A program made the translations under genes and the position numbers. The notes below the pieces were generated by a model. That model made no database searches. It worked only from the letters and a program-made list of their open reading frames with translations, and was not told the DNA's origin. Shown here in pieces: positions 1 through 64,000 of a DNA stretch of 64,000 nt (position 1 is the stretch's first letter; the number at the start of each line of letters is the position of its first letter). Origin of the DNA: Gammaproteobacteria bacterium. Lineage in GTDB: Bacteria > Pseudomonadota > Gammaproteobacteria > Steroidobacterales > Woeseiaceae. The stretch spans positions 58,003 through 122,002 of the forward strand of contig JAHZJK010000024.1 of assembly GCA_022600955.1 (NCBI GenBank), given 5' to 3'.

Positions 1-1182
1 TGCGTAAATAGTATTGGGGTGTAGAGTCAGTGCCTTAGCGGTTCTCTGCGCATTCATGTCGGCGTCGGCATAAGCACGCAGAGTTTCTGACAGTGCGCCG
101 CGAGCCCTTGCATCGGCCGCGTTGAACGCGCCAATCCATTCGGGCAAGGTTGAACGCACCTGGTCGGCCGCGGCGCGTACCAGAACGTCGCGAAACGGAA
201 TGCCTGAGTAGGATACAACACGATTGCCGACGCTGGCACAGTCCAGCGCGAAACGTGCCTCGCTCAACGCGCGGGGGATGTGCGCCGTTGATGGCTTGTC
301 GGTACTGACGCCGATCAACGCTGCGGTTCCGACTGTGCGCAATGCCGGGTAAACGCGGTCCGCCAACAAGGACTGCGGTGCGGTCCAGCCAGACAGGCGA
401 CGCGTTCCCGAGAGGATAAGCATTACCTGGGCGTCGCTGATTCCGATCAGCGCGCGGTAGGGCAGGTTGCGTATGGCGTGACTGAGTGCATCCACCATGC
501 GTTGCGCGCGAGCGGTGTTTTCCATCTCTTTCGGGTCGACGGAGCGTGCAACGGCAACGCAGTACGACTGGCGATGTTCGAGATAGCCTGCGCGACGCAG
601 TAGTTGTGCCGCCCGGCTGTCGGACTCGTCGTAGCCGCGCAGCAATATGTTGAGCAACTCGGAGCGTCGGTCACCTTCTGCCTCGGCGAGGACGCGTGTC
701 TGCAACACGTACTCCGAGGTGATGATGTTGGTGATCTCGCCCGCATACTGATTAACGAAGTCACCGGCGGCGGCAACCACGCGGCGCAATTGCGCGGAAT
801 CGTCGGCGGCCTGTGTGGCGGCGTCTCGAATAGCGCTCGCGAAGCCTCGATGGAGCCCCCGATAGGCAGCCAGTTCGGCGTCCAGCGGAAACTTCTGGTT
901 AGCGCGCTGGCGGGCGTGATGACGGACAAAGCTGAACTCGCCGGGCTGCTGTCCGCTGAGCAGTCGGCAGACTTCGCTGGCGTGGTCGTGGAGATGCGCC
1001 TTGAGCTCTGGAATGACGTCCGGATTGCCCGATGCCGTGAAGGCCGGCACCTGTTCCAGTATTGATTCCAGAACGGACCGCGTGAGCGCGCTGGCCCGTG
1101 CCTCCAGCACGTTGCCGCAATCCGGAATCACGCGCAGCTGGCGCAGACCCTGGAGTGAAGTTGGCAGAGAGCTTGAGGCCAT
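1..1182 (-). CDS. PucR/CdaR-type HTH transcriptional regulator (3' end outside window)
   Basis: Read on the minus strand there is an open frame of 394 codons from the ATG at 1182 to the window edge without a stop, which is why the ORF track omits it. The N-terminal ~150 residues are helical, followed by a middle region resembling the GGDEF-like domain of PucR regulators. The last visible residues (around ADADMNAQRTAKALTLHPNT) match the C-terminal HTH_30 domain of this family, whose hallmark is an L-x-H-x-NT motif. Only about 20-30 residues should be missing. The family acts as cytoplasmic DNA-binding regulators, often responding to a metabolite; the ligand cannot be guessed here. It is divergent from the YCII-like gene. 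The upstream ATG at 1193 is out of frame, so 1182 is the only good start; there is no clear Shine-Dalgarno (SD) sequence. Confidence 0.75.
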   Translation of the reverse strand, partial: MASSSLPTSLQGLRQLRVIPDCGNVLEARASALTRSVLESILEQVPAFTASGNPDVIPELKAHLHDHASEVCRLLSGQQPGEFSFVRHHARQRANQKFPLDAELAAYRGLHRGFASAIRDAATQAADDSAQLRRVVAAAGDFVNQYAGEITNIITSEYVLQTRVLAEAEGDRRSELLNILLRGYDESDSRAAQLLRRAGYLEHRQSYCVAVARSVDPKEMENTARAQRMVDALSHAIRNLPYRALIGISDAQVMLILSGTRRLSGWTAPQSLLADRVYPALRTVGTAALIGVSTDKPSTAHIPRALSEARFALDCASVGNRVVSYSGIPFRDVLVRAAADQVRSTLPEWIGAFNAADARARGALSETLRAYADADMNAQRTAKALTLHPNTIYA

Positions 1183-1184
1183 AG

Positions 1185-1203
1185 ATTGTGCATTCTACAC
1201 AAT
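1185..1203. promoter_or_regulatory. Inverted repeat ATTGTG-N7-CACAAT next to regulator start
   Basis: A perfect 6-bp inverted repeat with a 7-bp spacer lies 3 to 21 bases upstream of the regulator's start codon, where a ribosome site would normally be. On the minus strand TAGAAT inside it could be a -10 box, which would give an almost leaderless transcript. It could be an autoregulatory operator or an mRNA hairpin; both readings are inference. Confidence 0.35.
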
Positions 1204-1297
1204 AGATTCATGCAAAACCGTCATAAATACCCGATGACTGAGAGATCAGATGTGAATAATCTCTACAAACACTCACCAATCCAATATGGAGAAAGAC

Positions 1298-1612
1298 ATG
1301 TCTAAATACCTGTTTGTTTACCACGGCGGCAGCCACCCGGAGACGGACGATGAAGTAGCGGCGGTTATGGATGCCTGGGGCAGCTGGATGGGCGGCATGG
1401 GTGCCGCGGTCATTGACGGCGGCAACCCGGTGGGGATGTCCACGACCGTGAACCCCGATGGGTCGGCAAGCGACGACGGAGGTTCCAATCCGGCAAGTGG
1501 CTACGGCATATTCGAGGCAACTGACAAGGACGATGCCATTGCGAAGGCCCGCGGCTGCCCGATTCTTGAGGCTGGCGGAAGCGTGGAACTGGCAGAAATT
1601 ATCGATATGTAG
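1298..1612 (+). CDS. YCII-related domain protein
   Basis: A 104-residue cytoplasmic protein that begins SKYLFVYHGG and has the ferredoxin-like layout of YCII/DGPF-type proteins: an N-terminal beta strand (YLFVYHG), a glycine-rich middle, and a C-terminal stretch with KARGCPILEAGGSVELAEI, where the family has its typical 'A-x-x-CP-x-L-x-x-G-x-(V/I)-E-(V/L)' motif. The ORF track starts at 1286, but GGAG at 1288-1291 sits six bases before the ATG at 1298, so 1298 is the better start. YCII proteins are small dimeric proteins of mostly unknown enzymatic role, frequently linked to ECF sigma factors or stress genes. Nothing here fixes the function. It stands alone between the regulator and the envelope cluster. 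Confidence 0.75.
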   Translation: MSKYLFVYHGGSHPETDDEVAAVMDAWGSWMGGMGAAVIDGGNPVGMSTTVNPDGSASDDGGSNPASGYGIFEATDKDDAIAKARGCPILEAGGSVELAEIIDM

Positions 1613-1629
1613 CCCAGCCAGAGGACCCT

Positions 1630-1664
1630 CACCCGGACACAACAGGCTTGACCGGGTGCTGTTG
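1630..1664. terminator. Possible terminator hairpin after the YCII-like gene
   Basis: CACCCGG (1630-1636) pairs with CCGGGTG (1652-1658); an overlapping pair, CAACAG (1640-1645) with CTGTTG (1659-1664), competes for the same bases. No T-tract follows, so intrinsic termination is uncertain. Confidence 0.3.
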
Positions 1665-1846
1665 CTCAAACCGGCGCGGTATTGGCGATTTAGATCGCAT
1701 TCTTATACCCAGCCGATTTGAGCAGCAGTTCACAGATTGTCTATCGCACTTCCTTGAGACTGGTTCGTGCCGCGGGACGTGGTGTTAGCGTCGTACGCCG
1801 CGGTTTACAACATACGGATTATGTTAAGACCACAAGGAATCGTACG

Positions 1847-2374
1847 ATGTCTAACCTATTGCGCAATGCGTTATTGCTCGTAATTGCCGCTAGTCCATTG
1901 CCAGGTGTCGCACAGGATTTATCCGGCGACAACATCCGCAGCCTTGACGGCCAGGTGCAGGAAATCAAATCAGATGTGCTGAGTATCGCCTCTGAACTGA
2001 ATACGCTTGAAGAGCGCCTGCTGTTTCCGTCACACACCCAGGTCTCATTGTTCGTCTCAATTGCCGAAGACGAAGAGTTTCGTCTGGATGCTGTGCAGCT
2101 CGAAATCAACGGTGAGCTTGCGACACATCACATCTACAGTTTCAAAGAACTCGACGCACTGCAGAACGGCGGCGTGCAGAAAATATACACCGGGAATCTG
2201 ACAACCGGCGATCATCAGCTCAACGTGACGATGATCGGCAAGCTGAAAAACGGCAAAGACTTTAACGAGTCAGGAAGCTTCACGTTCAGCAAGGGCGTCA
2301 AGCCAAAGGCGCTCGGTATTACGCTCGCAGGGCCGGGCTTCGGAAGTGACAGGATTCAAGTCGGAGACTGGTAA
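1847..2374 (+). CDS. Exported periplasmic protein, first gene of the envelope cluster
   Basis: The ORF track begins at 1718, but the ATG at 1847 follows AAGGA with an 8-base spacer and opens directly into a signal peptide (SNLLRNALLLVIAASPLPGVAQ), giving 175 residues. After cleavage a short helical or coiled segment (about residues 30-60, LDGQVQEIKSDVLSIASELNTL) is followed by a beta-rich domain with alternating strands (TQVSLFVSI, VQLEINGEL, GDHQLNVTMIG, SGSFTF). I do not recognise a named family. It lies 3 bases before the TPR gene and is probably co-transcribed with the whole TPR-ExbB-ExbD-AgmX run, so a role as a periplasmic part of that machine is a reasonable inference. Confidence 0.65.
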   Translation: MSNLLRNALLLVIAASPLPGVAQDLSGDNIRSLDGQVQEIKSDVLSIASELNTLEERLLFPSHTQVSLFVSIAEDEEFRLDAVQLEINGELATHHIYSFKELDALQNGGVQKIYTGNLTTGDHQLNVTMIGKLKNGKDFNESGSFTFSKGVKPKALGITLAGPGFGSDRIQVGDW

Positions 2375-2377
2375 GCC

Positions 2378-4252
2378 ATGTTTCGGACATCATTTTCGAT
2401 AGTCGGACTGCTGCTGGCGCTTGCGGCGCCGGTTCAGGCGCAGCAGCTTAATGACCTCTACTATGGAGAGGCTCTCTACCATGCGCGCCAGGGACAGTTT
2501 TTCGAAGCGATTGAACGTCTTGATACCGAGGTTTGGCAACACGACCAGATCGACGAGCCGCAACTGGACTCGCTGTACACACATATCAATGATGCTGAAT
2601 TTTCAATTGGCGACTTCGAGCTTCGCTACCGCATGCATCACCGCGCAGGTCGCGCGATTGCAGCCGTGCTCGAAGGTGCCGTAGACGAGGCCGTTCGCAA
2701 TGACGCCGCGTACCGACTGGCACGCATTCACTTTCAAAAACAGCAGATGGATGATGCTCTGCTGGCGCTGGATAGAATCGACGGCGACATACCGCATGCG
2801 ATTCGCGATGACATCGAGTTTCTGCGTGCCAATGTTTACCTGGCGCAAGGCAAGCAACTCGAGTCGGCTGACGTTCTGAAGAAACTGCAGAACTCTGACG
2901 AATACGGCGGGTTCGCTTCCTACAATCTGGGTATCGCGTACTTTCAAAACGGCCAGCGGACCGCCGCGCTCGAGCAACTCGATCGCGCCGGGCAAATCAG
3001 CACGAGCGATCCTGGCGAACTGGCGATACGCGATAAGTCGAACCTCATCATGGGAACAATCCTCCTCGAGGATGGCGAATACCAGGCCTCGTTGCCCCCA
3101 TTGAATCGTGTGCGCCTCGATGGGCCGTTTTCGAACCAGGCCTTGCTCAGTGCCGGCTGGGCCAGCATGTCGATAGAAGACTATGAGCGGGCGGTGGTGC
3201 CATGGAGCATTCTCGCCGAGCGTGAAGTCACGGACAGCGCCACCCAGGAAGCCATGCTTGCGCTGCCGTATGCCTATGGCAAGTTGAATATTCACGGCCG
3301 TGCCGCCATTCACTACGGACGCGCTCTTGATTCATTCGGTGCCGAGATACAGAAGCTCAACACGTCGATAGAAAGTATCCGCGACGGGCATTTTCTCGAG
3401 GCGCTCATCCGCGAAGAGATTCGCCAGAACAAGGACTGGGTGATTCGTCTCAGAACAATGCCCGAGTCGCCAGAGACGTTTTACCTGATGGAGTTGCTGG
3501 CATCGCATGACTTCCAGACCGGCCTGCAGAACTACCTCGATCTTGCCGACCTGCGCCGCAAACTGACGACCTGGAGCGGTGGTTTCGATTCCTTCGATCA
3601 AATGGTCGTCATTCGCCAACAACATTATGAGCCGTTGCTGCCGGACGTCGACGAGAAATTCCGCAAGCTGGACTCGCGCATGCGTTTGCGGGCAGAACAG
3701 CACAGGATGCTGATCAAGCGTCGAGACGATATGTTGACAATGCCGCGTCCGGAGTTTCTGGCCACACCGGAAGAGCAGGCGATTCTCGCGCGCATCGAGA
3801 CGCTCGAAGCGATGGCCGCCCTCAACTTTGACAGCAACGGACCGACCCTGGAACGCCTCGAGCGTCTGAAGGGCATCCTCAGTTACACCTTGCGTACGGA
3901 GTACCACGAACGCTTCACCCGCTTCGACCAAAATGTGCGCAGCCTCGATCAGGCGATGGCCATGGTCCAGGATGAGTACGACGAATACGTGCGCAATCGA
4001 CAGGCGGTGACACACAGCTTTGTAGGCTACGACAAACCGATGAAGCGATTGCGGGCAGACGTGCAGCAATCGGTCGAGAAGATCGACCAGCTCATGGCCC
4101 GCCAGGGTCACCTGCTGGAAATACTCGCGATCGAGCAACTGGTCGCCCGTCGTGATCATCTTGAAAACTATGGCGACAAGGCACGCTTCGCGCTGGCCGA
4201 TAGCTATGATCGGGCCACGCAGGCCCAGGCTAACCTGGACGTGTCCGAATGA
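2378..4252 (+). CDS. Exported TPR/coiled-coil protein of the envelope cluster
   Basis: A 624-residue protein with a cleavable signal peptide (FRTSFSIVGLLLALAAPVQAQ) and no lipobox cysteine, so it should be soluble in the periplasm. Residues about 25-330 are helical repeats of TPR type (GEALYHARQGQFFEAIERL, YNLGIAYFQNGQRTAALEQL, LLSAGWASMSIEDYERAVVPW). Residues about 400-620 are charged and predicted coiled coil. The stop overlaps the next start in ATGA, which couples translation. Comparable TPR proteins occur beside ExbB/ExbD/AgmX-type genes in proteobacteria and, more distantly, in the Agl/Glt gliding machinery of myxobacteria. A scaffold role is inferred; no enzyme motif is visible. Confidence 0.75.
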   Translation: MFRTSFSIVGLLLALAAPVQAQQLNDLYYGEALYHARQGQFFEAIERLDTEVWQHDQIDEPQLDSLYTHINDAEFSIGDFELRYRMHHRAGRAIAAVLEGAVDEAVRNDAAYRLARIHFQKQQMDDALLALDRIDGDIPHAIRDDIEFLRANVYLAQGKQLESADVLKKLQNSDEYGGFASYNLGIAYFQNGQRTAALEQLDRAGQISTSDPGELAIRDKSNLIMGTILLEDGEYQASLPPLNRVRLDGPFSNQALLSAGWASMSIEDYERAVVPWSILAEREVTDSATQEAMLALPYAYGKLNIHGRAAIHYGRALDSFGAEIQKLNTSIESIRDGHFLEALIREEIRQNKDWVIRLRTMPESPETFYLMELLASHDFQTGLQNYLDLADLRRKLTTWSGGFDSFDQMVVIRQQHYEPLLPDVDEKFRKLDSRMRLRAEQHRMLIKRRDDMLTMPRPEFLATPEEQAILARIETLEAMAALNFDSNGPTLERLERLKGILSYTLRTEYHERFTRFDQNVRSLDQAMAMVQDEYDEYVRNRQAVTHSFVGYDKPMKRLRADVQQSVEKIDQLMARQGHLLEILAIEQLVARRDHLENYGDKARFALADSYDRATQAQANLDVSE

Positions 4253-7200
4253 GCCGAAATATCTTTCTGTCTGCGTCCATTGCCGTTCTGCTGGCAGGCT
4301 GCGGTACCTCGGCGGTTAAAACCGGAACGCTCGCTGAACTCAGCGCGGTCGATGCCGACCTCAATGATGTCTATCTGGATGACAGCCTGGAGCGGGCGGC
4401 GCAGAGCTACCGTCGCTATCTTGCTGAAACGTCCGAAAGTGCACGCACACCCGAAGCCATGCGACGTCTTGCCGATCTGCAGATCGAGCAAGCCTACGGG
4501 CTGATTGGCGAGGCACCGGCGCGCACGATGGCTGCACCGGAAATTGCGAAGCACGACAGCGACACCGTGGAGACCACGGCGTCCGGCGTTGGCGTCGAAC
4601 TGTCAGAGTCAGATAAAGACTTCGAAGAGCGGGCATCGCAACGCGACGAGTTCTTCGCATCAGAGGCGGGCGATGACACTGAGCTTCTCGCCGTTGAAGG
4701 TGGCTCTGTTCCCTCCGGCCCGCGTGAGGCAATCAAGACTTACAAACAGATTCTCGAGACCTATCCAAACTACGAACGCAACGACAAGGTGCTCTACCAG
4801 ATGTCGCGCGCGTATGACGAAATCGGTCAGCCCGATGAAGCAATGGACGTGATGAACCGTTTCGTTAGCGAGTACCCGCATTCGAAATACGTCGACGAGG
4901 TGCAGTTTCGCCGCGGTGAGTACCACTTCGTCCGGCGCGGTTATCGCGAGGCCGAGGCTGCCTACGACACGGTTATCCGAATGGGCAGTGACTCGTCCTA
5001 CTATGAGTTGTCGCTCTACAAGATGGGCTGGGCACTCTACAAGCAGCAATTCTACGAAGAGGCGCTGGACCGGTTCGTCGCGTTACTCGATTACCAGAAA
5101 TCGATTGGCTATGACTTCGATCAACACCAGGATGACAACGAAGAGCACCGCGTAACGGACACGTTCCGCGTTATCAGCCTGAGCTTTTCCAACCTCGGCG
5201 AGCCACAGTTCGTCGATGAGTACTTTTCGGAGAAAGGTCATCGCAGCTATGGCGACAAGATCTACAGCAATCTTGCAGAGTTCTACTTCGCGAAGCTGCG
5301 TTACGACGATGCGGCCTCGGTGTACCGCTCCTTTATCGAACTGAATGCGTATCACCACAGGTCACCGCACTTCAGTATGCGTGTCGCCGAAATATTCGAA
5401 GAGGCCGACTTTCCGCTACTCGTCGTTGAGGCGAAGCAGGAGTTTGCGACTCGCTATGCACTGTCATCGGAATTCTGGAACCGGCATGAGGTCGCAAGCG
5501 CGCCTGAGGTTGTCGGTTTTCTTAAAACCAACCTGACAGACCTGGCGGGTCATTATCATGCGCTCTACCAGGAAGAAGCCCTGGCTGCGGACAAAGCACA
5601 GAATTTTCACGCCGCACATGACTGGTACCGGCAACTGCTCGGCTCCTTCCCGAATGACGAAGCATCGCCGACCGTTAACTACCGGCTCGCCGATCTGTTG
5701 CTGGAGAATGAGGATTTCAGCGGTGCCGCATTCGAATACGAGCGTACCGCGTATCAATACGCCGAGCACGATCAGGCCGCAGCCGCCGGTTATGCCGCCG
5801 TATTTGCGTACCGCCAGGAGCTCGAGCGAGCGACCGGCGCGCGCCAGCTTGAAGTGAAGGAAGCGACGGTCGAAAGCTCATTGCGATTCGCGGAAACGTT
5901 CACGGCACATGAGCAAGCCCCCGTTGTGCTTGGCGCGGCCGCTGATGATCTCTACGAGATGAAAGACTTCGTGCGTGCGATCGACTCGGCCAGCAAGCTG
6001 ATCGAACGTTACCCGGACTCGGATCCCGAACTGCGCCGTGGCGGCTGGGCGGTTGTCGCGCATTCGTCGATCGACATTGCGGAGTACCAGGACGCTGAGC
6101 ACGCGTACGGCAACCTGTTGCAACTGACGCCTGAAGACGATGAGTCTCTGGCCGCGGTTATTGATGGCCTCGCGGCGTCGATCTACAAGCAGGCCGAACA
6201 AGCGAACCTGTTGCAGGATTACCGGGCCGCCGCAAATCACTTTCTGCGCATCAAGGAGCTGGCACCAACATCCAGTATTCGAACCGCTGCTGAATATGAT
6301 GCCGCCGCCGCGCTGATGAACCTGCAGGACTGGACCTCGGCCGCGGATGTCCTGGAGGAGTTCCGGACGACGCATCCCGAGCACGAACTGCACAACGATG
6401 CGACCAAGCAACTGGCGCATATCTACCGTGAAGATGGCCAGCTCTCGCGGTCTGCCGCTGAGCATGAGCGTGTCGCACGCGAGTCGGACGATCCCGAACT
6501 GCGCCGTGAGGCGCTGCTGGTTGCCGGCAACCTGTATGACGAGGCGAAGGTCGTCGCCGATGCGATCCGCGTCTTTGAACAGTACGTTGAAGAGCATCCG
6601 CGACCCATCGACTACGCAATAGAAACGCGCCAGCGCCTGTCCGAGATTTTCAAAGAGCAAGCCGACTACACACGCTACTACGCTCAGTTGAATGCGATTA
6701 TTGCCGCGGATGGCGAGGCCGGCACTGACCGCAGCGATCGCAGTCGTTTCGTCGCCGCCAACGCCGCGCTGGTTCTTGCCGAGCGCGATTACGAACAGTT
6801 CAGAGACATCAGGCTGGTGCAGCCTTTCGAGGCAAGCCTGGCACAAAAACAAGCTCGCATGGATAGCGCATTGATCGCGCTTGAAAAGCTCGTGGACTAC
6901 GAGGTTGCGGGCGTCACAGCAGCGGCAACGTTTTACATCGCCGAAACGTATCGCGATTTCAGCACGTCATTGATGGAATCAGAACGGCCGGCAGGCCTGT
7001 CGGCGGCTGAGAAAGTCGACTATGAACTCGTTATCGAGGAAGAAGCCTGGCCGTTTGAAGAGCGCGCGATCGAAGTTCATGAAGCGAATTTCGAGTTACT
7101 CGCGGCGGGTGTCTACAACCCATGGGTGCAAAAGAGCCTGGACGAGCTGGCCGTGATGATGCCGGGTCGATACGCGAAAAACGAGAGCAGTGAAGGCTAT

Positions 7201-7356
7201 CTCGGATCCATCGACCTGTACGCCTATCGCATGCCGGTTGTTCCCGACGTGTCGCTTGACCAGGAGGGCGTCGCGGATAGTGCTGCATCACCGGAAGTCG
7301 ATGACGAAAGGACAGCCCCCCTGGAAATTGTCACAAGCACCCTGGTGGAAGAATAG
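4249..7356 (+). CDS. Large TPR lipoprotein of the envelope cluster
   Basis: A 1035-residue protein with a lipoprotein signal (SIAVLLAGCG, lipobox LAGC, Cys 18). Residues about 45-85 form one helical repeat unit; after an acidic linker (90-150), TPR-like repeats run almost to the end (ILETYPNYERNDKVLYQMSRAYDEIG; YRSFIELNAYHHRSPHFSM; ADLLLENEDFSGAAFEYER). The repeats resemble BamD/YbgF/CpoB-type and AglT/GltE-like TPRs, which bind partner proteins at the outer membrane. The start overlaps the previous stop by 4 bp, and the next gene begins 3 bases after the stop. Probably an outer-membrane-anchored scaffold reaching into the periplasm. At this length it is far larger than CpoB or BamD. Confidence 0.8.
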   Translation: MSRNIFLSASIAVLLAGCGTSAVKTGTLAELSAVDADLNDVYLDDSLERAAQSYRRYLAETSESARTPEAMRRLADLQIEQAYGLIGEAPARTMAAPEIAKHDSDTVETTASGVGVELSESDKDFEERASQRDEFFASEAGDDTELLAVEGGSVPSGPREAIKTYKQILETYPNYERNDKVLYQMSRAYDEIGQPDEAMDVMNRFVSEYPHSKYVDEVQFRRGEYHFVRRGYREAEAAYDTVIRMGSDSSYYELSLYKMGWALYKQQFYEEALDRFVALLDYQKSIGYDFDQHQDDNEEHRVTDTFRVISLSFSNLGEPQFVDEYFSEKGHRSYGDKIYSNLAEFYFAKLRYDDAASVYRSFIELNAYHHRSPHFSMRVAEIFEEADFPLLVVEAKQEFATRYALSSEFWNRHEVASAPEVVGFLKTNLTDLAGHYHALYQEEALAADKAQNFHAAHDWYRQLLGSFPNDEASPTVNYRLADLLLENEDFSGAAFEYERTAYQYAEHDQAAAAGYAAVFAYRQELERATGARQLEVKEATVESSLRFAETFTAHEQAPVVLGAAADDLYEMKDFVRAIDSASKLIERYPDSDPELRRGGWAVVAHSSIDIAEYQDAEHAYGNLLQLTPEDDESLAAVIDGLAASIYKQAEQANLLQDYRAAANHFLRIKELAPTSSIRTAAEYDAAAALMNLQDWTSAADVLEEFRTTHPEHELHNDATKQLAHIYREDGQLSRSAAEHERVARESDDPELRREALLVAGNLYDEAKVVADAIRVFEQYVEEHPRPIDYAIETRQRLSEIFKEQADYTRYYAQLNAIIAADGEAGTDRSDRSRFVAANAALVLAERDYEQFRDIRLVQPFEASLAQKQARMDSALIALEKLVDYEVAGVTAAATFYIAETYRDFSTSLMESERPAGLSAAEKVDYELVIEEEAWPFEERAIEVHEANFELLAAGVYNPWVQKSLDELAVMMPGRYAKNESSEGYLGSIDLYAYRMPVVPDVSLDQEGVADSAASPEVDDERTAPLEIVTSTLVEE

Positions 7357-7359
7357 ATC

Positions 7360-8004
7360 ATGACAAGCATGTTTAAGCAGAAGACATTTTCAGTCCTGTG
7401 TCAGTACCTCGTGATGATCGGCGCTACCGTGATCTTTGCCGGTTGTAGCGCTACCGGCCATCCGCAGCGCAAGGTCGCCAATATTGAAGTACAGGAAGCC
7501 GTCGGCTTCACGATAACCGAAGAGGTCCGCATCGGGGACCGGGTACGAGGCCAATACTTCGAGGCGTTAAATCACTTGCAGGAAGGCCGGCTCGAGCAAG
7601 GCATCGCGATGCTCGAAGAGATTGCCGAAGCCGCACCACTCGTCACGGCACCGAGAATCGATCTCGGTATGGCCTACCGCCAGCAAGGTGACCTGGAGGC
7701 AGCGGAGCGCAACCTCTTACAGGCATTGCAGCTGAACGCCAACCACCCGGTTGCACACAATGAGTTGGGAATCGTGTACCGAAAAACCGGGCGATTCGCA
7801 GAGGCGAAACAAAGTTACCAAGCCGCAATCGCCGTGTTTCCCGGTTATCACCACGCAAGGCGCAATCTCGCGATCCTTTGTGATCTCTACCTGGCTGATC
7901 TCGGCTGCGCGCTTGAGCAGTACGAGGCATACATGACCACCGTACCGGCCGACGCCGAGGCGAGCATGTGGATAGCCGACCTGCGTAATCGCATGAATCA
8001 ATAG
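7360..8004 (+). CDS. TPR lipoprotein of the envelope cluster
   Basis: A 214-residue lipoprotein: the signal segment YLVMIGATVIFAGCS ends in the lipobox FAGC (about Cys 29). About four TPR units follow (FEALNHLQEGRLEQGIAML; IDLGMAYRQQGDLEAAERNL; NELGIVYRKTGRFAEAKQSY; RNLAILCDLYLADLGCALEQY). Its size and TPR arrangement resemble PilF/CpoB-like lipoproteins that assist assembly of outer-membrane parts. It sits in the middle of the run, 3 bases after the large TPR lipoprotein and 8 bases before the next gene. It probably works with the two other TPR proteins; the direct partner is unknown. Confidence 0.8.
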   Translation: MTSMFKQKTFSVLCQYLVMIGATVIFAGCSATGHPQRKVANIEVQEAVGFTITEEVRIGDRVRGQYFEALNHLQEGRLEQGIAMLEEIAEAAPLVTAPRIDLGMAYRQQGDLEAAERNLLQALQLNANHPVAHNELGIVYRKTGRFAEAKQSYQAAIAVFPGYHHARRNLAILCDLYLADLGCALEQYEAYMTTVPADAEASMWIADLRNRMNQ

Positions 8005-8012
8005 GTGACGTC

Positions 8013-8339
8013 ATGAACAAAGCATTGTATTTGTCAGTGGTTCTGGCCTTCACGACATCGACAGCGATTGCTGAGGATGCCGCTGAGGTAAGCGACGCCG
8101 AAGCGGAGCCCGTTGAGGAGGCCGAGGCGCCAGTGGATACCGGCCCCAAAAAGATGTCGGGCATGTCGATCCTGGGTAATGAAGAAACGCCCAAGTCACT
8201 CGTGATCGTCCCCTGGAAATCGTCCGAAATGGGCGACGACATAGGCCTTTCGGACTCTCTGGCCGACCGCGCGCAGCCTGTCGACAAAGAGGTTTTTCTC
8301 CGCGAGCTCGAATACTACGAGATTCGTTCGGCTGATTGA
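8013..8339 (+). CDS. Small exported acidic protein of the envelope cluster
   Basis: A 108-residue protein with a clear signal peptide (NKALYLSVVLAFTTSTAIAE), an acidic low-complexity segment (about residues 22-45, rich in Glu, Asp and Ala), and a more conserved-looking tail with KSLVIVPWKSSEMG and VFLRELEYYEI. That tail resembles short proteins found just upstream of ExbB-like genes in comparable TPR/ExbBD clusters, but I cannot name a family. A GTGACGTC segment precedes the ATG and no strong SD is seen. Located between the TPR lipoprotein and ExbB, it is likely part of the same complex. Confidence 0.6.
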   Translation: MNKALYLSVVLAFTTSTAIAEDAAEVSDAEAEPVEEAEAPVDTGPKKMSGMSILGNEETPKSLVIVPWKSSEMGDDIGLSDSLADRAQPVDKEVFLRELEYYEIRSAD

Positions 8340-8439
8340 GTCGAACGTGCGCTGCGTCACGCACTTCACTGCGATGCAAGTCTAATCTGACGTTTGATCG
8401 GTCATAAGCCGATGCATTTTGTTAAATGAGGATTTTGTG

Positions 8440-9090
8440 ATGGACTTTTTCTATTCGATTGTCGCCTTCTTCGCAACCGGTGGTGCGTTCATGTATCCGA
8501 TACTGCTGGTGTTTGCGTTTGGTGTAGCAATAGCGGTGGAACGCTTTGTCACGCTCACCGTGATTACGAACAAGAACCAGGTGGTTTGGAACAAAGTACA
8601 ACCACTGCTGGATAACGGTGAATTTAACGAAGCTCGTGAGATGACCGGCGGAGACGAATCGACGATCTCGCAGGTACTGAACATGGGCTTGTCTTTACAG
8701 GGCGCCGTTCGACGTCGTGAAGATATCGAGATCGCCATGGAGGAGAGCATGATGGAAATCGTGCCGCGCCTCGAAAAACGCACACCGTACGTCGCACTGG
8801 CGTCGAGTATCGCTACCTTGCTTGGACTGCTTGGCACCATCATGGGCCTGATCCAGGCATTTACGGCGGTCGCCAATGCGAACCCGGCGGAAAAGGCAGA
8901 TTTGTTGTCGGCCAGTATTTCTGTCGCGATGAACACGACTGCATTCGGCCTCATGGTGGCCATTCCGTTGCTGATCGTACATGCGATCCTGACCAGCAAG
9001 ACCGGCGACATTGTCGACAGTCTTGAGATGGCAACGGTTAAAGCACTCAATGTATTTTCCAGAAGGGCTCAGCGCGCCGTTGAGGCCTGA
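8440..9090 (+). CDS. ExbB/TolQ/MotA-family proton channel subunit
   Basis: The ORF track uses a TTG at 8419; the ATG at 8440 is better, as TGAGGA lies seven bases before it. The resulting 216-residue protein has the three membrane segments of ExbB/TolQ: residues about 8-32 (GGAFMYPILLVFAFGVAIAVER), 115-137 (ALASSIATLLGLLGTIMGL) and 157-180 (AFGLMVAIPLLIVHAIL). The cytoplasmic loop between TM1 and TM2 is family-sized. The glycine-rich LLGLLGTIMGLI and the TTAFGLMVAIP segment are the signature MotA_ExbB motifs. With ExbD it conducts protons across the inner membrane and powers a TonB-like partner. The two ExbD genes and the AgmX-type gene follow at once, so energising that protein is its probable job. 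Confidence 0.93.
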   Translation: MDFFYSIVAFFATGGAFMYPILLVFAFGVAIAVERFVTLTVITNKNQVVWNKVQPLLDNGEFNEAREMTGGDESTISQVLNMGLSLQGAVRRREDIEIAMEESMMEIVPRLEKRTPYVALASSIATLLGLLGTIMGLIQAFTAVANANPAEKADLLSASISVAMNTTAFGLMVAIPLLIVHAILTSKTGDIVDSLEMATVKALNVFSRRAQRAVEA

Positions 9091-9095
9091 ACGAA

Positions 9096-9590
9096 ATGGC
9101 CCGGAAGAAACATCACTACAGGCGTCGTAAGGGAAACGACTACGAGATTGATGTCACCACCTTCTTGAATCTCATGGTGGTGCTGGTTCCGTTTCTCCTG
9201 ATAACCGCCGTGTTTTCGCGCATCACCATCGTGGAGCTGGACTTGCCGAGTAATGCCGGTGCCGCTACCCCGCAGGTCGAGAGCTTCCGCGTGGAGGTCA
9301 TCGTCAGAGAGGCCGGCATTGAAATCAGCAACGGTACATCGATCATTGCGACGGTGCCGAAGCAGGAAGACGAATACGATTTCGAGGCGCTCTCCGAAAT
9401 GATGGTTGCGCTGAAGCAGGAGTATCCCGATATCGATACGGCTTCGGTGCTTATGGAGGCCTACATTCCCTACGACTACCTGATTCAGGTCATGGACATT
9501 GTTCGTACAGTCGAAGTGCCTACTGACATTGAAGATGAGTACGAGCTGTACGCACTGTTCACCGATATCTCTGTCGGAGAAGCGCCGTGA
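9096..9590 (+). CDS. ExbD/TolR-family protein, proton-carrying Asp replaced by Asn
   Basis: A 164-residue inner-membrane protein with a basic N-terminus, one membrane segment (about residues 23-43, FLNLMVVLVPFLLITAVF) and a periplasmic ExbD-type domain (VELDLPSN, then VEVIVREAGIEIS). Aligned with E. coli ExbD (TPFIDVMLVLL), the essential membrane Asp25 is Asn25 here (TTFLNLMVVLV). The next gene keeps the Asp. The pair may form a hetero-oligomer in which only one subunit carries protons. The stop overlaps the start of the second ExbD, so the two are translationally coupled. Confidence 0.9.
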   Translation: MARKKHHYRRRKGNDYEIDVTTFLNLMVVLVPFLLITAVFSRITIVELDLPSNAGAATPQVESFRVEVIVREAGIEISNGTSIIATVPKQEDEYDFEALSEMMVALKQEYPDIDTASVLMEAYIPYDYLIQVMDIVRTVEVPTDIEDEYELYALFTDISVGEAP

Positions 9591-10093
9591 GAAACTCGCG
9601 CCGCATCAAACGCATGGGCCGAAATCGCCTGAAGATTTCGAAAATGAATCTGACCTCGCTGATGGACGTTTTCACGATTCTCGTATTCTTCCTGCTCGTC
9701 AACACGGGCTCTGTTGAAGTGCTCGATTCGCCCAAGGAAGTCAGCTTGCCGGAGTCACGGGTAGAGACGAAGCCGCGAGAGACCGTGGTGATATTCATCA
9801 GTCCGACCGATGTACTAGTGCAGGGTCAGCTGGTCGCGCATGTTGACGAAATCCTCGCGGACAAAACGAGTGTGCTCGACCCAATCGCCGCGCGCCTTGC
9901 GGAGTTAAAGGAAAACGTGATCGGTACCAACACACAAGCCGTCGCAAGCAGCCAGGAAGTGACGATTCTCGCCGACAGGTCAGTACCGTTCGTGGTCATC
10001 AAAACGATCATGTCGACGTGTACCGGCGAGGGATACGAGAACGTGTCCCTTGCGGTGACGCAGAAAGGCGGCGCCCAGGTGGCAGCGAACTAG
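9587..10093 (+). CDS. ExbD/TolR-family protein with intact membrane Asp
   Basis: A 168-residue ExbD/TolR homologue that starts at a GTG inside the GTGA overlap with the preceding ExbD. A basic N-terminus leads into one membrane segment (about residues 24-42), with Asp27 in SLMDVFTILVFFLL at the position of E. coli ExbD Asp25. The periplasmic domain begins at PKEVSLPES, the usual ExbD strand. Together with the ExbB-like channel it should couple proton flow to motion of the TonB-like protein encoded next. Two adjacent ExbD genes with one ExbB gene are also known in Agl/Glt-type and some TonB systems. Confidence 0.92.
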   Translation: MRNSRRIKRMGRNRLKISKMNLTSLMDVFTILVFFLLVNTGSVEVLDSPKEVSLPESRVETKPRETVVIFISPTDVLVQGQLVAHVDEILADKTSVLDPIAARLAELKENVIGTNTQAVASSQEVTILADRSVPFVVIKTIMSTCTGEGYENVSLAVTQKGGAQVAAN

Positions 10094-10117
10094 CGCTGCT
10101 GGTTTGGAGGTGGAAGC

Positions 10118-11524
10118 GTGTCCGAAGAAGAACTTCTAAACGAGGAACAGTCGCTCCAGACGGAGTTTGAGCAATCCGAGCAGCAACTGGCGGATCTCGA
10201 ACGAAATCTGCAGAGCCTCGGCGACGAGCTTGCGGAGCTCGCTGACAAGAGTCATGAGTTCGACTTGCTGCAGCGAATCTGTCGCTCCATGGAGGAACTC
10301 GACAATCTGGGCGCCACAGACCTGTTCTGGAGTGGACAGGACGATGCCGAATCACGCGGCGCCAGGCTTTCAAGCGCGTATCAGAAAATCGACGAGCACA
10401 ATGCCGCTATTGACCGCATCGAGGATCGTCGCAGCGCGCTGTTCGCACAAATAGACGACCAGAATCTGACACTGGATCAACTGCACTACGATCTGGTCGA
10501 CATAGCCGACCGCCGAGAGGAGCGTGAGGGCGAATGGCTGGTCGAGCGTGACGCCAACGCGATCGCCGCGCACAACCAGGTTATGCCATGGTCACGCGGG
10601 AACGAAGAAGATGAGCGTTTTCGCACCTCTCTCTGGTCATCGCTGGCGGCGTCTTTCGTATTTGCTTTGCTGCTCGGTTCCATTGCGATTCCTATCATCG
10701 AGCGCGACCGCATTACAGAAGTGCCTGAACGAGTCGCGAGGCTGGTACAGCAGAACAATGAACGACCGCGCAATGAGCGGGAGCCCGAACCCGTTTTCGA
10801 GGAGCTTCCTGAGCCCGAACCCGAAGAGCTGGCCGAAACGCTGCCAGACGAAGTCGTACCAGAAACCAGCAGTGAGCCCGCCGTGGCAGACAATGCCAAG
10901 GTCGACACCCGCGAGCAGGTGAAATCGAAAGGCATCCTGGCATTCCGCGACAGCTTTGCCAGCAGCGCCAGCTTGCGGCCGACGGCACAACTCGGCTCAC
11001 AGGCCCGATTCAGCAATGCCGGGTCCGACGCTACCGGCCGGCCGACACGATCGATGGTCACGTCAAATGCACCCGGCTCAAGTGGCGGCATCAACCTCGC
11101 CGACATCAGCCGTAATGTCGGCGGTGGCGGTCAGGGTATCGACGGCGTGCAGGTTTCCCGCGTTTCCAGTTCGATCGGAACCGGCGGCAACGGCACCTCG
11201 GATCGACCGCGCAGCGGTGGTGTTTCCGCAGGTCGTACGGATGAGGAAATCCAGATCGTTTTCGATCGCTACAAAGCCTCACTGTACCGTCTCTACAATC
11301 GAGAGCTTCGCAAGGACCCGACGCTGCGCGGCCAGATAACGCTGAAGTTGACCATTGAGCCCGACGGGTCTGTCTCATTCTGTGTCATGCAGTCTTCCGA
11401 CATGAATGCGCCCATGCTGGCCCAACAGGTTGTCGAACGAGTCATCGGTTTCGACTTCGGTGCCAAAGAGGACATCGTTGCAGTTACCATAATCTACCCA
11501 ATCGACTTCCTGCCGGCCGCCTGA
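10118..11524 (+). CDS. TonB-like protein with AgmX/PglI C-terminal domain
   Basis: A 468-residue protein starting at GTG 10118, supported by GGAGGTGG just upstream. Residues 1-165 are a cytoplasmic, highly charged coiled coil. One membrane segment (about 173-193, SLAASFVFALLLGSIAIPII) follows, then a Glu/Pro-rich spacer (PEPVFEELPEPEPEELAE), a Gly/Ser-rich stretch, and a TonB_C-like end (about 375-468: IQIVFDRYKASLYRLYNREL, GQITLKLTIEPDGSVSFC, VIGFDFGAKEDIV). The end matches the AgmX/PglI C-terminal domain known from myxobacterial gliding proteins. The long cytoplasmic coiled coil is unusual, as ordinary TonB has only a short cytoplasmic tail. It is probably the energised arm of the machine, reaching through the periplasm to the outer-membrane components. 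Confidence 0.85.
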   Translation: MSEEELLNEEQSLQTEFEQSEQQLADLERNLQSLGDELAELADKSHEFDLLQRICRSMEELDNLGATDLFWSGQDDAESRGARLSSAYQKIDEHNAAIDRIEDRRSALFAQIDDQNLTLDQLHYDLVDIADRREEREGEWLVERDANAIAAHNQVMPWSRGNEEDERFRTSLWSSLAASFVFALLLGSIAIPIIERDRITEVPERVARLVQQNNERPRNEREPEPVFEELPEPEPEELAETLPDEVVPETSSEPAVADNAKVDTREQVKSKGILAFRDSFASSASLRPTAQLGSQARFSNAGSDATGRPTRSMVTSNAPGSSGGINLADISRNVGGGGQGIDGVQVSRVSSSIGTGGNGTSDRPRSGGVSAGRTDEEIQIVFDRYKASLYRLYNRELRKDPTLRGQITLKLTIEPDGSVSFCVMQSSDMNAPMLAQQVVERVIGFDFGAKEDIVAVTIIYPIDFLPAA

Positions 11525-11757
11525 ACGCGCTACAAGGGCAGTGATTTCATACTCTTTTCAGAGGCTTATTTTCGAACACACAAGGTGTGACGCAGTTCAC
11601 CCTTTGCGACCAATCTATGCGCCATAGTGAGCCTTAGATTCCGATAAACAGAACGTACACCGGCCCAAAGAGCAGGACGCTCACGGGGCAACGGGATCGC
11701 CCTCGAATCAGCAAACTCGAGCGGGCTTTCTCCATTGGCAGAGTTGCTGCCAGCGGT
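11525..11757 (+). promoter_or_regulatory. Intergenic region before the DUF11 gene
   Basis: This 233-base gap is the largest inside the run and is the most likely site of an internal promoter for the DUF11/OmpA pair. It contains an imperfect inverted repeat, AAGGTGTGA (11582-11590) facing TCACCCTT (11597-11604). I see no convincing -35/-10 pair and no terminator with a T-tract. Confidence 0.25.
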
Positions 11758-14700
11758 ATGACATTAGGGATGATGGCGACGACACACTCACACTTCGCGA
11801 CGCGTGCCAGTGCAATGAAGAGTTTCATTGTATTCATGGCGATGTCGGTTCTTGCGTCGGCCGCAATCGTGCCGTCCGGAAACGCACTGGCAGCCGAAAT
11901 CACGTTTGTTTCCGTGGTCGGCGCGTGGCGTGACCCGGTCGACAATGTTCCCGGCGTTCAGCCTGGCGATCCCGTCATCGTAAACGGTGATCCGATCTCG
12001 AGCATCAGCTGGGGCACAGCGACGGGCCCGCAAAGTGGCTACGACTTTATCGCAACGCTGCCGCCACCGTTCGACCTGCCGGGCCCCATCCCGTACTTTT
12101 CTCTCGGCACGTTTCAACATCGCAACTTCGAGGTCGGTGACCCCTCACTGGTTTCGGCGGAGCTCGACGTGTTACTCGTGCTTGCGATCGACGGCGTACC
12201 CACCGGGCCACTGAACTTTACGTTCACGCTGAATCATGAAGAAACCCCGAACAACCTGGATCCTTGTCCCTATCCGACGCCGCCTGGCGAGGGCTGCACG
12301 GACCGGGTGACCATCGTCGCCTCGGCGGAGCCGACAACCTTCAACGTTGATGGCGTGGATTACACACTGGAGATGAGCTTCCTGGACAACGGTAGTCCGG
12401 TCGATGAGTTCATCACGAGAGAAGGCGATACCGTCAACAGTTCCGGCCTGGTCGGTGAGTTCACATTGCCGCCGGGTCTCACCGTTACGAAAACGGGCCC
12501 GGCTACGATGCGACTCGGCGAGTGGGGCAACTTCGTCATCGGGGTGCAAAACGAGAGCGAGTCCGACGCGTACACGGCGACGCTGCTCGACCAGCTTCCG
12601 GATGGACCGACCGGCGGCATGTGCGACACGGTGCCGGAAGTACTGAGCGCCCGTGTATTCGCCGCCGATGGTGTTACCGCAATTCCCGGCAAGGGCCCGC
12701 TTGCCGAGGGTGCCGATTACACGCTCGCATACAGCGGTGCCACGTGCGAACTGACATTCAACACACTGAGTGCAGCGTCTGTGATCGGTGTGAACGAACG
12801 CCTGGTTATTACTTATCGCACGCAACTTGATGCTGACTCACAGGACGGCGTCATACTGACGAACGTCGCCGCCGCGACCGAGTGGTTCAACTCGGACGCC
12901 TCGACAAACTACCGGCGTAATCTGACGGACGGCACTGTCGGTGTCGGCGATCATGAAGACGCGCACAGTGTCACGGTCGACCTGCCATCGCTGCTGTTTG
13001 AAAAGACAGTCGTGAATGTGACGACAGGCGAAGACCCCGGCACCGTTGCGACGCCCGGCGATACACTGCGATACACATTGCGAGTCGAAAACGCCGGCAA
13101 TACGCCGCTTGACGTTTTCGAGATTTCCGATGAACTCGACAACCTGAACGCGACGCCAATGTTCGCGGCCGGAACGCTGGTCGTGACGTCGGCCGCCAAC
13201 GGTATCGACAACTCCGATGCCAACGGTGGTACAGCGGGAACTGGCCTGGTCGATATCAGCGGACTCAGCCTGGGCGGATTGGGCGATTCTGTGTCTATCG
13301 AATTCGAGGTGCAGCTCGCATCCGTCATTGCCAATGACAGCATTGTCCTCAACCAGTCAGAGGCAATGTCCAACGGCTATCCGATCGCGCTGAGTGACGA
13401 TCCGTACGTCAATGGCGTAGCCGACCCGAATGTTGTCGGTGACGAAGATCCTACTGAAATCCTGATTCAGTCTGCACCGGCATTCACGGTTGAGAAAATC
13501 TCGACCTATCTCGAGGGCAATCCGAACGTGTTGCTTGCGGGCGAGTCGATGCGTTACACGATCACCGTGCAGAACACGGGCACCGACAACGCGACCGGCG
13601 TCAACATCGTCGACCAGATACCCGCTAACACGACCTACGTCGCTGATAGCACGATGTTGAACGGTATTGCCGTGCCTGATGCGGCGAGCTCGGCGCTCGT
13701 CGACGGGATCCTCGTGAATGCACCCGAGGATACAACGCCGGGTTACATGAACGCCGGCGTCGCCGACAATGTTGCAACGATTACTTTCGACGTCATGGTC
13801 GATCCGGGTGTTCCGGACGGCACCATCATTTCAAACCAGGCGTTCGTCAGCGCGGTCGACCAGGGTGTCGCCGATCAACCATCAGATGATCCGCGAACGG
13901 ATGTGCCCGACGACCCGACACTGGATGTCGTTGGCAACTTCCCGCTGCTGTTCGCTGCGAAATCCGCAGCTCTGCAGATCGACAATGGCTCCCCGGGTAT
14001 CGTCGACCCTGACGATACGCTGCGCTACACCATCACGATGTATAACAATGGCAGCGTGCCGGCGACGCTCGTCGAGCTGTTCGACGACGTGCCAACCTAC
14101 ACGAGCTACGTTGCCGACAGCACAACGCTGAATGGCGCGCCGCTTGGCCAGCCGGACGGTGGCGTATTCCCGCTTGCGGCACGCATTGATGTCAGTTCCG
14201 CCGATCTGCCGTTGCCGGGGCCCGGTGAGGGCATACTGTCGCCCGGCGAATCGGCCGTCGTGCAGTTCGATCTGCTGGTCGATACCGCGACGCCGCGCGG
14301 CAGCCTGATTGTGAACCAGGCCACGGTCTACAGCGCGGAGGTCGCAAACCTCCTGACCGACGGTGATGGCAACCCGGCAACCGGTCCGGAACCGACCGTT
14401 GTCGTTGTCGGCGATGCGCAGGCACTGACGATCGTCAAAGAGGTCTCCGTCGTTAACGGTGGGCCGGCGCGGGCCGGAGAAACGCTCGAGTACGTCGTGA
14501 CCGTGCAAAACGTTGGCCTCGTGCCGGCGTTGTACGTCAGGATCCGCGACGACCTGGATGAGGTAAACCCGAACTACCTGACGTATGTCGATCAGTCAGC
14601 AACCCTGAACGGGCTGGCGACCGGCGTCAGCTTTGCCGACCCGGTGATCACGGCTGACTACTTCGCGACCTACGGGGCGCTTGGGCCCGGCGAGACGGTG

Positions 14701-16695
14701 GTATTGCGTTTTCGCGCCATTATCGATCCGAACCTTGCCGAAGGCACGACTATAGTAAACACCGCGCGCGCGTACTGGGACGACCCGGAACAGCAGGCAG
14801 AAGCAACGGTCATGATCGATGTCGGCGCGATGCCGGACGCCGGGATGCTGAGTGGCTATGTCTGGCATGACGCGGATCACGAGAATACTTTCGGCACGCT
14901 CGAACGGCCGCTCGAGAGCTGGCTGGTCGAACTGTCGCTGGATGGCGAGCCGGTACGTTCGATGATGACGGATGTCGATGGCTACTACCTGTTCGCGAAT
15001 GTCATTCCGAACTACGACCCGAACTCGATGTATTCCCTGCGCTTTAGTGCGCCGGGCGCCGTTTCGACAACCGCATTGCTGGGCGCGACAGACTCCGACT
15101 TCACGGATGGCCAGCAGGAAATTACCGAGATCGATGTCCAGGAAGGCAGCAATCTGCTTGGGTTGAACATGCCGGTCGACCCGAACGGCGTTGTCTACGA
15201 CTCAGTCAGCAGGACGCCGGTTCGCGGCGCCATCGTGACCATGGCTGACCCGCGCAATGGCGTTGCACTGCCGAGCGCGTGTTTCGACGACCCGAATCAC
15301 CAGGGCCAGGTCACTGTAGGCAACGGCTACTACAAGTTCGATATCAATTTCTCCGATGCAGCCTGTCCGAGTGGTCTCAACTACCTGATGCAGGTTGTTG
15401 CCCCGGACACGAGCTTTGTACCGGGTGTTTCGGAGCTGATTCCGCCGACCTCGGACGAAACAACGCTGCCGTTCGACGTACCGGCCTGTCCGGGGTCGAC
15501 GAATGACGCCGTGTCAGGCGTATTGCCAACCTGTGAAGCCCAGGCCTCCGAGTTCGCGCCGCCAACATCGGTTCCTGCGCAAAGCGCCGCGACCGACTAC
15601 CACCTGTTCCTGCGGCTGAGCTCCGCACAGGTGCCTGGCTCAAGTCAGCTCTTTAACAACCACGTACCGCTGGACCCACGCCTTGACGGGGCGATTGCGA
15701 TCACCAAGACCACACCGTTGTTAAACGTGACGCGCGGACAGCTTGTGCCTTACGTCATTACTATCAGGAACTCGTTCGGCGAAGAGCTGCAGGACGTCAA
15801 CGTGATTGACAGCTTCCCGGCTGGCTTCCGTTACATCGAGGGATCTGCGAGATTTGATGACCAGCCGCTTGAACCTACCGTTGTCGGTCGCGACCTGGTC
15901 TGGTCTGGCTTTACGCTCGCCATCGACGGGCGTCACACGATCAAACTACTGCTGGCACCGGGTGCTGGCGTCACTGAAGGTGAGTTTGTTAACCGGGCGC
16001 AGGCGACCAACGCACTGTTGGGCAGCGCCATATCGGAACAGGCATCAGCGACGGTACGCATCATCCCGGACCCGACATTCGACTGCACCGATGTAACCGG
16101 CAAGGTATTCAGCGATAACAATCGCAATGGTTACCAGGACGAAGGCGAAGAGGGCTTGCCTGGTGTGCGCGTGGTGACGGCGAAGGGCCTCGTCGCGAGT
16201 ACCGATTCCTACGGTCGCTATCACATCACCTGCGCCATCGTTCCGCACGAGAGCCGTGGCAGCAATTTCGTTCTGAAAGTCGACGACCGGACGCTGCCGA
16301 GCGGCTTCCGCACATCGACGCGCCCGGTGCAGGTGCAGCGAGCGACCCGCGGTAAAGCGCTGCGCGTCAATTTCGGAGCGTCGATACACCGTGTCGTCGG
16401 TCTTGATATCGCAGATGCGGTCTTCGAGCCAAACGACGTGCGCATGCGTCAGCAATGGGAGCCGCGTATATCGCTGCTGCTCGAAGAGTTACAGAAGGCG
16501 CCGGCAACACTGCGTCTCTCGTATGTCGCAGATATCGAACCGGAAGCGCTGGTACTGCAACGCCTGGAAAGCCTGAAAACGCAGATCAAGACTGCATGGG
16601 AAGCGCAGAACTGTTGTTATGAACTGGTTATAGAGCCGGAGGTTCACTGGCGTCTCGGTGCACCGGCAGACGTACCGCGTGGAGGTGAGCAATGA
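11758..16695 (+). CDS. Giant DUF11/SdrD-B repeat surface protein
   Basis: A 1645-residue exported protein. The signal peptide lies at about residues 20-46 (MKSFIVFMAMSVLASAAIVPSGNALA), so the ATG at 11815 is an alternative start; neither has a strong SD. A beta-rich N-terminal domain is followed by DUF11-type repeats beginning near residues 240, 410, 575, 730, 890 and 1314, each with the pattern G-(D/E)-x-L-x-Y-x-(V/I)-x-(V/I)-x-N (for example DTLRYTLRVENAGN, ESMRYTITVQNTGT). SdrD-B/Cna-B-like units sit near 1030 (GYVWHDADHENTFG) and 1444 (GKVFSDNNRNGYQDEGEEGLPG). The last ~100 residues look like a divergent OmpA-type fold. No barrel or sorting signal is visible. It overlaps the OmpA/barrel gene by 4 bp, so the two are probably one functional pair at the outer membrane. 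Confidence 0.85.
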   Translation: MTLGMMATTHSHFATRASAMKSFIVFMAMSVLASAAIVPSGNALAAEITFVSVVGAWRDPVDNVPGVQPGDPVIVNGDPISSISWGTATGPQSGYDFIATLPPPFDLPGPIPYFSLGTFQHRNFEVGDPSLVSAELDVLLVLAIDGVPTGPLNFTFTLNHEETPNNLDPCPYPTPPGEGCTDRVTIVASAEPTTFNVDGVDYTLEMSFLDNGSPVDEFITREGDTVNSSGLVGEFTLPPGLTVTKTGPATMRLGEWGNFVIGVQNESESDAYTATLLDQLPDGPTGGMCDTVPEVLSARVFAADGVTAIPGKGPLAEGADYTLAYSGATCELTFNTLSAASVIGVNERLVITYRTQLDADSQDGVILTNVAAATEWFNSDASTNYRRNLTDGTVGVGDHEDAHSVTVDLPSLLFEKTVVNVTTGEDPGTVATPGDTLRYTLRVENAGNTPLDVFEISDELDNLNATPMFAAGTLVVTSAANGIDNSDANGGTAGTGLVDISGLSLGGLGDSVSIEFEVQLASVIANDSIVLNQSEAMSNGYPIALSDDPYVNGVADPNVVGDEDPTEILIQSAPAFTVEKISTYLEGNPNVLLAGESMRYTITVQNTGTDNATGVNIVDQIPANTTYVADSTMLNGIAVPDAASSALVDGILVNAPEDTTPGYMNAGVADNVATITFDVMVDPGVPDGTIISNQAFVSAVDQGVADQPSDDPRTDVPDDPTLDVVGNFPLLFAAKSAALQIDNGSPGIVDPDDTLRYTITMYNNGSVPATLVELFDDVPTYTSYVADSTTLNGAPLGQPDGGVFPLAARIDVSSADLPLPGPGEGILSPGESAVVQFDLLVDTATPRGSLIVNQATVYSAEVANLLTDGDGNPATGPEPTVVVVGDAQALTIVKEVSVVNGGPARAGETLEYVVTVQNVGLVPALYVRIRDDLDEVNPNYLTYVDQSATLNGLATGVSFADPVITADYFATYGALGPGETVVLRFRAIIDPNLAEGTTIVNTARAYWDDPEQQAEATVMIDVGAMPDAGMLSGYVWHDADHENTFGTLERPLESWLVELSLDGEPVRSMMTDVDGYYLFANVIPNYDPNSMYSLRFSAPGAVSTTALLGATDSDFTDGQQEITEIDVQEGSNLLGLNMPVDPNGVVYDSVSRTPVRGAIVTMADPRNGVALPSACFDDPNHQGQVTVGNGYYKFDINFSDAACPSGLNYLMQVVAPDTSFVPGVSELIPPTSDETTLPFDVPACPGSTNDAVSGVLPTCEAQASEFAPPTSVPAQSAATDYHLFLRLSSAQVPGSSQLFNNHVPLDPRLDGAIAITKTTPLLNVTRGQLVPYVITIRNSFGEELQDVNVIDSFPAGFRYIEGSARFDDQPLEPTVVGRDLVWSGFTLAIDGRHTIKLLLAPGAGVTEGEFVNRAQATNALLGSAISEQASATVRIIPDPTFDCTDVTGKVFSDNNRNGYQDEGEEGLPGVRVVTAKGLVASTDSYGRYHITCAIVPHESRGSNFVLKVDDRTLPSGFRTSTRPVQVQRATRGKALRVNFGASIHRVVGLDIADAVFEPNDVRMRQQWEPRISLLLEELQKAPATLRLSYVADIEPEALVLQRLESLKTQIKTAWEAQNCCYELVIEPEVHWRLGAPADVPRGGEQ

Positions 16696-19600
16696 AATCA
16701 CTGAACCGCCTGGCTGCACTCTGGCTTCTGCTGCCGTTGACCGCGATGGCGCAGGACGTTGACGAGACGTCGATGGGTGAGGCTGTAGAGCGTCACCTGA
16801 CAAACGACATCGACTTTACACAGTGGGTGCTCGACCCCAGTCGCCTGGCGACCGAAGCAAGCGATGAAATCGGGACCCGCGAAACACTGGAAGACGGTCT
16901 TGAAACCGTGAAGCTCGGCAATGTGGTTGCACCGATTCTTTTCGAGACCGGTGTTGCGCAGATTCCCGAGGGTACGGTCGAGGCACTGGGTGAGATTCTC
17001 GACGGTATGAAAGACCGCATGAATGTTCGCCTGCACCTTATCGGGCATGCGGACAACCAGCCGCTGTCGCCGCGTCTCGTGAAGATCTATACAGACAATA
17101 TGGGCCTGTCGCACGAACGTGCCGGCGAGGTAGCTGAGTACATGCAAACGGCACTAGCATTGCCGCCCGAAGCCGTTACCTATTCATGGCAGGGTGATCT
17201 GAGTCCAGTCGCTTCCAACAGCACGTCGTCTGGCAGGGCACAGAACAGGCGCGTTGAGGGTGAGGTCTGGTATGACGAGCGGGTCGATAAGCTTGGGCTC
17301 GAAGAGTTCCTCGTTGAACACGAGGTCAAGACGATCAAGGTCTGCCGCATCGAAACGGTTTGTAAACTGCGCTACGTCGACGGGCACTCTAAGCGCGCCC
17401 GCGTTCAGAACCTGATCGCGCCGCTGCACTACGGGGCCGAATCTGCGCAGGTTGATGACGACTTCGTCCAGCAGGTGCGTGAGGGTTTCAGCAACCTCGG
17501 CAGCAAAGAGAACGTTGTCGTGAAGTTCGTTGGCTACACGGACGGCACACCGCTGGCGGGCCGCACAGAACGTATTTACGGCGACCACACGGGCCTGTCG
17601 AAAGCACATGCGCGGCGCGTTGCACTGGCAATACAGGATGAGTTGAAACTACCGACCAGTTCCATCGAAAGCGACGGCCGCGGTGCCGAAAGGCCGATTG
17701 CGAGTAACGAGACATCACAGGGACGCGCACTGAATCGCCGCGTCGAAGTCGAATTCTGGTACGACGATCCGCTGCAGGATCTGCCGGACGAACCGCAGAT
17801 GTGTCCGGGTGACGCGGGCGCCGAGATGGTGACGAGAGTTTATGACCCACCCTGGGGCAGCATTAGCGACCTGAGCTTTGCGGACGGTAAGCCCGTCATT
17901 GCGGACGGTTACACGGCATTACTACGGCGCGGCCTGCAGGACGTGGCAGACAAGACCAAACCGCGACTGCGTTTTGTCGGCTACACACGTAACGAGCGCC
18001 TTGCGCGCCGCACGGCGGGTGTCTACACAGATGACGTTGGTCTGTCGGCATCACGCGCACGGCGTGCAATGGAACAGATCGCCACGGACATGAACCTCGA
18101 TCCTGCCGAAACGGAATTCGAAGGGCGCGGCTTCGTGCACTCGGACGACGTTGTTAACGCAGGCTTTGTGCAGGGCGAGACGTCACATGTGTCCGTGCAG
18201 GTTGTCTACGACGAGCTTGCGTTGCTGGACGACTACGACGGTGTTGATGTTACGCGCATGACACGTGAGCTGAGCCCGGAGAACGCGCTGGGTCTGAATC
18301 TCATGCGGATCACCGTCGATGGTGAACCGATCGACGATCCGAAGCGCAGCTCGGCAGACATCCAACGTTGTACCGACGTAGCCCTCGCGAAAGCGGACAT
18401 CCAGTTTGGCTTCGACAACCTGCGTTCTGCGCCGCGACTGAGTGTTCTGGCAGAGCCGCAACGCATCGCGGTTGCAGCACTCGATAACGGTGAGATTTAC
18501 GCGTCGGAAGTGACCTTCCGCATGTACACGAACTACTCGCATTTCGTTGACCGGGCTGAGATTCGCGTCTTCGAAACCGGGCAATCGCTTGAGAGCGAGC
18601 CTCTCGATGTCGTTGCCCTGAACGTGGACGGCAGCTCATCGTGGCGGCCGACCTCCGACAGTTTCCGCGCACCGGCCGAAAAGCTGGCGTACGTGCTCAG
18701 GGCCTACGGCGAGGACGGCAATTTTGACGAGACGGCGCCGCAAGCACTGCTGATCGACTATGACGAAGAGGTCGCCCTGGAAGAAATCGAACTGGACCAT
18801 GGGTGGGACGATTCGTCGTACCAGGACGCCATGCTGTTCTCGGCCTACGGTGAGAATACGCTGGGCATGCACAACATCGGCCTGAGCAGTGGCACAGTGA
18901 GTGTACGCGGCAGCGGCATCGCAAAAGACCAGGAAGTCTTTGTGGCTGGCCGGCCGATCCCGGTGGACGAAAACGGTGAGTTCATCGCGGAAGAAATTCT
19001 GCCGCAGGGGCTGCATACGGTTGAAGTCGCGGTGCTGAATAGCGAAAGACACGGCGAACTGTATCTGCGTGACCTCGAGTTCGAGAACAACGACTGGTTC
19101 TACGTAGGTATGGCAGACCTGACGGTGTCAGGTGGCAAGATCAGCGGCCCGATCGACCTGTTGCAGGGTGCGAACTCGGGCAGGGACCCTGACTCTGACC
19201 TTGATGCGCGCCTGGCGTTCTACGTGAATGGCAAGTTCGGCGATCACTGGCGTGTAACGGCCAGCGCGGATACGCGTGAGGGTCCGATCGAAGATATCTT
19301 TAGCGGCTTTATGGACAAGTCGCCTGACGCGTTCTTCAGGCGCATCGACGAGCAGTACTACTACCCGACATTCGGTGACGACAGCACGGTCGCCGAGATG
19401 GCGCCGACGATGGGCAAGTTCTACGTTCGCGTCAGCCAGGACGACACGTTCGGCCAATGGGGCAACTTCAAAGTCGCTTACCTGAACAACGAGCTGGCAC
19501 ACGTCGATCGCGGCATGTACGGCGCAAACGCGCATCACCAGTCCGATGCGACGACTGAGTTCGGCGAACGCAAATACGCCGCGGATGTGTTTGCAGCAGA

Positions 19601-21788
19601 GCCGGGAACCATTAGTAGCCGGGAAGAATTCCGGGGCACGGGTGGGTCGCTGTATTTCTTGCAACGCCAGGACTTGCTCACGGGCTCGGAACGCGTGCGT
19701 ATCGAACTGCGTGACAAGGCCTCTGGCATCGTCACCGGTGTTGTAAACCTGACACCGGCGATCGACTACGACATCGACTACCTGCAGGGCCGCGTTGTCC
19801 TGACAGATCCTCTGTCTTCAGTCGCGAACGACAACTTGCTGGTGCGCAGCGGATCGGTATCGGGTGACGAGGCGTATCTCGTTGTGCGCTACGAATACAG
19901 CCCGGGATTCGGTGACATGGATGCCATGTCGGTGGGCGGCCAGGCGCACTACTGGTTCGGTGAGCATGTGAAGCTCGGCGTGACATCCAACGTGAACGAG
20001 CAAGACGGGGAAGACAGCTCTCTGCAGGCGGCTGACCTGACCGTCAGGCTGGCGTCCGAGTCGTGGGTGAAGGTGCAGCAGGCGACCAGCGAAGGGCTGT
20101 TGTCGATGCCGTTGTTCTCGACAGATGGCGGTTACGAATTCAACAGCTACGACTCTGCGCAGTTTATCAACGCGAAGGCAGACGCCAGTCGCGCGGATAT
20201 CAGCATGCGCGCGACGGACATCGTCGACTTCGGTATTGATGCGCGCATGACGCTCTACGTCCAGGAAGTGGATGCGGGATATTCCGCGCCGGGCCTGACG
20301 GCACTCACTGATACCCGTAACTATGGCGGAACGTTTAACCTGCCGCTGGCGGATCGATTCAATTTTGGCGCCAAGATTGACTACCGGAACCAGCAGCAGA
20401 GCATTGAGACTCGAGCACTCGAATACAATGTGGCCTACAAGCTCGGCGAGCGCTGGGACATCAATCTTGGTTACCGCAAAGACGAGCGCACGGACCAGCA
20501 AGTGATCGTGCCGTTTACGCAGGACGAAGGCATTCGAGAAGACGGCGTTCTGCAGGTGGGCTATGACTCGAAGTCTGACTGGAACGTATACGGTTTTGTC
20601 CAGGACACGCTGTCAGCAACCGGATCGCGCCAGGAAAACTCACGTGTCGGTATGGGCGGCACGATGCAGTTCTCAGAAAAACTGCAGATTGATGCAGAAG
20701 TTTCCAGTGGTGACCTCGGCGAGGGCGGCCGCCTTGGCACGAACTACAGTTACTCGGACACGACCAGCCTGTACCTGAACTACACGCTGGAAAACGAACG
20801 TGCTGACAACGGCCTGAACACGGTCCGCGGCAGCCAGGGCAATCTCGTTGCGGGCGTCAAGTCACGTCTGGCCGATAGCGCCAGCGTCTATCTCGAAGAG
20901 CGCTACCAGCGTACCGACGCGAGCATGGGTCTGACGCACTCAACCGGTATCAGCCTGTCGCTGCGCGACAAATGGAGCCTCGGTTTCAATACGGACATTG
21001 GTACATTGCATGACACCTTCAGCGGCGCTGAGACGGAACGCGTTGCGGGCGGCGTACAACTCGGTTTCTCATCGGGCGACTTGCAGCTCGCCAGTGGCAT
21101 CGAGTACCGCACGGACGATGTCGAACAGACGGACCTGAGCCGCACCGAACGCTATACCTGGCTGTTCCGCAACAGTCTGAAATACCAGCTGGGGCCGTCG
21201 GGTCGCATCATCGGCAGCCTGAATCATTCGGAAAGTGAGAGCTCGCTCGGCACGTTCTACGACGGCGGCTACACGGAAGCGGTAGCCGGTTACGCTTATC
21301 GGCCTGTCAGCAACGACCGTGTGAATGCGATGCTCAAGTACACGTACTTCTACAATGTACCGACAACAGACCAGCTCACACTGCAGAACACTGCTGCTGA
21401 GTTCATCCAGAAGAGCCACATCGCAGCTGTCGACGTGACCTATGATCTAACGCCGCGCTTTTCAATTGGCGGCAAGTACGCCTACCGTCTTGGCCAAATG
21501 AGCCTGGACCGAGAGAATCCGGAATTCTTCGAGAACAATGCGAACCTTTACGTTGTTCGTGGCGACTACCGCTTCCGCGAGAACTGGGAGTTTATGGCCG
21601 AGGCCCGCATGCTCGATATGCCTGACCTGGACGACAGTCGCAGTGGCTTCCTGACGACCGTGTCGCGCTACCTCGGTGACCACCTCAAGATCGGTCTTGG
21701 CTACAATTTCACCGATTTCTCGGATGACCTGACCGACCTAAGCTATGACAATCAGGGCGTATTCCTGAACGTCACAGGCAGCCTGTAG
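16692..21788 (+). CDS. Triple OmpA-domain outer-membrane beta-barrel protein
   Basis: A 1698-residue protein with a signal peptide (KSLNRLAALWLLLPLTAMAQ). Three OmpA-like domains lie at about residues 75-200, 240-355 and 390-510, recognisable by GHADN/GYTDG/GYTRN, the (N/D)-x-GLS-x-x-x-A motif and RAQNRRVEGEVWYDE-type ends. A beta-rich middle (about 600-850) includes an Ig-like unit (VSVRGSGIAKDQEVFVAGRPI). From about residue 850 to the end, alternating aromatic strands (YVNGKFGDHWRVTASADT, WDINLGYRKDER, LKIGLGYNFTDFSD) indicate a large outer-membrane barrel ending VFLNVTGSL. In domain 3 the Asp that binds peptidoglycan diaminopimelate is Arg. It is likely the outer-membrane end of the upstream energised complex. 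The 4-bp overlap with the DUF11 gene supports joint function. Confidence 0.85.
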   Translation: MKSLNRLAALWLLLPLTAMAQDVDETSMGEAVERHLTNDIDFTQWVLDPSRLATEASDEIGTRETLEDGLETVKLGNVVAPILFETGVAQIPEGTVEALGEILDGMKDRMNVRLHLIGHADNQPLSPRLVKIYTDNMGLSHERAGEVAEYMQTALALPPEAVTYSWQGDLSPVASNSTSSGRAQNRRVEGEVWYDERVDKLGLEEFLVEHEVKTIKVCRIETVCKLRYVDGHSKRARVQNLIAPLHYGAESAQVDDDFVQQVREGFSNLGSKENVVVKFVGYTDGTPLAGRTERIYGDHTGLSKAHARRVALAIQDELKLPTSSIESDGRGAERPIASNETSQGRALNRRVEVEFWYDDPLQDLPDEPQMCPGDAGAEMVTRVYDPPWGSISDLSFADGKPVIADGYTALLRRGLQDVADKTKPRLRFVGYTRNERLARRTAGVYTDDVGLSASRARRAMEQIATDMNLDPAETEFEGRGFVHSDDVVNAGFVQGETSHVSVQVVYDELALLDDYDGVDVTRMTRELSPENALGLNLMRITVDGEPIDDPKRSSADIQRCTDVALAKADIQFGFDNLRSAPRLSVLAEPQRIAVAALDNGEIYASEVTFRMYTNYSHFVDRAEIRVFETGQSLESEPLDVVALNVDGSSSWRPTSDSFRAPAEKLAYVLRAYGEDGNFDETAPQALLIDYDEEVALEEIELDHGWDDSSYQDAMLFSAYGENTLGMHNIGLSSGTVSVRGSGIAKDQEVFVAGRPIPVDENGEFIAEEILPQGLHTVEVAVLNSERHGELYLRDLEFENNDWFYVGMADLTVSGGKISGPIDLLQGANSGRDPDSDLDARLAFYVNGKFGDHWRVTASADTREGPIEDIFSGFMDKSPDAFFRRIDEQYYYPTFGDDSTVAEMAPTMGKFYVRVSQDDTFGQWGNFKVAYLNNELAHVDRGMYGANAHHQSDATTEFGERKYAADVFAAEPGTISSREEFRGTGGSLYFLQRQDLLTGSERVRIELRDKASGIVTGVVNLTPAIDYDIDYLQGRVVLTDPLSSVANDNLLVRSGSVSGDEAYLVVRYEYSPGFGDMDAMSVGGQAHYWFGEHVKLGVTSNVNEQDGEDSSLQAADLTVRLASESWVKVQQATSEGLLSMPLFSTDGGYEFNSYDSAQFINAKADASRADISMRATDIVDFGIDARMTLYVQEVDAGYSAPGLTALTDTRNYGGTFNLPLADRFNFGAKIDYRNQQQSIETRALEYNVAYKLGERWDINLGYRKDERTDQQVIVPFTQDEGIREDGVLQVGYDSKSDWNVYGFVQDTLSATGSRQENSRVGMGGTMQFSEKLQIDAEVSSGDLGEGGRLGTNYSYSDTTSLYLNYTLENERADNGLNTVRGSQGNLVAGVKSRLADSASVYLEERYQRTDASMGLTHSTGISLSLRDKWSLGFNTDIGTLHDTFSGAETERVAGGVQLGFSSGDLQLASGIEYRTDDVEQTDLSRTERYTWLFRNSLKYQLGPSGRIIGSLNHSESESSLGTFYDGGYTEAVAGYAYRPVSNDRVNAMLKYTYFYNVPTTDQLTLQNTAAEFIQKSHIAAVDVTYDLTPRFSIGGKYAYRLGQMSLDRENPEFFENNANLYVVRGDYRFRENWEFMAEARMLDMPDLDDSRSGFLTTVSRYLGDHLKIGLGYNFTDFSDDLTDLSYDNQGVFLNVTGSL

Positions 21789-21853
21789 CAGGCCCCTCCA
21801 GCGATCCGGGCTGAGGGCATCGTTCGCATCACTCCAAAGCCACTATTGAATCC

Positions 21854-21882
21854 TTGACTCAAGCGCCTCTGATCGGTCTAAT
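21854..21882 (+). promoter_or_regulatory. Probable tRNA-Phe promoter
   Basis: TTGACT (21854-21859) and TCTAAT (21877-21882) are separated by 17 bases and lie about 60 bases before the tRNA. A C-rich stretch after the -10 box fits growth-controlled stable RNA promoters. Confidence 0.55.
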
Positions 21883-21887
21883 ACCCC

Positions 21888-21909
21888 GCTCGCTGGCACC
21901 CCAGCGAGC
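21888..21909 (+). other. Perfect hairpin in the tRNA-Phe leader
   Basis: GCTCGCTGG, the loop CACC and CCAGCGAGC form an uninterrupted 9-bp stem right after the predicted transcription start. A second small hairpin (GGCCG-CCCGG-CGGCC) follows. It may guide tRNA processing or end upstream transcription; no T-run follows it. Confidence 0.45.
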
Positions 21910-21943
21910 CTGTAGGAGGCCGCCCGGCGGCCAATCCCTGAAA

Positions 21944-22019
<76 letters not shown>

Positions 22020-22261
22020 TTTAACTCCTTGTATTCCTTAGCACTGCTCCGCGCTGTGTCGTTTGGTCGAAACGACGAGTACTGATAGAGCACCGTTTCG
22101 CAGACTATTCTGTCGCGATTCTTAGAGATAAGACGCCTATTCCAGCTGAAATCCGAGTGGCGACGCCAACACCAACGAACTATATCTGTAGGATTCGGAT
22201 TCCTCAGATCCACCAGTGCATTTCCTAACTAGACAATGGTCCTATCCAATATTGAAGCTGT

Positions 22262-22987
22262 TCACGTGATTCCGGCTGCATGCAACAATTCTTGAATCAT
22301 CTTGCGTAAGCGAGCGCGAATTAAGGTGATATCTGTTTCGTGCGTAATGTATACGCGGTCATGTGCTGCTGTATCACCAAGCTGCTTTACTTCTATCATT
22401 GTCTTTGGCGTGTTTCGACCAAGCGTCAGAGCTTTGTCGGAGCTAGCGTAGTTAATGATCTTTTCCAGTCTATGGAATGTGCGCCCATCTTGAATCTCGT
22501 CGTGACGTTTCTGAGATATGTAAATCTCGATTAGCAACGACTCCATCAGACGACGGCACAAGATGGCGCAACCGTCATAGAAACCGGCATCAAAACTCCC
22601 GTTAATTTGATGAACCATTTTTTCAAGATAGACGCGGGTTCCAGAAACCCACTCGTTGGGGATTACTGAATCTGACACATCCACTTTCTTGGCATCAAGA
22701 AAGCCGCCATATTTTTCATCGAGCTTCTGAAGTTTGCGAAGGTCTACTTGAAAAGTTTTTTCTCGCCTTCCCTTGTTGGTAAAACGGCTCCTCATCAATG
22801 CTGAATGCAGTTTCGAGACCTGTGGTTTAGGAAAGCCATCGTCATGCAGATCGTTCGCCAATTCAGACGCTGTTCTCTCATCGAACTCCTGCGTTTGACG
22901 GTAGTACCAAAGAAAGGCAATCGCTCGTTCAGCGTGACTCAAATCTAAGGTTGCAATTTTCCTGGCAAACGCCGTACGTGTGGACAT
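22262..22987 (-). CDS. Hypothetical protein, island-borne
   Basis: A 241-residue soluble protein without signal or membrane segment. The N-terminal ~80 residues (AERAIAFLWYYRQTQEFDERTASELANDL) look like a winged-helix/helical DNA-binding module. The C-terminal part (about 115-241) is helical, with CAILCRRLMESLLIEIYI and a terminal GDTAAHDR...LIRARLRKMIQELL, a layout reminiscent of DUF4145-like or HEPN-like helical domains (an impression, not a match). It starts one base after the stop of the upstream minus-strand gene, so the two are a translationally coupled pair. It lies directly inside the left attachment site. Function unknown; role in the element or its defence cargo is inference. Confidence 0.7.
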   Translation of the reverse strand: MSTRTAFARKIATLDLSHAERAIAFLWYYRQTQEFDERTASELANDLHDDGFPKPQVSKLHSALMRSRFTNKGRREKTFQVDLRKLQKLDEKYGGFLDAKKVDVSDSVIPNEWVSGTRVYLEKMVHQINGSFDAGFYDGCAILCRRLMESLLIEIYISQKRHDEIQDGRTFHRLEKIINYASSDKALTLGRNTPKTMIEVKQLGDTAAHDRVYITHETDITLIRARLRKMIQELLHAAGIT

Positions 22988-22988
22988 G

Positions 22989-23531
22989 CTAAGACCCGTC
23001 TAATACCTTCTTCATATACTGAACGCCGCGACGAGATAGCTTGTACCGAACTGGACGACCCTTCTTTCTTACTTTGTCACCCATTACATACTTTGATGCC
23101 GTATTCGAAAGTGTTCGAGAAACGTTCGGGGTTCCAATTGGGATTCCGAGATCAATTGTGGCTCTAGATATATCCCCTGACGTAAGCCCCTCGTGATCGT
23201 CCAAGTGTTCGTGGACAATATACAATGGCAGCAGTGTCCGATTTACTAAGCTTGTTCGGTCTAAGATTTGAGTTTCAATAGCCTCTGCTTCATCGCAGTT
23301 CTTGATGTGGTTGACGATCTCAGTAAGGTCAATCACGTCGCCCGTCGATTTAGCTGATGTCCCGCCGGAACTTTTCTTAGCTTGCCTCTTCTTCTTGGTG
23401 GGCGCAGGTGTACGTTTTTTACCGGCGCTATCGGGGCTACCATAGAATTCTAGGAGTTGACGCACTTCGTCTGCAGTGCCTTCGATTTCGACTGTGGTGC
23501 CATTGGGAAGGGTTACGTGTGCCTTTGCCAT
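22989..23531 (-). CDS. Hypothetical winged-helix-like protein, partner of the 241-residue gene
   Basis: The ORF track starts at a GTG (23546), but GTGGGAGAG just before the ATG at 23531 is an obvious ribosome site, giving 180 residues beginning AKAHVTLPNGTTVEIEG. The first ~35 residues form a small beta unit (TVEIEGTADEVRQLLEFYG). A Lys-rich, low-complexity linker (KKRTPAPTKKKRQAKKSS) follows, and the C-terminal ~110 residues resemble a winged helix (GLTSGDISRATIDLGIPIGTPNVSRTL, then KGRPVRYKLSRRGVQYMKKV). The basic linker and the wing-like end suggest DNA binding. The downstream gene follows after one base, so the two probably act together. No named family recognised. Confidence 0.7.
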   Translation of the reverse strand: MAKAHVTLPNGTTVEIEGTADEVRQLLEFYGSPDSAGKKRTPAPTKKKRQAKKSSGGTSAKSTGDVIDLTEIVNHIKNCDEAEAIETQILDRTSLVNRTLLPLYIVHEHLDDHEGLTSGDISRATIDLGIPIGTPNVSRTLSNTASKYVMGDKVRKKGRPVRYKLSRRGVQYMKKVLDGS

Positions 23532-23667
23532 ACTAAGCTCTCCCACTCACTGCATTGATTAGACATCGTAAATCAGGAGGCTGGCCAATGCATTCGTTTT
23601 GTGGCCTGCCTTTCCCACTGATCGAGCTTTCAACTTCGGAGCCGCCCTGTTGCGCTAAACTTGTCGT

Positions 23668-24471
23668 GTGACCTACGAGGAAGCACTAAACATTTACACG
23701 GACGGATCAAGTCTCCCACGCCCTAGACGTGGTGGTGTTGGTATTCGCTACATTGTCATAAATGATGCAGGTGACGAGGAGTGGCAAGACGATTGTCCGC
23801 CAGGGTACAAGGAGGCCACCAACAACGAGATGGAATTGATGGCGCCGGTCCTAGCGCTGCGCGGGATTCCAGATGAGATGATGACCAGCAATATCGAGCG
23901 AATAATCGTATTCACTGATTCCATGTATGTGCGCGATCATCTGTTTCGAGCAACGGTAGTTTGGCCTAACAATGGCTGGTGCAATCGTCACGGCAAACCG
24001 ATTGAAAACGTGAAGCTCTGGAAGGACCTCGTCCGAGAAGTCAGGAAAGCTCCGAAGCGGGTAAAGTTCAAGTGGGTTAAAGGGCACGGCACGAACAAGC
24101 ACAACAAGGCGGTTGACAAGCTAGCGAGAGAGTCGGCGAATTGCCCGGTCCTCAACGAGCCACTGACAGTGCAGTCGGTGCGGCGGAAGCTAACCAGTGA
24201 AAGCGTCGAGATCGGTGGTGTGAAGATGGACGGGCAGGAGCTGGACATCCGCATTATTACCGACAAGCGGATGAGGGAGCAGAAGCTTTGGCGCTATAAG
24301 TACGAGGTGCTGCCGTCCGATAGTACCTTCGCTGGGAAGGTAGATGTTATTTACTCTGAGATCCTGCTGCGTGCGCACCACTCCTATCGGGTCGTCGTTT
24401 GCGACAACCAGAACAATCCAAGAATTGTTGAGTTGATTGAGGAGATTGGTCAAGAAAACATCGAGGAATAG
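23668..24471 (+). CDS. RNase H-fold protein with C-terminal extension
   Basis: A 267-residue protein. Residues about 5-155 carry the RNase HI catalytic set: Asp in IYTDGSS, Glu in NNEMEL, Asp in FTDSMYV, and a final Asp in KAVDKLARE, with the handle-type segment VKFKWVKGHGTNKHNK. It should cleave the RNA strand of RNA-DNA hybrids. About 110 extra residues follow the domain (LDIRIITDKRMREQKLWRYKYEVL), which ordinary bacterial RNase HI lacks. An in-frame TAA at 23656 makes GTG 23668 the first possible start; no SD is visible. Inside the island, between the hypothetical pair and the methyltransferase, it may serve element replication or defence. Confidence 0.85.
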   Translation: MTYEEALNIYTDGSSLPRPRRGGVGIRYIVINDAGDEEWQDDCPPGYKEATNNEMELMAPVLALRGIPDEMMTSNIERIIVFTDSMYVRDHLFRATVVWPNNGWCNRHGKPIENVKLWKDLVREVRKAPKRVKFKWVKGHGTNKHNKAVDKLARESANCPVLNEPLTVQSVRRKLTSESVEIGGVKMDGQELDIRIITDKRMREQKLWRYKYEVLPSDSTFAGKVDVIYSEILLRAHHSYRVVVCDNQNNPRIVELIEEIGQENIEE

Positions 24472-24575
24472 CAACCTAGACTCAATTTCGGCAGATATTA
24501 CCTGAATTAGCTTGCTGTACCGGCAGCGAACTCGCGCCAGAATAATGAATCAAGACTGTCGATCCCTGGGAACTT

Positions 24576-24594
24576 CTGATATCTTACTGATATC
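24576..24594 (+). promoter_or_regulatory. Tandem CTGATATC operator candidate before the methyltransferase
   Basis: CTGATATC occurs at 24576-24583 and again at 24587-24594, an 11-base period that places both on one face of the helix, 32 bases before the methyltransferase start. Ribbon-helix-helix proteins typically bind such tandem sites, and the encoded enzyme begins with such a domain. Confidence 0.45.
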
Positions 24595-24626
24595 AACTAT
24601 TCCCAGCGGATAAAGGAAGATTCAGA

Positions 24627-25868
24627 ATGACGAAGGACCTGCTGATACGAGACCTCGACACCGAAGACCTAGACTGGATCGGTCAGTCGATTCCCGTCGG
24701 TTCCACTCAGGCTGAATTTCTCCGGGACATTGTCCGTCAGGCAAGGGTAGAGTCTTTTCAGCCTTCACTGTTTGACGCGACATCTAAACCGAAGACGATC
24801 CATGGCTACATGCCGTTTAAGTTCATTGACTTGTTTGCTGGCATTGGCGGGTTTCGATCTGCTATGACTGCCCTCGGTGGCGAGTGCGTCTTCACAAGCG
24901 AGTGGGATAAATACGCCGTAAAAACTTATCGTGAGTGGTATGGCGATGACGACATCAATACCGAGGACATTCGCGAAGTTGATGCGGCAACAGCTATTCC
25001 AGATCACGACATACTATGTGCGGGATTCCCCTGCCAGCCGTTTTCATTGGCAGGTGTTTCCAAAAAGAATTCACTTGGCAGGTTGCACGGATTTGAAGAT
25101 CTCGATCAGGGAAATCTGTTTTTTGCGATCATGAAGATTGTCGACGCGAAGCGCCCACCTGTTCTCATGCTAGAGAATGTGAAAAACCTAAGGTCACACG
25201 ACAAAGGCAACACGTGGAAGGTTATTCGCGAATCAATTGAAAGTCGCGGTTACGTCGTTCACGAAAAAGTGATCGATGCGCAAGCATGGGTACCACAGCA
25301 TCGCGAGCGAATTTTCATCGTCTGTTTCGATTCGAATGTATTCGGGAGCAAAGAGCAAATAGGGTTCGAGTATCCAGAGCCCCCAACCCCAGAAGCGCCG
25401 AAGCTCGGTAGCATCCTTCACGCTAGGGCGCCTGATCGCAAATACATGCTTTCCGACAAGCTGTGGAAATATCTTCAGGACTACGCGGCGAAGCATCGTG
25501 CAAAAGGAAACGGATTCGGATACAGCCGTTTCGGGAAAGATGACGTTGCGCGAACAATGAGCGCTCGCTATCACAAGGATGGATCTGAGATCCTAATCAA
25601 GCAGCGTGGCTGGAAAAACCCTAGGAGGCTGACACCTGAAGAGGCGCTGGGTCTGATGGGGTTTCAAAAACGCTACTCGACGCTGTTTGGTCATGAAGAT
25701 GGATTTCCGCAAGTAGTATCGGACACGCAAGCCTACCGCCAATTCGGCAACTCGGTTGTTCCACTGGTTGTTGAGGCTGTCGGTTCGAAAGTGGTCGATG
25801 CAATGGCGCGCGTATTCTTGCGTACGAACACCGGTTGCTTATTAAAAGGCCGAACAGTAGCGGCGTAG
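24627..25868 (+). CDS. DNA cytosine-5 methyltransferase with N-terminal RHH-like domain
   Basis: A 413-residue C5-cytosine methyltransferase: motif I FIDLFAGIGGF (about residue 67), motif IV GFPCQPFS with the catalytic Cys (about 134), motif VI ENVKNL, motif VIII QHRERIFIV, and motif X QFGNSVVPLVV near the end. It should protect host DNA from the nearby MvaI/BcnI-type endonuclease. The first ~45 residues (LLIRDLDTEDLDWIGQSI...AEFLRDIVRQAR) look like a ribbon-helix-helix domain of the VapB/FitA kind, unusual for this family, where N-terminal regulatory domains are normally helix-turn-helix. AAGGAAGA six bases before the ATG supports the start. Vsr follows 2 bases after the stop. Confidence 0.95.
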   Translation: MTKDLLIRDLDTEDLDWIGQSIPVGSTQAEFLRDIVRQARVESFQPSLFDATSKPKTIHGYMPFKFIDLFAGIGGFRSAMTALGGECVFTSEWDKYAVKTYREWYGDDDINTEDIREVDAATAIPDHDILCAGFPCQPFSLAGVSKKNSLGRLHGFEDLDQGNLFFAIMKIVDAKRPPVLMLENVKNLRSHDKGNTWKVIRESIESRGYVVHEKVIDAQAWVPQHRERIFIVCFDSNVFGSKEQIGFEYPEPPTPEAPKLGSILHARAPDRKYMLSDKLWKYLQDYAAKHRAKGNGFGYSRFGKDDVARTMSARYHKDGSEILIKQRGWKNPRRLTPEEALGLMGFQKRYSTLFGHEDGFPQVVSDTQAYRQFGNSVVPLVVEAVGSKVVDAMARVFLRTNTGCLLKGRTVAA

Positions 25869-25870
25869 CC

Positions 25871-26287
25871 GTGGACGTACACGACAAAGAAACCAGGTCC
25901 TACAACATGTCGCGGATTAAAGGCCGCGACACCAAGCCAGAAATACTGGTACGACAGGAGTGCCATAGGCAAGGCCTGCGCTTTCGTCTACACAGGAAAG
26001 ATCTTCCTGGAAAGCCAGATCTTGTATTTTCAAAATACAAGACTGTAATTTTCGTACACGGCTGCTATTGGCACTCGCACGATTGTAAGTACGGGGCAGT
26101 CGTTCCAAAAACCAATACGGAGTTCTGGCAAACAAAGCGCTCGGCCACTGTCGACAGAGACGAGCGCAAGTCACTCGAGCTTCAGTACTGCGGCTGGCGT
26201 GTACTAGTGTATTGGGAGTGCGAAGTCCGAGACCGCGATGCACTTGCAGAGAGGATCCAGAACGATTTCCTACGGCAAAGTGACTAG
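25871..26287 (+). CDS. vsr: Very short patch repair endonuclease Vsr
   Basis: Vsr nicks 5' of the T in T:G mismatches that arise when 5-methylcytosine deaminates within the partner methyltransferase's site. The protein begins VDVHDKETRSYNMSRIKGRDT, matching the E. coli Vsr start (DVHDKATRSKNM). It also shows LPGKPDLVFSKYKTVIFVHGCYWHSHDC, with the catalytic Asp, the metal/zinc-binding His and Cys residues, and the conserved end GWRVLVYWECEVRD. The ORF track starts at a TTG (25835), but homology favours GTG 25871, giving 138 residues, the usual length. It lies 2 bases after the methyltransferase stop and converges on the restriction endonuclease, overlapping its end by 18 bases. Confidence 0.93.
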   Translation: MDVHDKETRSYNMSRIKGRDTKPEILVRQECHRQGLRFRLHRKDLPGKPDLVFSKYKTVIFVHGCYWHSHDCKYGAVVPKTNTEFWQTKRSATVDRDERKSLELQYCGWRVLVYWECEVRDRDALAERIQNDFLRQSD

Positions 26288-27631
26288 CTGAACTTCTCTG
26301 TAGAGATGGCTAAGGCACTCGGCGAGCCTTGACGTGTTGATACGCCATTGTGGCCGTACCTTAGCCTCGCCACTGGCGTAAATCGTATGCGCGGGATCGA
26401 AATACACTTCACCAGAATGGATCGTTCGCAACAATCGCCAGATATCTGTTCCCTCACAGATGAATACATCAGCGAGGAATCTGTAATCGTGATCATGGCC
26501 ATCGTCACCTTCGTGCGGACGCCGTTCGCGGGCGACGTAAGCCGCGGATGAATGTTTCTTGTTCCAACTATCGGCGAGCTTCTTGAAGCTCCACCCGGAG
26601 ATGACCTCTCCAGTTTCAACTTTCCGTATTGAAACTTGGATATCATTGGTATCCGCCGAAAAAGAACCCGCCGCTGCATCATAGCCATCGACAGTCAGTT
26701 CGCAGCCAGTTGCGGGGTTCACTCGCCCAGACCGATGGACGCCTGTGAATACGGTTCTTCCATCGTTTGCTTGCCCAGGTCGACCATACTTCGCCATGAA
26801 ATCTCGAAAAGGATTGTCACCGCCATATCCGGTATCGGCGGTTGGGGTCATGAGCGAAATTTTGCCCTTTGAGTACGTCTTGATCTCGTAGCCATGCTTG
26901 TCCGGCGCATGATCAGCATTGGCGGGAACTCCAAGTATCGCCTCAAGAGTGTAGCCACCGCCTTGGTTGCCCCGAAATGGAATCGGCCCGCTTTCGCGTG
27001 GCTTCAAGATTATCGATGGATGCCAACCTGCATGATGCGCAGCAGCGAGGTCACTCAGCAGTAATTCCGTTGGACTAGAACCAGCCGCGCCGAGGAAAGT
27101 GAGAACGCGTAACGTTGGAAGCGCTCGGAGTTCTGGAAGGTCAGGAAATACACTAACAAGCTCGTCTTCCGCTTCGGTAATTACGAACCCGATAGTTCGG
27201 CCGGTATTCGATATTCCTAGCAGCAGAATTCGAACACCGTATTGTGCTTGGTTGTTGCGGCGCAGTGCATCTGGTGGCTCATCGCACCCGCGCATGAATC
27301 CAGAGAATCGAATCTCAGGATACTGAAAGTAGTCGATGATTCGCGCGTGCGGCGCGTCGTGAAGACTGCCATTTCTGTCCAGCCATGCCAGATCGATCTG
27401 CGCCTCGACCTTCGGCTTACCTTGTGACGACTTCCGTTTCTCTGTGCTCTCGCTTGGCGACCTCGCAACGATGGCTGCCGGGAAAAGGTTAGTCGCGCCA
27501 TCAAGCCCGCTGCCTAAGTAAATCTGGTTCTTCTCGTTATCTTGTTTCGGCGCCAACTGTTTGACATACAGCTGCGTCACGCCGTGTCGCGCGAAGAGGT
27601 CTTGTAACTCATCAACGGATCGAACTCCCAC
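26270..27631 (-). CDS. MvaI/BcnI-family type II restriction endonuclease
   Basis: A 453-residue protein, minus strand, convergent with Vsr. The C-terminal half matches MvaI/BcnI-type endonucleases: GGGYTLEAILGVPANAD, then the active-site-type segment HGYEIKTYSKGKISLMTP, with Glu-x-Lys of a PD-(D/E)XK nuclease. The N-terminal ~200 residues are an extra region (QLYVKQLAPKQDNEKNQIYLGSG) common in the longer members of the family. Known members recognise CCWGG or CCSGG, sites that match Dcm-type methylation and Vsr repair. The exact site here is a prediction only. Divergent from the GHKL operon, with the 27632-27897 gap as shared promoter region. Confidence 0.88.
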   Translation of the reverse strand: MGVRSVDELQDLFARHGVTQLYVKQLAPKQDNEKNQIYLGSGLDGATNLFPAAIVARSPSESTEKRKSSQGKPKVEAQIDLAWLDRNGSLHDAPHARIIDYFQYPEIRFSGFMRGCDEPPDALRRNNQAQYGVRILLLGISNTGRTIGFVITEAEDELVSVFPDLPELRALPTLRVLTFLGAAGSSPTELLLSDLAAAHHAGWHPSIILKPRESGPIPFRGNQGGGYTLEAILGVPANADHAPDKHGYEIKTYSKGKISLMTPTADTGYGGDNPFRDFMAKYGRPGQANDGRTVFTGVHRSGRVNPATGCELTVDGYDAAAGSFSADTNDIQVSIRKVETGEVISGWSFKKLADSWNKKHSSAAYVARERRPHEGDDGHDHDYRFLADVFICEGTDIWRLLRTIHSGEVYFDPAHTIYASGEAKVRPQWRINTSRLAECLSHLYREVQLVTLP

Positions 27632-27897
27632 GTCGGGATCATGCCCGAGATATACAGTCCACTCCAGAAAGCGAGAGTCTTACGGTGATCTATTTCACTA
27701 GCAAGACGCAACATTCCCGTAGCTTCGAAAGTCGCTGTATGAGGCTACTACCGATGATAGTTGACACATTACGAAAATATGTGAAATAAGATCGCGAAAT
27801 TAGTCGGCTAAGATATGTAATATATCTAACATATATTGAATATATTTCTCATAAGTGTTAATTTTCCTTCACAAGATTCGCAATGCAGGTATGTTCC
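27632..27897. promoter_or_regulatory. Divergent AT-rich promoter region with two palindromes
   Basis: This gap separates the endonuclease (minus) from the GHKL operon (plus). It holds TTGACA at 27761-27766 and two neighbouring palindromes, AGATAT-GTAAT-ATATCT (27811-27827) and ATATATT-G-AATATAT (27831-27845), in a strongly AT-rich block. These look like operators of a dimeric regulator. No single -10 box stands out. Confidence 0.45.
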
Positions 27898-28149
27898 ATG
27901 GCCTCAAAGAGAACAAAATTCGTTCAGCTCGCTGAAAAGCGTGTCAACAACACGCTAAATAATTTGAGACTAATAGGAAATCTCTCAAATTCAGCAAGCT
28001 ACGAATACACCCAGAAGGATGTCGACAAGATCTTTCGCGCCGTAACGCGAGCAGTGAATGATGCTAGGTCACGCTTTAACTCTACCGGTGGCGGTTCCAG
28101 CACTACCTTTCGTCTTGATGAGTCGACGAACCGGGGAGAAGACAAATGA
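27898..28149 (+). CDS. Small helical protein, first gene of the GHKL operon
   Basis: An 83-residue protein from the ATG at 27898 (88 residues from the ORF-track start at 27883). It starts ASKRTKFVQLAEKRVNNTL, then NLRLIGNLSNSASYEYTQKDVDKIFRAVTRAV. The pattern 'F-x-x-LAEKRVN...IRLIGNLSN...YEYT...V-x-x-IF-x-A' recurs in small proteins encoded before larger modification or defence genes in other bacteria (recollection, not checked). It is probably a helical adaptor. The stop overlaps the ATPase start in ATGA, so translation is coupled. No catalytic residues are visible. Confidence 0.65.
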   Translation: MASKRTKFVQLAEKRVNNTLNNLRLIGNLSNSASYEYTQKDVDKIFRAVTRAVNDARSRFNSTGGGSSTTFRLDESTNRGEDK

Positions 28150-30041
28150 GCGTCCAATGGATTTTTGATCCTGCTCCGCCCAGCGGCAAAAGGCGCGGAG
28201 GAAACAGCGCCGAATATGGTTTCGAAGGTCAGATCGACACGTTGGTGCGCGAAGTCGTACAGAATTCCTTGGACGCTCGAATTTCCGACGCCAAACCTGT
28301 GGATGTCGTCTTTCGATTAGTTGAGCTGGACGGTGACTATTTTGGCGCATTCATGTCAGCAATCTCATGGGACAGCCTAATCGACAACCTTTTAGCAGTT
28401 CCTGACGAACGAGGAGGTCATTCAATCAGAGCGGCAGTTGACCTGCTCGAACAAAACCAAAGCGTGCGGCTACTCGTTGTCGAGGATCGCGGTACCAAAG
28501 GACTGAAAGGAGCGGAACAGAGACAGAGCGACACGGAAAAGAATAGCTACTGCGCATTGGTGAGAGACGAACTGTATAGCGACAAGGATGACCCGGATGC
28601 CGGAGGAAGCTTCGGCTTGGGGAAATCATTACTCTGGGCGTATTCGTCAATAAAGGTCGTCCTATTCTCGTCCTCTCCCGAAGGGGGGAAAGACGGAGAC
28701 GCCGGACTTCGGTTTGTGGGTCGGACATCATTGCCTTACCACGAAACTGAAGAAGACGGCCCTGTGACTGGCGATGGGTGGCTCGGTGTAGAAAGAAACT
28801 TGGAAACCGGATGGAAACGAGCGGAATCAATTTGGGGGGAATCCGCTAGTCAAATCACAACCGATTGCTCATGTTCGAGGAAAGATGACGACCTTGGGCT
28901 GAGCGCGGTAATTGTTGGTCTGTCGGAGCCTGGTGAGCGTGACAGAGAGCCAGAGGAGGTCGCCGATTCCATAGTCGAAGCCGGGCTCGAATCATTCTGG
29001 CCCGCAATTGTGAGTGACCAACTAACCATAACAGTACAAATCGAACGAAACGAAGAAGTCCAAAGAAAGTCAGTAGTTGATCCGGAAAATACCGAGCGCT
29101 ACCGGCCGGCCGTGACCTTGTATAAGGACTTTCATGCCGGCAATGTCGAAGAACAAGAACGGCTCGAAACCGCTGGCGGTCAAGCCATCAGGTGGGTCGA
29201 CATCGAAATCCCAGAAAGAACGGGGAAGGATCCGCACCCTGCGGAAACTGGTCACGTTCCCGTACTCGTCCGACTGCTGAATGACGATGAAGGTTTTGAT
29301 GAGATCGCCGATAGGGTCTTTCGATTCAGGCGGCCCGGAATGGTCGTGAGAAAAAGCCAGCAGTCCAATCTTTCAATTACAGCGCGCCCTTACGTTGCGG
29401 TTGTCCCAGCTGGGCTCGCCGGCGGAGATACGGAGACATTTAGAAGAATCGAGACCTTTCTGCGAGCGGCCGAGCCGCCTGAACACAACGAATGGACACA
29501 CAATACGCGCAGCATCAAAGAGTCTTACCAGACATGGGGCTGCAGGAAGAAACTGCAGTCCTTCGACTACGCAGTTATTGAGGCAATTCGGTCTCTAATA
29601 GCAAAACCCGAAAAGAAAGGTGGGGAACTGCCGAAAGCAATCATGAGACATCTTAGATTCGGGCATTCAGGCGGTGGGGGTCAACAGCGATTCATTTCGA
29701 TTACACAGGAACGCGCATCACCAGAAGATGGGTCCTGGAAATTCAGCGCGCGATGTCGCCGAATACGTCCGGAAGACAAGCCGTGGACAATACTGGTGAA
29801 ATTTCATTACGCGGTCGACGGTGGTGGAAGCGACGACCTGCATGCGATTAAAGAAATCAGCGCGGCTAACGCGTCCAATATTTCGGTCGTAAACGGTGTG
29901 GGTTGCCTCGAGATTCCTGCGGACGTGAACAAAGTGGAATTCACGGGGACAACCGATTCAACCAAACTACCCGCTATAGGAACACGCTCCGCGGTCCGTT
30001 TGCGGGTTGACGGAAAATCCGGAGTAAAAAACGATGCCTGA
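28146..30041 (+). CDS. GHKL (MutL/Hsp90-like) ATPase, core of a four-gene operon
   Basis: A 631-residue protein whose first ~180 residues hold the GHKL/Bergerat ATP site: N box VREVVQNSLDAR (about 34-45), G1-type LVVEDRGTKGL (about 108-118) and G2-type GGSFGLGKSLLWAYS (about 152-167). The remainder (transducer-like middle, then PVLVRLLNDDEGFDEIADRVFRFRRPG and a C-terminal beta domain) is not a family I recognise. GHKL ATPases clamp around clients or DNA on ATP binding; MutL-like and MORC-like members occur in defence systems. It overlaps the small upstream gene by 4 bp and the downstream gene by 8 bp. Histidine-kinase function is unlikely, as no phosphorylated His box or receiver partner is present. 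Confidence 0.82.
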   Translation: MSVQWIFDPAPPSGKRRGGNSAEYGFEGQIDTLVREVVQNSLDARISDAKPVDVVFRLVELDGDYFGAFMSAISWDSLIDNLLAVPDERGGHSIRAAVDLLEQNQSVRLLVVEDRGTKGLKGAEQRQSDTEKNSYCALVRDELYSDKDDPDAGGSFGLGKSLLWAYSSIKVVLFSSSPEGGKDGDAGLRFVGRTSLPYHETEEDGPVTGDGWLGVERNLETGWKRAESIWGESASQITTDCSCSRKDDDLGLSAVIVGLSEPGERDREPEEVADSIVEAGLESFWPAIVSDQLTITVQIERNEEVQRKSVVDPENTERYRPAVTLYKDFHAGNVEEQERLETAGGQAIRWVDIEIPERTGKDPHPAETGHVPVLVRLLNDDEGFDEIADRVFRFRRPGMVVRKSQQSNLSITARPYVAVVPAGLAGGDTETFRRIETFLRAAEPPEHNEWTHNTRSIKESYQTWGCRKKLQSFDYAVIEAIRSLIAKPEKKGGELPKAIMRHLRFGHSGGGGQQRFISITQERASPEDGSWKFSARCRRIRPEDKPWTILVKFHYAVDGGGSDDLHAIKEISAANASNISVVNGVGCLEIPADVNKVEFTGTTDSTKLPAIGTRSAVRLRVDGKSGVKNDA

Positions 30042-31020
30042 CGCCACCTTCCTTCCTTACAAAACCGCACCGGATTCCTTAGCAGTCAATATCGTAGGTG
30101 TTTCAATCGACGGTGAATCGAAGGATATCGGCGAGATAGTGGACCATTCGGCGTATCAAATTCAGATTAGTGGTGTGGACGATTGGGTCCGTACCGATCT
30201 GGAGATCGAAGTGTCGGACCCGAACGCAGAATTGCCACCAGTTCTCAGCCACGAAGAGAGCGTTGACGACGCAATCGATGTCTATGTGACTCTGAAAGGC
30301 GGCAAAGGCCGTACACGATCCGGCTTGAAGCTGACGCCCAGTGGAAACAGTGCATGGAGCGGCAACATACAGATTGTGCGCGACAATCAACTTGGCTCGT
30401 TGGATCTCGAGGCGGTAGCTGTAAGGCGGACGAGAGGTGAACCGGACATTGGACTGGCAAGCTGGGTCGGTGAGCGGGTCGCATGGTCAAAGCGATGGAT
30501 GACATACATCGACGACAAGCCGCTGATGCCGGGAGGCGCTATTTCAGGAGAGTGGCGAGATTTCGAGAATGATGACAGCGAGGAATTAAGGCAGCGCAGT
30601 GATTGCGCTTGGTATCTCAATCTTTCGGACCCCGATAAGCCCAAACTGTATCTAAACGAGGGAATAGACCGCCTCAAGGGGGCGCTTGAAGCTCCAGCGG
30701 TAAGAGGTCGACCTGCAGCAGTTCGAGACGTAATTGCCCAGTCAATTCTTCAATCCGCGCTCATCGCGCTATGTGTCGAGGCAATATCCGGAGCAGATGA
30801 ACCAAAGGTCGAGGATCTCGACGGCTGGCGCAAGAGCCTACTGGTTGCAATGGGTAAACTGGCAGATGACAGTCAATCACCAGAGCTGGTCGTCGAAGGC
30901 TGGCTAGAGGCCTGGCAACAGGACAGCAAGAACGTCATTGCCGGAATAACTACTGCTGTCCAACGTCACCTGGGGATGCCCGCAACCGCAACTCGCTTGG
31001 TTAGAGCGATGGAGTCCTAG
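30034..31020 (+). CDS. Unknown protein of the GHKL operon (328 residues)
   Basis: A soluble 328-residue protein. Residues about 15-160 are beta-rich (SLAVNIVGVSIDG, WVRTDLEIEVSD, WSGNIQIVRDNQLGSLDLEAVAVRR), suggesting an Ig-like or jelly-roll domain. The C-terminal ~130 residues are helical (VRDVIAQSILQSALIALCVEAI, ELVVEGWLEAWQQD). GGAG nine bases upstream supports the ATG, which lies within the end of the ATPase gene. No catalytic motif is visible and I do not recognise the family. Tight coupling on both sides means it very likely works in complex with the ATPase. Confidence 0.72.
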   Translation: MPDATFLPYKTAPDSLAVNIVGVSIDGESKDIGEIVDHSAYQIQISGVDDWVRTDLEIEVSDPNAELPPVLSHEESVDDAIDVYVTLKGGKGRTRSGLKLTPSGNSAWSGNIQIVRDNQLGSLDLEAVAVRRTRGEPDIGLASWVGERVAWSKRWMTYIDDKPLMPGGAISGEWRDFENDDSEELRQRSDCAWYLNLSDPDKPKLYLNEGIDRLKGALEAPAVRGRPAAVRDVIAQSILQSALIALCVEAISGADEPKVEDLDGWRKSLLVAMGKLADDSQSPELVVEGWLEAWQQDSKNVIAGITTAVQRHLGMPATATRLVRAMES

Positions 31021-31022
31021 CT

Positions 31023-31721
31023 ATGTCACACGTCAAGAGGATTAAAGATCACGTCGCACTTGCGTTGGACGTTGAGTTCCTTTCAGCCGATGACCCTAGT
31101 GGCTTGTTAATGCTTGACGCAGAGTCAGATCTTGAGGGCGTAGCAGCAAGAACCGACATCGCGCGGCTCGACAATTTTGTCGCTGAGACAATTAGTAGCC
31201 ACGAGAGGTATGACACGGCGATGGATAAGAATGTAGCGATCGATCTACATAAGTGTCTTGCCTTGTCGAGACGACAAGCTGCCGATCGGCGGCTCTGGGC
31301 TTGGCTGTGTTGCATAAAGTACCCAGAATTTGTCGCGTATAGGTGGAAACCAAGAGTTGCCGGGGAACACGAAGGATTAAGGTCTCCCGCTCGCTTTATT
31401 GGGGACAATGTACGAAATACGTTTGCTCGTCTATGGTGGGCGGCGGAACTCACCGTAGTCAACGGCACCGATTATTCTTTAACCGAAGAGTTGCTGGCGC
31501 TGGATCGATTTCAGGATGGCTATGAGGCGATGTTTGGACGAGCTTTTTGCCAGTATCCTGATGCACTACGCGCTTTTATCCAAACTGCCGGCCAGAAGCC
31601 GCAAAAAGTGATTCGCGAGACGTCAAAAGAGTTCTGCTATCTGATGACAACGCTTGTACTAGAGACGATGACCAGCGAGCAACTATCCGAAGTTCTCGCC
31701 GACATCAGCGAAAAAGTCTAA
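31023..31721 (+). CDS. DUF6339-like protein of the GHKL operon
   Basis: A 232-residue soluble, mostly helical protein. The segment VAIDLHKCLALSRRQAADRRLWAWLCCIKYPEFVAYRW resembles the core of DUF6339 proteins (a His/Lys-containing helix, 'L-x-x-RQA-(A/S)-D-x-RLWA-x-L' and a terminal RW), which I know only as uncharacterised proteins beside defence genes. That assignment is from memory and should be checked. It begins 2 bases after the previous stop with GGAG upstream and ends the operon; about 180 bases then separate it from the HTH gene. Confidence 0.7.
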   Translation: MSHVKRIKDHVALALDVEFLSADDPSGLLMLDAESDLEGVAARTDIARLDNFVAETISSHERYDTAMDKNVAIDLHKCLALSRRQAADRRLWAWLCCIKYPEFVAYRWKPRVAGEHEGLRSPARFIGDNVRNTFARLWWAAELTVVNGTDYSLTEELLALDRFQDGYEAMFGRAFCQYPDALRAFIQTAGQKPQKVIRETSKEFCYLMTTLVLETMTSEQLSEVLADISEKV

Positions 31722-31898
31722 CTGCTCTAAGACTAGCATCTCGGGGCAGCTACCGTCTCTCCCATATGCTAAAGGTCAGTCGAGAAAGTCATCGTCTGAT
31801 ACAACACTGGGCGAATGCTTTAGAGGGGGTTACACACATTCAGGTTCGCCTCAAAATCGAATCGTCGCTAACAAACAGGATTCGACAGGAGATAAAAT

Positions 31899-32105
31899 AT
31901 GTACCAGCCCGCTAAGAAGTACCTAACAGCCGCCGACGCAGCAAGCTACGTTGGCTACACAACCAACACGCTTGCGCAGTACCGTTGCCGCAGGTTAGGT
32001 CCCAGCTACATGAAGGCGAGGGGCCGCGTGCTCTATGCAGTCGAAGACTTGGATAACTGGGTAGAGAGTCACGCCAGGATCGAAATTCCATCAGCACAAG
32101 CGTAG
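31899..32105 (+). CDS. Excisionase/AlpA-like helix-turn-helix protein
   Basis: A 68-residue protein of MerR-like HTH_17 type: YLTAADAASYVGYTTNTLAQYRCRRLGPSY, followed by the wing VLYAVEDLDNWVES. AGGAG lies 8 bases before the ATG, a strong ribosome site. Such proteins act as excisionases or as regulators of integrase and replication genes in prophages and integrative elements. It precedes the primase/helicase and lies in the same element as the tyrosine recombinase, so it may direct excision. It sits far from the integrase gene (about 8.5 kb), which is less typical for a dedicated excisionase. Confidence 0.82.
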   Translation: MYQPAKKYLTAADAASYVGYTTNTLAQYRCRRLGPSYMKARGRVLYAVEDLDNWVESHARIEIPSAQA

Positions 32106-32160
32106 TTTGAGGGTTGACATCGATTGAGCTGCTTTGCACGATTATGAACAGGCAAATTAA

Positions 32161-32188
32161 AAGGCCCGACGACCAGACGTCAGGCCTT
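32161..32188. terminator. Hairpin between the HTH and primase genes
   Basis: AAGGCC-C-GACG, the loop ACCAGA and CGTC-A-GGCCTT form a 10-bp stem with one mismatch. Read on the minus strand it is followed by TTTTAATTT, as in an intrinsic terminator; on the plus strand no T-tract follows. It may protect this region from antisense transcription or attenuate the plus transcript. Confidence 0.4.
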
Positions 32189-32375
32189 CAGGAGAACAGA
32201 GAACACAGCAGCAACCACACCACATAGCCTCTTAAGCGTCGACTGAGCCTTGCCACACAGTCAACAGAAAATATTGTAGCGCGGTGTTTAAGAGAGATAG
32301 AACCATCAAATCATAGGGCAATTAGGCGGGCGTCCATGAAGGGGTCAATACGTACAGGTTCAAGGACCGAGACGA

Positions 32376-34403
32376 ATGACCTCTTATACCAAAGACCATC
32401 CAATACCCCTCAAAGCGCTTGCCGCCATCAAGCCGCAATTCAATCCACTCCGGCCACTGTTCAAAGCGGGATGGCCTACAGTTCCGCTGCACAGATCGCA
32501 CACCGTCAAGACTATGCAAGGCAAAACGATACGCCTTGGCAAAGTGCCACTCGAGTCCAATTGGCCGAGCCGCAGGGCACAAGACGAAGAACAGGCGCGA
32601 ATCAGCTGCGAAGTGAGTGGCCACAATACTGGCATCGCCCTCGGTCGCAAGATCGGCGACCAGTACCTTTGTGCGTACGACATAGATCAACAAAACCTGC
32701 CGAACGGCCTCGACGACTTCCTGAAGCTCGTCCCCGCAATAGCAAAGCAGCTGGATGTCGAGCTCGAAGATCTCGTGATTCACCAGTCCGGTAACGACGG
32801 CTTGCATATCTTCTTCCTCTCAAGCGAACCCGACTTGCAGGGCCATATTGAAATCGACGGCATCAAGGTCGAGCTGAAGTCTAAAGGTCAGCAAGTCGTT
32901 GCGCCCGGCTCTGTCCATCCCGACAGTGGCCGGCTTTATCAGATCCATCCTGGGTCCGCGAAGCACGAAGAGCTGCCAAGTGCGCCGCAAAGCCTTATCG
33001 AGCAATTCAGGAAGCCGTCGTGTACGCACACTGACAATCAGATCATTCCGCCAAGCCGTCTCGGATGGATGGCGGAGCAAATCGCTTTAGCGGTTTACGA
33101 TGGCATTGATGTTTTTGAGGGATATGACGATTGGATACGGGGCGGCATGGCCTTCCATTCGGCATCAGGCGGCGAGGATTACGGTCTGGAGGCATGGATC
33201 GCGTGTTCGCATGAAGGGGAGCACGACCACTGTCTCCATAAGTGGCGCAGCTTTGGCGATGGTGCCGTCACTGAGAAAACGCTGAACCACTATCTTGCGA
33301 ATGCAGGCGTGAAGCCGAGCGATGCTCCGAAGCTCACCGCTGATGAGGTCGCCGAGTACATCGCGCATGATTTTGCCGACTTATCTGACGATGAGATCGC
33401 AGCACCTAAACTCAAAAAGCCAAAGAGGAAGCTCTACAGCCTGAATGAGCTCGTCAATCTGCCGGAACCTGAGTGGCTCGTAGATCACGCGATTCCCAAA
33501 AACGGACTGGTTGTCTTGTACGGCCCGCCGAAGTCTGCCAAGACGTTTCTAGCTCTTGATATGGCACTCAGCATGGGCTCTGGGCAGGAGCAGATGCACG
33601 GTTTCGCAATGAAACCCGGTCGTGTGCTCTATGTGCTCGCCGAAGGCGGCGCATCGATGATGGGTAATCGTGCTCGCGCATGGATGCAAGTGAAAGCGGT
33701 TGACGAAGCCGACCTCCAGGTATTCCCGTTCGGTATTACTCTCTCAAGCCGCAAGTCTGTTGATGAGTTGCTTGATCTGGCTGGTACTATATGGGATCTA
33801 GTTGTCGTCGATACATTGGCGCGTTGTATGGATGGCGATGAGAACTCCGCGAAAGATATGGCTCTGGCTATCAAAGGTGGCGATTACATCCGCGAAAAAA
33901 CCGGTGCTGCCGTTCTGCTCGTTCATCACAGTGGCAAGGATCAGAGCAAGGGATTGAGGGGGTCGACCGCTTTGCTGGGCGCCGTCGATGCAACGATCAA
34001 GATGAGGCCACAAGGTACTATGGGCGGGTTCGAGCTGTCGGTGCCAGAGTTGCGTCATGGTGAGCCACCTGAACCGAAGTGGCTCCGTCTCCAATCTACT
34101 GGTGATTCCGCTGTGTTGGTCGCAGGGACTGCACCAGAAAAAACAAAGACGGGATCAGCTGCCGAAATTCTCGAATTCATTGCGCGGATGATCGCAGACG
34201 GAACCTCACGCAAAGAGGTCGCTGACGAGATCGCAATTCAGTTTGGCTTCACGGACAGGACAGCAAGGCGGCGGATCGTCAATTACATTCCCTCTGGCAA
34301 AGAGAACGCAGCCCAATCAGACGGAATGGCAATTTGGCGTGAAGCTGACATCACTTCGAGTAGCCCAAAAGCAGAAGTCTTGCGTGTTCAGACAACGTTC
34401 TAG
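32376..34403 (+). CDS. Primase-polymerase/RepA-like helicase replication protein
   Basis: A 675-residue replication protein of integrative elements. Residues about 20-210 resemble a bifunctional primase/polymerase (TGIALGRKIGDQYLCAYDIDQ with the metal-binding DxD, then NDGLHIFFLS and VELKSKGQQVVAPGSVHP). About 228-310 resemble PriCT-2 (YDDWIRGGMAFHSAS). About 375-560 form an AAA/RepA helicase: Walker A LYGPPKSAKTFLALDMALS, Walker B-like LVVVDTLARCMDGDEN, and AVLLVHHSGKD. A helix-turn-helix end (TSRKEVADEIAIQFGFTDRTARRR) follows. It should prime and unwind element DNA after excision. The stop is 10 bases from the end of the convergent GIY-YIG gene. The CGGACA-repeat region, a possible origin, lies 1 kb downstream. 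Confidence 0.85.
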   Translation: MTSYTKDHPIPLKALAAIKPQFNPLRPLFKAGWPTVPLHRSHTVKTMQGKTIRLGKVPLESNWPSRRAQDEEQARISCEVSGHNTGIALGRKIGDQYLCAYDIDQQNLPNGLDDFLKLVPAIAKQLDVELEDLVIHQSGNDGLHIFFLSSEPDLQGHIEIDGIKVELKSKGQQVVAPGSVHPDSGRLYQIHPGSAKHEELPSAPQSLIEQFRKPSCTHTDNQIIPPSRLGWMAEQIALAVYDGIDVFEGYDDWIRGGMAFHSASGGEDYGLEAWIACSHEGEHDHCLHKWRSFGDGAVTEKTLNHYLANAGVKPSDAPKLTADEVAEYIAHDFADLSDDEIAAPKLKKPKRKLYSLNELVNLPEPEWLVDHAIPKNGLVVLYGPPKSAKTFLALDMALSMGSGQEQMHGFAMKPGRVLYVLAEGGASMMGNRARAWMQVKAVDEADLQVFPFGITLSSRKSVDELLDLAGTIWDLVVVDTLARCMDGDENSAKDMALAIKGGDYIREKTGAAVLLVHHSGKDQSKGLRGSTALLGAVDATIKMRPQGTMGGFELSVPELRHGEPPEPKWLRLQSTGDSAVLVAGTAPEKTKTGSAAEILEFIARMIADGTSRKEVADEIAIQFGFTDRTARRRIVNYIPSGKENAAQSDGMAIWREADITSSSPKAEVLRVQTTF

Positions 34404-34413
34404 CGAACCACTA

Positions 34414-35319
34414 TTAGCTTGGATCTCCTTCCATAGTTTCTGAATGCCTCTTCTCAGCCATAGCGATTTGGCGAACCATCGAGTAGTGCAGTTCTTTGAA
34501 TGCTCGCTCAGCTCTGTCTATGTCCATCTCGATCAGACCGTCGTCGTCCGTCGTCGGATTTCCCAACAGACCGAAAATTAAAGTCTCGGCAAGCTCTGGT
34601 TCCTCCACGGAGCGATAGCGTTGGATTTCCCATTCGTTCCAAATGTCGTCCGAGTCGTCGAGATGTTCCAATTCACCACGCACCGTTACGACTCTTATGA
34701 AACCTAGCTTTAGTGGGCTAACCAAAAGGCACAAAACACCAACATCAAGATTCTCCCTGATCTCTTCTGGGGTCCTTGCGCCTTGGCCGCAATGCGGACA
34801 GCCCTTGCCTTCTGCCACTTCATTGGGCACGGTCCGCCACTCATGGCCTTGGCTACATCGGAAGTTCGACTTTCCGTACTTGCTTCGCACGTGGCTCACA
34901 AGAACGATACCGCGTCCGATCAGCCGTTTCTTCATCCAAGCGTTATAAGCATAGACGTGATCTGGTTGAGGCTTCGACTTCGGTCGTACCCCAACCTTCC
35001 TAGCAGCGCTCAACCCTGCCTGAACTGTTTCCCACGACATCGTCTTGATCTCGACCCTGCTTCTAAATGGGAATAGTGAAAATGGTGTAGCGGCCCAGAA
35101 TGCCGATTCGGCCAAATATGGATCAGGAACTGCATGATATTCCTTAAGCACCCACGTCTGTCCGGTTTCCTTGACCTCGAGGCCAGCTGCTTTGGTGAAA
35201 TCGCTGTTGTGTTCGGCTAATCGTTTCTTGGGCTCGCGCGTGGTTATCCCGATCTTGTACAGGTCGGGATCAGACGGATGTTCAAGCACATAAATGTAGC
35301 CCGGCTTAATAGAGTTCAT
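34414..35319 (-). CDS. GIY-YIG nuclease-family protein with central zinc ribbon
   Basis: A 301-residue protein. The N-terminus (GYIYVLEHPSDPDLYKIGITTREPKKRLAEHN) is a GIY-YIG domain of the T5orf172/MUG113 kind, with the conserved Gly-Tyr-Ile-Tyr and a catalytic-type Arg; the Glu lies farther on (YLAESAFW). A middle segment FRCSQGHEWRTVPNEVAEGKGCPHCG has four zinc ligands. The C-terminal part (LKLGFIRVVTV, then WEIQRYRSVEEPELAETLIFGLL) reads like a second, diverged GIY-YIG fold. It may cut or bind DNA during element transfer or defence. It is divergent from the repeat-rich region and converges on the primase gene. No strong SD. Confidence 0.78.
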   Translation of the reverse strand: MNSIKPGYIYVLEHPSDPDLYKIGITTREPKKRLAEHNSDFTKAAGLEVKETGQTWVLKEYHAVPDPYLAESAFWAATPFSLFPFRSRVEIKTMSWETVQAGLSAARKVGVRPKSKPQPDHVYAYNAWMKKRLIGRGIVLVSHVRSKYGKSNFRCSQGHEWRTVPNEVAEGKGCPHCGQGARTPEEIRENLDVGVLCLLVSPLKLGFIRVVTVRGELEHLDDSDDIWNEWEIQRYRSVEEPELAETLIFGLLGNPTTDDDGLIEMDIDRAERAFKELHYSMVRQIAMAEKRHSETMEGDPS

Positions 35320-35352
35320 ATACGCCCATTACTCTATAACGAATCCTCGCAA

Positions 35353-35570
35353 CGGACACATGCGTCTTTATAGAGACGCAATGTCGTGTCCAATTGCATG
35401 CCACTCATCGGACAATCAACGGACAATGATTTGTAACGTATTGATTGGAAAGAGCGGACACTGTCCGGCGGCTTGGGTCCAATGTGTCCAATGCATCGGA
35501 CAGAAGCATCGGACATGACTATCTCCGAGGCAACTCGCGACCGAAGCACTCCCCCCCCTTATTCTGTCCG
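35353..35570. repeat. CGGACA iteron-like cluster, possible element origin
   Basis: Within 220 bases CGGACA occurs six times (35353, 35409, 35420, 35455, 35497, 35510) and its complement TGTCCG twice (35462, 35565); three of the copies share CATCGGACA. GTGTCCAAT also occurs twice. A 7-bp hairpin, TGCGTCT-N6-AGACGCA (35361-35380), lies at the left edge. Clustered short repeats near a primase/helicase gene are typical of replication origins; an operator array for the flanking genes is the alternative. The whole gap 35320-35856 has no convincing gene. Confidence 0.5.
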
Positions 35571-35856
35571 AAACTGTGCCCAGCACTGTGCTCGTTTGAA
35601 GGAAAAACTCCCAGAGGGCTTATGTTCTTTGCCTTCTCAGTAGCCGACACGCGGATTGAGCATTAGGTTGCGTGCCTTCGGTCTCACCTGGCACTCAGTA
35701 TCGGCTTCGGAGTCTTCGACCCTGATATCCCAGCACAGAGATCAATGAATGCGACCCGGGTGGGCTGGGTATCCCATTGAATCGCATACTAAGACTTGAC
35801 GGTCAGAGTGCTCGAGAGTACTCTAAGAGGCCTCGCGAGCACTCGGACTGTACATT

Positions 35857-36264
35857 ATGAAGATTGAAATATCGAACCAAACGTTCAAAAGGCTTCAGCA
35901 GCATGCTGTGCCACTAAAAGATTCACCGGAGGACGTGATTGTAAAATTACTCAGCTCTTTTGAGACCAGTGGACGGGCGAAGCAAGAAAAGCCCATTCTA
36001 CTGGACGAGTATCGCCCAGAGAGCATGAGGTCAATTCCACGACGGGTGTCAGGATTTGCTGGCGAGCTATGGGAGCTGGTCATTAAACCGCTCCCAGAAG
36101 AATTTTCGCTTCCCGATGTCTACCGCCACCTCGACCCTGTTCGAGAAAGAAGGCCCCACGTCAAGGAGCTCGAAGCATCGGCTAGGGCCGCCCTTCAAAC
36201 ACTCAGAGATGCAGGATACATAGAGTTCATGGACAACCGCGGGCAGTACCGGCGTCTGCAGTAG
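35857..36264 (+). CDS. SeqA-N/ribbon-helix-helix-like DNA-binding protein
   Basis: A 135-residue protein. The start IEISNQTFKRLQQHAVPLKDSPEDVIVKLL is built like the N-terminal ribbon-helix-helix domain of SeqA-type proteins (beta strand, then two helices, with 'D-(S/T)-x-x-D-V-(I/L)'). The C-terminal half (KELEASARAALQTLRDAGYIEFMDNRGQYRRL) resembles the small winged helix seen at the end of DpnI-like and other restriction proteins. The combination suggests a DNA-binding regulator, possibly of the CGGACA repeat region that ends 290 bases upstream. No SD is visible before the ATG. Exact family not recognised. Confidence 0.65.
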   Translation: MKIEISNQTFKRLQQHAVPLKDSPEDVIVKLLSSFETSGRAKQEKPILLDEYRPESMRSIPRRVSGFAGELWELVIKPLPEEFSLPDVYRHLDPVRERRPHVKELEASARAALQTLRDAGYIEFMDNRGQYRRLQ

Positions 36265-36340
36265 CCGCCCGTCGTGGTTTGCAGGCTTACACCCTCTGCG
36301 CATGGATTCGGGAGACAGTTAACATTTAAGCGAGATATAT

Positions 36341-36793
36341 ATGTCCGAATACAAACTTGCACAAGGAATAATAGCGCTCTCGGAGTCCAATACTTGGGAT
36401 CGGGCCAAACTAGAGTGGTCGCTCGATGATGTCTACGAAGCAGAAGAGCCGGAGACCTGTCTTTGTGGGCATTTTCCGATCATCGAAATATGCGTACTTC
36501 GCAATACAAAAAACCAAAACCGCACAATCGTTGGAAACTGTTGCGTAAAGAAATTCATTGGGCTTCCATCGGATAAGATCTTTCAAGCAGTTAAGCGTGT
36601 TAGAAAGGACAACACTAAATCGCTAAATGCTGAAGCAATCGAGCATGCACATAAGAAAAAATGGATCAATGACTGGGAGCGGGACTTCTACTTAGACATC
36701 ATGCGGAAGCGAAAGCTCTCGCTCAGGCAGCAGAACAAGAAGAAACAAATAAACGATAAGTTAGCGAAAAACATGAAGCGCAAAAGCACGTAG
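36341..36793 (+). CDS. Cysteine-containing hypothetical protein, island-borne
   Basis: A 150-residue soluble, basic protein. Its centre holds four cysteines in the arrangement ETCLCGHFPIIEICVLRN...TIVGNCCVKKFIG, which suggests a metal site or a compact zinc-ribbon-like fold; the C-terminus is Lys-rich and helical (RKRKLSLRQQNKKKQINDKL). I recognise the motif 'C-x-CG...I-x-x-x-C...VGN-x-CVKKF' as recurring in hypothetical proteins of mobile elements, but no function is known to me. The neighbouring genes point one way, with 76 bases to the SeqA-like gene. Confidence 0.65.
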   Translation: MSEYKLAQGIIALSESNTWDRAKLEWSLDDVYEAEEPETCLCGHFPIIEICVLRNTKNQNRTIVGNCCVKKFIGLPSDKIFQAVKRVRKDNTKSLNAEAIEHAHKKKWINDWERDFYLDIMRKRKLSLRQQNKKKQINDKLAKNMKRKST

Positions 36794-36900
36794 CTAGGCG
36801 GCACCATCTGTATGTGTATCGTGCCGTATTGTCGCCATTAGATAGAGTACCGCGCGCACGCGGAGGGCGCAGAATCTGCACGGTTTACAGAAAGGAATCT

Positions 36901-37068
36901 ATGAAGCCAGGACTCAGGTGCCGTACTAAAGATCTTCCCGACCTTGCTTCTCGCTACGCCTGCGAAGACATCGAGGTGCTAGGGTTTCGACCGGTCACGC
37001 GGCGTCAGGAAACGCAAATTTGGCTACGACAACCGGCGACTCGGTTAGATGTCGTTGGGATACAATAG
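36901..37068 (+). CDS. Possible small protein (55 residues)
   Basis: From the ATG at 36901, preceded by AAGGA with a 4-base spacer, a 55-residue basic peptide is encoded (KPGLRCRTKDLPDLASRYAC...). No domain or homologue comes to mind. The ribosome site is the only support; it may be a chance ORF. Confidence 0.25.
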   Translation: MKPGLRCRTKDLPDLASRYACEDIEVLGFRPVTRRQETQIWLRQPATRLDVVGIQ

Positions 37069-37094
37069 GGTCCTGCAATTGACCCATAGAGAAT

Positions 37095-38168
37095 ATGACC
37101 ATAGTCGAAGGCAAAGTCGAGACTCTCAAGGAGCTAAATAGGGCCTTGCGCAGGAGCGGAGTATCGAGATTCAACTCGGTAGGTGAACTTACAAAATTTC
37201 AACGAGAATTCGAGACCGAGAAAAGTCTACTTCCAGAACGGATAGAGCAAGCCGTAGCGAAAGAGATCCATGACTCGCAAGCTACACTTAATAAGGCGCA
37301 GGAGGCTCATAAGGAGTTAAGAAAACAAGTCCGTGCCGATCAAGAACAAAAGATCCTCCAACTAAAAGAAGGAGTGGCGCGGGCTAGAAGGAAGGGCGCT
37401 GAGCGTTCTGTGTTCAGGTTCTTCTTCTCGCTCAGAGCCTCTTCGCTTTCCAGAAAAGCAGCCCGCCTGGAACGCAATCTGAAAAAGACCGTTGAGAAAA
37501 AGACTTGCGGGTTAAAGAAGACGGTCGCAAGACAAAGCGCCGATGTCGACAATCTGAGAAAGAACAAAGAGTCGCTGACCTCGCAGCGCTACGAACTCTC
37601 TCTTCGGGATCTAAACCATACGAAGGAGGTTGTCGATGGCCTTTACACTCTGGTTGCGGGAGCAATAGGCGAGACCTCTGTTGTTCGTGCTTTGCGAGAG
37701 TTGTCTGACGACTACTACTTAATCAACGATTTTTCAGTAAAGTTCAATCCGCCCATCTACAACAAGGCGGAAAGTGACAGGATCTACAGCGTCCAGATCG
37801 ATCACCTTCTGATCGGAAGATCAGGGATATTTCTTCTGGAAACCAAAAACTGGAGCAGGTCTTCGGTACAGAACCTTGACCTGAGGTCGCCGGTTGAGCA
37901 GGTAAAGAGAACGGGTTTCGCTCTTTTTGTGATGTTGAATAGCGACGCAGGTGAGAAGAGCCTTAAGCTTGCGCGACATCATTGGGGCGCCAAGAAAATC
38001 CCGATTAGAAACGTCATCGTGATGACCAATGAGAAGCCTCGGGAAGAATTCAAGTACGTGAAGGTCCTTTCCCTGAGTGAGCTAGTTGGATATATCGAGT
38101 ACTTTAATCAGACATTTAGCGACGACGAAGTCAGAATTATTTTCGAGTTTCTCAAGAAAAAGAGTTAG
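37095..38168 (+). CDS. NERD-domain (nuclease-related) protein with coiled coil
   Basis: A 357-residue protein. Residues about 15-195 are a long charged coiled coil (LNKAQEAHKELRKQVRADQEQKI), interrupted by a short FRFFFSLRASSL segment. The NERD domain follows (about 200-320): GAIGETSVVRALREL, DYYLINDFS, VQIDHLLIGRSGIFLLETKNWS, with the Asp and Glu-x-Lys expected of this PD-(D/E)XK relative. NERD proteins are thought to act on DNA and are frequent in mobile elements and defence islands. It stands alone in orientation with the next two genes, 500 bases before the 212-residue gene. Confidence 0.8.
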   Translation: MTIVEGKVETLKELNRALRRSGVSRFNSVGELTKFQREFETEKSLLPERIEQAVAKEIHDSQATLNKAQEAHKELRKQVRADQEQKILQLKEGVARARRKGAERSVFRFFFSLRASSLSRKAARLERNLKKTVEKKTCGLKKTVARQSADVDNLRKNKESLTSQRYELSLRDLNHTKEVVDGLYTLVAGAIGETSVVRALRELSDDYYLINDFSVKFNPPIYNKAESDRIYSVQIDHLLIGRSGIFLLETKNWSRSSVQNLDLRSPVEQVKRTGFALFVMLNSDAGEKSLKLARHHWGAKKIPIRNVIVMTNEKPREEFKYVKVLSLSELVGYIEYFNQTFSDDEVRIIFEFLKKKS

Positions 38169-38669
38169 TTGAGCGCAGCGTAGGCGCCGCACCCGCCGTC
38201 CTCGCCTCGCGCTCGCGCTGCGTCACAAGAAACGGGCCGATACTGTGCCACGAGCGCTGCTAAAGAACCCAATTAGTGCGTCGAAAGGATTGCCTGCCTT
38301 TGTTCTCGATGTTCCGATACGCGGACTACTAATTCGCTGTGCGTAGTTTTGGGGCGTGAGCTTCCGCGCGGTTCCGCAGCGATGGGCCCTGAATCTTCAT
38401 CGAAACGTCGATTCCCGCACGATCTGGGCTGGCTGGTGAGGCCAGGTAAGCCTTCTGAAGCAAGAATGCGAACAAACATCTCCCGTTCGCGCGCGCACGC
38501 GCGTAGGCCGCACAAACCGCACAGTTTGTTCGTGACCAAAATGGCTTACCTAAGCCGTTCCTGCTTGAACCAAATGCGAGACAAGCAGATTTTGTTCAAT
38601 TCCCGTTGACAGTTCGTTCTGTTTATACCAATCTTTGTTCCAAGTTGTTTCATAGAGAGGAGCAAGACA
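38169..38669. other. 500-base gap without a clear gene
   Basis: No supported ORF. An 18-base alternating pyrimidine-purine run (38488-38505, CGCGCGCGCACGCGCGTA) could adopt Z-DNA. TTGACA at 38606-38611 is a -35 candidate for the following gene, without a good -10 box. Confidence 0.4.
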
Positions 38670-39308
38670 ATGACGAACGTATACGGAACACCTGAGAAGG
38701 CTCAAAGAAAGAAACGTTTGTTCCAAATAGGAATGGAGACACTTGAGGCCCACGGGTACAAGATAGAGAGGGTTTCTGGGTCCGGAAAGTCCAGCGTTCG
38801 TCGAATAACGAAAGGTGGCGAGAGCAAGATCGTGACTATCCGAACTACTCAAGATCAAGCGATAGCTTTTCCGCGGCTCCAGGACGACAGTGGTTGGAAG
38901 ACGCTCGACGAAGTTCAAATGGTCATCGCAGTCTCGGTAGACGACAAGAAAGATCCGAAAAACGGGTTGGTCCATTTCTTGGACGGCGATGATATGCGTG
39001 ACCGATTCAATCGGGCCTACAAGGCTAGAATCGATGCCGGCCGCTCAATCCCCTTGGGGCGAGGGGTATGGTTGGGTCTCTATCGAAATGAAGAAGACGG
39101 TGACAACGTTCGCTTTGTTGGCGCAGGTGCTGGATTAGAAAATAAGCCGGTCGCCACCGTTCCCCTAGAACCAATTGATGCTGTCGATTGGGAAGGGAAA
39201 AAAGGTCAGGTGGCGGCAAAAGGTCTGACCATTTCGGAAGCCAAGCATCTACTAGCAATCTCCCTAGGTGTCGATGAGGAGAGCATAAAGATCGTTGTCG
39301 AAGCATGA
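38670..39308 (+). CDS. Unknown protein, first of a nuclease-like gene pair
   Basis: A 212-residue soluble protein, ATG preceded by GAGGAG. An alpha/beta N-terminal part (RLFQIGMETLEAHGYKIERV...SKIVTIRTTQDQAIAFPR...VQMVIAVSVDD) has the strand order of a restriction-endonuclease-like or Mrr-like fold, but no clear PD-(D/E)XK triad. It ends with ISEAKHLLAISLGVDEESIKIVVEA, a segment that resembles an alpha/beta DNA-interacting tail. The next gene either overlaps this one by 14 bases or begins 43 bases later. Family not recognised. Pairing suggests that the two products act together. Confidence 0.7.
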   Translation: MTNVYGTPEKAQRKKRLFQIGMETLEAHGYKIERVSGSGKSSVRRITKGGESKIVTIRTTQDQAIAFPRLQDDSGWKTLDEVQMVIAVSVDDKKDPKNGLVHFLDGDDMRDRFNRAYKARIDAGRSIPLGRGVWLGLYRNEEDGDNVRFVGAGAGLENKPVATVPLEPIDAVDWEGKKGQVAAKGLTISEAKHLLAISLGVDEESIKIVVEA

Positions 39309-39351
39309 CGACGCGTCAAATCGAGAAATCGAACTAGAAAAGAGAATATTG

Positions 39352-40614
39352 ATGAGTATCTTCTCCAAAGAAGCTGAAATGCAGGATTGGCTCGCGAAGC
39401 AGCTGGAGACCTGCGACGGTCTTGGTGATCTCATAACCAACACTGAATCAATCGACAACTTAGAGCCGAAGACTTTGGAGGAACAGAAAGTTCTTAGCAG
39501 TTACAAGGCTTGCCTGTCGGCGCTTTATCTTACAGAGGTGGTCTCCGATAACTCCAATATCTCGCTTAACAAAGGCGACAGCCTAAAACCAGATTTCGTC
39601 CTGTACTCGCCCGAGTCAGAAGGGATCGTTATCGTCGAACTAAAAAACATTCCTGGTCCCACACGGCAAGCTGGAACCGAGCTCGGTGCTTATGCAGGAG
39701 AGATCAGATCGATAATCCCATTCCTCTCCGAGGGAGACCTGTTTCACGTCATAGTATCTCCATATTGGCCAGCACTGCTTCGGCACTTTGTTTTTCATGA
39801 AATATTCTGGCATCAGAAGAATCTTATTTGTCTAGAACCAAAACGTATCGACGGCGATATTCGACTCGCGGTCAAGCCGGTAGAGGAGATCCTCGAAGCC
39901 GACACCGCAACGCGAATTAGTGCCGATCATATCGCTGGGTATCAGCTTTGCTTGTATGACAACGAACTCTACGCGGGCGGAAGCAGAGATAGATTGGATG
40001 AATTCATGCCGCAGATGAGGTCTGCACTGTCGGTCATGGCAGCAGAGGGTAATAGACAGAAAGGCCACGGTTTCGCTTTTCTTTGGAGGGATCTTTGGGA
40101 ACAGAGTCTGGCGCCTTACAGTATCTCAATGTTCAACTTCGCTCCGTTTCAGTCGATCGAGCGATTTCTTCATGGCGTCGAAAGTCTCGAGTCGCTGACT
40201 GGTATTCAACAACGCTTTATTCGACTTATGCGAGAGAACGACCCCTCTGGGCATGGACAGTCGTTTTCCAGAATTACGAAAGCTGGTATTCGGTTTCTAG
40301 ACAACGTATGCAGTCCTCGGATGGAAGGATTTATGGACTGGGATCAATTGGCAGAAATAATGCAGAATCGTTGGGATCCAATTGCCTTTCAAGGGTGGGG
40401 ATCGTTCGGCGATATATACAACGAGCGCCTGATAGAGGAGTACTCATCCGGCGACACAACCGTGGAAATGACTTGCCCCTTGTTAGGCCTACAGGTCGTG
40501 AATGAGTTGATTGATGATGATTATGAATTCATCCGTCTAAACTATATAGATTTCGACGGCCAAGATAATCTCGAATGCCTTGACGAAGTCGACGAGGAAT
40601 TTGATGCCGATTAG
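39352..40614 (+). CDS. PD-(D/E)XK nuclease-like protein, second of the pair
   Basis: From ATG 39352 the protein has 420 residues; the ORF-track start (TTG 39295) would add 19 and overlap the previous gene. Near residues 75-100, LKPDFVLYSPESEGIVIVELKN gives the Asp and Glu-x-Lys spacing of a PD-(D/E)XK nuclease, and an N-terminal helix (KEAEMQDWLAKQLE) precedes it as in many such nucleases. The remaining ~300 residues (HVIVSPYWPALLRHFVFHEIFWHQ, then a helical middle and an acidic end) are unknown. Shedu-type proteins share the isolated nuclease motif, but the rest does not obviously match. The integrase lies 26 bases beyond, on the other strand. Confidence 0.72.
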   Translation: MSIFSKEAEMQDWLAKQLETCDGLGDLITNTESIDNLEPKTLEEQKVLSSYKACLSALYLTEVVSDNSNISLNKGDSLKPDFVLYSPESEGIVIVELKNIPGPTRQAGTELGAYAGEIRSIIPFLSEGDLFHVIVSPYWPALLRHFVFHEIFWHQKNLICLEPKRIDGDIRLAVKPVEEILEADTATRISADHIAGYQLCLYDNELYAGGSRDRLDEFMPQMRSALSVMAAEGNRQKGHGFAFLWRDLWEQSLAPYSISMFNFAPFQSIERFLHGVESLESLTGIQQRFIRLMRENDPSGHGQSFSRITKAGIRFLDNVCSPRMEGFMDWDQLAEIMQNRWDPIAFQGWGSFGDIYNERLIEEYSSGDTTVEMTCPLLGLQVVNELIDDDYEFIRLNYIDFDGQDNLECLDEVDEEFDAD

Positions 40615-40640
40615 AGGGTGGCTCGCGAGGTGCTAGTCTC

Positions 40641-41771
40641 TTAATCGAAGAGTACGTAAGCCTCGGCCGCAACTAGATTTTCAATAGCCTCGGCGTATTG
40701 TCGTACATGCTCGACCAACGCATCCGGATGCGTGTAGACCTGACCGATTCCAGGAACAGCATGCGTCATCAAGAGTCGTTGCTCCATAAACGGCACGCCC
40801 GCCTTGATTGCGAGTGTTGTCCAGTTATGGCGGAGTTGATGGGTTCCGTACCCAAACCTGCGGTACCACACTGTGCTCAGCGGCCTTGAAACAGGATTGC
40901 CGGGCCATAGCCATTCGCTTGCCGAGGGCGCATCAAGATACCGTTCAAACAAGTGGGCGAGCCTCGGCCCAATCGGTAATGTCGCGCCGTTCTTCATCGT
41001 TTTCACGTGTGTTAACCGGATAGTACGCGCCTCTAGATCTATGTCTTGCCGACGCATGGCTCTAATCGATGAGGCTCTAGCGGCGGTCAAGAGTGACATC
41101 GTCCATATAGTCCGCCACATCATTTGCAATTCAACGACGTTCTTGGCGAACTCTTCCAGGTCTACTAATTCGGGTTCACGCTTGGGATTTGACGGAATCA
41201 CCACGAACTGACACGGGTTCTCCTTCATTCCTTCATCCATACGCATAGCGTGCGATAGCGTTAGACGTAGAACCCGGAGCGCACCGCTCGCCATAGTCTT
41301 GCCACGTTTCTGCAAGCGCGACTTAAGAGTACGAACGTCATCACGAGTAATGTCGCGGGGGTGAAGGTTGCGGTAGGGATAGAGCGTATTGCGTTTCTTG
41401 TTAGTCCAGTGACGCCGATAGTCATCTTCTGTCCGTTCGGCTAGGGAGCGTTCGCAGATGTGATCTTCAATGACATCAATCATCGTCAAATTCTTTGCGT
41501 TCTTGGTCTCCGCGTTAGGATCAATACCCGAACGAACTTGGGTCTGAGCTAGTGCCGCTGCCGAACGCGCCTCTTTCAGCGTCATGTCCCCTTGCTTTCC
41601 GAGGGTAACCCTAATGGTACGTACGAACCTGCCATTCCTACGAAGGTCAGTTTGATATGCCCAGGTCGTAGGTCCTTTCCTTCCGAGAGCTAGCAGCCCC
41701 TTGAAGCGGTCGTCGCGAAGAATCTTACTGGGTTGGAGCTTGGCAGCAGTAGTCTCTGTAAGTTTAGTCAT
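40641..41771 (-). CDS. int: Tyrosine recombinase (phage-type integrase) of the element
   Basis: A 376-residue integrase. The N-terminal arm-binding/DUF4102-like part (FKGLLALGRKGPTTWAYQTDLRRNG...LTLKEAR) is followed by a SAM-like core-binding domain (about 100-190) and the catalytic domain with Arg in TAARASSIRA, Lys in HVKTMKNG, HxxR in THQLRHNW, His in LMTHAVPG and the nucleophile Tyr in GQVYTHPD. It should cut at the 16-bp core shared by tRNA-Phe and 41905-41920. The gene reads into the island, with its start 134 bases from the right repeat copy. The intact catalytic set suggests it is functional. Confidence 0.95.
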   Translation of the reverse strand: MTKLTETTAAKLQPSKILRDDRFKGLLALGRKGPTTWAYQTDLRRNGRFVRTIRVTLGKQGDMTLKEARSAAALAQTQVRSGIDPNAETKNAKNLTMIDVIEDHICERSLAERTEDDYRRHWTNKKRNTLYPYRNLHPRDITRDDVRTLKSRLQKRGKTMASGALRVLRLTLSHAMRMDEGMKENPCQFVVIPSNPKREPELVDLEEFAKNVVELQMMWRTIWTMSLLTAARASSIRAMRRQDIDLEARTIRLTHVKTMKNGATLPIGPRLAHLFERYLDAPSASEWLWPGNPVSRPLSTVWYRRFGYGTHQLRHNWTTLAIKAGVPFMEQRLLMTHAVPGIGQVYTHPDALVEHVRQYAEAIENLVAAEAYVLFD

Positions 41772-41904
41772 GTGCCTTTCATCTAACGTGGATAGCTGAT
41801 ACAGCGATCAGCACCGTTCTGAAAGGCATATATTGTCGTGATAGCTCCGCTCAAGGAGCCCTCAACTCAAGTGAATACAGCTACTTATGTGATTGGCGGA
41901 GCAG

Positions 41905-41920
41905 CTGAAAATCCGCGTGT
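41905..41920 (+). repeat. Right attachment core (att)
   Basis: CTGAAAATCCGCGTGT repeats the tRNA-Phe anticodon arm exactly. The similarity continues leftward with a 4-base gap: TTGG-CG-GAGCAG here (41893-41904) versus TTGG-TA-GAGCAG in the tRNA. The copy therefore looks like a degenerate tRNA fragment left at the far junction of the element. Confidence 0.78.
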
Positions 41921-42100
41921 TTCGCTAGTTCGTCCAGCTTGGCATTCAGTTCAGCATTCTATTTCGGACGGTTCAACCGAGCAGCGAAGCGACGACAGGC
42001 GCGAAACACCCTCGGTGCATTCTTACACAGATCAAAAATGGGGAGAACGAAGTTCAGAAGGTGCTGTACTATTTAAGGCAACCATGAGAGCGAACATTCG

Positions 42101-44779
42101 ATGGATCTGAAGAAGGTTGAAGCCGCTTTTCACCACGCGCTTTCGTTACAGGGTAGTGCGCGTGAAACGTATCTCGAGAGACTGCACAAAGAAGATGCCG
42201 ACCTTGCCAGCGCGGTCGGCGATCTTGTCAGAAATACGTGCGGCGGTGATGATGCGTTCCTGCGAGCGCCGATAGAAGCCTCTGCGGCGGAGCTGAGCGA
42301 AACTGCAGTTGATCCGTGGCTAGGCAGGGAACTAGGCCCTTATCGGATCGTTGAACGGATCGCCGCCGGCGGCATGGGCGCCGTGTTTCTCGCCGAGCGC
42401 TCCGATGATCAGTTCGAGCAGCGGGTCGCGATAAAAATCATGACATCGCAGCTGCTGGACGACAATGCGATTGAACGATTCAAGGCCGAGCGACAAATAC
42501 TCGCAAGCCTGCAGCATCCTTATATCGCGCAGCTTTTGGATGGCGGCACTACGGATGAGGGGTTGCCGTATCTCGTAATGGAACACATCGATGGTTCACC
42601 GATCGATATCCACTGCGACGAGCATGCCTTGACGGTACCTGAGCGACTGGCGCTTTTCCGAAAGACGACGCAGGCGATAGACTTCGCCCACCGTAGCCTG
42701 ATCGTGCACCGAGACATTAAGCCATCGAATATTCTCGTGACCGGCGACGGCACGCCGAAACTACTGGATTTCGGAATAGCAAAACTCCTGGGGCCAACGT
42801 CGCGGCAGGTGATGGGGGGGCAAACGCAAGTCGGTCGTCGTGTCCTGACGCTCGAATACGCGAGTCCAGAGCAAGTTCGAGCGGAAAGGGTGACGACGGC
42901 GACCGATGTCTATTCGCTGGGTGTTTTGCTGTATCAATTGCTCACAGGTCAGTCGCCCTACGACTTTTCCGACAATAGTGGTGCCAGTATCGAACACCAG
43001 ATTCTGGATACAGCGCCCGAAAAACCCAGTAGCAAGGTCACCGGTGCCTATAAAACGGCGGACTCTATCGGTCGAACGCGGTCGACGACGCTGAGCAGTT
43101 TACGACGGCGTCTTTCGGGCGACGTCGACAACATCGTGCTTATGGCGCTGCAGAAAGATCCCGAGCGACGCTACAAGACAGCCAGTGACTTCTCTGCTGA
43201 TATTGGCCGTTACCTCAATGACAAACCCGTGCGGGCGCGGGGTGACAACTGGGTCTACAAGGGTCGTAAGTTCGTTGTGCGAAACGCAAAAGCGCTGTCG
43301 CTAACCGCACTGGTCCTGGTGGGCGCGGTCGGTCTTGTGAGCTACTACACCTTGCAGCTCGCCGACGAGCGTGACAAAGCAAACCTGGCGGCAGCCGAGT
43401 CAGAGCAGGTGGCGGATTTTCTCACGGACCTTTTTGCGAGTTCATCACCGCACGCGGCGAAAGGTCAGGACATAACAGCCATCGACTTGCTGGAGCAAGG
43501 CAGTGAACAGATTAATGAGTTGAATGACCAACCGCGGCTACAGGCAGCGCTCAGTCGTATTATGGCCGGTAGCTATACTGCGCTTGGTGACACAGCACGT
43601 TCAATTCCGATGTTGCAAAAGGCAATAGACGCACAGGAATTGATGCAACCTCGCGACGAAATTGCGATTGCCTATGCATTGCATGACCTTGCCGAAGCAT
43701 TTCGGCAGCGCGGGCAGCTGGACGAGGCGGAAGATCGAATGCGCCGTGCACTAACGTACCGCATCAACAATTTCGGGCCAGAGCACGGTTTGGTCGGCTA
43801 CACCTATGCTCGCCTCGGCGTAATACTGCAGGATGGGCGGAAGTCGGAACAGGCATTGGCGCTGCAACGTCGCGGATTGGAGGTCATGATCGGATACGGG
43901 CATGGTGACAACTTCGCCGCAATCGATATTCGCGGCAACATGGGCAACGCGTTGGCGAGCCTCGGGCGTTACGATGAAGCCAGACCGTTGCTGGAAAAGA
44001 CGGTCGAAATGTCCGAGCGGGTAGAAGGTCAAATGGCACCACGCACGATAATCAGAAGAAGCAATCTCGGTAGAGCGCTGCTGGTTCTTGGCGACTATCA
44101 ATCGGCCGATGAAATCTTTGCCGATGGCATTGAGCGGGGCGCTGCAGTCTGGCCGGAGAACTACTATGTCATTGCTTCGATGACAGCATTACGTGGCACG
44201 GCGCTGCGCAAGATGGGCCGACTGGATGAGTCGCTTCAACAATACGAGCGAGCTGCCGAAATCACACGGTCTCGGGTCGGTGAAGGCGATATCCGGTACG
44301 TCGATCGATTGTACGGGTTCGGTCGAATCTATACGGCATTGGAACGACACGACGACGCGGAGCTTGCATACCTGCGTGCAATCGAACTCGCCACCGAATT
44401 GCAGGGCGAAAACGGGTATAAGGCAACGCTGACGCGTGTCATGCTTGGCCAACACTACGTCATACGTGGGAGAGCCGAAGCGGCGATAGCGGTCTTGCGT
44501 CAAGCCATCAATTCATTGGAGCTGCTCAACGTAAATTACAAGGTCGCGCTTCATCAGGCACTGGGTGAGGCACTTAGCCTTCGCGGGCGTTACGAGGAGG
44601 CGGAGACTCTATTGCTGGATGCGTTAGCGACGAAAGAAGCGTCGACTGGATCCTATCCGGAGACGCTGTTGCCCAGTTTGAATGCACTAGAGTCGCACTA
44701 CCAGCGAACGGGCGACTTAAATGAGTCACAGCGTTACGCCGTGCGAGTGCAAGCGATTACACCCTCGTTAGGGCACTAG
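42101..44779 (+). CDS. Membrane Ser/Thr protein kinase with TPR sensor region
   Basis: An 892-residue kinase of the bacterial PknB type. After ~75 N-terminal residues, the kinase domain (about 80-370) shows the glycine loop GGMGAVFLAE, Lys in VAIKI, HRDIKPSNIL, DFGIAKLL and the APE-like YASPEQ. One membrane segment lies at about 396-415 (ALSLTALVLVGAVGLVSYY). The remaining ~470 residues are TPR repeats (YALHDLAEAFRQRGQLDEAEDRM, ANALASLGRYDEARPLL) outside the membrane. Such kinases are regularly encoded beside TIGR02999-type ECF sigma factors, as here; regulation of the sigma factor or its regulon is inferred. It converges on the sigma gene and both stops share CTAG. It lies just outside the element. 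Confidence 0.93.
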   Translation: MDLKKVEAAFHHALSLQGSARETYLERLHKEDADLASAVGDLVRNTCGGDDAFLRAPIEASAAELSETAVDPWLGRELGPYRIVERIAAGGMGAVFLAERSDDQFEQRVAIKIMTSQLLDDNAIERFKAERQILASLQHPYIAQLLDGGTTDEGLPYLVMEHIDGSPIDIHCDEHALTVPERLALFRKTTQAIDFAHRSLIVHRDIKPSNILVTGDGTPKLLDFGIAKLLGPTSRQVMGGQTQVGRRVLTLEYASPEQVRAERVTTATDVYSLGVLLYQLLTGQSPYDFSDNSGASIEHQILDTAPEKPSSKVTGAYKTADSIGRTRSTTLSSLRRRLSGDVDNIVLMALQKDPERRYKTASDFSADIGRYLNDKPVRARGDNWVYKGRKFVVRNAKALSLTALVLVGAVGLVSYYTLQLADERDKANLAAAESEQVADFLTDLFASSSPHAAKGQDITAIDLLEQGSEQINELNDQPRLQAALSRIMAGSYTALGDTARSIPMLQKAIDAQELMQPRDEIAIAYALHDLAEAFRQRGQLDEAEDRMRRALTYRINNFGPEHGLVGYTYARLGVILQDGRKSEQALALQRRGLEVMIGYGHGDNFAAIDIRGNMGNALASLGRYDEARPLLEKTVEMSERVEGQMAPRTIIRRSNLGRALLVLGDYQSADEIFADGIERGAAVWPENYYVIASMTALRGTALRKMGRLDESLQQYERAAEITRSRVGEGDIRYVDRLYGFGRIYTALERHDDAELAYLRAIELATELQGENGYKATLTRVMLGQHYVIRGRAEAAIAVLRQAINSLELLNVNYKVALHQALGEALSLRGRYEEAETLLLDALATKEASTGSYPETLLPSLNALESHYQRTGDLNESQRYAVRVQAITPSLGH

Positions 44780-45333
44780 TTCTTTGCCAACGCATCTTTG
44801 AGCCAGGCTCGGGCCAACCGTAAGTCCCGATCGATCGTACTACTGGACAAGCCAGTTACCGCTTCCATCTCGCGAAACGACAGTCCACCGAAATACTGCA
44901 GCTCAATAAGATTGGCTTTTCTCTCATCGAGTGCAGCAAGGCCTTGCAGGGCCTCCTCAAGGTTGAGCAAATCAGCTTCGGCATCTGCGCCGACATTGGC
45001 CTCGTCGAGTGTCACCTTCACAGCACCGCCACCGCGTTTCTCGGCGCGCCGCGCGTTGGCGTGATTCACCAGCAAGCGCCGCATCATGCGTGCTGCCAGT
45101 GAGTAGAAATGTGCGCGATCTTGCCAATCGACATCAACGTCGATGAGCTTGACGAAAGCCTCGTGAACCAGTGCGGTGGGCTGCAATGTGTGCCCGCTGT
45201 TCTCTGAACGGAACAATCGCTTTGCCATTCGCATGAGCTCGTCATAGACGATCGGCGTCAGCGCCGCCTCCGCGTCCTTGTCGCCAGAACTCCACTGATT
45301 TAACAGTTGCGTTATTTGGGGCGGCTGAGCCAT
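44776..45333 (-). CDS. ECF sigma factor of the TIGR02999 type
   Basis: A 185-residue extracytoplasmic-function sigma factor. Region 2 (YDELMRMAKRLFRSENSGHTLQPTALVHEAFVKL, then RAHFYSLAARMMRRLLVNHAN) and region 4 (LQGLAALDERKANLIELQYFGGLSFREMEAVTGLSSSTIDRDLRLARAWL) match the TIGR02999 group, which is typically encoded beside Ser/Thr kinases with TPR domains. It should direct RNA polymerase to a small regulon, plausibly including the giant secreted protein that is divergent from it. No anti-sigma gene is visible, so control may come from the kinase. No clear SD precedes the ATG. Confidence 0.93.
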   Translation of the reverse strand: MAQPPQITQLLNQWSSGDKDAEAALTPIVYDELMRMAKRLFRSENSGHTLQPTALVHEAFVKLIDVDVDWQDRAHFYSLAARMMRRLLVNHANARRAEKRGGGAVKVTLDEANVGADAEADLLNLEEALQGLAALDERKANLIELQYFGGLSFREMEAVTGLSSSTIDRDLRLARAWLKDALAKN

Positions 45334-45486
45334 TTGTCGATACTAGCACCAGTTTTATCGTGATTTTTGGGCAAAACCGCTAGCGCTTCAGGCTCCTCCG
45401 GGTGAAGGCATTCGTTCGTGCATTTTCGACTGGTTCTATCGATGTGCATTCGATGTGCGTTCGAACCCACACCAGGAGTAGCAGGC
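45334..45486. promoter_or_regulatory. Divergent region with 11-bp tandem repeat
   Basis: Between the sigma gene and the giant protein, TCGATGTGCAT (45439-45449) and TCGATGTGCGT (45450-45460) follow each other directly. One helical turn of spacing suggests a protein-binding site on one DNA face. AGGAG (45475-45479) is the ribosome site of the giant protein. Confidence 0.4.
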
Positions 45487-48400
45487 ATGCAGGAAATCAG
45501 ACGTCTTGGCCACAGCGCAAACCGCTGGGCGACAAACACCATGACCATCATTTGCGCCGCCGCATTTACGCTGACGGCAGGCCAGGTGGTCGCAGACTCA
45601 CCATTCGACGCAACGCCTGACGACAACCTTGCTGTTGCTGCCACCCAGGGTGCGTTAATGGGTACACATGTCGGCGGTACTATTGGCGGAGTTGCAGCGC
45701 CGAGCTACGTGGGTACCGGATTCGAAATCGCCGCACTCAGCGCGGACCTCGCACTGAAGAATACGCCGCCTGTGATGGAGTTGCCGAGCGATTTTTCCAA
45801 ATTCCCGAACGCTGCCGCAACCGGAAGCGTCACTGGCTACCAGTGCATTTACAAATTTGCTGGCACAATCCGCAAAGGCCAAGACATTACGGATGACGGA
45901 TTTCGCGGTGGTGTTGAGGAAAGCTTTGCCAGCATTTTCTACATTCCGTTTGATCCCCTCGACAAAGTGTATGCCGATCTTGGCACACCCGCGGTATACC
46001 ATCCGCAGGCTGACGTGCGTGTGCGTGCGATCAACCCTTATCTCGGCGAGTTTGCGTACCGCGACTTTGATGATGAACAGGCGCGCCTGTTGCAGAAGCG
46101 GCCTGAGTTTCCGGCCGGTCGCCATACAATTCAATGGGAAGCCAACACGTCCATGAATCTGATCATGGACTTCACACTGCCGTCGTTGTTGATACCGCTG
46201 GGAATCGCCGCGGAAACCTATGTGGGTAAGAGAATCGCCAGCTCGACGCGAGCATCGTTCATTGAGAATGCTGTTGGCACGGCTGCCGAGGCGGGTTTGA
46301 TAGCGGCCGATGTTTCCGGTGCCGCAGCGAAAACGCAGTGGTACGAGGACACGCTGTTTTTTACCGCGGCGAATCGCGGCGCGCAAACGCTCACGGTGTG
46401 GGATTCCAGTCGGCCGTATTTTCGCGACGTAGAAACGAACGCGACCAATATTCGACAACAGTCTATTGAGCTTCAGGCAACCGACTTTGGCGGCGTACGC
46501 CTTGGCCGTGTCGAAACAGCATTGCGGGAAAAGTTCGAAGCCGTCGATGATTGCGGCGAAGAATTCACGATAAGCACAGATGCGGCTTCTTCACGCCTGT
46601 TCACAATCGGTGATGGACCGCACGAGTTGGTTTGGCAGGCGCGAGAGGTCGAGGGCGGACCCTATCATCCGGACATCGCCGAGACATCGACGCAAATTCG
46701 CGAAGGCGAAAATTTCGTCACTCTCTTGACGCAGTTGATCCGTGTCGTCGACACGCAGGCGCCTCTGCTATTGGTACCCGACAGCTTTGCTCAGGAACGA
46801 ACGAGCGCCTGGAATCTTGGCGCAGAATCGTTCCCGCTCGGTCGTCCGCGGATCACGGACTTGGCCGACCCGGCACCCGGCTTCAACAATAATGCGCCAG
46901 ATATGTTGCAGGTCGGCCCTGCTGGTTCCCGTTACGAAATTCAATGGGAAGCGTTTGACAATCAAGGCAACGTTACCGTCGCACCTCCGGAGGACCCGGA
47001 TCGCTATACACAGATCGTGACCTTAAAGCCGCCAGGCATCAATCGACCCCCGACAGCGGAAATCACGAGCGCCACGGCGATAGCGTCGACGGCCGTTGAA
47101 ATTCTTCTTACCGGAACAGATACGGAGGAGCCACGGATTGGTGGCCGTTTCGATCCGCTGGCCTTCGAAATAGAGACATTGCCGCTGGCGGGCCAGTTCG
47201 AAGCACCGTTGCTGCCGTTTTTCATAGATGACTTTCGCCTTACTCCGGTTGGAGAACGCGAAGACAACGACGAGATCACGCGGGTGAGCCCACTGAAGCA
47301 TCTGGCGGATCAATTCCGACTACTTGACGCTGTAGATCGTGGCGCATTTCTTGATCTTGAAATCTGCAATGCACAACCTGGTAGCACGAGTGACACTGAG
47401 TTCGGCGGTGTAATACCAGTGGACTTCGTCTATCGACCAAGTTTTGTCTACGTCGATGATCAGAATAACTACTACTTGCGCGATCATTTCTGGGTCTGCG
47501 GCGAAGGTACAAACGGCGATTTCGACGCGGAGCCGGTGTTATCAAAATTGCCCCGCCTGTCGAAATGGAGTGATGACGGGGAGATGCTTGCGATGCGACC
47601 TCTGTATCCAACGGCGGATCCCGCGCACGACAACAGCAATCTCGATGCGACGTTCTGGCCCAGCGACCGCTTCTCTTTTGAAGAAGGGCGCGTCTGGATC
47701 GGACTGGGCAACGAACCATTTATTAATCAGGGTAACGGCGAGCCGGTGGTTCGCGACTACTTTAGCTATGACGACGACCTGGACGGACATCGCTCTCACG
47801 GGCGAACGGTACTGGAACCTCCGCTCGCGTCCTTTCTCCTGGGTATCGCAGCCGATACCTCACGCGACTTGGTCTACGAGTTGTATCCGTCGGGGTTGCC
47901 GCGTAGCAATACCGTCCGCCGCCGGGATACGTTGCGCGTCAGCCGTTTTCGCGACGACATGCAGGTCGGCGATCCGCGCGAAGAAATCGGCACCTTCTTG
48001 TTCGGCAGTCGTGCGGCTATGACGGGAAGAGACGTGAAAGTAGACAGTGAAGGCAATGTTTACATAGTGGATTGGCAGAACCATCGTGTTCACAAGATTG
48101 CGCCGACGGTGCTGGATGAGAATGGCGAATGGCAACTTGGCGAATACATCGGTTGGATGGGGCGCTGCAGCCAGAACAACCTGAATGATGATGGCGTGCC
48201 ATACAGCGCATGCGACGAGGCCAATGAAGTGTCTTATGGCTATGCCTGCGACGATTTGAAGTGCCAGGGCTATGCAGGCGGGGGGCCGTTCCCGCCGCCG
48301 CCCGCACTGTCTGGCGATCAGCCGGGACAGTTCGAGACCCCGAACAGTATCGCAATCGGGCCCGGCGATATTCTCTACGTTGCCGATACCGGAAACTCTC

Positions 48401-51400
48401 GCGTGCAACGATTCGGCCCTGACGGCACTTTCGCTGGCGAGGTGACGTCTGAAGGGACTGGCGTCAATCAAGGTGATGAGCCTGAATTCATCATCGGCAA
48501 TATGGGGCAACCAGAACAGATCTCGGTGAACGCCACATCTTTCTACGTCATGGAAGAAGATCCGGACAACGGCGATTACTTCGTGCACTCATTCAAGACG
48601 ACGCCGTTCTACGATATTACGCACGACACTGAGAGTTCGAGTGCAAAGATCAAGTACGTTTCAAACTTCGACTTCTTGCCGCAGGATGTATTTAGCTTCT
48701 ACGTCGATGACGGCATAGTACGCAGCCCGGCCGCGACAGTTACAGTCGACATTACGCGCGCATTCAATGCGCCTGAACGTCTGCGCGCACAATGCTATCC
48801 GGACTTTTCGCTTGATATCGATATTCCCTGCGCACTGGACGAAGATCGATTTATCTACGTTCGCTTGAGCGCCTACGATCCAGATGGCTTCATCAGTACA
48901 GGTGGCCAGGACACGCTCAGCTTCAACATTGAGGAAGAGCCCGCTCACGGCGTTTTTCAGTTGATAGCGGATGCGAGTACCGATAACGCGGCTGTCTATC
49001 GCTATGTGCCGGAGAAACACTTCAACGGTGTTGATACAGTGCGTTTTAGAGCATTCGACGGCAACGCAAGCTCCGAGGATGATGCCAGCTTACAATTTAC
49101 GGTGAATCCTTTGCCCGATCCCGTGACGATCGAGTTTGCCGACGATCTGCGGGCCGCGCGAGGCTTTCCGTCGATTATCAGCGCCGAGTTTAGCGATGTC
49201 GACGAAGACCCGGACTTGCAGGCGTCGCTGGTCAGCTTCGATTGGGGCGACGGTACGGTCGCAAGCTCCAATGACTGGACGGGCTCTGGACACGAAGACC
49301 TAAATGGTCGGGAGATCAGTCCACAGATTGACTACGGTCGTGGCATGGGCGTGCTGATCGGCAGCCACAATTACGGCGGGTCGGCGACCGACCGTTACAC
49401 CGTTACCGCCATCATGGACTCCGCGCCGGAAGAAGACCTCTGGAGCGTGCAGGTTTCCGCTGACGTTGAGATTGTTGACGTAACAGTTGTCGGTGTGGGT
49501 TCGCGGCAGCCACTGGACAATGTTGCACCCGATGTCCCTTTCTCGCTGACGTTGACCGTTGAAAACTTCGCGCCGACCAATTGGTCAGGACTCACTGCGG
49601 ACAATGTAGAAATTGCCTTCGACGTACCGGCAGGATTGATCGTATCGACGACGACGGACCTGCGTTGTACTGGTACGGATCGAGTTCGGTGTTCACTCGG
49701 CAGCTTGGCACCCGACGAAGCGACAGACGTCACGTTGGGTGGTTTAGTAACGTTGCAGGCCGCTCGCTCGCAACCCCACTACGACCTGCTGGTCGATATT
49801 GTCGACGCGGGCCCGAAGCTGAGCGATAGCAATACCGCCAACATCAGTATTTCGATTGCCGATAGCGACGCTGACGGCACGATTGATGCCGACGATGCCT
49901 ATCCCGACGATTCTCGATGGCAGTCAGATACCGATAATGATGGGCTTGCAGATCGCTGGGAGAATGACAATGGCTTCGATCCGATGGTGGCCGATGATAC
50001 CGGGTCGGACGATGACGGTGATGGATACACGCTGCTCGAGGAGTTCGAAAATGGCAGTTTTCCGAACCTTGCCGAGCGCGAAGCGAGTGTTCGCGGCGAA
50101 ATACTGGAGTCCCCCGATAACGATGTCGAAGATCTCTTCGGGCTTGCAATGGCAGGTGGTGATCTGAATCAGGATGGCTATGCGGATCTCGTTGTCGGGA
50201 GTAGAGCTTATGACACTGACGGCGCCGTCTTCATCGCTTATGGCAGCGATGACGGTATTAACTCAACGTTGCAGACGCTGCGCCCGGATGTAGGTGTTAG
50301 TCAGTTCGGACGCACGATTGCCGTTGGCGACTGGGACGACAATGGCTATCCAGATATCGCCATTGCCAGTGGCGATGCGGTGGCGATCCACTTCAACAAC
50401 GGACAGATTCTACAACTGCGCGATCAAACGCTGACGCTATCATCGACGGGTACGGTAGTGGCGCTACGCCTGCTAAGCGGCGACCTCGACGATGACGGCG
50501 TAGACGATCTTATTGTCAATACATTGGACGATGGCAATGTAACGTGGCTGGACATGTATCTGTCGAGCAACGGCGGATTGGATGTTGCGCCCCAGGTGGT
50601 CGCACTTTCAGGTGTCAACTATGGAGCTATGACATTGGGTGATGTTGATGGCGATGGATTGACCGATCTGTTGATGGGTGCTGCCAGTAGCGACTTTGTT
50701 AGCGGCTATTTGGGTGCCAGTAACGATTGGAGTGCCACATCCGGCCTCCTGGAGTCTTTCACGATATCGGCGCCATTGGGCCAGGACAACTTCGGGTTTT
50801 CTATTGCCAGTGGTTTAGATGTTAGCGGCGATGATGTCGACGACCTGGTTGTTGGCTCCGCCAGAAGCGGCGGGTTCGTGAACCTTTACAGCAGCGAAAG
50901 TGACTACTGGACTAACAATGGCGCGCCGCCGCAGCAGATAATCTCGGGCGCGCCTTCAGGTACCGGCGATGCGTTCGGTGACCAACTCGGTGCATCGCTT
51001 GTCTTAGGGCACCTCGATACAGATGATTTTGCCGACCTGGTCGTCGGTGGCAACCGCGCGGGAGCGACGGATGAGGGACAGATCCGAATTCTGCACGGTA
51101 GCGCAGCCGGTTTTGTAGACGAGCAGATCGAAGTTGGGACAAGCGCTTACGATCTGCTCGGTCACTACGTCGTCATTCCCGGTGACATTGATGGGAACGG
51201 CATAGACGATGTAGCCGGCGGCGCATCGGATGCCACGACCCCGCAAAACCCGAGTCCGGATGGCGGCTATGTTGAACTGTTCTACCATTCATTCGAGCTG
51301 CAAACTGGCGCGCAGGATTCCGACAGCGATGGTGTCGATGACGACGTCGACAACTGCCCTGCCGATGCCAACACGAATCAGTCCGACATCGACAGTGACG

Positions 51401-53592
51401 ACGCCGGCGATGCTTGCGATGTGGATATCGACGGCGACGGTTTCGACAATGCTGCGGACAATTGCCCCCTTGACGCATCTCTCGATCAGACGGACAGCGA
51501 CAACGATCTCGATGGCGACATTTGCGATTCGGACGATGACAACGACGGCGTCGCCGACATCGACGACGCATTCCCGCTGAATCCCGATTACAGCGCCGAC
51601 ACGGATGGTGATGGTCTTCCCGACGCCTATGAAACCGCAAATGGTCTGGATGCCAATGACGGGTCCGATGCGGCTGGTGACCTCGATGGTGACGGTCGTA
51701 GCAATCTCGAGGAGTTTGAGCAGGGCGGAGATATCAGTCGTGATGATGTCGCACCGACACTGGTGGCGCCCGCCAATCTTGTTATCGACGCAACGGGATA
51801 CCGAACTCCGGTCGAACTGGGTGACGCGGTTGCCAATGACGCATTGGATGGGTCGCTAGACGCGGTAGTTGATGATTCAGGCCCTTATCGACCGGGGCGC
51901 TATGTCTTGACGTGGAGCGCCACTGATGCAGCGGGCAACAGCGCGACCGAGACACAGATTGTCGACGTCCTGCCGCTGGCCGACTTTGGCGTGCGCACAG
52001 CCGAGGTACCTGAAGGAGAGGCCGTGATGGTCGATGTTGTACTCAATGGCATCGCACCCGAGTACCCGGTGCTTGTAGATCTGACCGTAGCTGGATCGGC
52101 GTTGCAAGGCGATGACTACAGTCTTACCGCAACATCGATCCTTATTGCGGACGGTGTTCGAGGTGCTGTCCGAATAGAAACCATCGGCGACGCGATCGCG
52201 GACGATCAGGAAGAGATTGTTCTGTCGTTCGCCACAATTCAGGGCGCTGTTGGCGGCGGCATTCGTGAACGCATAATTCGAATCGTGGAAGGAAACATTC
52301 TTCCTGTCGTGGATATCGCCGTGATGCAGAACGGCCAGTTGCGCACGGACATCGTGCCCGCCGACGGGGTGGTTCAGCTTGAAGCAATCGTCGATGACCC
52401 TAACGACGCCGATACGCATGTGTTCGACTGGAGCGGATCCGACAATGCGCTCGTGCCGTCGGAAGGGTTCATTAGCAATACCTTCACTTTCAATGCGAGC
52501 GGGCTGTCGGCAGGTCTGTATCGGGCTGAGGTGGTTGTTGCCGACGACGGTGATCCTGCTCAGCTACAAACGGTTGAGCGTCGGGTGCGTGTTTTGGCAG
52601 CGGCGCCGCTACTGGATGTCACAAGCGATACCGATGGTGACGGACGCAGTGACCAGGATGAAGGTTACGGCGACGCGGACCTCGACGGAGTGCCCGATTG
52701 GCAAGACGCGAACGACGCAGACCTTTTGCTAACGGCGCGCGTGGGCGAATCAAACTACCTGCAAACAGACTCGGGTCTCTTGCTAACGCTGGGTTCAACG
52801 GCCATGGCGTCAGGGAGCGATGCAACAGTGTCCCTGGCTGAAATAGAGCTTTACGGCAGCAACGGAGGCCCCGCGTTGTTGGCGTCCGATCCGAACTACA
52901 GCTACTTGACCAACTCGCTGGACTTCGAAATTAGTCAATTGCCGCAGAACGGAGACAGCGCACGTATCGTATTGCCATTGGGCGGTACGATTCCGGCCAG
53001 CGCCAGCTACCGAAAATACTTTGCGGATATTGGCTGGGCGTCATTCGTTGAGGACTCAATCGACAGCATAGCCTCCGCGCCGGGAACGCCAGACTCATGT
53101 CCCGCGCCCGGTAATGATCAGTATGTCGCCGGACTGACTGAGGGCGATCGCTGTGTTCAGTTGACTGTTCGCGATGGTGGGCCCAATGATTCCGATGGCG
53201 TTGCCAATCGTGTTATCCAAGATCCGGGCGGCGTCGCGATGCAAACGCTGGTCGCGATGGTTTCGCTGCAGCCGCTAAACTTGCCCGATGTGACAGTCAG
53301 CGCAGGGAATGCGGACGTCGCAATGCTGAGTTTTCGCCTCAATAGCAATAGCGGCAGCACGCGTCTGGGCTCGATAACACTGCAGGCGTCCGGCAGCGGC
53401 AACGATGCGATTGACGTAAAGAACATAACGCTGTGGGCGGACCTTGACGGGAGCGGCAGCGTTACGAGCGGCGACGTTGAGCTTGGTGTTGGACAATACT
53501 CTACCGACAACGGATCTCTTGTTCTTACAGCCACGACAGATTTCAGCATTCCGTCGGGCGATAGCGACTATTTGGTGACTTATGACTACTAG
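45487..53592 (+). CDS. Giant secreted calcium-binding/repeat protein
   Basis: The ORF track starts at 45418; AGGAG eight bases before the ATG at 45487 fixes a 2701-residue protein with a signal sequence (MTIICAAAFTLTAGQVVA). Domains in rough order: a unique N-terminal part; NHL-type beta-propeller units near 848 (DVKVDSEGNVYIVDWQNHRVHKI) and 951; cadherin-like parts near 1060; a dockerin-like Asp-rich unit near 1456; FG-GAP repeats about 1550-1911 (GDLNQDGYADLVVGSRAYD); thrombospondin-3 Ca-binding repeats about 1941-2078 (DSDGVDDDVDNCP); HYR near 2086; Calx-beta near 2170; and a choice-of-anchor-U-like domain about 2415-2590. The end shows no LPXTG-like or PEP-CTERM tail. Probably a surface adhesin or matrix protein. 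The next ORF begins inside its last codons. Confidence 0.88.
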   Translation: MQEIRRLGHSANRWATNTMTIICAAAFTLTAGQVVADSPFDATPDDNLAVAATQGALMGTHVGGTIGGVAAPSYVGTGFEIAALSADLALKNTPPVMELPSDFSKFPNAAATGSVTGYQCIYKFAGTIRKGQDITDDGFRGGVEESFASIFYIPFDPLDKVYADLGTPAVYHPQADVRVRAINPYLGEFAYRDFDDEQARLLQKRPEFPAGRHTIQWEANTSMNLIMDFTLPSLLIPLGIAAETYVGKRIASSTRASFIENAVGTAAEAGLIAADVSGAAAKTQWYEDTLFFTAANRGAQTLTVWDSSRPYFRDVETNATNIRQQSIELQATDFGGVRLGRVETALREKFEAVDDCGEEFTISTDAASSRLFTIGDGPHELVWQAREVEGGPYHPDIAETSTQIREGENFVTLLTQLIRVVDTQAPLLLVPDSFAQERTSAWNLGAESFPLGRPRITDLADPAPGFNNNAPDMLQVGPAGSRYEIQWEAFDNQGNVTVAPPEDPDRYTQIVTLKPPGINRPPTAEITSATAIASTAVEILLTGTDTEEPRIGGRFDPLAFEIETLPLAGQFEAPLLPFFIDDFRLTPVGEREDNDEITRVSPLKHLADQFRLLDAVDRGAFLDLEICNAQPGSTSDTEFGGVIPVDFVYRPSFVYVDDQNNYYLRDHFWVCGEGTNGDFDAEPVLSKLPRLSKWSDDGEMLAMRPLYPTADPAHDNSNLDATFWPSDRFSFEEGRVWIGLGNEPFINQGNGEPVVRDYFSYDDDLDGHRSHGRTVLEPPLASFLLGIAADTSRDLVYELYPSGLPRSNTVRRRDTLRVSRFRDDMQVGDPREEIGTFLFGSRAAMTGRDVKVDSEGNVYIVDWQNHRVHKIAPTVLDENGEWQLGEYIGWMGRCSQNNLNDDGVPYSACDEANEVSYGYACDDLKCQGYAGGGPFPPPPALSGDQPGQFETPNSIAIGPGDILYVADTGNSRVQRFGPDGTFAGEVTSEGTGVNQGDEPEFIIGNMGQPEQISVNATSFYVMEEDPDNGDYFVHSFKTTPFYDITHDTESSSAKIKYVSNFDFLPQDVFSFYVDDGIVRSPAATVTVDITRAFNAPERLRAQCYPDFSLDIDIPCALDEDRFIYVRLSAYDPDGFISTGGQDTLSFNIEEEPAHGVFQLIADASTDNAAVYRYVPEKHFNGVDTVRFRAFDGNASSEDDASLQFTVNPLPDPVTIEFADDLRAARGFPSIISAEFSDVDEDPDLQASLVSFDWGDGTVASSNDWTGSGHEDLNGREISPQIDYGRGMGVLIGSHNYGGSATDRYTVTAIMDSAPEEDLWSVQVSADVEIVDVTVVGVGSRQPLDNVAPDVPFSLTLTVENFAPTNWSGLTADNVEIAFDVPAGLIVSTTTDLRCTGTDRVRCSLGSLAPDEATDVTLGGLVTLQAARSQPHYDLLVDIVDAGPKLSDSNTANISISIADSDADGTIDADDAYPDDSRWQSDTDNDGLADRWENDNGFDPMVADDTGSDDDGDGYTLLEEFENGSFPNLAEREASVRGEILESPDNDVEDLFGLAMAGGDLNQDGYADLVVGSRAYDTDGAVFIAYGSDDGINSTLQTLRPDVGVSQFGRTIAVGDWDDNGYPDIAIASGDAVAIHFNNGQILQLRDQTLTLSSTGTVVALRLLSGDLDDDGVDDLIVNTLDDGNVTWLDMYLSSNGGLDVAPQVVALSGVNYGAMTLGDVDGDGLTDLLMGAASSDFVSGYLGASNDWSATSGLLESFTISAPLGQDNFGFSIASGLDVSGDDVDDLVVGSARSGGFVNLYSSESDYWTNNGAPPQQIISGAPSGTGDAFGDQLGASLVLGHLDTDDFADLVVGGNRAGATDEGQIRILHGSAAGFVDEQIEVGTSAYDLLGHYVVIPGDIDGNGIDDVAGGASDATTPQNPSPDGGYVELFYHSFELQTGAQDSDSDGVDDDVDNCPADANTNQSDIDSDDAGDACDVDIDGDGFDNAADNCPLDASLDQTDSDNDLDGDICDSDDDNDGVADIDDAFPLNPDYSADTDGDGLPDAYETANGLDANDGSDAAGDLDGDGRSNLEEFEQGGDISRDDVAPTLVAPANLVIDATGYRTPVELGDAVANDALDGSLDAVVDDSGPYRPGRYVLTWSATDAAGNSATETQIVDVLPLADFGVRTAEVPEGEAVMVDVVLNGIAPEYPVLVDLTVAGSALQGDDYSLTATSILIADGVRGAVRIETIGDAIADDQEEIVLSFATIQGAVGGGIRERIIRIVEGNILPVVDIAVMQNGQLRTDIVPADGVVQLEAIVDDPNDADTHVFDWSGSDNALVPSEGFISNTFTFNASGLSAGLYRAEVVVADDGDPAQLQTVERRVRVLAAAPLLDVTSDTDGDGRSDQDEGYGDADLDGVPDWQDANDADLLLTARVGESNYLQTDSGLLLTLGSTAMASGSDATVSLAEIELYGSNGGPALLASDPNYSYLTNSLDFEISQLPQNGDSARIVLPLGGTIPASASYRKYFADIGWASFVEDSIDSIASAPGTPDSCPAPGNDQYVAGLTEGDRCVQLTVRDGGPNDSDGVANRVIQDPGGVAMQTLVAMVSLQPLNLPDVTVSAGNADVAMLSFRLNSNSGSTRLGSITLQASGSGNDAIDVKNITLWADLDGSGSVTSGDVELGVGQYSTDNGSLVLTATTDFSIPSGDSDYLVTYDY

Positions 53593-53842
53593 TATTAAAA
53601 CAACGCGCAGCGGTGGTGACTCAGGCTTCCGCGCCCTTATTGCTCTATCAACGGTGATGTTCGTTGCTGCTTGCGGCGGTGGCGGGGGAGGTGAGACCCA
53701 GCCGCCATCACCCCCGCCGCCCCCTGCCGCGAAGACTTTCCAGACCTCATTAGATGAGGTGATCGCGATTGATCGCAGCGACGGTTCCACGGTGCAGGTA
53801 AGTGGCAGTGGTTTTAGCGGGGCAACGGCGACGATGCCATAG
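53582..53842 (+). CDS. Short poly-Gly lipoprotein, possibly truncated
   Basis: An 86-residue ORF overlapping the end of the giant gene by 11 bases. ALIALSTVMFVAACGGGGGG is a lipoprotein signal with the lipobox VAAC and the Gly-run that marks many Gram-negative lipoproteins, followed by a Pro-rich linker (QPPSPPPPPAAK) and only ~35 more residues (FQTSLDEVIAIDRSDGSTVQVSG). Lipoproteins with this head normally carry a large C-terminal domain, so the gene may be a remnant. It could serve as a membrane anchor partner of the upstream protein. Family not recognised. Confidence 0.5.
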   Translation: MTTSIKTTRSGGDSGFRALIALSTVMFVAACGGGGGGETQPPSPPPPPAAKTFQTSLDEVIAIDRSDGSTVQVSGSGFSGATATMP

Positions 53843-53856
53843 TTGGTGCGAAACAA

Positions 53857-53885
53857 AGACCGCCCCACAAACGGGGACGGTCCTT
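53857..53885. terminator. Bidirectional terminator between convergent genes
   Basis: ACCGCCCC faces GGGGACGGT around the loop ACAAAC, with one bulged base. It lies in the 54-base gap between the lipoprotein ORF and the convergent protease gene, where a shared terminator is expected. The flanking T content is modest. Confidence 0.5.
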
Positions 53886-53896
53886 GTTCACTCTCT

Positions 53897-55972
53897 TCAG
53901 TGTTTCTTGAAGTACGAAAGTCCAAACGCAGTGTTTACAGTTGTATTCTCGTCTCCCTCGAAGCCTTCGCGCACCGAGTACAAGTCATCGAAGAATCCGA
54001 CGTCGAGTTGATCGTTCGCGCCGAATATTCCACTTTCGCCAATTCCTGCCAGATTGAACAGGCCGCCGGGTCCCTCATCCATAATATTCTGCTGAGGGTT
54101 GAATCCGTCTGTGTGGAAGTTTCCGATGTAGTGGCCAGCCTCATGCGCAATGACATTGCCTAATACCGTGGTGACCAGTTCTTTTTTCGTTACGCCAGGG
54201 GCCAGTTCAACATCGTTCAACGAGAACGTGAACTCGCCACTGATACCGGAAGCAGGGGCACTCAGTACATCCAGCAGCACGAGCGCTGTATCGTTAACGG
54301 CGTAGTTGCCTGGATCGATAGTCGATGCGATCCCAATCGTATTGATAAAGGACTCCTCGATAGTGCCTGAAACTTCTACGACGCTTATCTCGAACGTCAG
54401 TCCAAAGATCGTGAAGCTGCCTTCTTCAATAAATTGGTCGAACCAATCCCAATGCCCGGTTCCGTCGTTTCCAAGTACCACGACGCCGAAGTTCCTGTTC
54501 TCACGAGATCTCGCGAGCTCTCTACCCAGGTTGTCGCGTACTTCGTGTGTGATTTTTCTCGTGATTCTGCGCACATCACGATCTCTATTGGGCAGGTCCC
54601 AGGCAGGCAGGAAATCCCTGAAGGGCGTGTGATCCGTTATCACGGGAAACCCGAACCATGGTTCTTTGTTGACGGGCCCGCCGTTATAGTCGAGCCAGAT
54701 CAACTGGATTCGGTTTTTTTCTCGTTCGAATTCCGGCCGATAAACGCCAAGCTCCAGTTCGTACCCGCCGAACGAGCCGCCCAGTGCTATCGCGTATTTG
54801 CCGCTTTCCTCTACGATGTAGTCAATCGTAGTGTTGCCATCAATAGGCAGTGGGCTTTCAGAAACCCCAAAGCTGCCAAATCCTGCTACGCCTTTTTCCA
54901 GGGATTCAGAAACGTTGAAGATTCCTATGACCGGCGTGCCTTCATTACGGACCGCGGCTCCCAGTACGTCTCCCTTGTCGAGATTGACGGTATAAAAATC
55001 GACGTCGCCTTCGCCTGGTGGGAAAACGCGCATCTCGAATTCGTAGCTGCCTTCCGAACCGATCAGTCCAGTGACGGAGCCGCCCTCAGAGTTGAAGGGG
55101 TCAGCTGGCTCGAAGGCGCCGAATCCACCAATCGCCATCAGAAAAGACAAATCGTTTGCGCCGACAGTCAAACTAACAAACGTATCGAATCCGTCGCCGC
55201 CGTCATCCTGTTGAAAAATGATCGTTCCATCGGGGAGATAGAACGTGACGAACGGATCGAGATCACCAAACGGGTCAGGGGTCCTGACAGCAATATCAAA
55301 TGTCGTTCCTGCCGGCACGAATACTTCGACAAAATCATAGTCGGAAACCGTACCGGCCATGGGTCCGTCACCGATCACACCGGAAAAGCTGATGCCGTCC
55401 GGTCCGCCGACAATGCCGGATGGAAGCGCAAGCGGAATCGCACCATCGTCTTCCACTTGCGCTAATGGCCGAATGTCCAGACTGCCCAGCGAGCCATTAA
55501 TAATCACCTGATTATTTTCATTGCGACCTGTGCCGAACTGGCGAATTTTTTCAGCATCTGCCTGGACGTCATTCGCGCCCTTCTCGATTTCTTCTTCGGT
55601 GTAATCAATAGGTCCGTCAGGAACTGCCGATCTTTGCGTGCTGGAGCGCGCAGCGGCGGCCGATGATCGCGCCTGCGTGGCAGCGCGGGCTTTCATCTTC
55701 CTCATCTTTTTCCAATACTCAGCCCTGTAGTCTGCGCCCGGGGGGAGCGTGCTGATCATCGGATCAGGCGACATGGGTTCGGTTGGATAGAGCAACGTTC
55801 CCGGTGGCTGTACCTTGTCCGCATAAATCGACGCGTGATCAGGTGTAAATTCTGAATTGCTGAGGGTTTCCTGCGCCTGCGCCGGAATGCTGGCCAGCAA
55901 CATTGTGACGAGAGTGACAAGAAAAAATGGCTGTGTTTTCGTTCTTTGGAATCCAAAAAGCTCGATCATCAT
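53897..55972 (-). CDS. Secreted metzincin-like zinc metalloprotease
   Basis: A 691-residue exported protein. The signal region (PFFLVTLVTMLLASIPAQAQ) follows a charged start. A helical propeptide-like segment (about 65-110, KKMRKMKARAATQARSSAAAARS) is followed by beta-rich, pre-peptidase-C-like domains (about 180-430: DYDFVEVFVPAGTTFDIAV; VDFYTVNLDKGDVLGAAV). The catalytic domain near the end contains AHEAGHYIGNFH, the HExxHxxGxxH zinc motif of metzincins, at about residue 610, with NIMDEG giving the Met-turn at 627. It probably degrades protein outside the cell. About 470 bases separate it from the amidohydrolase on the same strand. Confidence 0.88.
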   Translation of the reverse strand: MMIELFGFQRTKTQPFFLVTLVTMLLASIPAQAQETLSNSEFTPDHASIYADKVQPPGTLLYPTEPMSPDPMISTLPPGADYRAEYWKKMRKMKARAATQARSSAAAARSSTQRSAVPDGPIDYTEEEIEKGANDVQADAEKIRQFGTGRNENNQVIINGSLGSLDIRPLAQVEDDGAIPLALPSGIVGGPDGISFSGVIGDGPMAGTVSDYDFVEVFVPAGTTFDIAVRTPDPFGDLDPFVTFYLPDGTIIFQQDDGGDGFDTFVSLTVGANDLSFLMAIGGFGAFEPADPFNSEGGSVTGLIGSEGSYEFEMRVFPPGEGDVDFYTVNLDKGDVLGAAVRNEGTPVIGIFNVSESLEKGVAGFGSFGVSESPLPIDGNTTIDYIVEESGKYAIALGGSFGGYELELGVYRPEFEREKNRIQLIWLDYNGGPVNKEPWFGFPVITDHTPFRDFLPAWDLPNRDRDVRRITRKITHEVRDNLGRELARSRENRNFGVVVLGNDGTGHWDWFDQFIEEGSFTIFGLTFEISVVEVSGTIEESFINTIGIASTIDPGNYAVNDTALVLLDVLSAPASGISGEFTFSLNDVELAPGVTKKELVTTVLGNVIAHEAGHYIGNFHTDGFNPQQNIMDEGPGGLFNLAGIGESGIFGANDQLDVGFFDDLYSVREGFEGDENTTVNTAFGLSYFKKH

Positions 55973-56439
55973 GAGTATCCCCTATTGTAGTGCCGGGCAA
56001 ACGTGGTGAACGTTCGCCAGAACAACGAGGTTTTCTCTCAGCAAACTCCTGCGTCCTACCGAGGAGTTTCAAACACGCCTTGTTATTTCTATTGTCGGTG
56101 TCTTGCTGTACTCAGGTTCGGCGATTGCCCGTCTAATGTGTCAAAACTATATTTGGTCGTTTTCGCCCACAAACAATAGCATTGTCCGCGCGCAAAGGCA
56201 TGCTCGCGTCCACATAAGCGCGTGGTGAAATGGATCTCAACAACGGTTCTGCTTCCAGCGTCGGCGTCCCAATAGGTCGATATTTGCAGAAAACATAAAC
56301 GATTAGATGAACGAGCTAATTCTGTTTCTCAAAGATACTGAAAAAAAGATCATTCTTACTTCGATCTACGCTTGCCGTCCGTCAGCCGCTGCCAACGCGC
56401 TCCTTGTAACCTTCCGCCGAATGTAGAGCCGCTCCTGGA
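55973..56439. other. 467-base gap without a gene
   Basis: No supported ORF. Downstream of the minus-strand amidohydrolase, a minus-strand run of seven T (near 56341) follows a weak GATC/GATC stem and may end its transcript. TTGACA on the minus strand near 56140 is a -35 candidate for the protease, with no good -10. Confidence 0.35.
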
Positions 56440-58260
56440 CTAGCGCCGATACACAGCTTTGCCATTCACGAATGTCGCCTCGACTTTGACATCCTTGAGA
56501 CCGCGCGGATTCATCGTCAACAGGTCGTCGGACAATACGACGAAGTCGGCCAGCTTGCCGACGGTGAGCGAGCCTTTTATCTGTTCCTCGTAACCGGCAT
56601 ACGCGGTGTTCAGCGTATAGGCTCGAATTGCTTCCTCTATTGTCAGGCGTTCATGCGGGAACCAGCCGCCTTCGGGTTGGCCTGACAGTGTCATGCGCGT
56701 AACCGCGGCATACAGGCCAAGCATCGGATTCAGGAAGTAACGGGACGCGTTCGTGCCCGGTGAATCCGAGCCAAAGCTGACCACTGCACCTGCGTCCCAC
56801 AGCCGGCGAAATGCGTAGGCACCGCGCGATCGATCACGGCCGATACGTTCTTCCATCCAGCGCATGTCGTCCGACGTGTGAAAGGGCTGCACCTCGGTGA
56901 CGATGCCAAGCTCACCGGCCCGATCGATATCTCTATCGGTCATTACCTGTGCGTGTACGAGTCTGAAGCGCCGATCACGCTCACCGTTTTCACCAATGAT
57001 GCGCTCGAGCATATCGAGAAGGTAGCCGTTCGCTTCGTCGCCGATGGCGTGCACGGTAAGCTGTATGCCATTGGCATCAGCTTGCAAGGCCAGGCGCTCG
57101 AGGTTGCTTTGCATCTCCTCCGGATCGCTGGGGCTGCGCAGGAACGGAAACATGATGTCGCGCCAGATTCCGCGGCTGTCGGGGTCATGCGTATACGACT
57201 CGTAGAAGCGCGCGGAACTGTTACCCATGATGCCGTCTATCCAGGCCTTGGTCGCACCGAAACGTATCCAGTCGTCGCCGAAACCGACTTTGATGCCGAG
57301 ATCTGCCATCGATTCCCAGCGATCCAGTGGCGGACGCACGCGCACACGCGCCGTCATCTCCCCTGCATCGCGGAGTTCGCGGTAAATATCGACAAAGGCA
57401 GGATCAGACGTAATGTCGCAGTAGCTTGTGACGCCAACGCTCGCCATCTTTCTCCAGGCCTCGCGAGTCTCGGCAATGCGCTGTTCACGTGACGGTTTGG
57501 GAATCAGAGCATCGAACAGCGACCGGACGTTATCGCGAACCAGTACCGTCGACTCGACGCTGGCCTCGACCGGGTTGAACAGCGCCCCGGTTGGTTCGCC
57601 GTTTTCGTTTCGCGCGACGAGCACCCCAACCGGGTCCGGTGTGCCCTTCTGTATGCCGGCACGTTCGAGGGCGACACTGTTGGCAAGGTAGACCTTACGA
57701 TCAAATCGGCGCACCAGTACCGGGCGGTCCGTCGTGAAGCTGTCAATCATTGCCCGGTCGGGCAGGAACAGGTTGCCGTAGCCATTGTCGCTGCCGACCT
57801 GTCGGCCCGCGGCGGCGACGTCGCCTTCTGCCCAGGTCTCGTACGCTGACCAGTCACCACCAGTGATCCAGGTGCCCGCTGCATATCGGCCATCAACAGC
57901 ACGGATGCGTTCGACGAAGCCGGACCCATCGGATATGTCGAGCAGGTTAAGCCCGTACAACAGCTGCCCGGTCGACTCGAAGTGCACGTGGTTGTCATAG
58001 AAGCCCGGTGTTACAAACGCGCCGTCGAGATCTACGACTTCCGTTTCCGGCCCGATGTAGCGCTCAACATTGGCATTGGAACCGATGTAAACGAATCGCC
58101 CGTCCAGTACGGCCAGCGCCTCGGCGCGTGGCATGTTGTCATCAACTGTCCACAGCTTGCCGTTCCTGGCAACCAGGTCCGCTTGCTGTGCCCACGCTGC
58201 TGGAAACGCAGCGCAGGCGACTATGGCCAGCAGCGCGCCGAACGGTCTTGTTTTTTTCAT
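56440..58260 (-). CDS. Exported amidohydrolase_3 (YtcJ-like) family protein
   Basis: The ORF track begins at 58275; the ATG at 58260, with GAGG upstream, leads directly into a signal peptide (KKTRPFGALLAIVACAAFPAAWAQ) and gives 606 residues. The HxH metal motif lies in FYDNHVHFES. Later landmarks are WIDGIMGNSSARF, LTVHAIGDEAN, VHAQVMTDRDID and VSFGSDSPG, with the metal-binding residues expected of the YtcJ-like amidohydrolase_3 group. The end VEATFVNGKAVYRR is typical. These enzymes hydrolyse C-N bonds; substrates are mostly unknown, and no substrate can be named. It follows the ABC/peptidase operon after 34 bases on the same strand and may be its last gene, which would fit a peptide- or amide-degrading role. 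Confidence 0.92.
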   Translation of the reverse strand: MKKTRPFGALLAIVACAAFPAAWAQQADLVARNGKLWTVDDNMPRAEALAVLDGRFVYIGSNANVERYIGPETEVVDLDGAFVTPGFYDNHVHFESTGQLLYGLNLLDISDGSGFVERIRAVDGRYAAGTWITGGDWSAYETWAEGDVAAAGRQVGSDNGYGNLFLPDRAMIDSFTTDRPVLVRRFDRKVYLANSVALERAGIQKGTPDPVGVLVARNENGEPTGALFNPVEASVESTVLVRDNVRSLFDALIPKPSREQRIAETREAWRKMASVGVTSYCDITSDPAFVDIYRELRDAGEMTARVRVRPPLDRWESMADLGIKVGFGDDWIRFGATKAWIDGIMGNSSARFYESYTHDPDSRGIWRDIMFPFLRSPSDPEEMQSNLERLALQADANGIQLTVHAIGDEANGYLLDMLERIIGENGERDRRFRLVHAQVMTDRDIDRAGELGIVTEVQPFHTSDDMRWMEERIGRDRSRGAYAFRRLWDAGAVVSFGSDSPGTNASRYFLNPMLGLYAAVTRMTLSGQPEGGWFPHERLTIEEAIRAYTLNTAYAGYEEQIKGSLTVGKLADFVVLSDDLLTMNPRGLKDVKVEATFVNGKAVYRR

Positions 58261-58294
58261 ATTTTCGCGCCTCAAATGGGGAATCAGTAGCAGC

Positions 58295-60181
58295 TTAGCC
58301 CTCGTCGATCCAACGACTGAAGAAAGGCCTCTCGCCAGGCAGAAACTCCAGGCCGATCTGGTACTGGAATCGTTGTCCGGAAATCATTCTGAGTGGTAGT
58401 TTCACCGCCACCGTTTCGCCAGCGATCAATTCTGCAGACTCCGAAATGACAGACTGCGACGATGCGTTGGCACTGTCCCTCACACGAACCAACACCCTGT
58501 AAGCTTCTTCGAGCTCCGACGCTCCCAGCGTCAACGAAACCACTACGTGGCCATCAAGCGTTGAAACCGCGCCGGTGAGTTCCGGAATCTCGGCTATCTG
58601 CCCTTCATAGCTTCGCATCAATAAGGTGAACCGGCTATTGACCTCACTGAGGTCGCAGCCAATCGCCTGCAAATTGTCGCGCCAGAATGTGACTCCCTGC
58701 ACGCGTTGTGGCGCGTCAGGTCGTGCCATAGCCTTGAGCGCAGCGCCTGGTGCGTCCTGACCACACACTTCAGCGAGCGTGCTGACCCAGGCTTCGCCGA
58801 GGGCATAGATCAGACCTTGATCGAATCGGCTGAGAAATGCGTCGGAATACAGCATATCATCGAAGCGAAGATTCAGGCGCTGCCATGCAAGTGCCGACAG
58901 CAGCCGTAGACTGTGGCGCTCGTCGGTGAGTTCCAGCAGTTCGAATGACACCCATTCTGCAAGACCTTCAATAAAGAACAGGGAGGATGCATAGTGATCC
59001 GACAGTCGGCGGTCGCTCGCCGCTGCTGCCAGTACGTGGGCAGATTCGTGCACAAAAACGTGCGTGCGAAGATCGTCGTCATACAGCGCGCTCCGCTTCA
59101 TCCGCAGCTTCTTCCAGCCCGCGATGCCGAGGTGATCGGTGCTGCTGTTGTCCGTCAGGTCAGCCAGAATCCGCTCACTGGTTTCGTAACCCAGCAACTG
59201 CATTACCTGTTCCGTATACTGATCCGCCTCAGCCAACAGCACCGCGGCCGCCCCAACATCGGTATCGAAGAACGCAAACTCATAGTGCTGCGTCTCGATA
59301 CTCTGCAAGGAAGGCTCTTGGACGTCGCCATCATCGTATAGCAGTTGAGGTGCGATCTGTGTAGTCCCGTAGGCGACAATGAAGAGTATTACGACCAGCG
59401 CTGAGAGACCCGTTCCGATGCGGGTGCCAACGCGTGACGCTCGGGTGGGCTGCGCACGTTCGCGGCTATCACGGGTCCACCGGTACAGCGCAAGCAGGGT
59501 GCAGATCGCCGCTATTGCAGAGTGAACCGTCCAGGTCTTGGCATTCAGCAGAATTTCGGAGCCACGAAACTCCAGGTCGAGCAGTGACATAACATTCAGG
59601 TATTGAAATGACGCATCCAGGTAGGCGAGAACCATGGCCGCCGCCCATGCAACGACAAAGCCGAGAATACCAACCAATCGAAAGCTCGCGACTAGCGCGC
59701 CATAGCCTAACGCGATAGCGGTCACTCCGGTTAACGCTCCGACTTCCCGCCACCACAAGGGCCAGGAAAACTGACCGATGGTAAGACTGCCAACGCTGAA
59801 ACTGTTTACCCACAGTGAGGTAAGCTGGCCGAGCAGTATCATGGCGGCCATAGTGGCCATCGCTGTCGTCAGTTTGACGAAAAAGATATGCCAGCGCTTC
59901 ACCGGCAGACTCCAGAGGAACAGCAGTGTCTGTTGTTTGCCCTCATGCGAAAACATCATGTAGGCCGCTACCATGCCGATCAGAAAATAGAGCCCACCCG
60001 CCACCGTCGCGAGGTCGCGATCAAGAAATATCGACAGATCTGACCAAGTCAACGTTTCAGGCGATTGCGCCCAGAACGAATCAAGTAGACCGAGCACTTC
60101 CAATACCGCCAGTGCAATGAGCAATGGTATCAGGTGGTGAATTTCCTTCGAGAACAGGGAGCGCAAGCGGGCAAAATTCAT
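58295..60181 (-). CDS. ABC-2 permease fused to an intact HExxH peptidase domain
   Basis: A 628-residue protein. The first ~270 residues hold about six membrane helices of an ABC-2 type permease (HHLIPLLIALAVLEVLGLLDSF; LYFLIGMVAAYMMFS; LGFVVAWAAAMVLAYLD) and a charged loop. The C-terminal part has VHESAHVLAAAA (HExxH, about residue 375) and FIEGLAEWVSFELL (Glu ligand, about 402), the gluzincin/M1-like layout. Export and peptidase activity in one chain is unusual. The start overlaps the stop of the second permease by 4 bp. It may clear or process a peptide on the outer face of the inner membrane. Confidence 0.85.
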   Translation of the reverse strand: MNFARLRSLFSKEIHHLIPLLIALAVLEVLGLLDSFWAQSPETLTWSDLSIFLDRDLATVAGGLYFLIGMVAAYMMFSHEGKQQTLLFLWSLPVKRWHIFFVKLTTAMATMAAMILLGQLTSLWVNSFSVGSLTIGQFSWPLWWREVGALTGVTAIALGYGALVASFRLVGILGFVVAWAAAMVLAYLDASFQYLNVMSLLDLEFRGSEILLNAKTWTVHSAIAAICTLLALYRWTRDSRERAQPTRASRVGTRIGTGLSALVVILFIVAYGTTQIAPQLLYDDGDVQEPSLQSIETQHYEFAFFDTDVGAAAVLLAEADQYTEQVMQLLGYETSERILADLTDNSSTDHLGIAGWKKLRMKRSALYDDDLRTHVFVHESAHVLAAAASDRRLSDHYASSLFFIEGLAEWVSFELLELTDERHSLRLLSALAWQRLNLRFDDMLYSDAFLSRFDQGLIYALGEAWVSTLAEVCGQDAPGAALKAMARPDAPQRVQGVTFWRDNLQAIGCDLSEVNSRFTLLMRSYEGQIAEIPELTGAVSTLDGHVVVSLTLGASELEEAYRVLVRVRDSANASSQSVISESAELIAGETVAVKLPLRMISGQRFQYQIGLEFLPGERPFFSRWIDEG

Positions 60182-62121
60182 GGCATGGTTAACCTTGTGC
60201 CGCCCAGGTACAACGGCGCAACGAACTGTGGAAACTTACATTCCATAGCGGCAAACAGCCTGGTTCCCTGACCGTATTCACCGTTCAGGCTGTACGAGAG
60301 CGTCGTGCCGTGGTCGTGCTCGCCGGGTGCCGGCCAGTCGATGTCAACCTCCCTAAACCTCGAGCGGGTAACCGGCCGGTCATAGCTCCGGAGCCGTGCG
60401 TGCAGGAACGTGCATTTGCTGCCCGTTGGCAAGGGTCGATCCAGCGTCAGCGTGTATTGCACCGAGCGAAGTCCCTGCTCGTCAATATCAGTCTCAATCA
60501 CCAGCTCAGGTTTCGCGATTGCATCAAGTGTCTCCCGATAGATCGCCGATTCGCCGAGCTCTGCCATGCGGGTTTTCCAAATATCGCCGAAAGTAGCAAT
60601 GCTCATGCCGGTGGCGCGCATGAATCGCTCAGATAGCGGGTCTCGCCAGTCTATCCACCAGTCGCGAACGTCACGGTAGGTTGGGCGTGCGAACTCCGAA
60701 CGGACGAATTCCAGCAAAGCCTCAGTGCCAATCTCTTCCTGCAGAATCCGAAACGCGGAATAAGCTATCGTCATCGCGCCCGTATCGCCGTAGATCTCGA
60801 ACGTCGTCTCCCAATCGCGGAGCAGACCCACCGACAATTCTGCATCACGTGCGACATGCAGCGCTTCAAGCATAATCGGGTCGAACCAGGTATCAGTTGG
60901 GGCATCGGTAAGATCGCCATAGGCTGCCCACCAACGAGTGAATCCGTCGAGCAACCAGTGATATGGCTCAAGGTAGAGTCGCTTCTCCTTTCTTTCTGCC
61001 ACGACGTTGTGGAAAAGATAGGCGCCGAAGAAGAAAACGTCCCATTCCGGTGCCGACTGGAAGTTGCTCCTGATAACGACACCCTCAATTGGATCGGTCA
61101 TCTCAGTTTCGAAAGTCGAAGCATCCAGTGATGGGTCATAGGTGATACGCAGCATCGTGCCACTGTCCGCGGGCGGCACGACGTCATCGAGCGTGGCGCT
61201 GCGCTCAAGTACGTATTGCAGCAGTCGCAGCGCGTCCGGCTCCAGCTCCGGTTCCAGGTAGGCGATCTCAACATTACCGTCGGCCAGTACGTAGGGACTG
61301 GAATAGGCAAATGGCTCTGCTTCGGGTTCCGCGCCGAAGTATGAGGCGACACCAAGAGCGGTGATGCCTAGCGCAACGATAAAGCCCTTCGCACGTGAAG
61401 TTACAGGCGTCGCCAGCGTTTCCATCAGCGATCCGTCGCGCGATCTCGCCATCCACATGCCCAGCAAAAAAACAGTTCCGCCGAAGGCCACGGTTTCCAG
61501 CAGGTGTCGAACTGGAATCGTGGACCGTGAGAAGGCGAACAGTTCCATGTCCATCAACGCCATTGGACCAAATCGGTCCATCTCGAACGAGGTGTACATA
61601 TTAATCATCGATGCCGCAAAAGCGGCAGCAGCGATCAACGGCACCCGCAGCCGCCCGAGCAACGAGAACGTAAAGATCAGACTCCACAAAGCGAACACGT
61701 ATGCGCTCATGCGCAAGTACATGAGACCGACAAACCTTGCCGAGATTGGCTCGTTACCTTTCGCCGCTGCCAGGAAGCTTAGCCAGGCAACAGAAAATGC
61801 GACCAACAAATAGGCAAATCCAACCCAGTATTTCACCCAGTGGATACTGCTCCGCCGTACCGGCAGTGCCTCAATAAACCGTTGCGTCTGCCCGTAGTAC
61901 TCGGCGGAGATTATTCGCTGACCCAGAACAAAGGCGATTATGACGAGCACCGGGTTCGCGAAGATGCTGGTAATGCTGAGGTAGCTCAATCCTCCACCGG
62001 ATACGCCCTGAATCGTCAACAGCAACCACGCGACCAGTGCGGTGAACACCAATACCCACAGCAGCAGCATCAGGTGTTGGCGCAGCTCCTTGGTGGCAAG
62101 AGAGCGTATCGAGGCATTCAT
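60178..62121 (-). CDS. ABC-2 permease fused to a degenerate peptidase-like domain
   Basis: A 647-residue protein with the same plan as its downstream neighbour: about six membrane helices (LMLLLWVLVFTALVAWLLLTI; VLVIIAFVLGQRIISAEYYGQ; LIFTFSLLGRLRVPLIAAAA) over residues 1-275, and a C-terminal M1-like region. The equivalent of the HExxH site reads LFHNVVAERK (about residue 372) and the second ligand site LDGFTRWWA, so zinc catalysis is probably lost. The end is a beta-rich domain (VQYTLTLDRPLPTG). It is coupled on both sides by 4-bp overlaps. The pair is probably a heterodimeric permease with one active and one inactive peptidase half. Confidence 0.85.
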   Translation of the reverse strand: MNASIRSLATKELRQHLMLLLWVLVFTALVAWLLLTIQGVSGGGLSYLSITSIFANPVLVIIAFVLGQRIISAEYYGQTQRFIEALPVRRSSIHWVKYWVGFAYLLVAFSVAWLSFLAAAKGNEPISARFVGLMYLRMSAYVFALWSLIFTFSLLGRLRVPLIAAAAFAASMINMYTSFEMDRFGPMALMDMELFAFSRSTIPVRHLLETVAFGGTVFLLGMWMARSRDGSLMETLATPVTSRAKGFIVALGITALGVASYFGAEPEAEPFAYSSPYVLADGNVEIAYLEPELEPDALRLLQYVLERSATLDDVVPPADSGTMLRITYDPSLDASTFETEMTDPIEGVVIRSNFQSAPEWDVFFFGAYLFHNVVAERKEKRLYLEPYHWLLDGFTRWWAAYGDLTDAPTDTWFDPIMLEALHVARDAELSVGLLRDWETTFEIYGDTGAMTIAYSAFRILQEEIGTEALLEFVRSEFARPTYRDVRDWWIDWRDPLSERFMRATGMSIATFGDIWKTRMAELGESAIYRETLDAIAKPELVIETDIDEQGLRSVQYTLTLDRPLPTGSKCTFLHARLRSYDRPVTRSRFREVDIDWPAPGEHDHGTTLSYSLNGEYGQGTRLFAAMECKFPQFVAPLYLGGTRLTMP

Positions 62122-63032
62122 AGCCGCAAGGGCTTACTTACCATCGCGACAAAGATTTCCTCCAACGACGGTTGCTCTGCTCGCCAGCCATCCGCCACCG
62201 GCTGTTCGGCTTCACCTGCGGAATACTGAACCGTCAACTCGCGAAAACCTCGGTCTACTCGGTCGCTCAAGATATCTGTGTTGAGCACGGGAAGCTCATT
62301 GGCGGTTTCGGTATTCGGCTCGATTTGAATGAGTCGTTTGACCGATTGCTGCAGGGTTTGCAGAGATCCTTCAAACCGCATCACGCCGTTGTCGAGTATG
62401 CCAACCTTGTCGGCGGCCATTTCGACTTCATCGATTAGGTGCGACGAGAACACGGTTGTTCTGTGCGAGCGGACTGCGTCATCTCGAACGATGTCGATAA
62501 ACTCCCGGCGTGCGACCGCGTCCATCCCGGCAGTCGGTTCGTCGAGCAACAACAACTTGGGTTTTGTCGCCAGCGCCAGACACAGCGCCAGTTTGGTGTG
62601 CATGCCACCAGAGAAGCCGAGTATTTTCCGGTCTGTCGGTACTTCCAGCACATGTAGCAAGCGGCGAAATTCGTTTTCGTCCCAGCTCGGATAGAACCCC
62701 GATACAAATCGTCCCAGCCGTGGTGCCGTCATCCAGTCGTAAAAGTGCTGTTCCTGGGCGACATAGCCAATCTGCTGGCGTGGCTCAGGATCATTCGGGG
62801 CGACTGACTGACCGAAAAGATGGATATCGCCCCCATCTGCCCGCGTTATCCCCATGATGATGCGTAACGCGGTGGACTTTCCGGCGCCATTTCGGCCCAG
62901 AAACCCGTAGATCTCTCCTTCCTCGACATTCATCTCAAGGTTTTTGAGAACCGACAGATCGCCATAGCGCTTTTTTATTTGACGAAGCTCAAGCGCGGCT
63001 GGTGCCACTGTTGCCATTTCGGCTATTGCCAT
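62118..63032 (-). CDS. ABC transporter ATP-binding protein
   Basis: A 304-residue ABC ATPase of the CcmA/YtrB-like type that partners ABC-2 permeases. Motifs: Walker A GRNGAGKST (about 46-54), Q-loop YVAQEQHF, signature GFSGGMHTK, Walker B LLLLDEPTAGMD and switch His in VFSSHLIDEV. The C-terminal ~80 residues (GSLQTLQQSVKRLIQIEP) are accessory. It is the first gene of the operon and overlaps the first permease by 4 bp. It should drive the two permease-peptidase proteins encoded next; substrate unknown. Confidence 0.95.
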   Translation of the reverse strand: MAIAEMATVAPAALELRQIKKRYGDLSVLKNLEMNVEEGEIYGFLGRNGAGKSTALRIIMGITRADGGDIHLFGQSVAPNDPEPRQQIGYVAQEQHFYDWMTAPRLGRFVSGFYPSWDENEFRRLLHVLEVPTDRKILGFSGGMHTKLALCLALATKPKLLLLDEPTAGMDAVARREFIDIVRDDAVRSHRTTVFSSHLIDEVEMAADKVGILDNGVMRFEGSLQTLQQSVKRLIQIEPNTETANELPVLNTDILSDRVDRGFRELTVQYSAGEAEQPVADGWRAEQPSLEEIFVAMVSKPLRL

Positions 63033-63277
63033 AGTCTATCCTCTTGCGAGAGCATCCTCGTCGTTGGTCTTCGATCTCAAGTTCGCTTTCCTCGGAGTCT
63101 ATGAGGAAAGATCACGCTCGTCATGGACTTTTTGATCATTTCAGCAAATGCGCGGACGCCCAGGCGACACTGCTCGCAAAAACAGGCAGGCTATTCCTGG
63201 TTAGTCTGACTGAGGCCTTGTTACGACCAACTTCTTGAAAGTACTATCATCGAACAAGCAGGCTGGAGCGCGACCCA
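63033..63277. promoter_or_regulatory. Divergent promoter region
   Basis: This 245-base gap lies between the ABC operon and the penicillin-acylase gene, so both promoters should be here. TATCAT at 63245-63250 is a possible -10 for the rightward gene; no confident -35 is seen. Confidence 0.3.
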
Positions 63278-64000
63278 ATGAAAGACATCCCTGGAATCGA
63301 TGAAGATGGCAATCCGCAACGTTACAAGTTGCCTGTAATACTCGCGGCCCTCCTGCTGATCGCGGCATGCTCTCCGGAGTCGGGGCGTGAGACGAACCTG
63401 GAGTTCGATCGCCTTGCCGCGCTAGCGGCCAACGTCACAATAATCCGCGATGACTTCGGTGTGCCACACATCTATGGCAAGACTGACGCCGACGCAGTGT
63501 TTGGTCTCCTGTACGCGCAAGCTGAAGACGACTTCAAACGAATCGAACGCAACTACATCTGGGCAACGGGACGTCTCGCCGAAGTCGACGGTGAAGAGGC
63601 TATTTTCAGCGACCTGCGCGCGCGTCTCTACATGACAGAAGACGACGCCAGGTTTGCCTATGAGTCGGCTCCGGACTGGCTCAAGGAACTTTGCGATGCG
63701 TTTGCCGACGGGCTCAATTATTACCTCGCAACACATCCCGAGGTGACGCCTGACTTGCTAACGCGTTTCGAACCATGGATGCCGATGTTCTTCTTTGAAG
63801 GATCAATCGGCGGGGACATAGAGCAGATTCCGGTCGACGGTATAAAGGCGTTTTACGGTGAGAACAAATCACTTGTTGCCGCGAGTGGGGCACAGGCAGG
63901 ACACAACGATGAGTGGGAGCCCGTTGGCTCAAACGGTTTCGCAATATCCGGTGAATTGACCGAGTCCGGCAATGCAATGTTGCTGATTAATCCGCACACG
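63278..64000 (+). CDS. Penicillin-acylase family (Ntn hydrolase) lipoprotein, 3' end outside window
   Basis: An open frame of 241 codons from the ATG at 63278 to the window edge (absent from the ORF track because it has no stop). A lipobox LIAACS (about Cys 37) shows an exported lipoprotein. Then come the usual landmarks of penicillin amidases: VTIIRDDFGVPHIYGKTDADA, GLLYAQAEDDFKRIERNYIWATGRLAEV, and PVGSNGFAIS, where the Ser is the position of the autocatalytic cut and N-terminal nucleophile. The family hydrolyses amide bonds of beta-lactams or acyl-homoserine lactones; the substrate here is unknown. About 500 residues should be missing. The Ser is followed by Asn-Gly-Phe instead of the common Asn-Ala/Asn-Trp, a variation known in the family. 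Confidence 0.9.
   Translation, partial: MKDIPGIDEDGNPQRYKLPVILAALLLIAACSPESGRETNLEFDRLAALAANVTIIRDDFGVPHIYGKTDADAVFGLLYAQAEDDFKRIERNYIWATGRLAEVDGEEAIFSDLRARLYMTEDDARFAYESAPDWLKELCDAFADGLNYYLATHPEVTPDLLTRFEPWMPMFFFEGSIGGDIEQIPVDGIKAFYGENKSLVAASGAQAGHNDEWEPVGSNGFAISGELTESGNAMLLINPHT

Follow-up and report, generated by a model that had tools for sequence, protein, structure and literature searches.

In PICIs the origin directly follows the 3' end of rep and consists of two sets of iterons around an AT-rich region, and this rep-ori unit drives plasmid replication (PMC6092414). P4 carries 6-8 bp iterons in both orientations at two sites, ori1 and crr. The origin of pRN1, encoding the prim-pol/helicase ORF904, is a stem-loop just 3' of that gene (PMC4234260). 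Iteron origins of PLE are cut by Odn, a T5orf172 nuclease of phage ICP1 (PMC8263062). In the window (the complete 64-kb stretch of DNA that was analysed), an array of short repeats at 35353-35570 is very probably the replication origin of an integrated mobile island (approximately 21975-41920), or else its cis-acting replication site resembling P4 crr.

The island, with limits set by its att repeats only, measures 19.9 kb and is integrated in tRNA-Phe. The attL core CTGAAAATCCGCGTGT (21975-21990, plus strand) is situated within the tRNA-Phe on the anticodon-loop side, and the attR core, a 16-bp repeat of it (41905-41920, plus strand), is found just past a tyrosine integrase with an Arm-DNA-bind_3 domain (40641-41771, minus strand). 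An AlpA/excisionase-like HTH_17 protein (31899-32105, plus strand) is encoded just upstream of rep (32376-34403, plus strand). Integrase, AlpA, and rep in a 10-20 kb element at a specific att site are also the gene set of PICIs (PMC6092414), and the arm-type integrase and AlpA-like regulator are shared with P4. Unlike PICIs as presented in the available part of PMC6092414, the window Rep is a fusion of Prim-Pol and AAA_25 and no capsid or terminase family was matched by the island proteins searched. Viral contigs yielded no relatives of rep, and none of the nuclease gene that follows it. The cargo includes a C5-methylase, Vsr, and an MvaI/BcnI-family restriction enzyme (24627-27631) as well as a PDC-M33-like candidate defence system (28146-31721). 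Just within the left end, 30 bp (22089-22118) are 93% conserved at the corresponding place of a sister element (L058 8214-8243) and, judged by sequence, are possibly integrase arm sites.

Rep, the presumed initiator, combines Prim-Pol, PriCT_2, and AAA_25 domains (AAA_25 Pfam E 8e-36) with a predicted C-terminal tri-helical HTH. Its helicase domain was closest to RSF1010 RepA (IncQ) in both sequence and fold, displaying the RepA-like hexameric helicase fold with RSF1010 RepA as the top Foldseek match (E 2.8e-12) and nearest solved relative. RSF1010 differs from the island in using a distinct protein, RepC, at its 20-bp iterons and separate ssi hairpins as sites for its primase. The HTH was predicted by AlphaFold at residues 595-637 in a block with pLDDT of ~64-78, and only parts of the model were usable because its mean pLDDT was 66. 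pRN1 likewise has a Prim-Pol/helicase initiator whose C-terminal domain binds DNA, the counterpart in the island Rep being the predicted HTH; pRN1 is distinguished by its ~100-nt stem-loop, an SF3 helicase, its archaeal nature, and an iteron array not being reported (PMC4234260).

The array is contained in a 537-bp gap between an ORF ending at 35319 and an ORF starting at 35857, as anticipated by an earlier sequence-only reading that had described a gene-free gap of 540 bases. That reading's six direct and two inverted 6-mers in 220 bases were exact, with CGGACA on the plus strand at 35353, 35409, 35420, 35455, 35497, and 35510 and on the minus strand at 35462 and 35565, and the three copies it considered extended (35406, 35494, and 35507) all correspond to CATCGGACA. 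Two TGGACA copies that it had overlooked, both on the minus strand (35387 and 35485), bring the 218 bp to a total of ten YGGACA sites, of which six are on the plus and four on the minus strand. Over the whole window CGGACA was only mildly in excess (59 observed vs. 43 expected), and the signal therefore resides in its clustering. The proposed count of the 6-mer across the window gave 36.7 per kb within the array vs. 0.3-1.05 per kb in the remaining island and flanks; the frequency elsewhere in the island, named beforehand as a possible argument against the array, was at background. The cluster was the strongest of all 6-mers in the 64 kb (log10 Poisson -11.6 compared to -7.4 in the best of 60 whole-window Markov simulations). 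Chance clustering or the residue of a decayed gene could be considered given that 6-mers are short and small ORFs overlap the array, but a cluster beyond all simulations that is kept in the sister and fits the AAA_25 family rule described below leaves this explanation a negligible probability. The array is a real origin-type array.

The organisation of the array is that of P4/PICI origins. An A/T-rich spacer of 29 bp (35425-35453, 72% A+T), as A/T-rich as only 1% of the island 29-mers and a candidate melting region, parts the sites into a left set of four and a right set of six, resembling the pri-rep-ori of EcCICFT073 and the SaPIs, in which short iterons 3' of rep flank an A/T-rich stretch as two groups (PMC6092414). 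In contrast to the PICI origin as given in the available part of PMC6092414, the array is 950 bp downstream of rep with a nuclease gene between, and this distance, rather than an adjoining position, counts against an origin. The likeness to P4 includes the short iterons in both orientations and a crr that adjoins the 3' end of alpha, the primase-helicase gene, whereas P4 has GGTGAACA-like iterons at two sites and the island a single array with an AAA_25 Rep. Instead of the alpha-type Rep and type-I iterons (GGTGAACA) of a P4-type ori/crr, an AAA_25 domain and YGGACA sites were identified. Direct repeat families of at least 12 bp were absent from 35000-36000, compared to the ~17-22 bp direct repeats of classical iteron plasmids, and no DnaA box (TTWTNCACA, up to one mismatch) was detected in 35320-35856, the latter also weighing against an origin. 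The array is therefore neither a P4 ori nor an iteron origin of the classical plasmid type that depends on DnaA. An auxiliary or copy-control site akin to P4 crr, with initiation elsewhere in the island, is suggested by the pairing of ori1 and crr from the same iterons in P4, where crr is the one behind alpha; no second CGGACA cluster was found in the island and this alternative was considered rather unlikely. GC skew of the element gave no informative signal, no promoter-like site was found, and the terminator count was at chance level. Rfam returned only tRNA at gathering threshold and nothing up to E = 1 in 35300-35900, and a DNA search with the gap found no relatives among phages, among plasmids, or in 106 further genomes of the family.

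The 7-bp hairpin previously noticed at the edge of the array (TGCGTCT/AGACGCA, 35361-35380) was confirmed as the inner part of a bipartite hairpin (35354-35391), in which TGCGTCT-TTATAG-AGACGCA with its A/T-rich centre is lengthened by an outer pair of inverted iterons, GGACAC/GTGTCC, overlooked in that reading, with a short 3' bulge. DNA folding gave z = -4.5 for the bipartite hairpin and none of 200 shuffles was equally stable. An iteron-flanked hairpin is a difference from PICIs, for which it is unmentioned in the available part of PMC6092414. Further inverted pairs are CGGACA-C-TGTCCG (35455-35467) and the near-perfect palindrome TGTCCAATGCATCGGACA (35485-35502).

Directly right of the array, a conserved non-coding block (35534-35705) shares 62% identity with the sister element (L002 8970-9146, E 7e-9), and its two anchor words occurred only in genomes G000 and G105 among 396 genomes. 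Folding of the block was no better than shuffles on both strands. Its variable segment (35643-35657) was, on the minus strand, identical to the anticodon region of tRNA-Phe at 14/14 bases (P 0.001), and the same block in the sister (L002 ~9087-9122) resembled, on the plus strand, that of its own tRNA-Thr (75% over 36 bases, P 0.0005); the orientation is opposite between the two, and comparison of each segment with the tRNA of the other element gave nothing. The block also contains a 20-bp near-palindrome AACTGTGCCCAGCACTGTGC (35572-35591) with an 85% match by the sister integrase gene (L058 and L059, ~22634-22653, E ~0.1), which from the letters may be a possible shared operator. A packaging site (cos/pac) or oriT formed by array and block, in place of an origin, would agree with the helper packaging sites carried by satellites and with the non-coding nature of the block. 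This is very improbable considering that the island proteins searched included no recognisable relaxase or terminase, that the linkage of the array is to rep, and that comparison with phage and plasmid DNA gave no similarity.

The array was read as an origin because dozens of related rep genes in other elements carry such clusters, usually right behind the gene. Rep relatives were sought in ~765 genomes from the same order and class, loci being picked by AAA_25 similarity to the window Rep, included with at least 300 nt of DNA 3' of rep, and scored by the position of the best 6-mer cluster. A short-repeat array beyond all 940 Markov controls was observed in 26 of the 47 distant AAA_25 rep loci, and 23 of these 26 arrays started between -120 and +60 nt of the rep stop codon (binomial 6e-27). 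The motifs were locus-specific, including GGGACA, CGGACA, GGTGAC, GGTAAC, CCGTAC, GTAAAC, and GAAGAA among others. The top two sites in a scan of P4 as positive control were crr, directly 3' of alpha, and ori1. An array behind a RepA-type gene was also present in Rhizobium phage N65 and in two records that are naturally circular, Caenibius p1 and a Klebsiella circle of 17 kb. Evidence against the origin reading came from the remaining 21 of the 47 loci, without an array by the 6-mer cluster test, and from Photobacterium plasmid p2_510 and Caulobacter phage GB2A, in which no array was found.

The Klebsiella circle is plasmid pKp_Goe_795-4 (CP018459.1), encoding an integrase, a RepA-type helicase, and capsid genes, with a GCCGCA/TGCGGC repeat array beginning 2 nt past rep; it looks like a free PICI-like satellite. 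Five distant loci (L005, L008, L013, L041, and L014) had a GGACA core in their arrays (GGGACA or CGGACA) as in the window, and their Reps were only about one third identical in the helicase domain. In favour of the origin reading, the C-terminal extensions of Rep, the part in which the HTH is predicted, were longer in array loci than in array-less loci (Mann-Whitney p = 3e-4). Covariation of motif and HTH was rejected as proof of binding, being weak and no stronger than that of motif and helicase (Mantel r 0.21 for the C-terminus vs. 0.20 for the helicase domain), which also tells against the origin reading.

The window is unusual in having a T5orf172/GIY-YIG nuclease gene (34414-35319, minus strand) between rep and the array. 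No Odn-like DNA-binding domain common to the GIY-YIG protein and Rep was found, and an Odn-like role is therefore speculation; the gene is possibly a homing gene or an anti-competitor weapon.

Only one close relative of the element was found, in a Woeseiaceae MAG record (genome G105, locus L002), with a Rep 56-58% identical and integration in tRNA-Thr. At the homologous place (L002 8758-8794) the sister has a hairpin with an inner stem of 9 bp, an A/T tetraloop, a 3-nt bulge, and an outer stem of 6 bp (z = -5.2), the same architecture as the bipartite hairpin of the window. Absence in sister elements, the second possible objection raised by the sequence-only reading, does not apply, as five CGGAC copies in 150 bp formed the densest spot of the sister's 40 kb (P ~1e-4). 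This array is weak, with exact CGGACA present only twice, and in the blind scan for 6-mers it was outranked at its locus, both points against the origin reading; as that scan missed it, the array is regarded as diverged.

The gene at 35857 (plus strand) encodes DUF7557 and DpnI_C DNA-binding domains, and directly upstream of it a 26-bp imperfect inverted repeat (35799-35851, 81% complementary, 1-nt spacer) looks like an operator or leader hairpin. A homologue of the gene was detected in none of 195 other order genomes, the sister included, and the sister likewise had no detectable homologue of the T5orf172/GIY-YIG nuclease. The array, hairpin, and block are kept in the sister without either flanking gene, and the array is therefore part of the element backbone. 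The earlier proposal of a binding array for the RHH-like 35857 protein is for the same reason disfavoured, as array and hairpin persist where this gene is missing. More generally, an element transcription factor on the CGGACA sites could control divergent promoters of the GIY-YIG gene (minus strand) and the 35857 gene (plus strand), consistent with the location of the array between divergent genes, inverted pairs resembling dimer operators, and the DNA-binding domains of the 35857 product. Such an operator array is improbable in view of the sister and of the comparable family arrays that follow rep genes whatever the neighbours. Dual use of the array for autoregulation and as an origin is possible.

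The hairpin at the array edge was compared across the family by a strict rule (four-base A/T centre, arm of 6, up to one mismatch). A/T-centred hairpins were identified in 14 of 28 array regions; the rate was 2.7% in control windows and 4.6% in shuffled sequences, and among 18 loci lacking an array only one had such a hairpin. The commonest centres were CTTTAG (7) and CTATAG (3), and the outer arms are often inverted iterons. The window hairpin, with the centre TTATAG and one wobble pair, fails the strict rule, which weighs against the origin reading, and is consequently treated as a looser member of the pattern. The recurring hairpin suggests a common initiation step, unmentioned for PICI origins in the available part of PMC6092414.

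The proposal of an origin used after excision gained support from the AAA_25 locus rule, the P4 control, the conserved position of the array in the sister element, and the circular and phage replicons in which rep is paired with an array. The anatomy of the array region also agrees with that published for the PICI and pRN1 origins. On this model AlpA and the integrase would first excise the island, the predicted C-terminal HTH of Rep would bind the YGGACA repeats, and the A/T spacer (35425-35453) and/or the iteron-flanked hairpin would open by melting or extrusion. Loading of the RepA-type AAA_25 hexameric helicase would follow, with priming of synthesis by the Prim-Pol domain. A broader and more tentative suggestion, to which we give somewhat less than even probability, is that a two-part origin class is common to the AAA_25 (RepA-type) initiators found in satellites, phages, and phage-plasmids, in which a locus-specific short-iteron array accompanies an A/T-centred (CTTTAG/CTATAG) hairpin between inverted iterons. 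The hairpin would act as a strand-specific helicase-loading or primase-start site, and in the island the T5orf172 gene would have settled between rep and origin, reminiscent of ICP1 Odn.

The array provides a concrete origin candidate for an undescribed island carrying defence genes (restriction-modification and a candidate defence system). It also yields a simple rule, that a short-repeat array should be sought behind the AAA_25 rep gene, which predicts origins and Rep recognition sites in many uncharacterised satellites, phages, and phage-plasmids.
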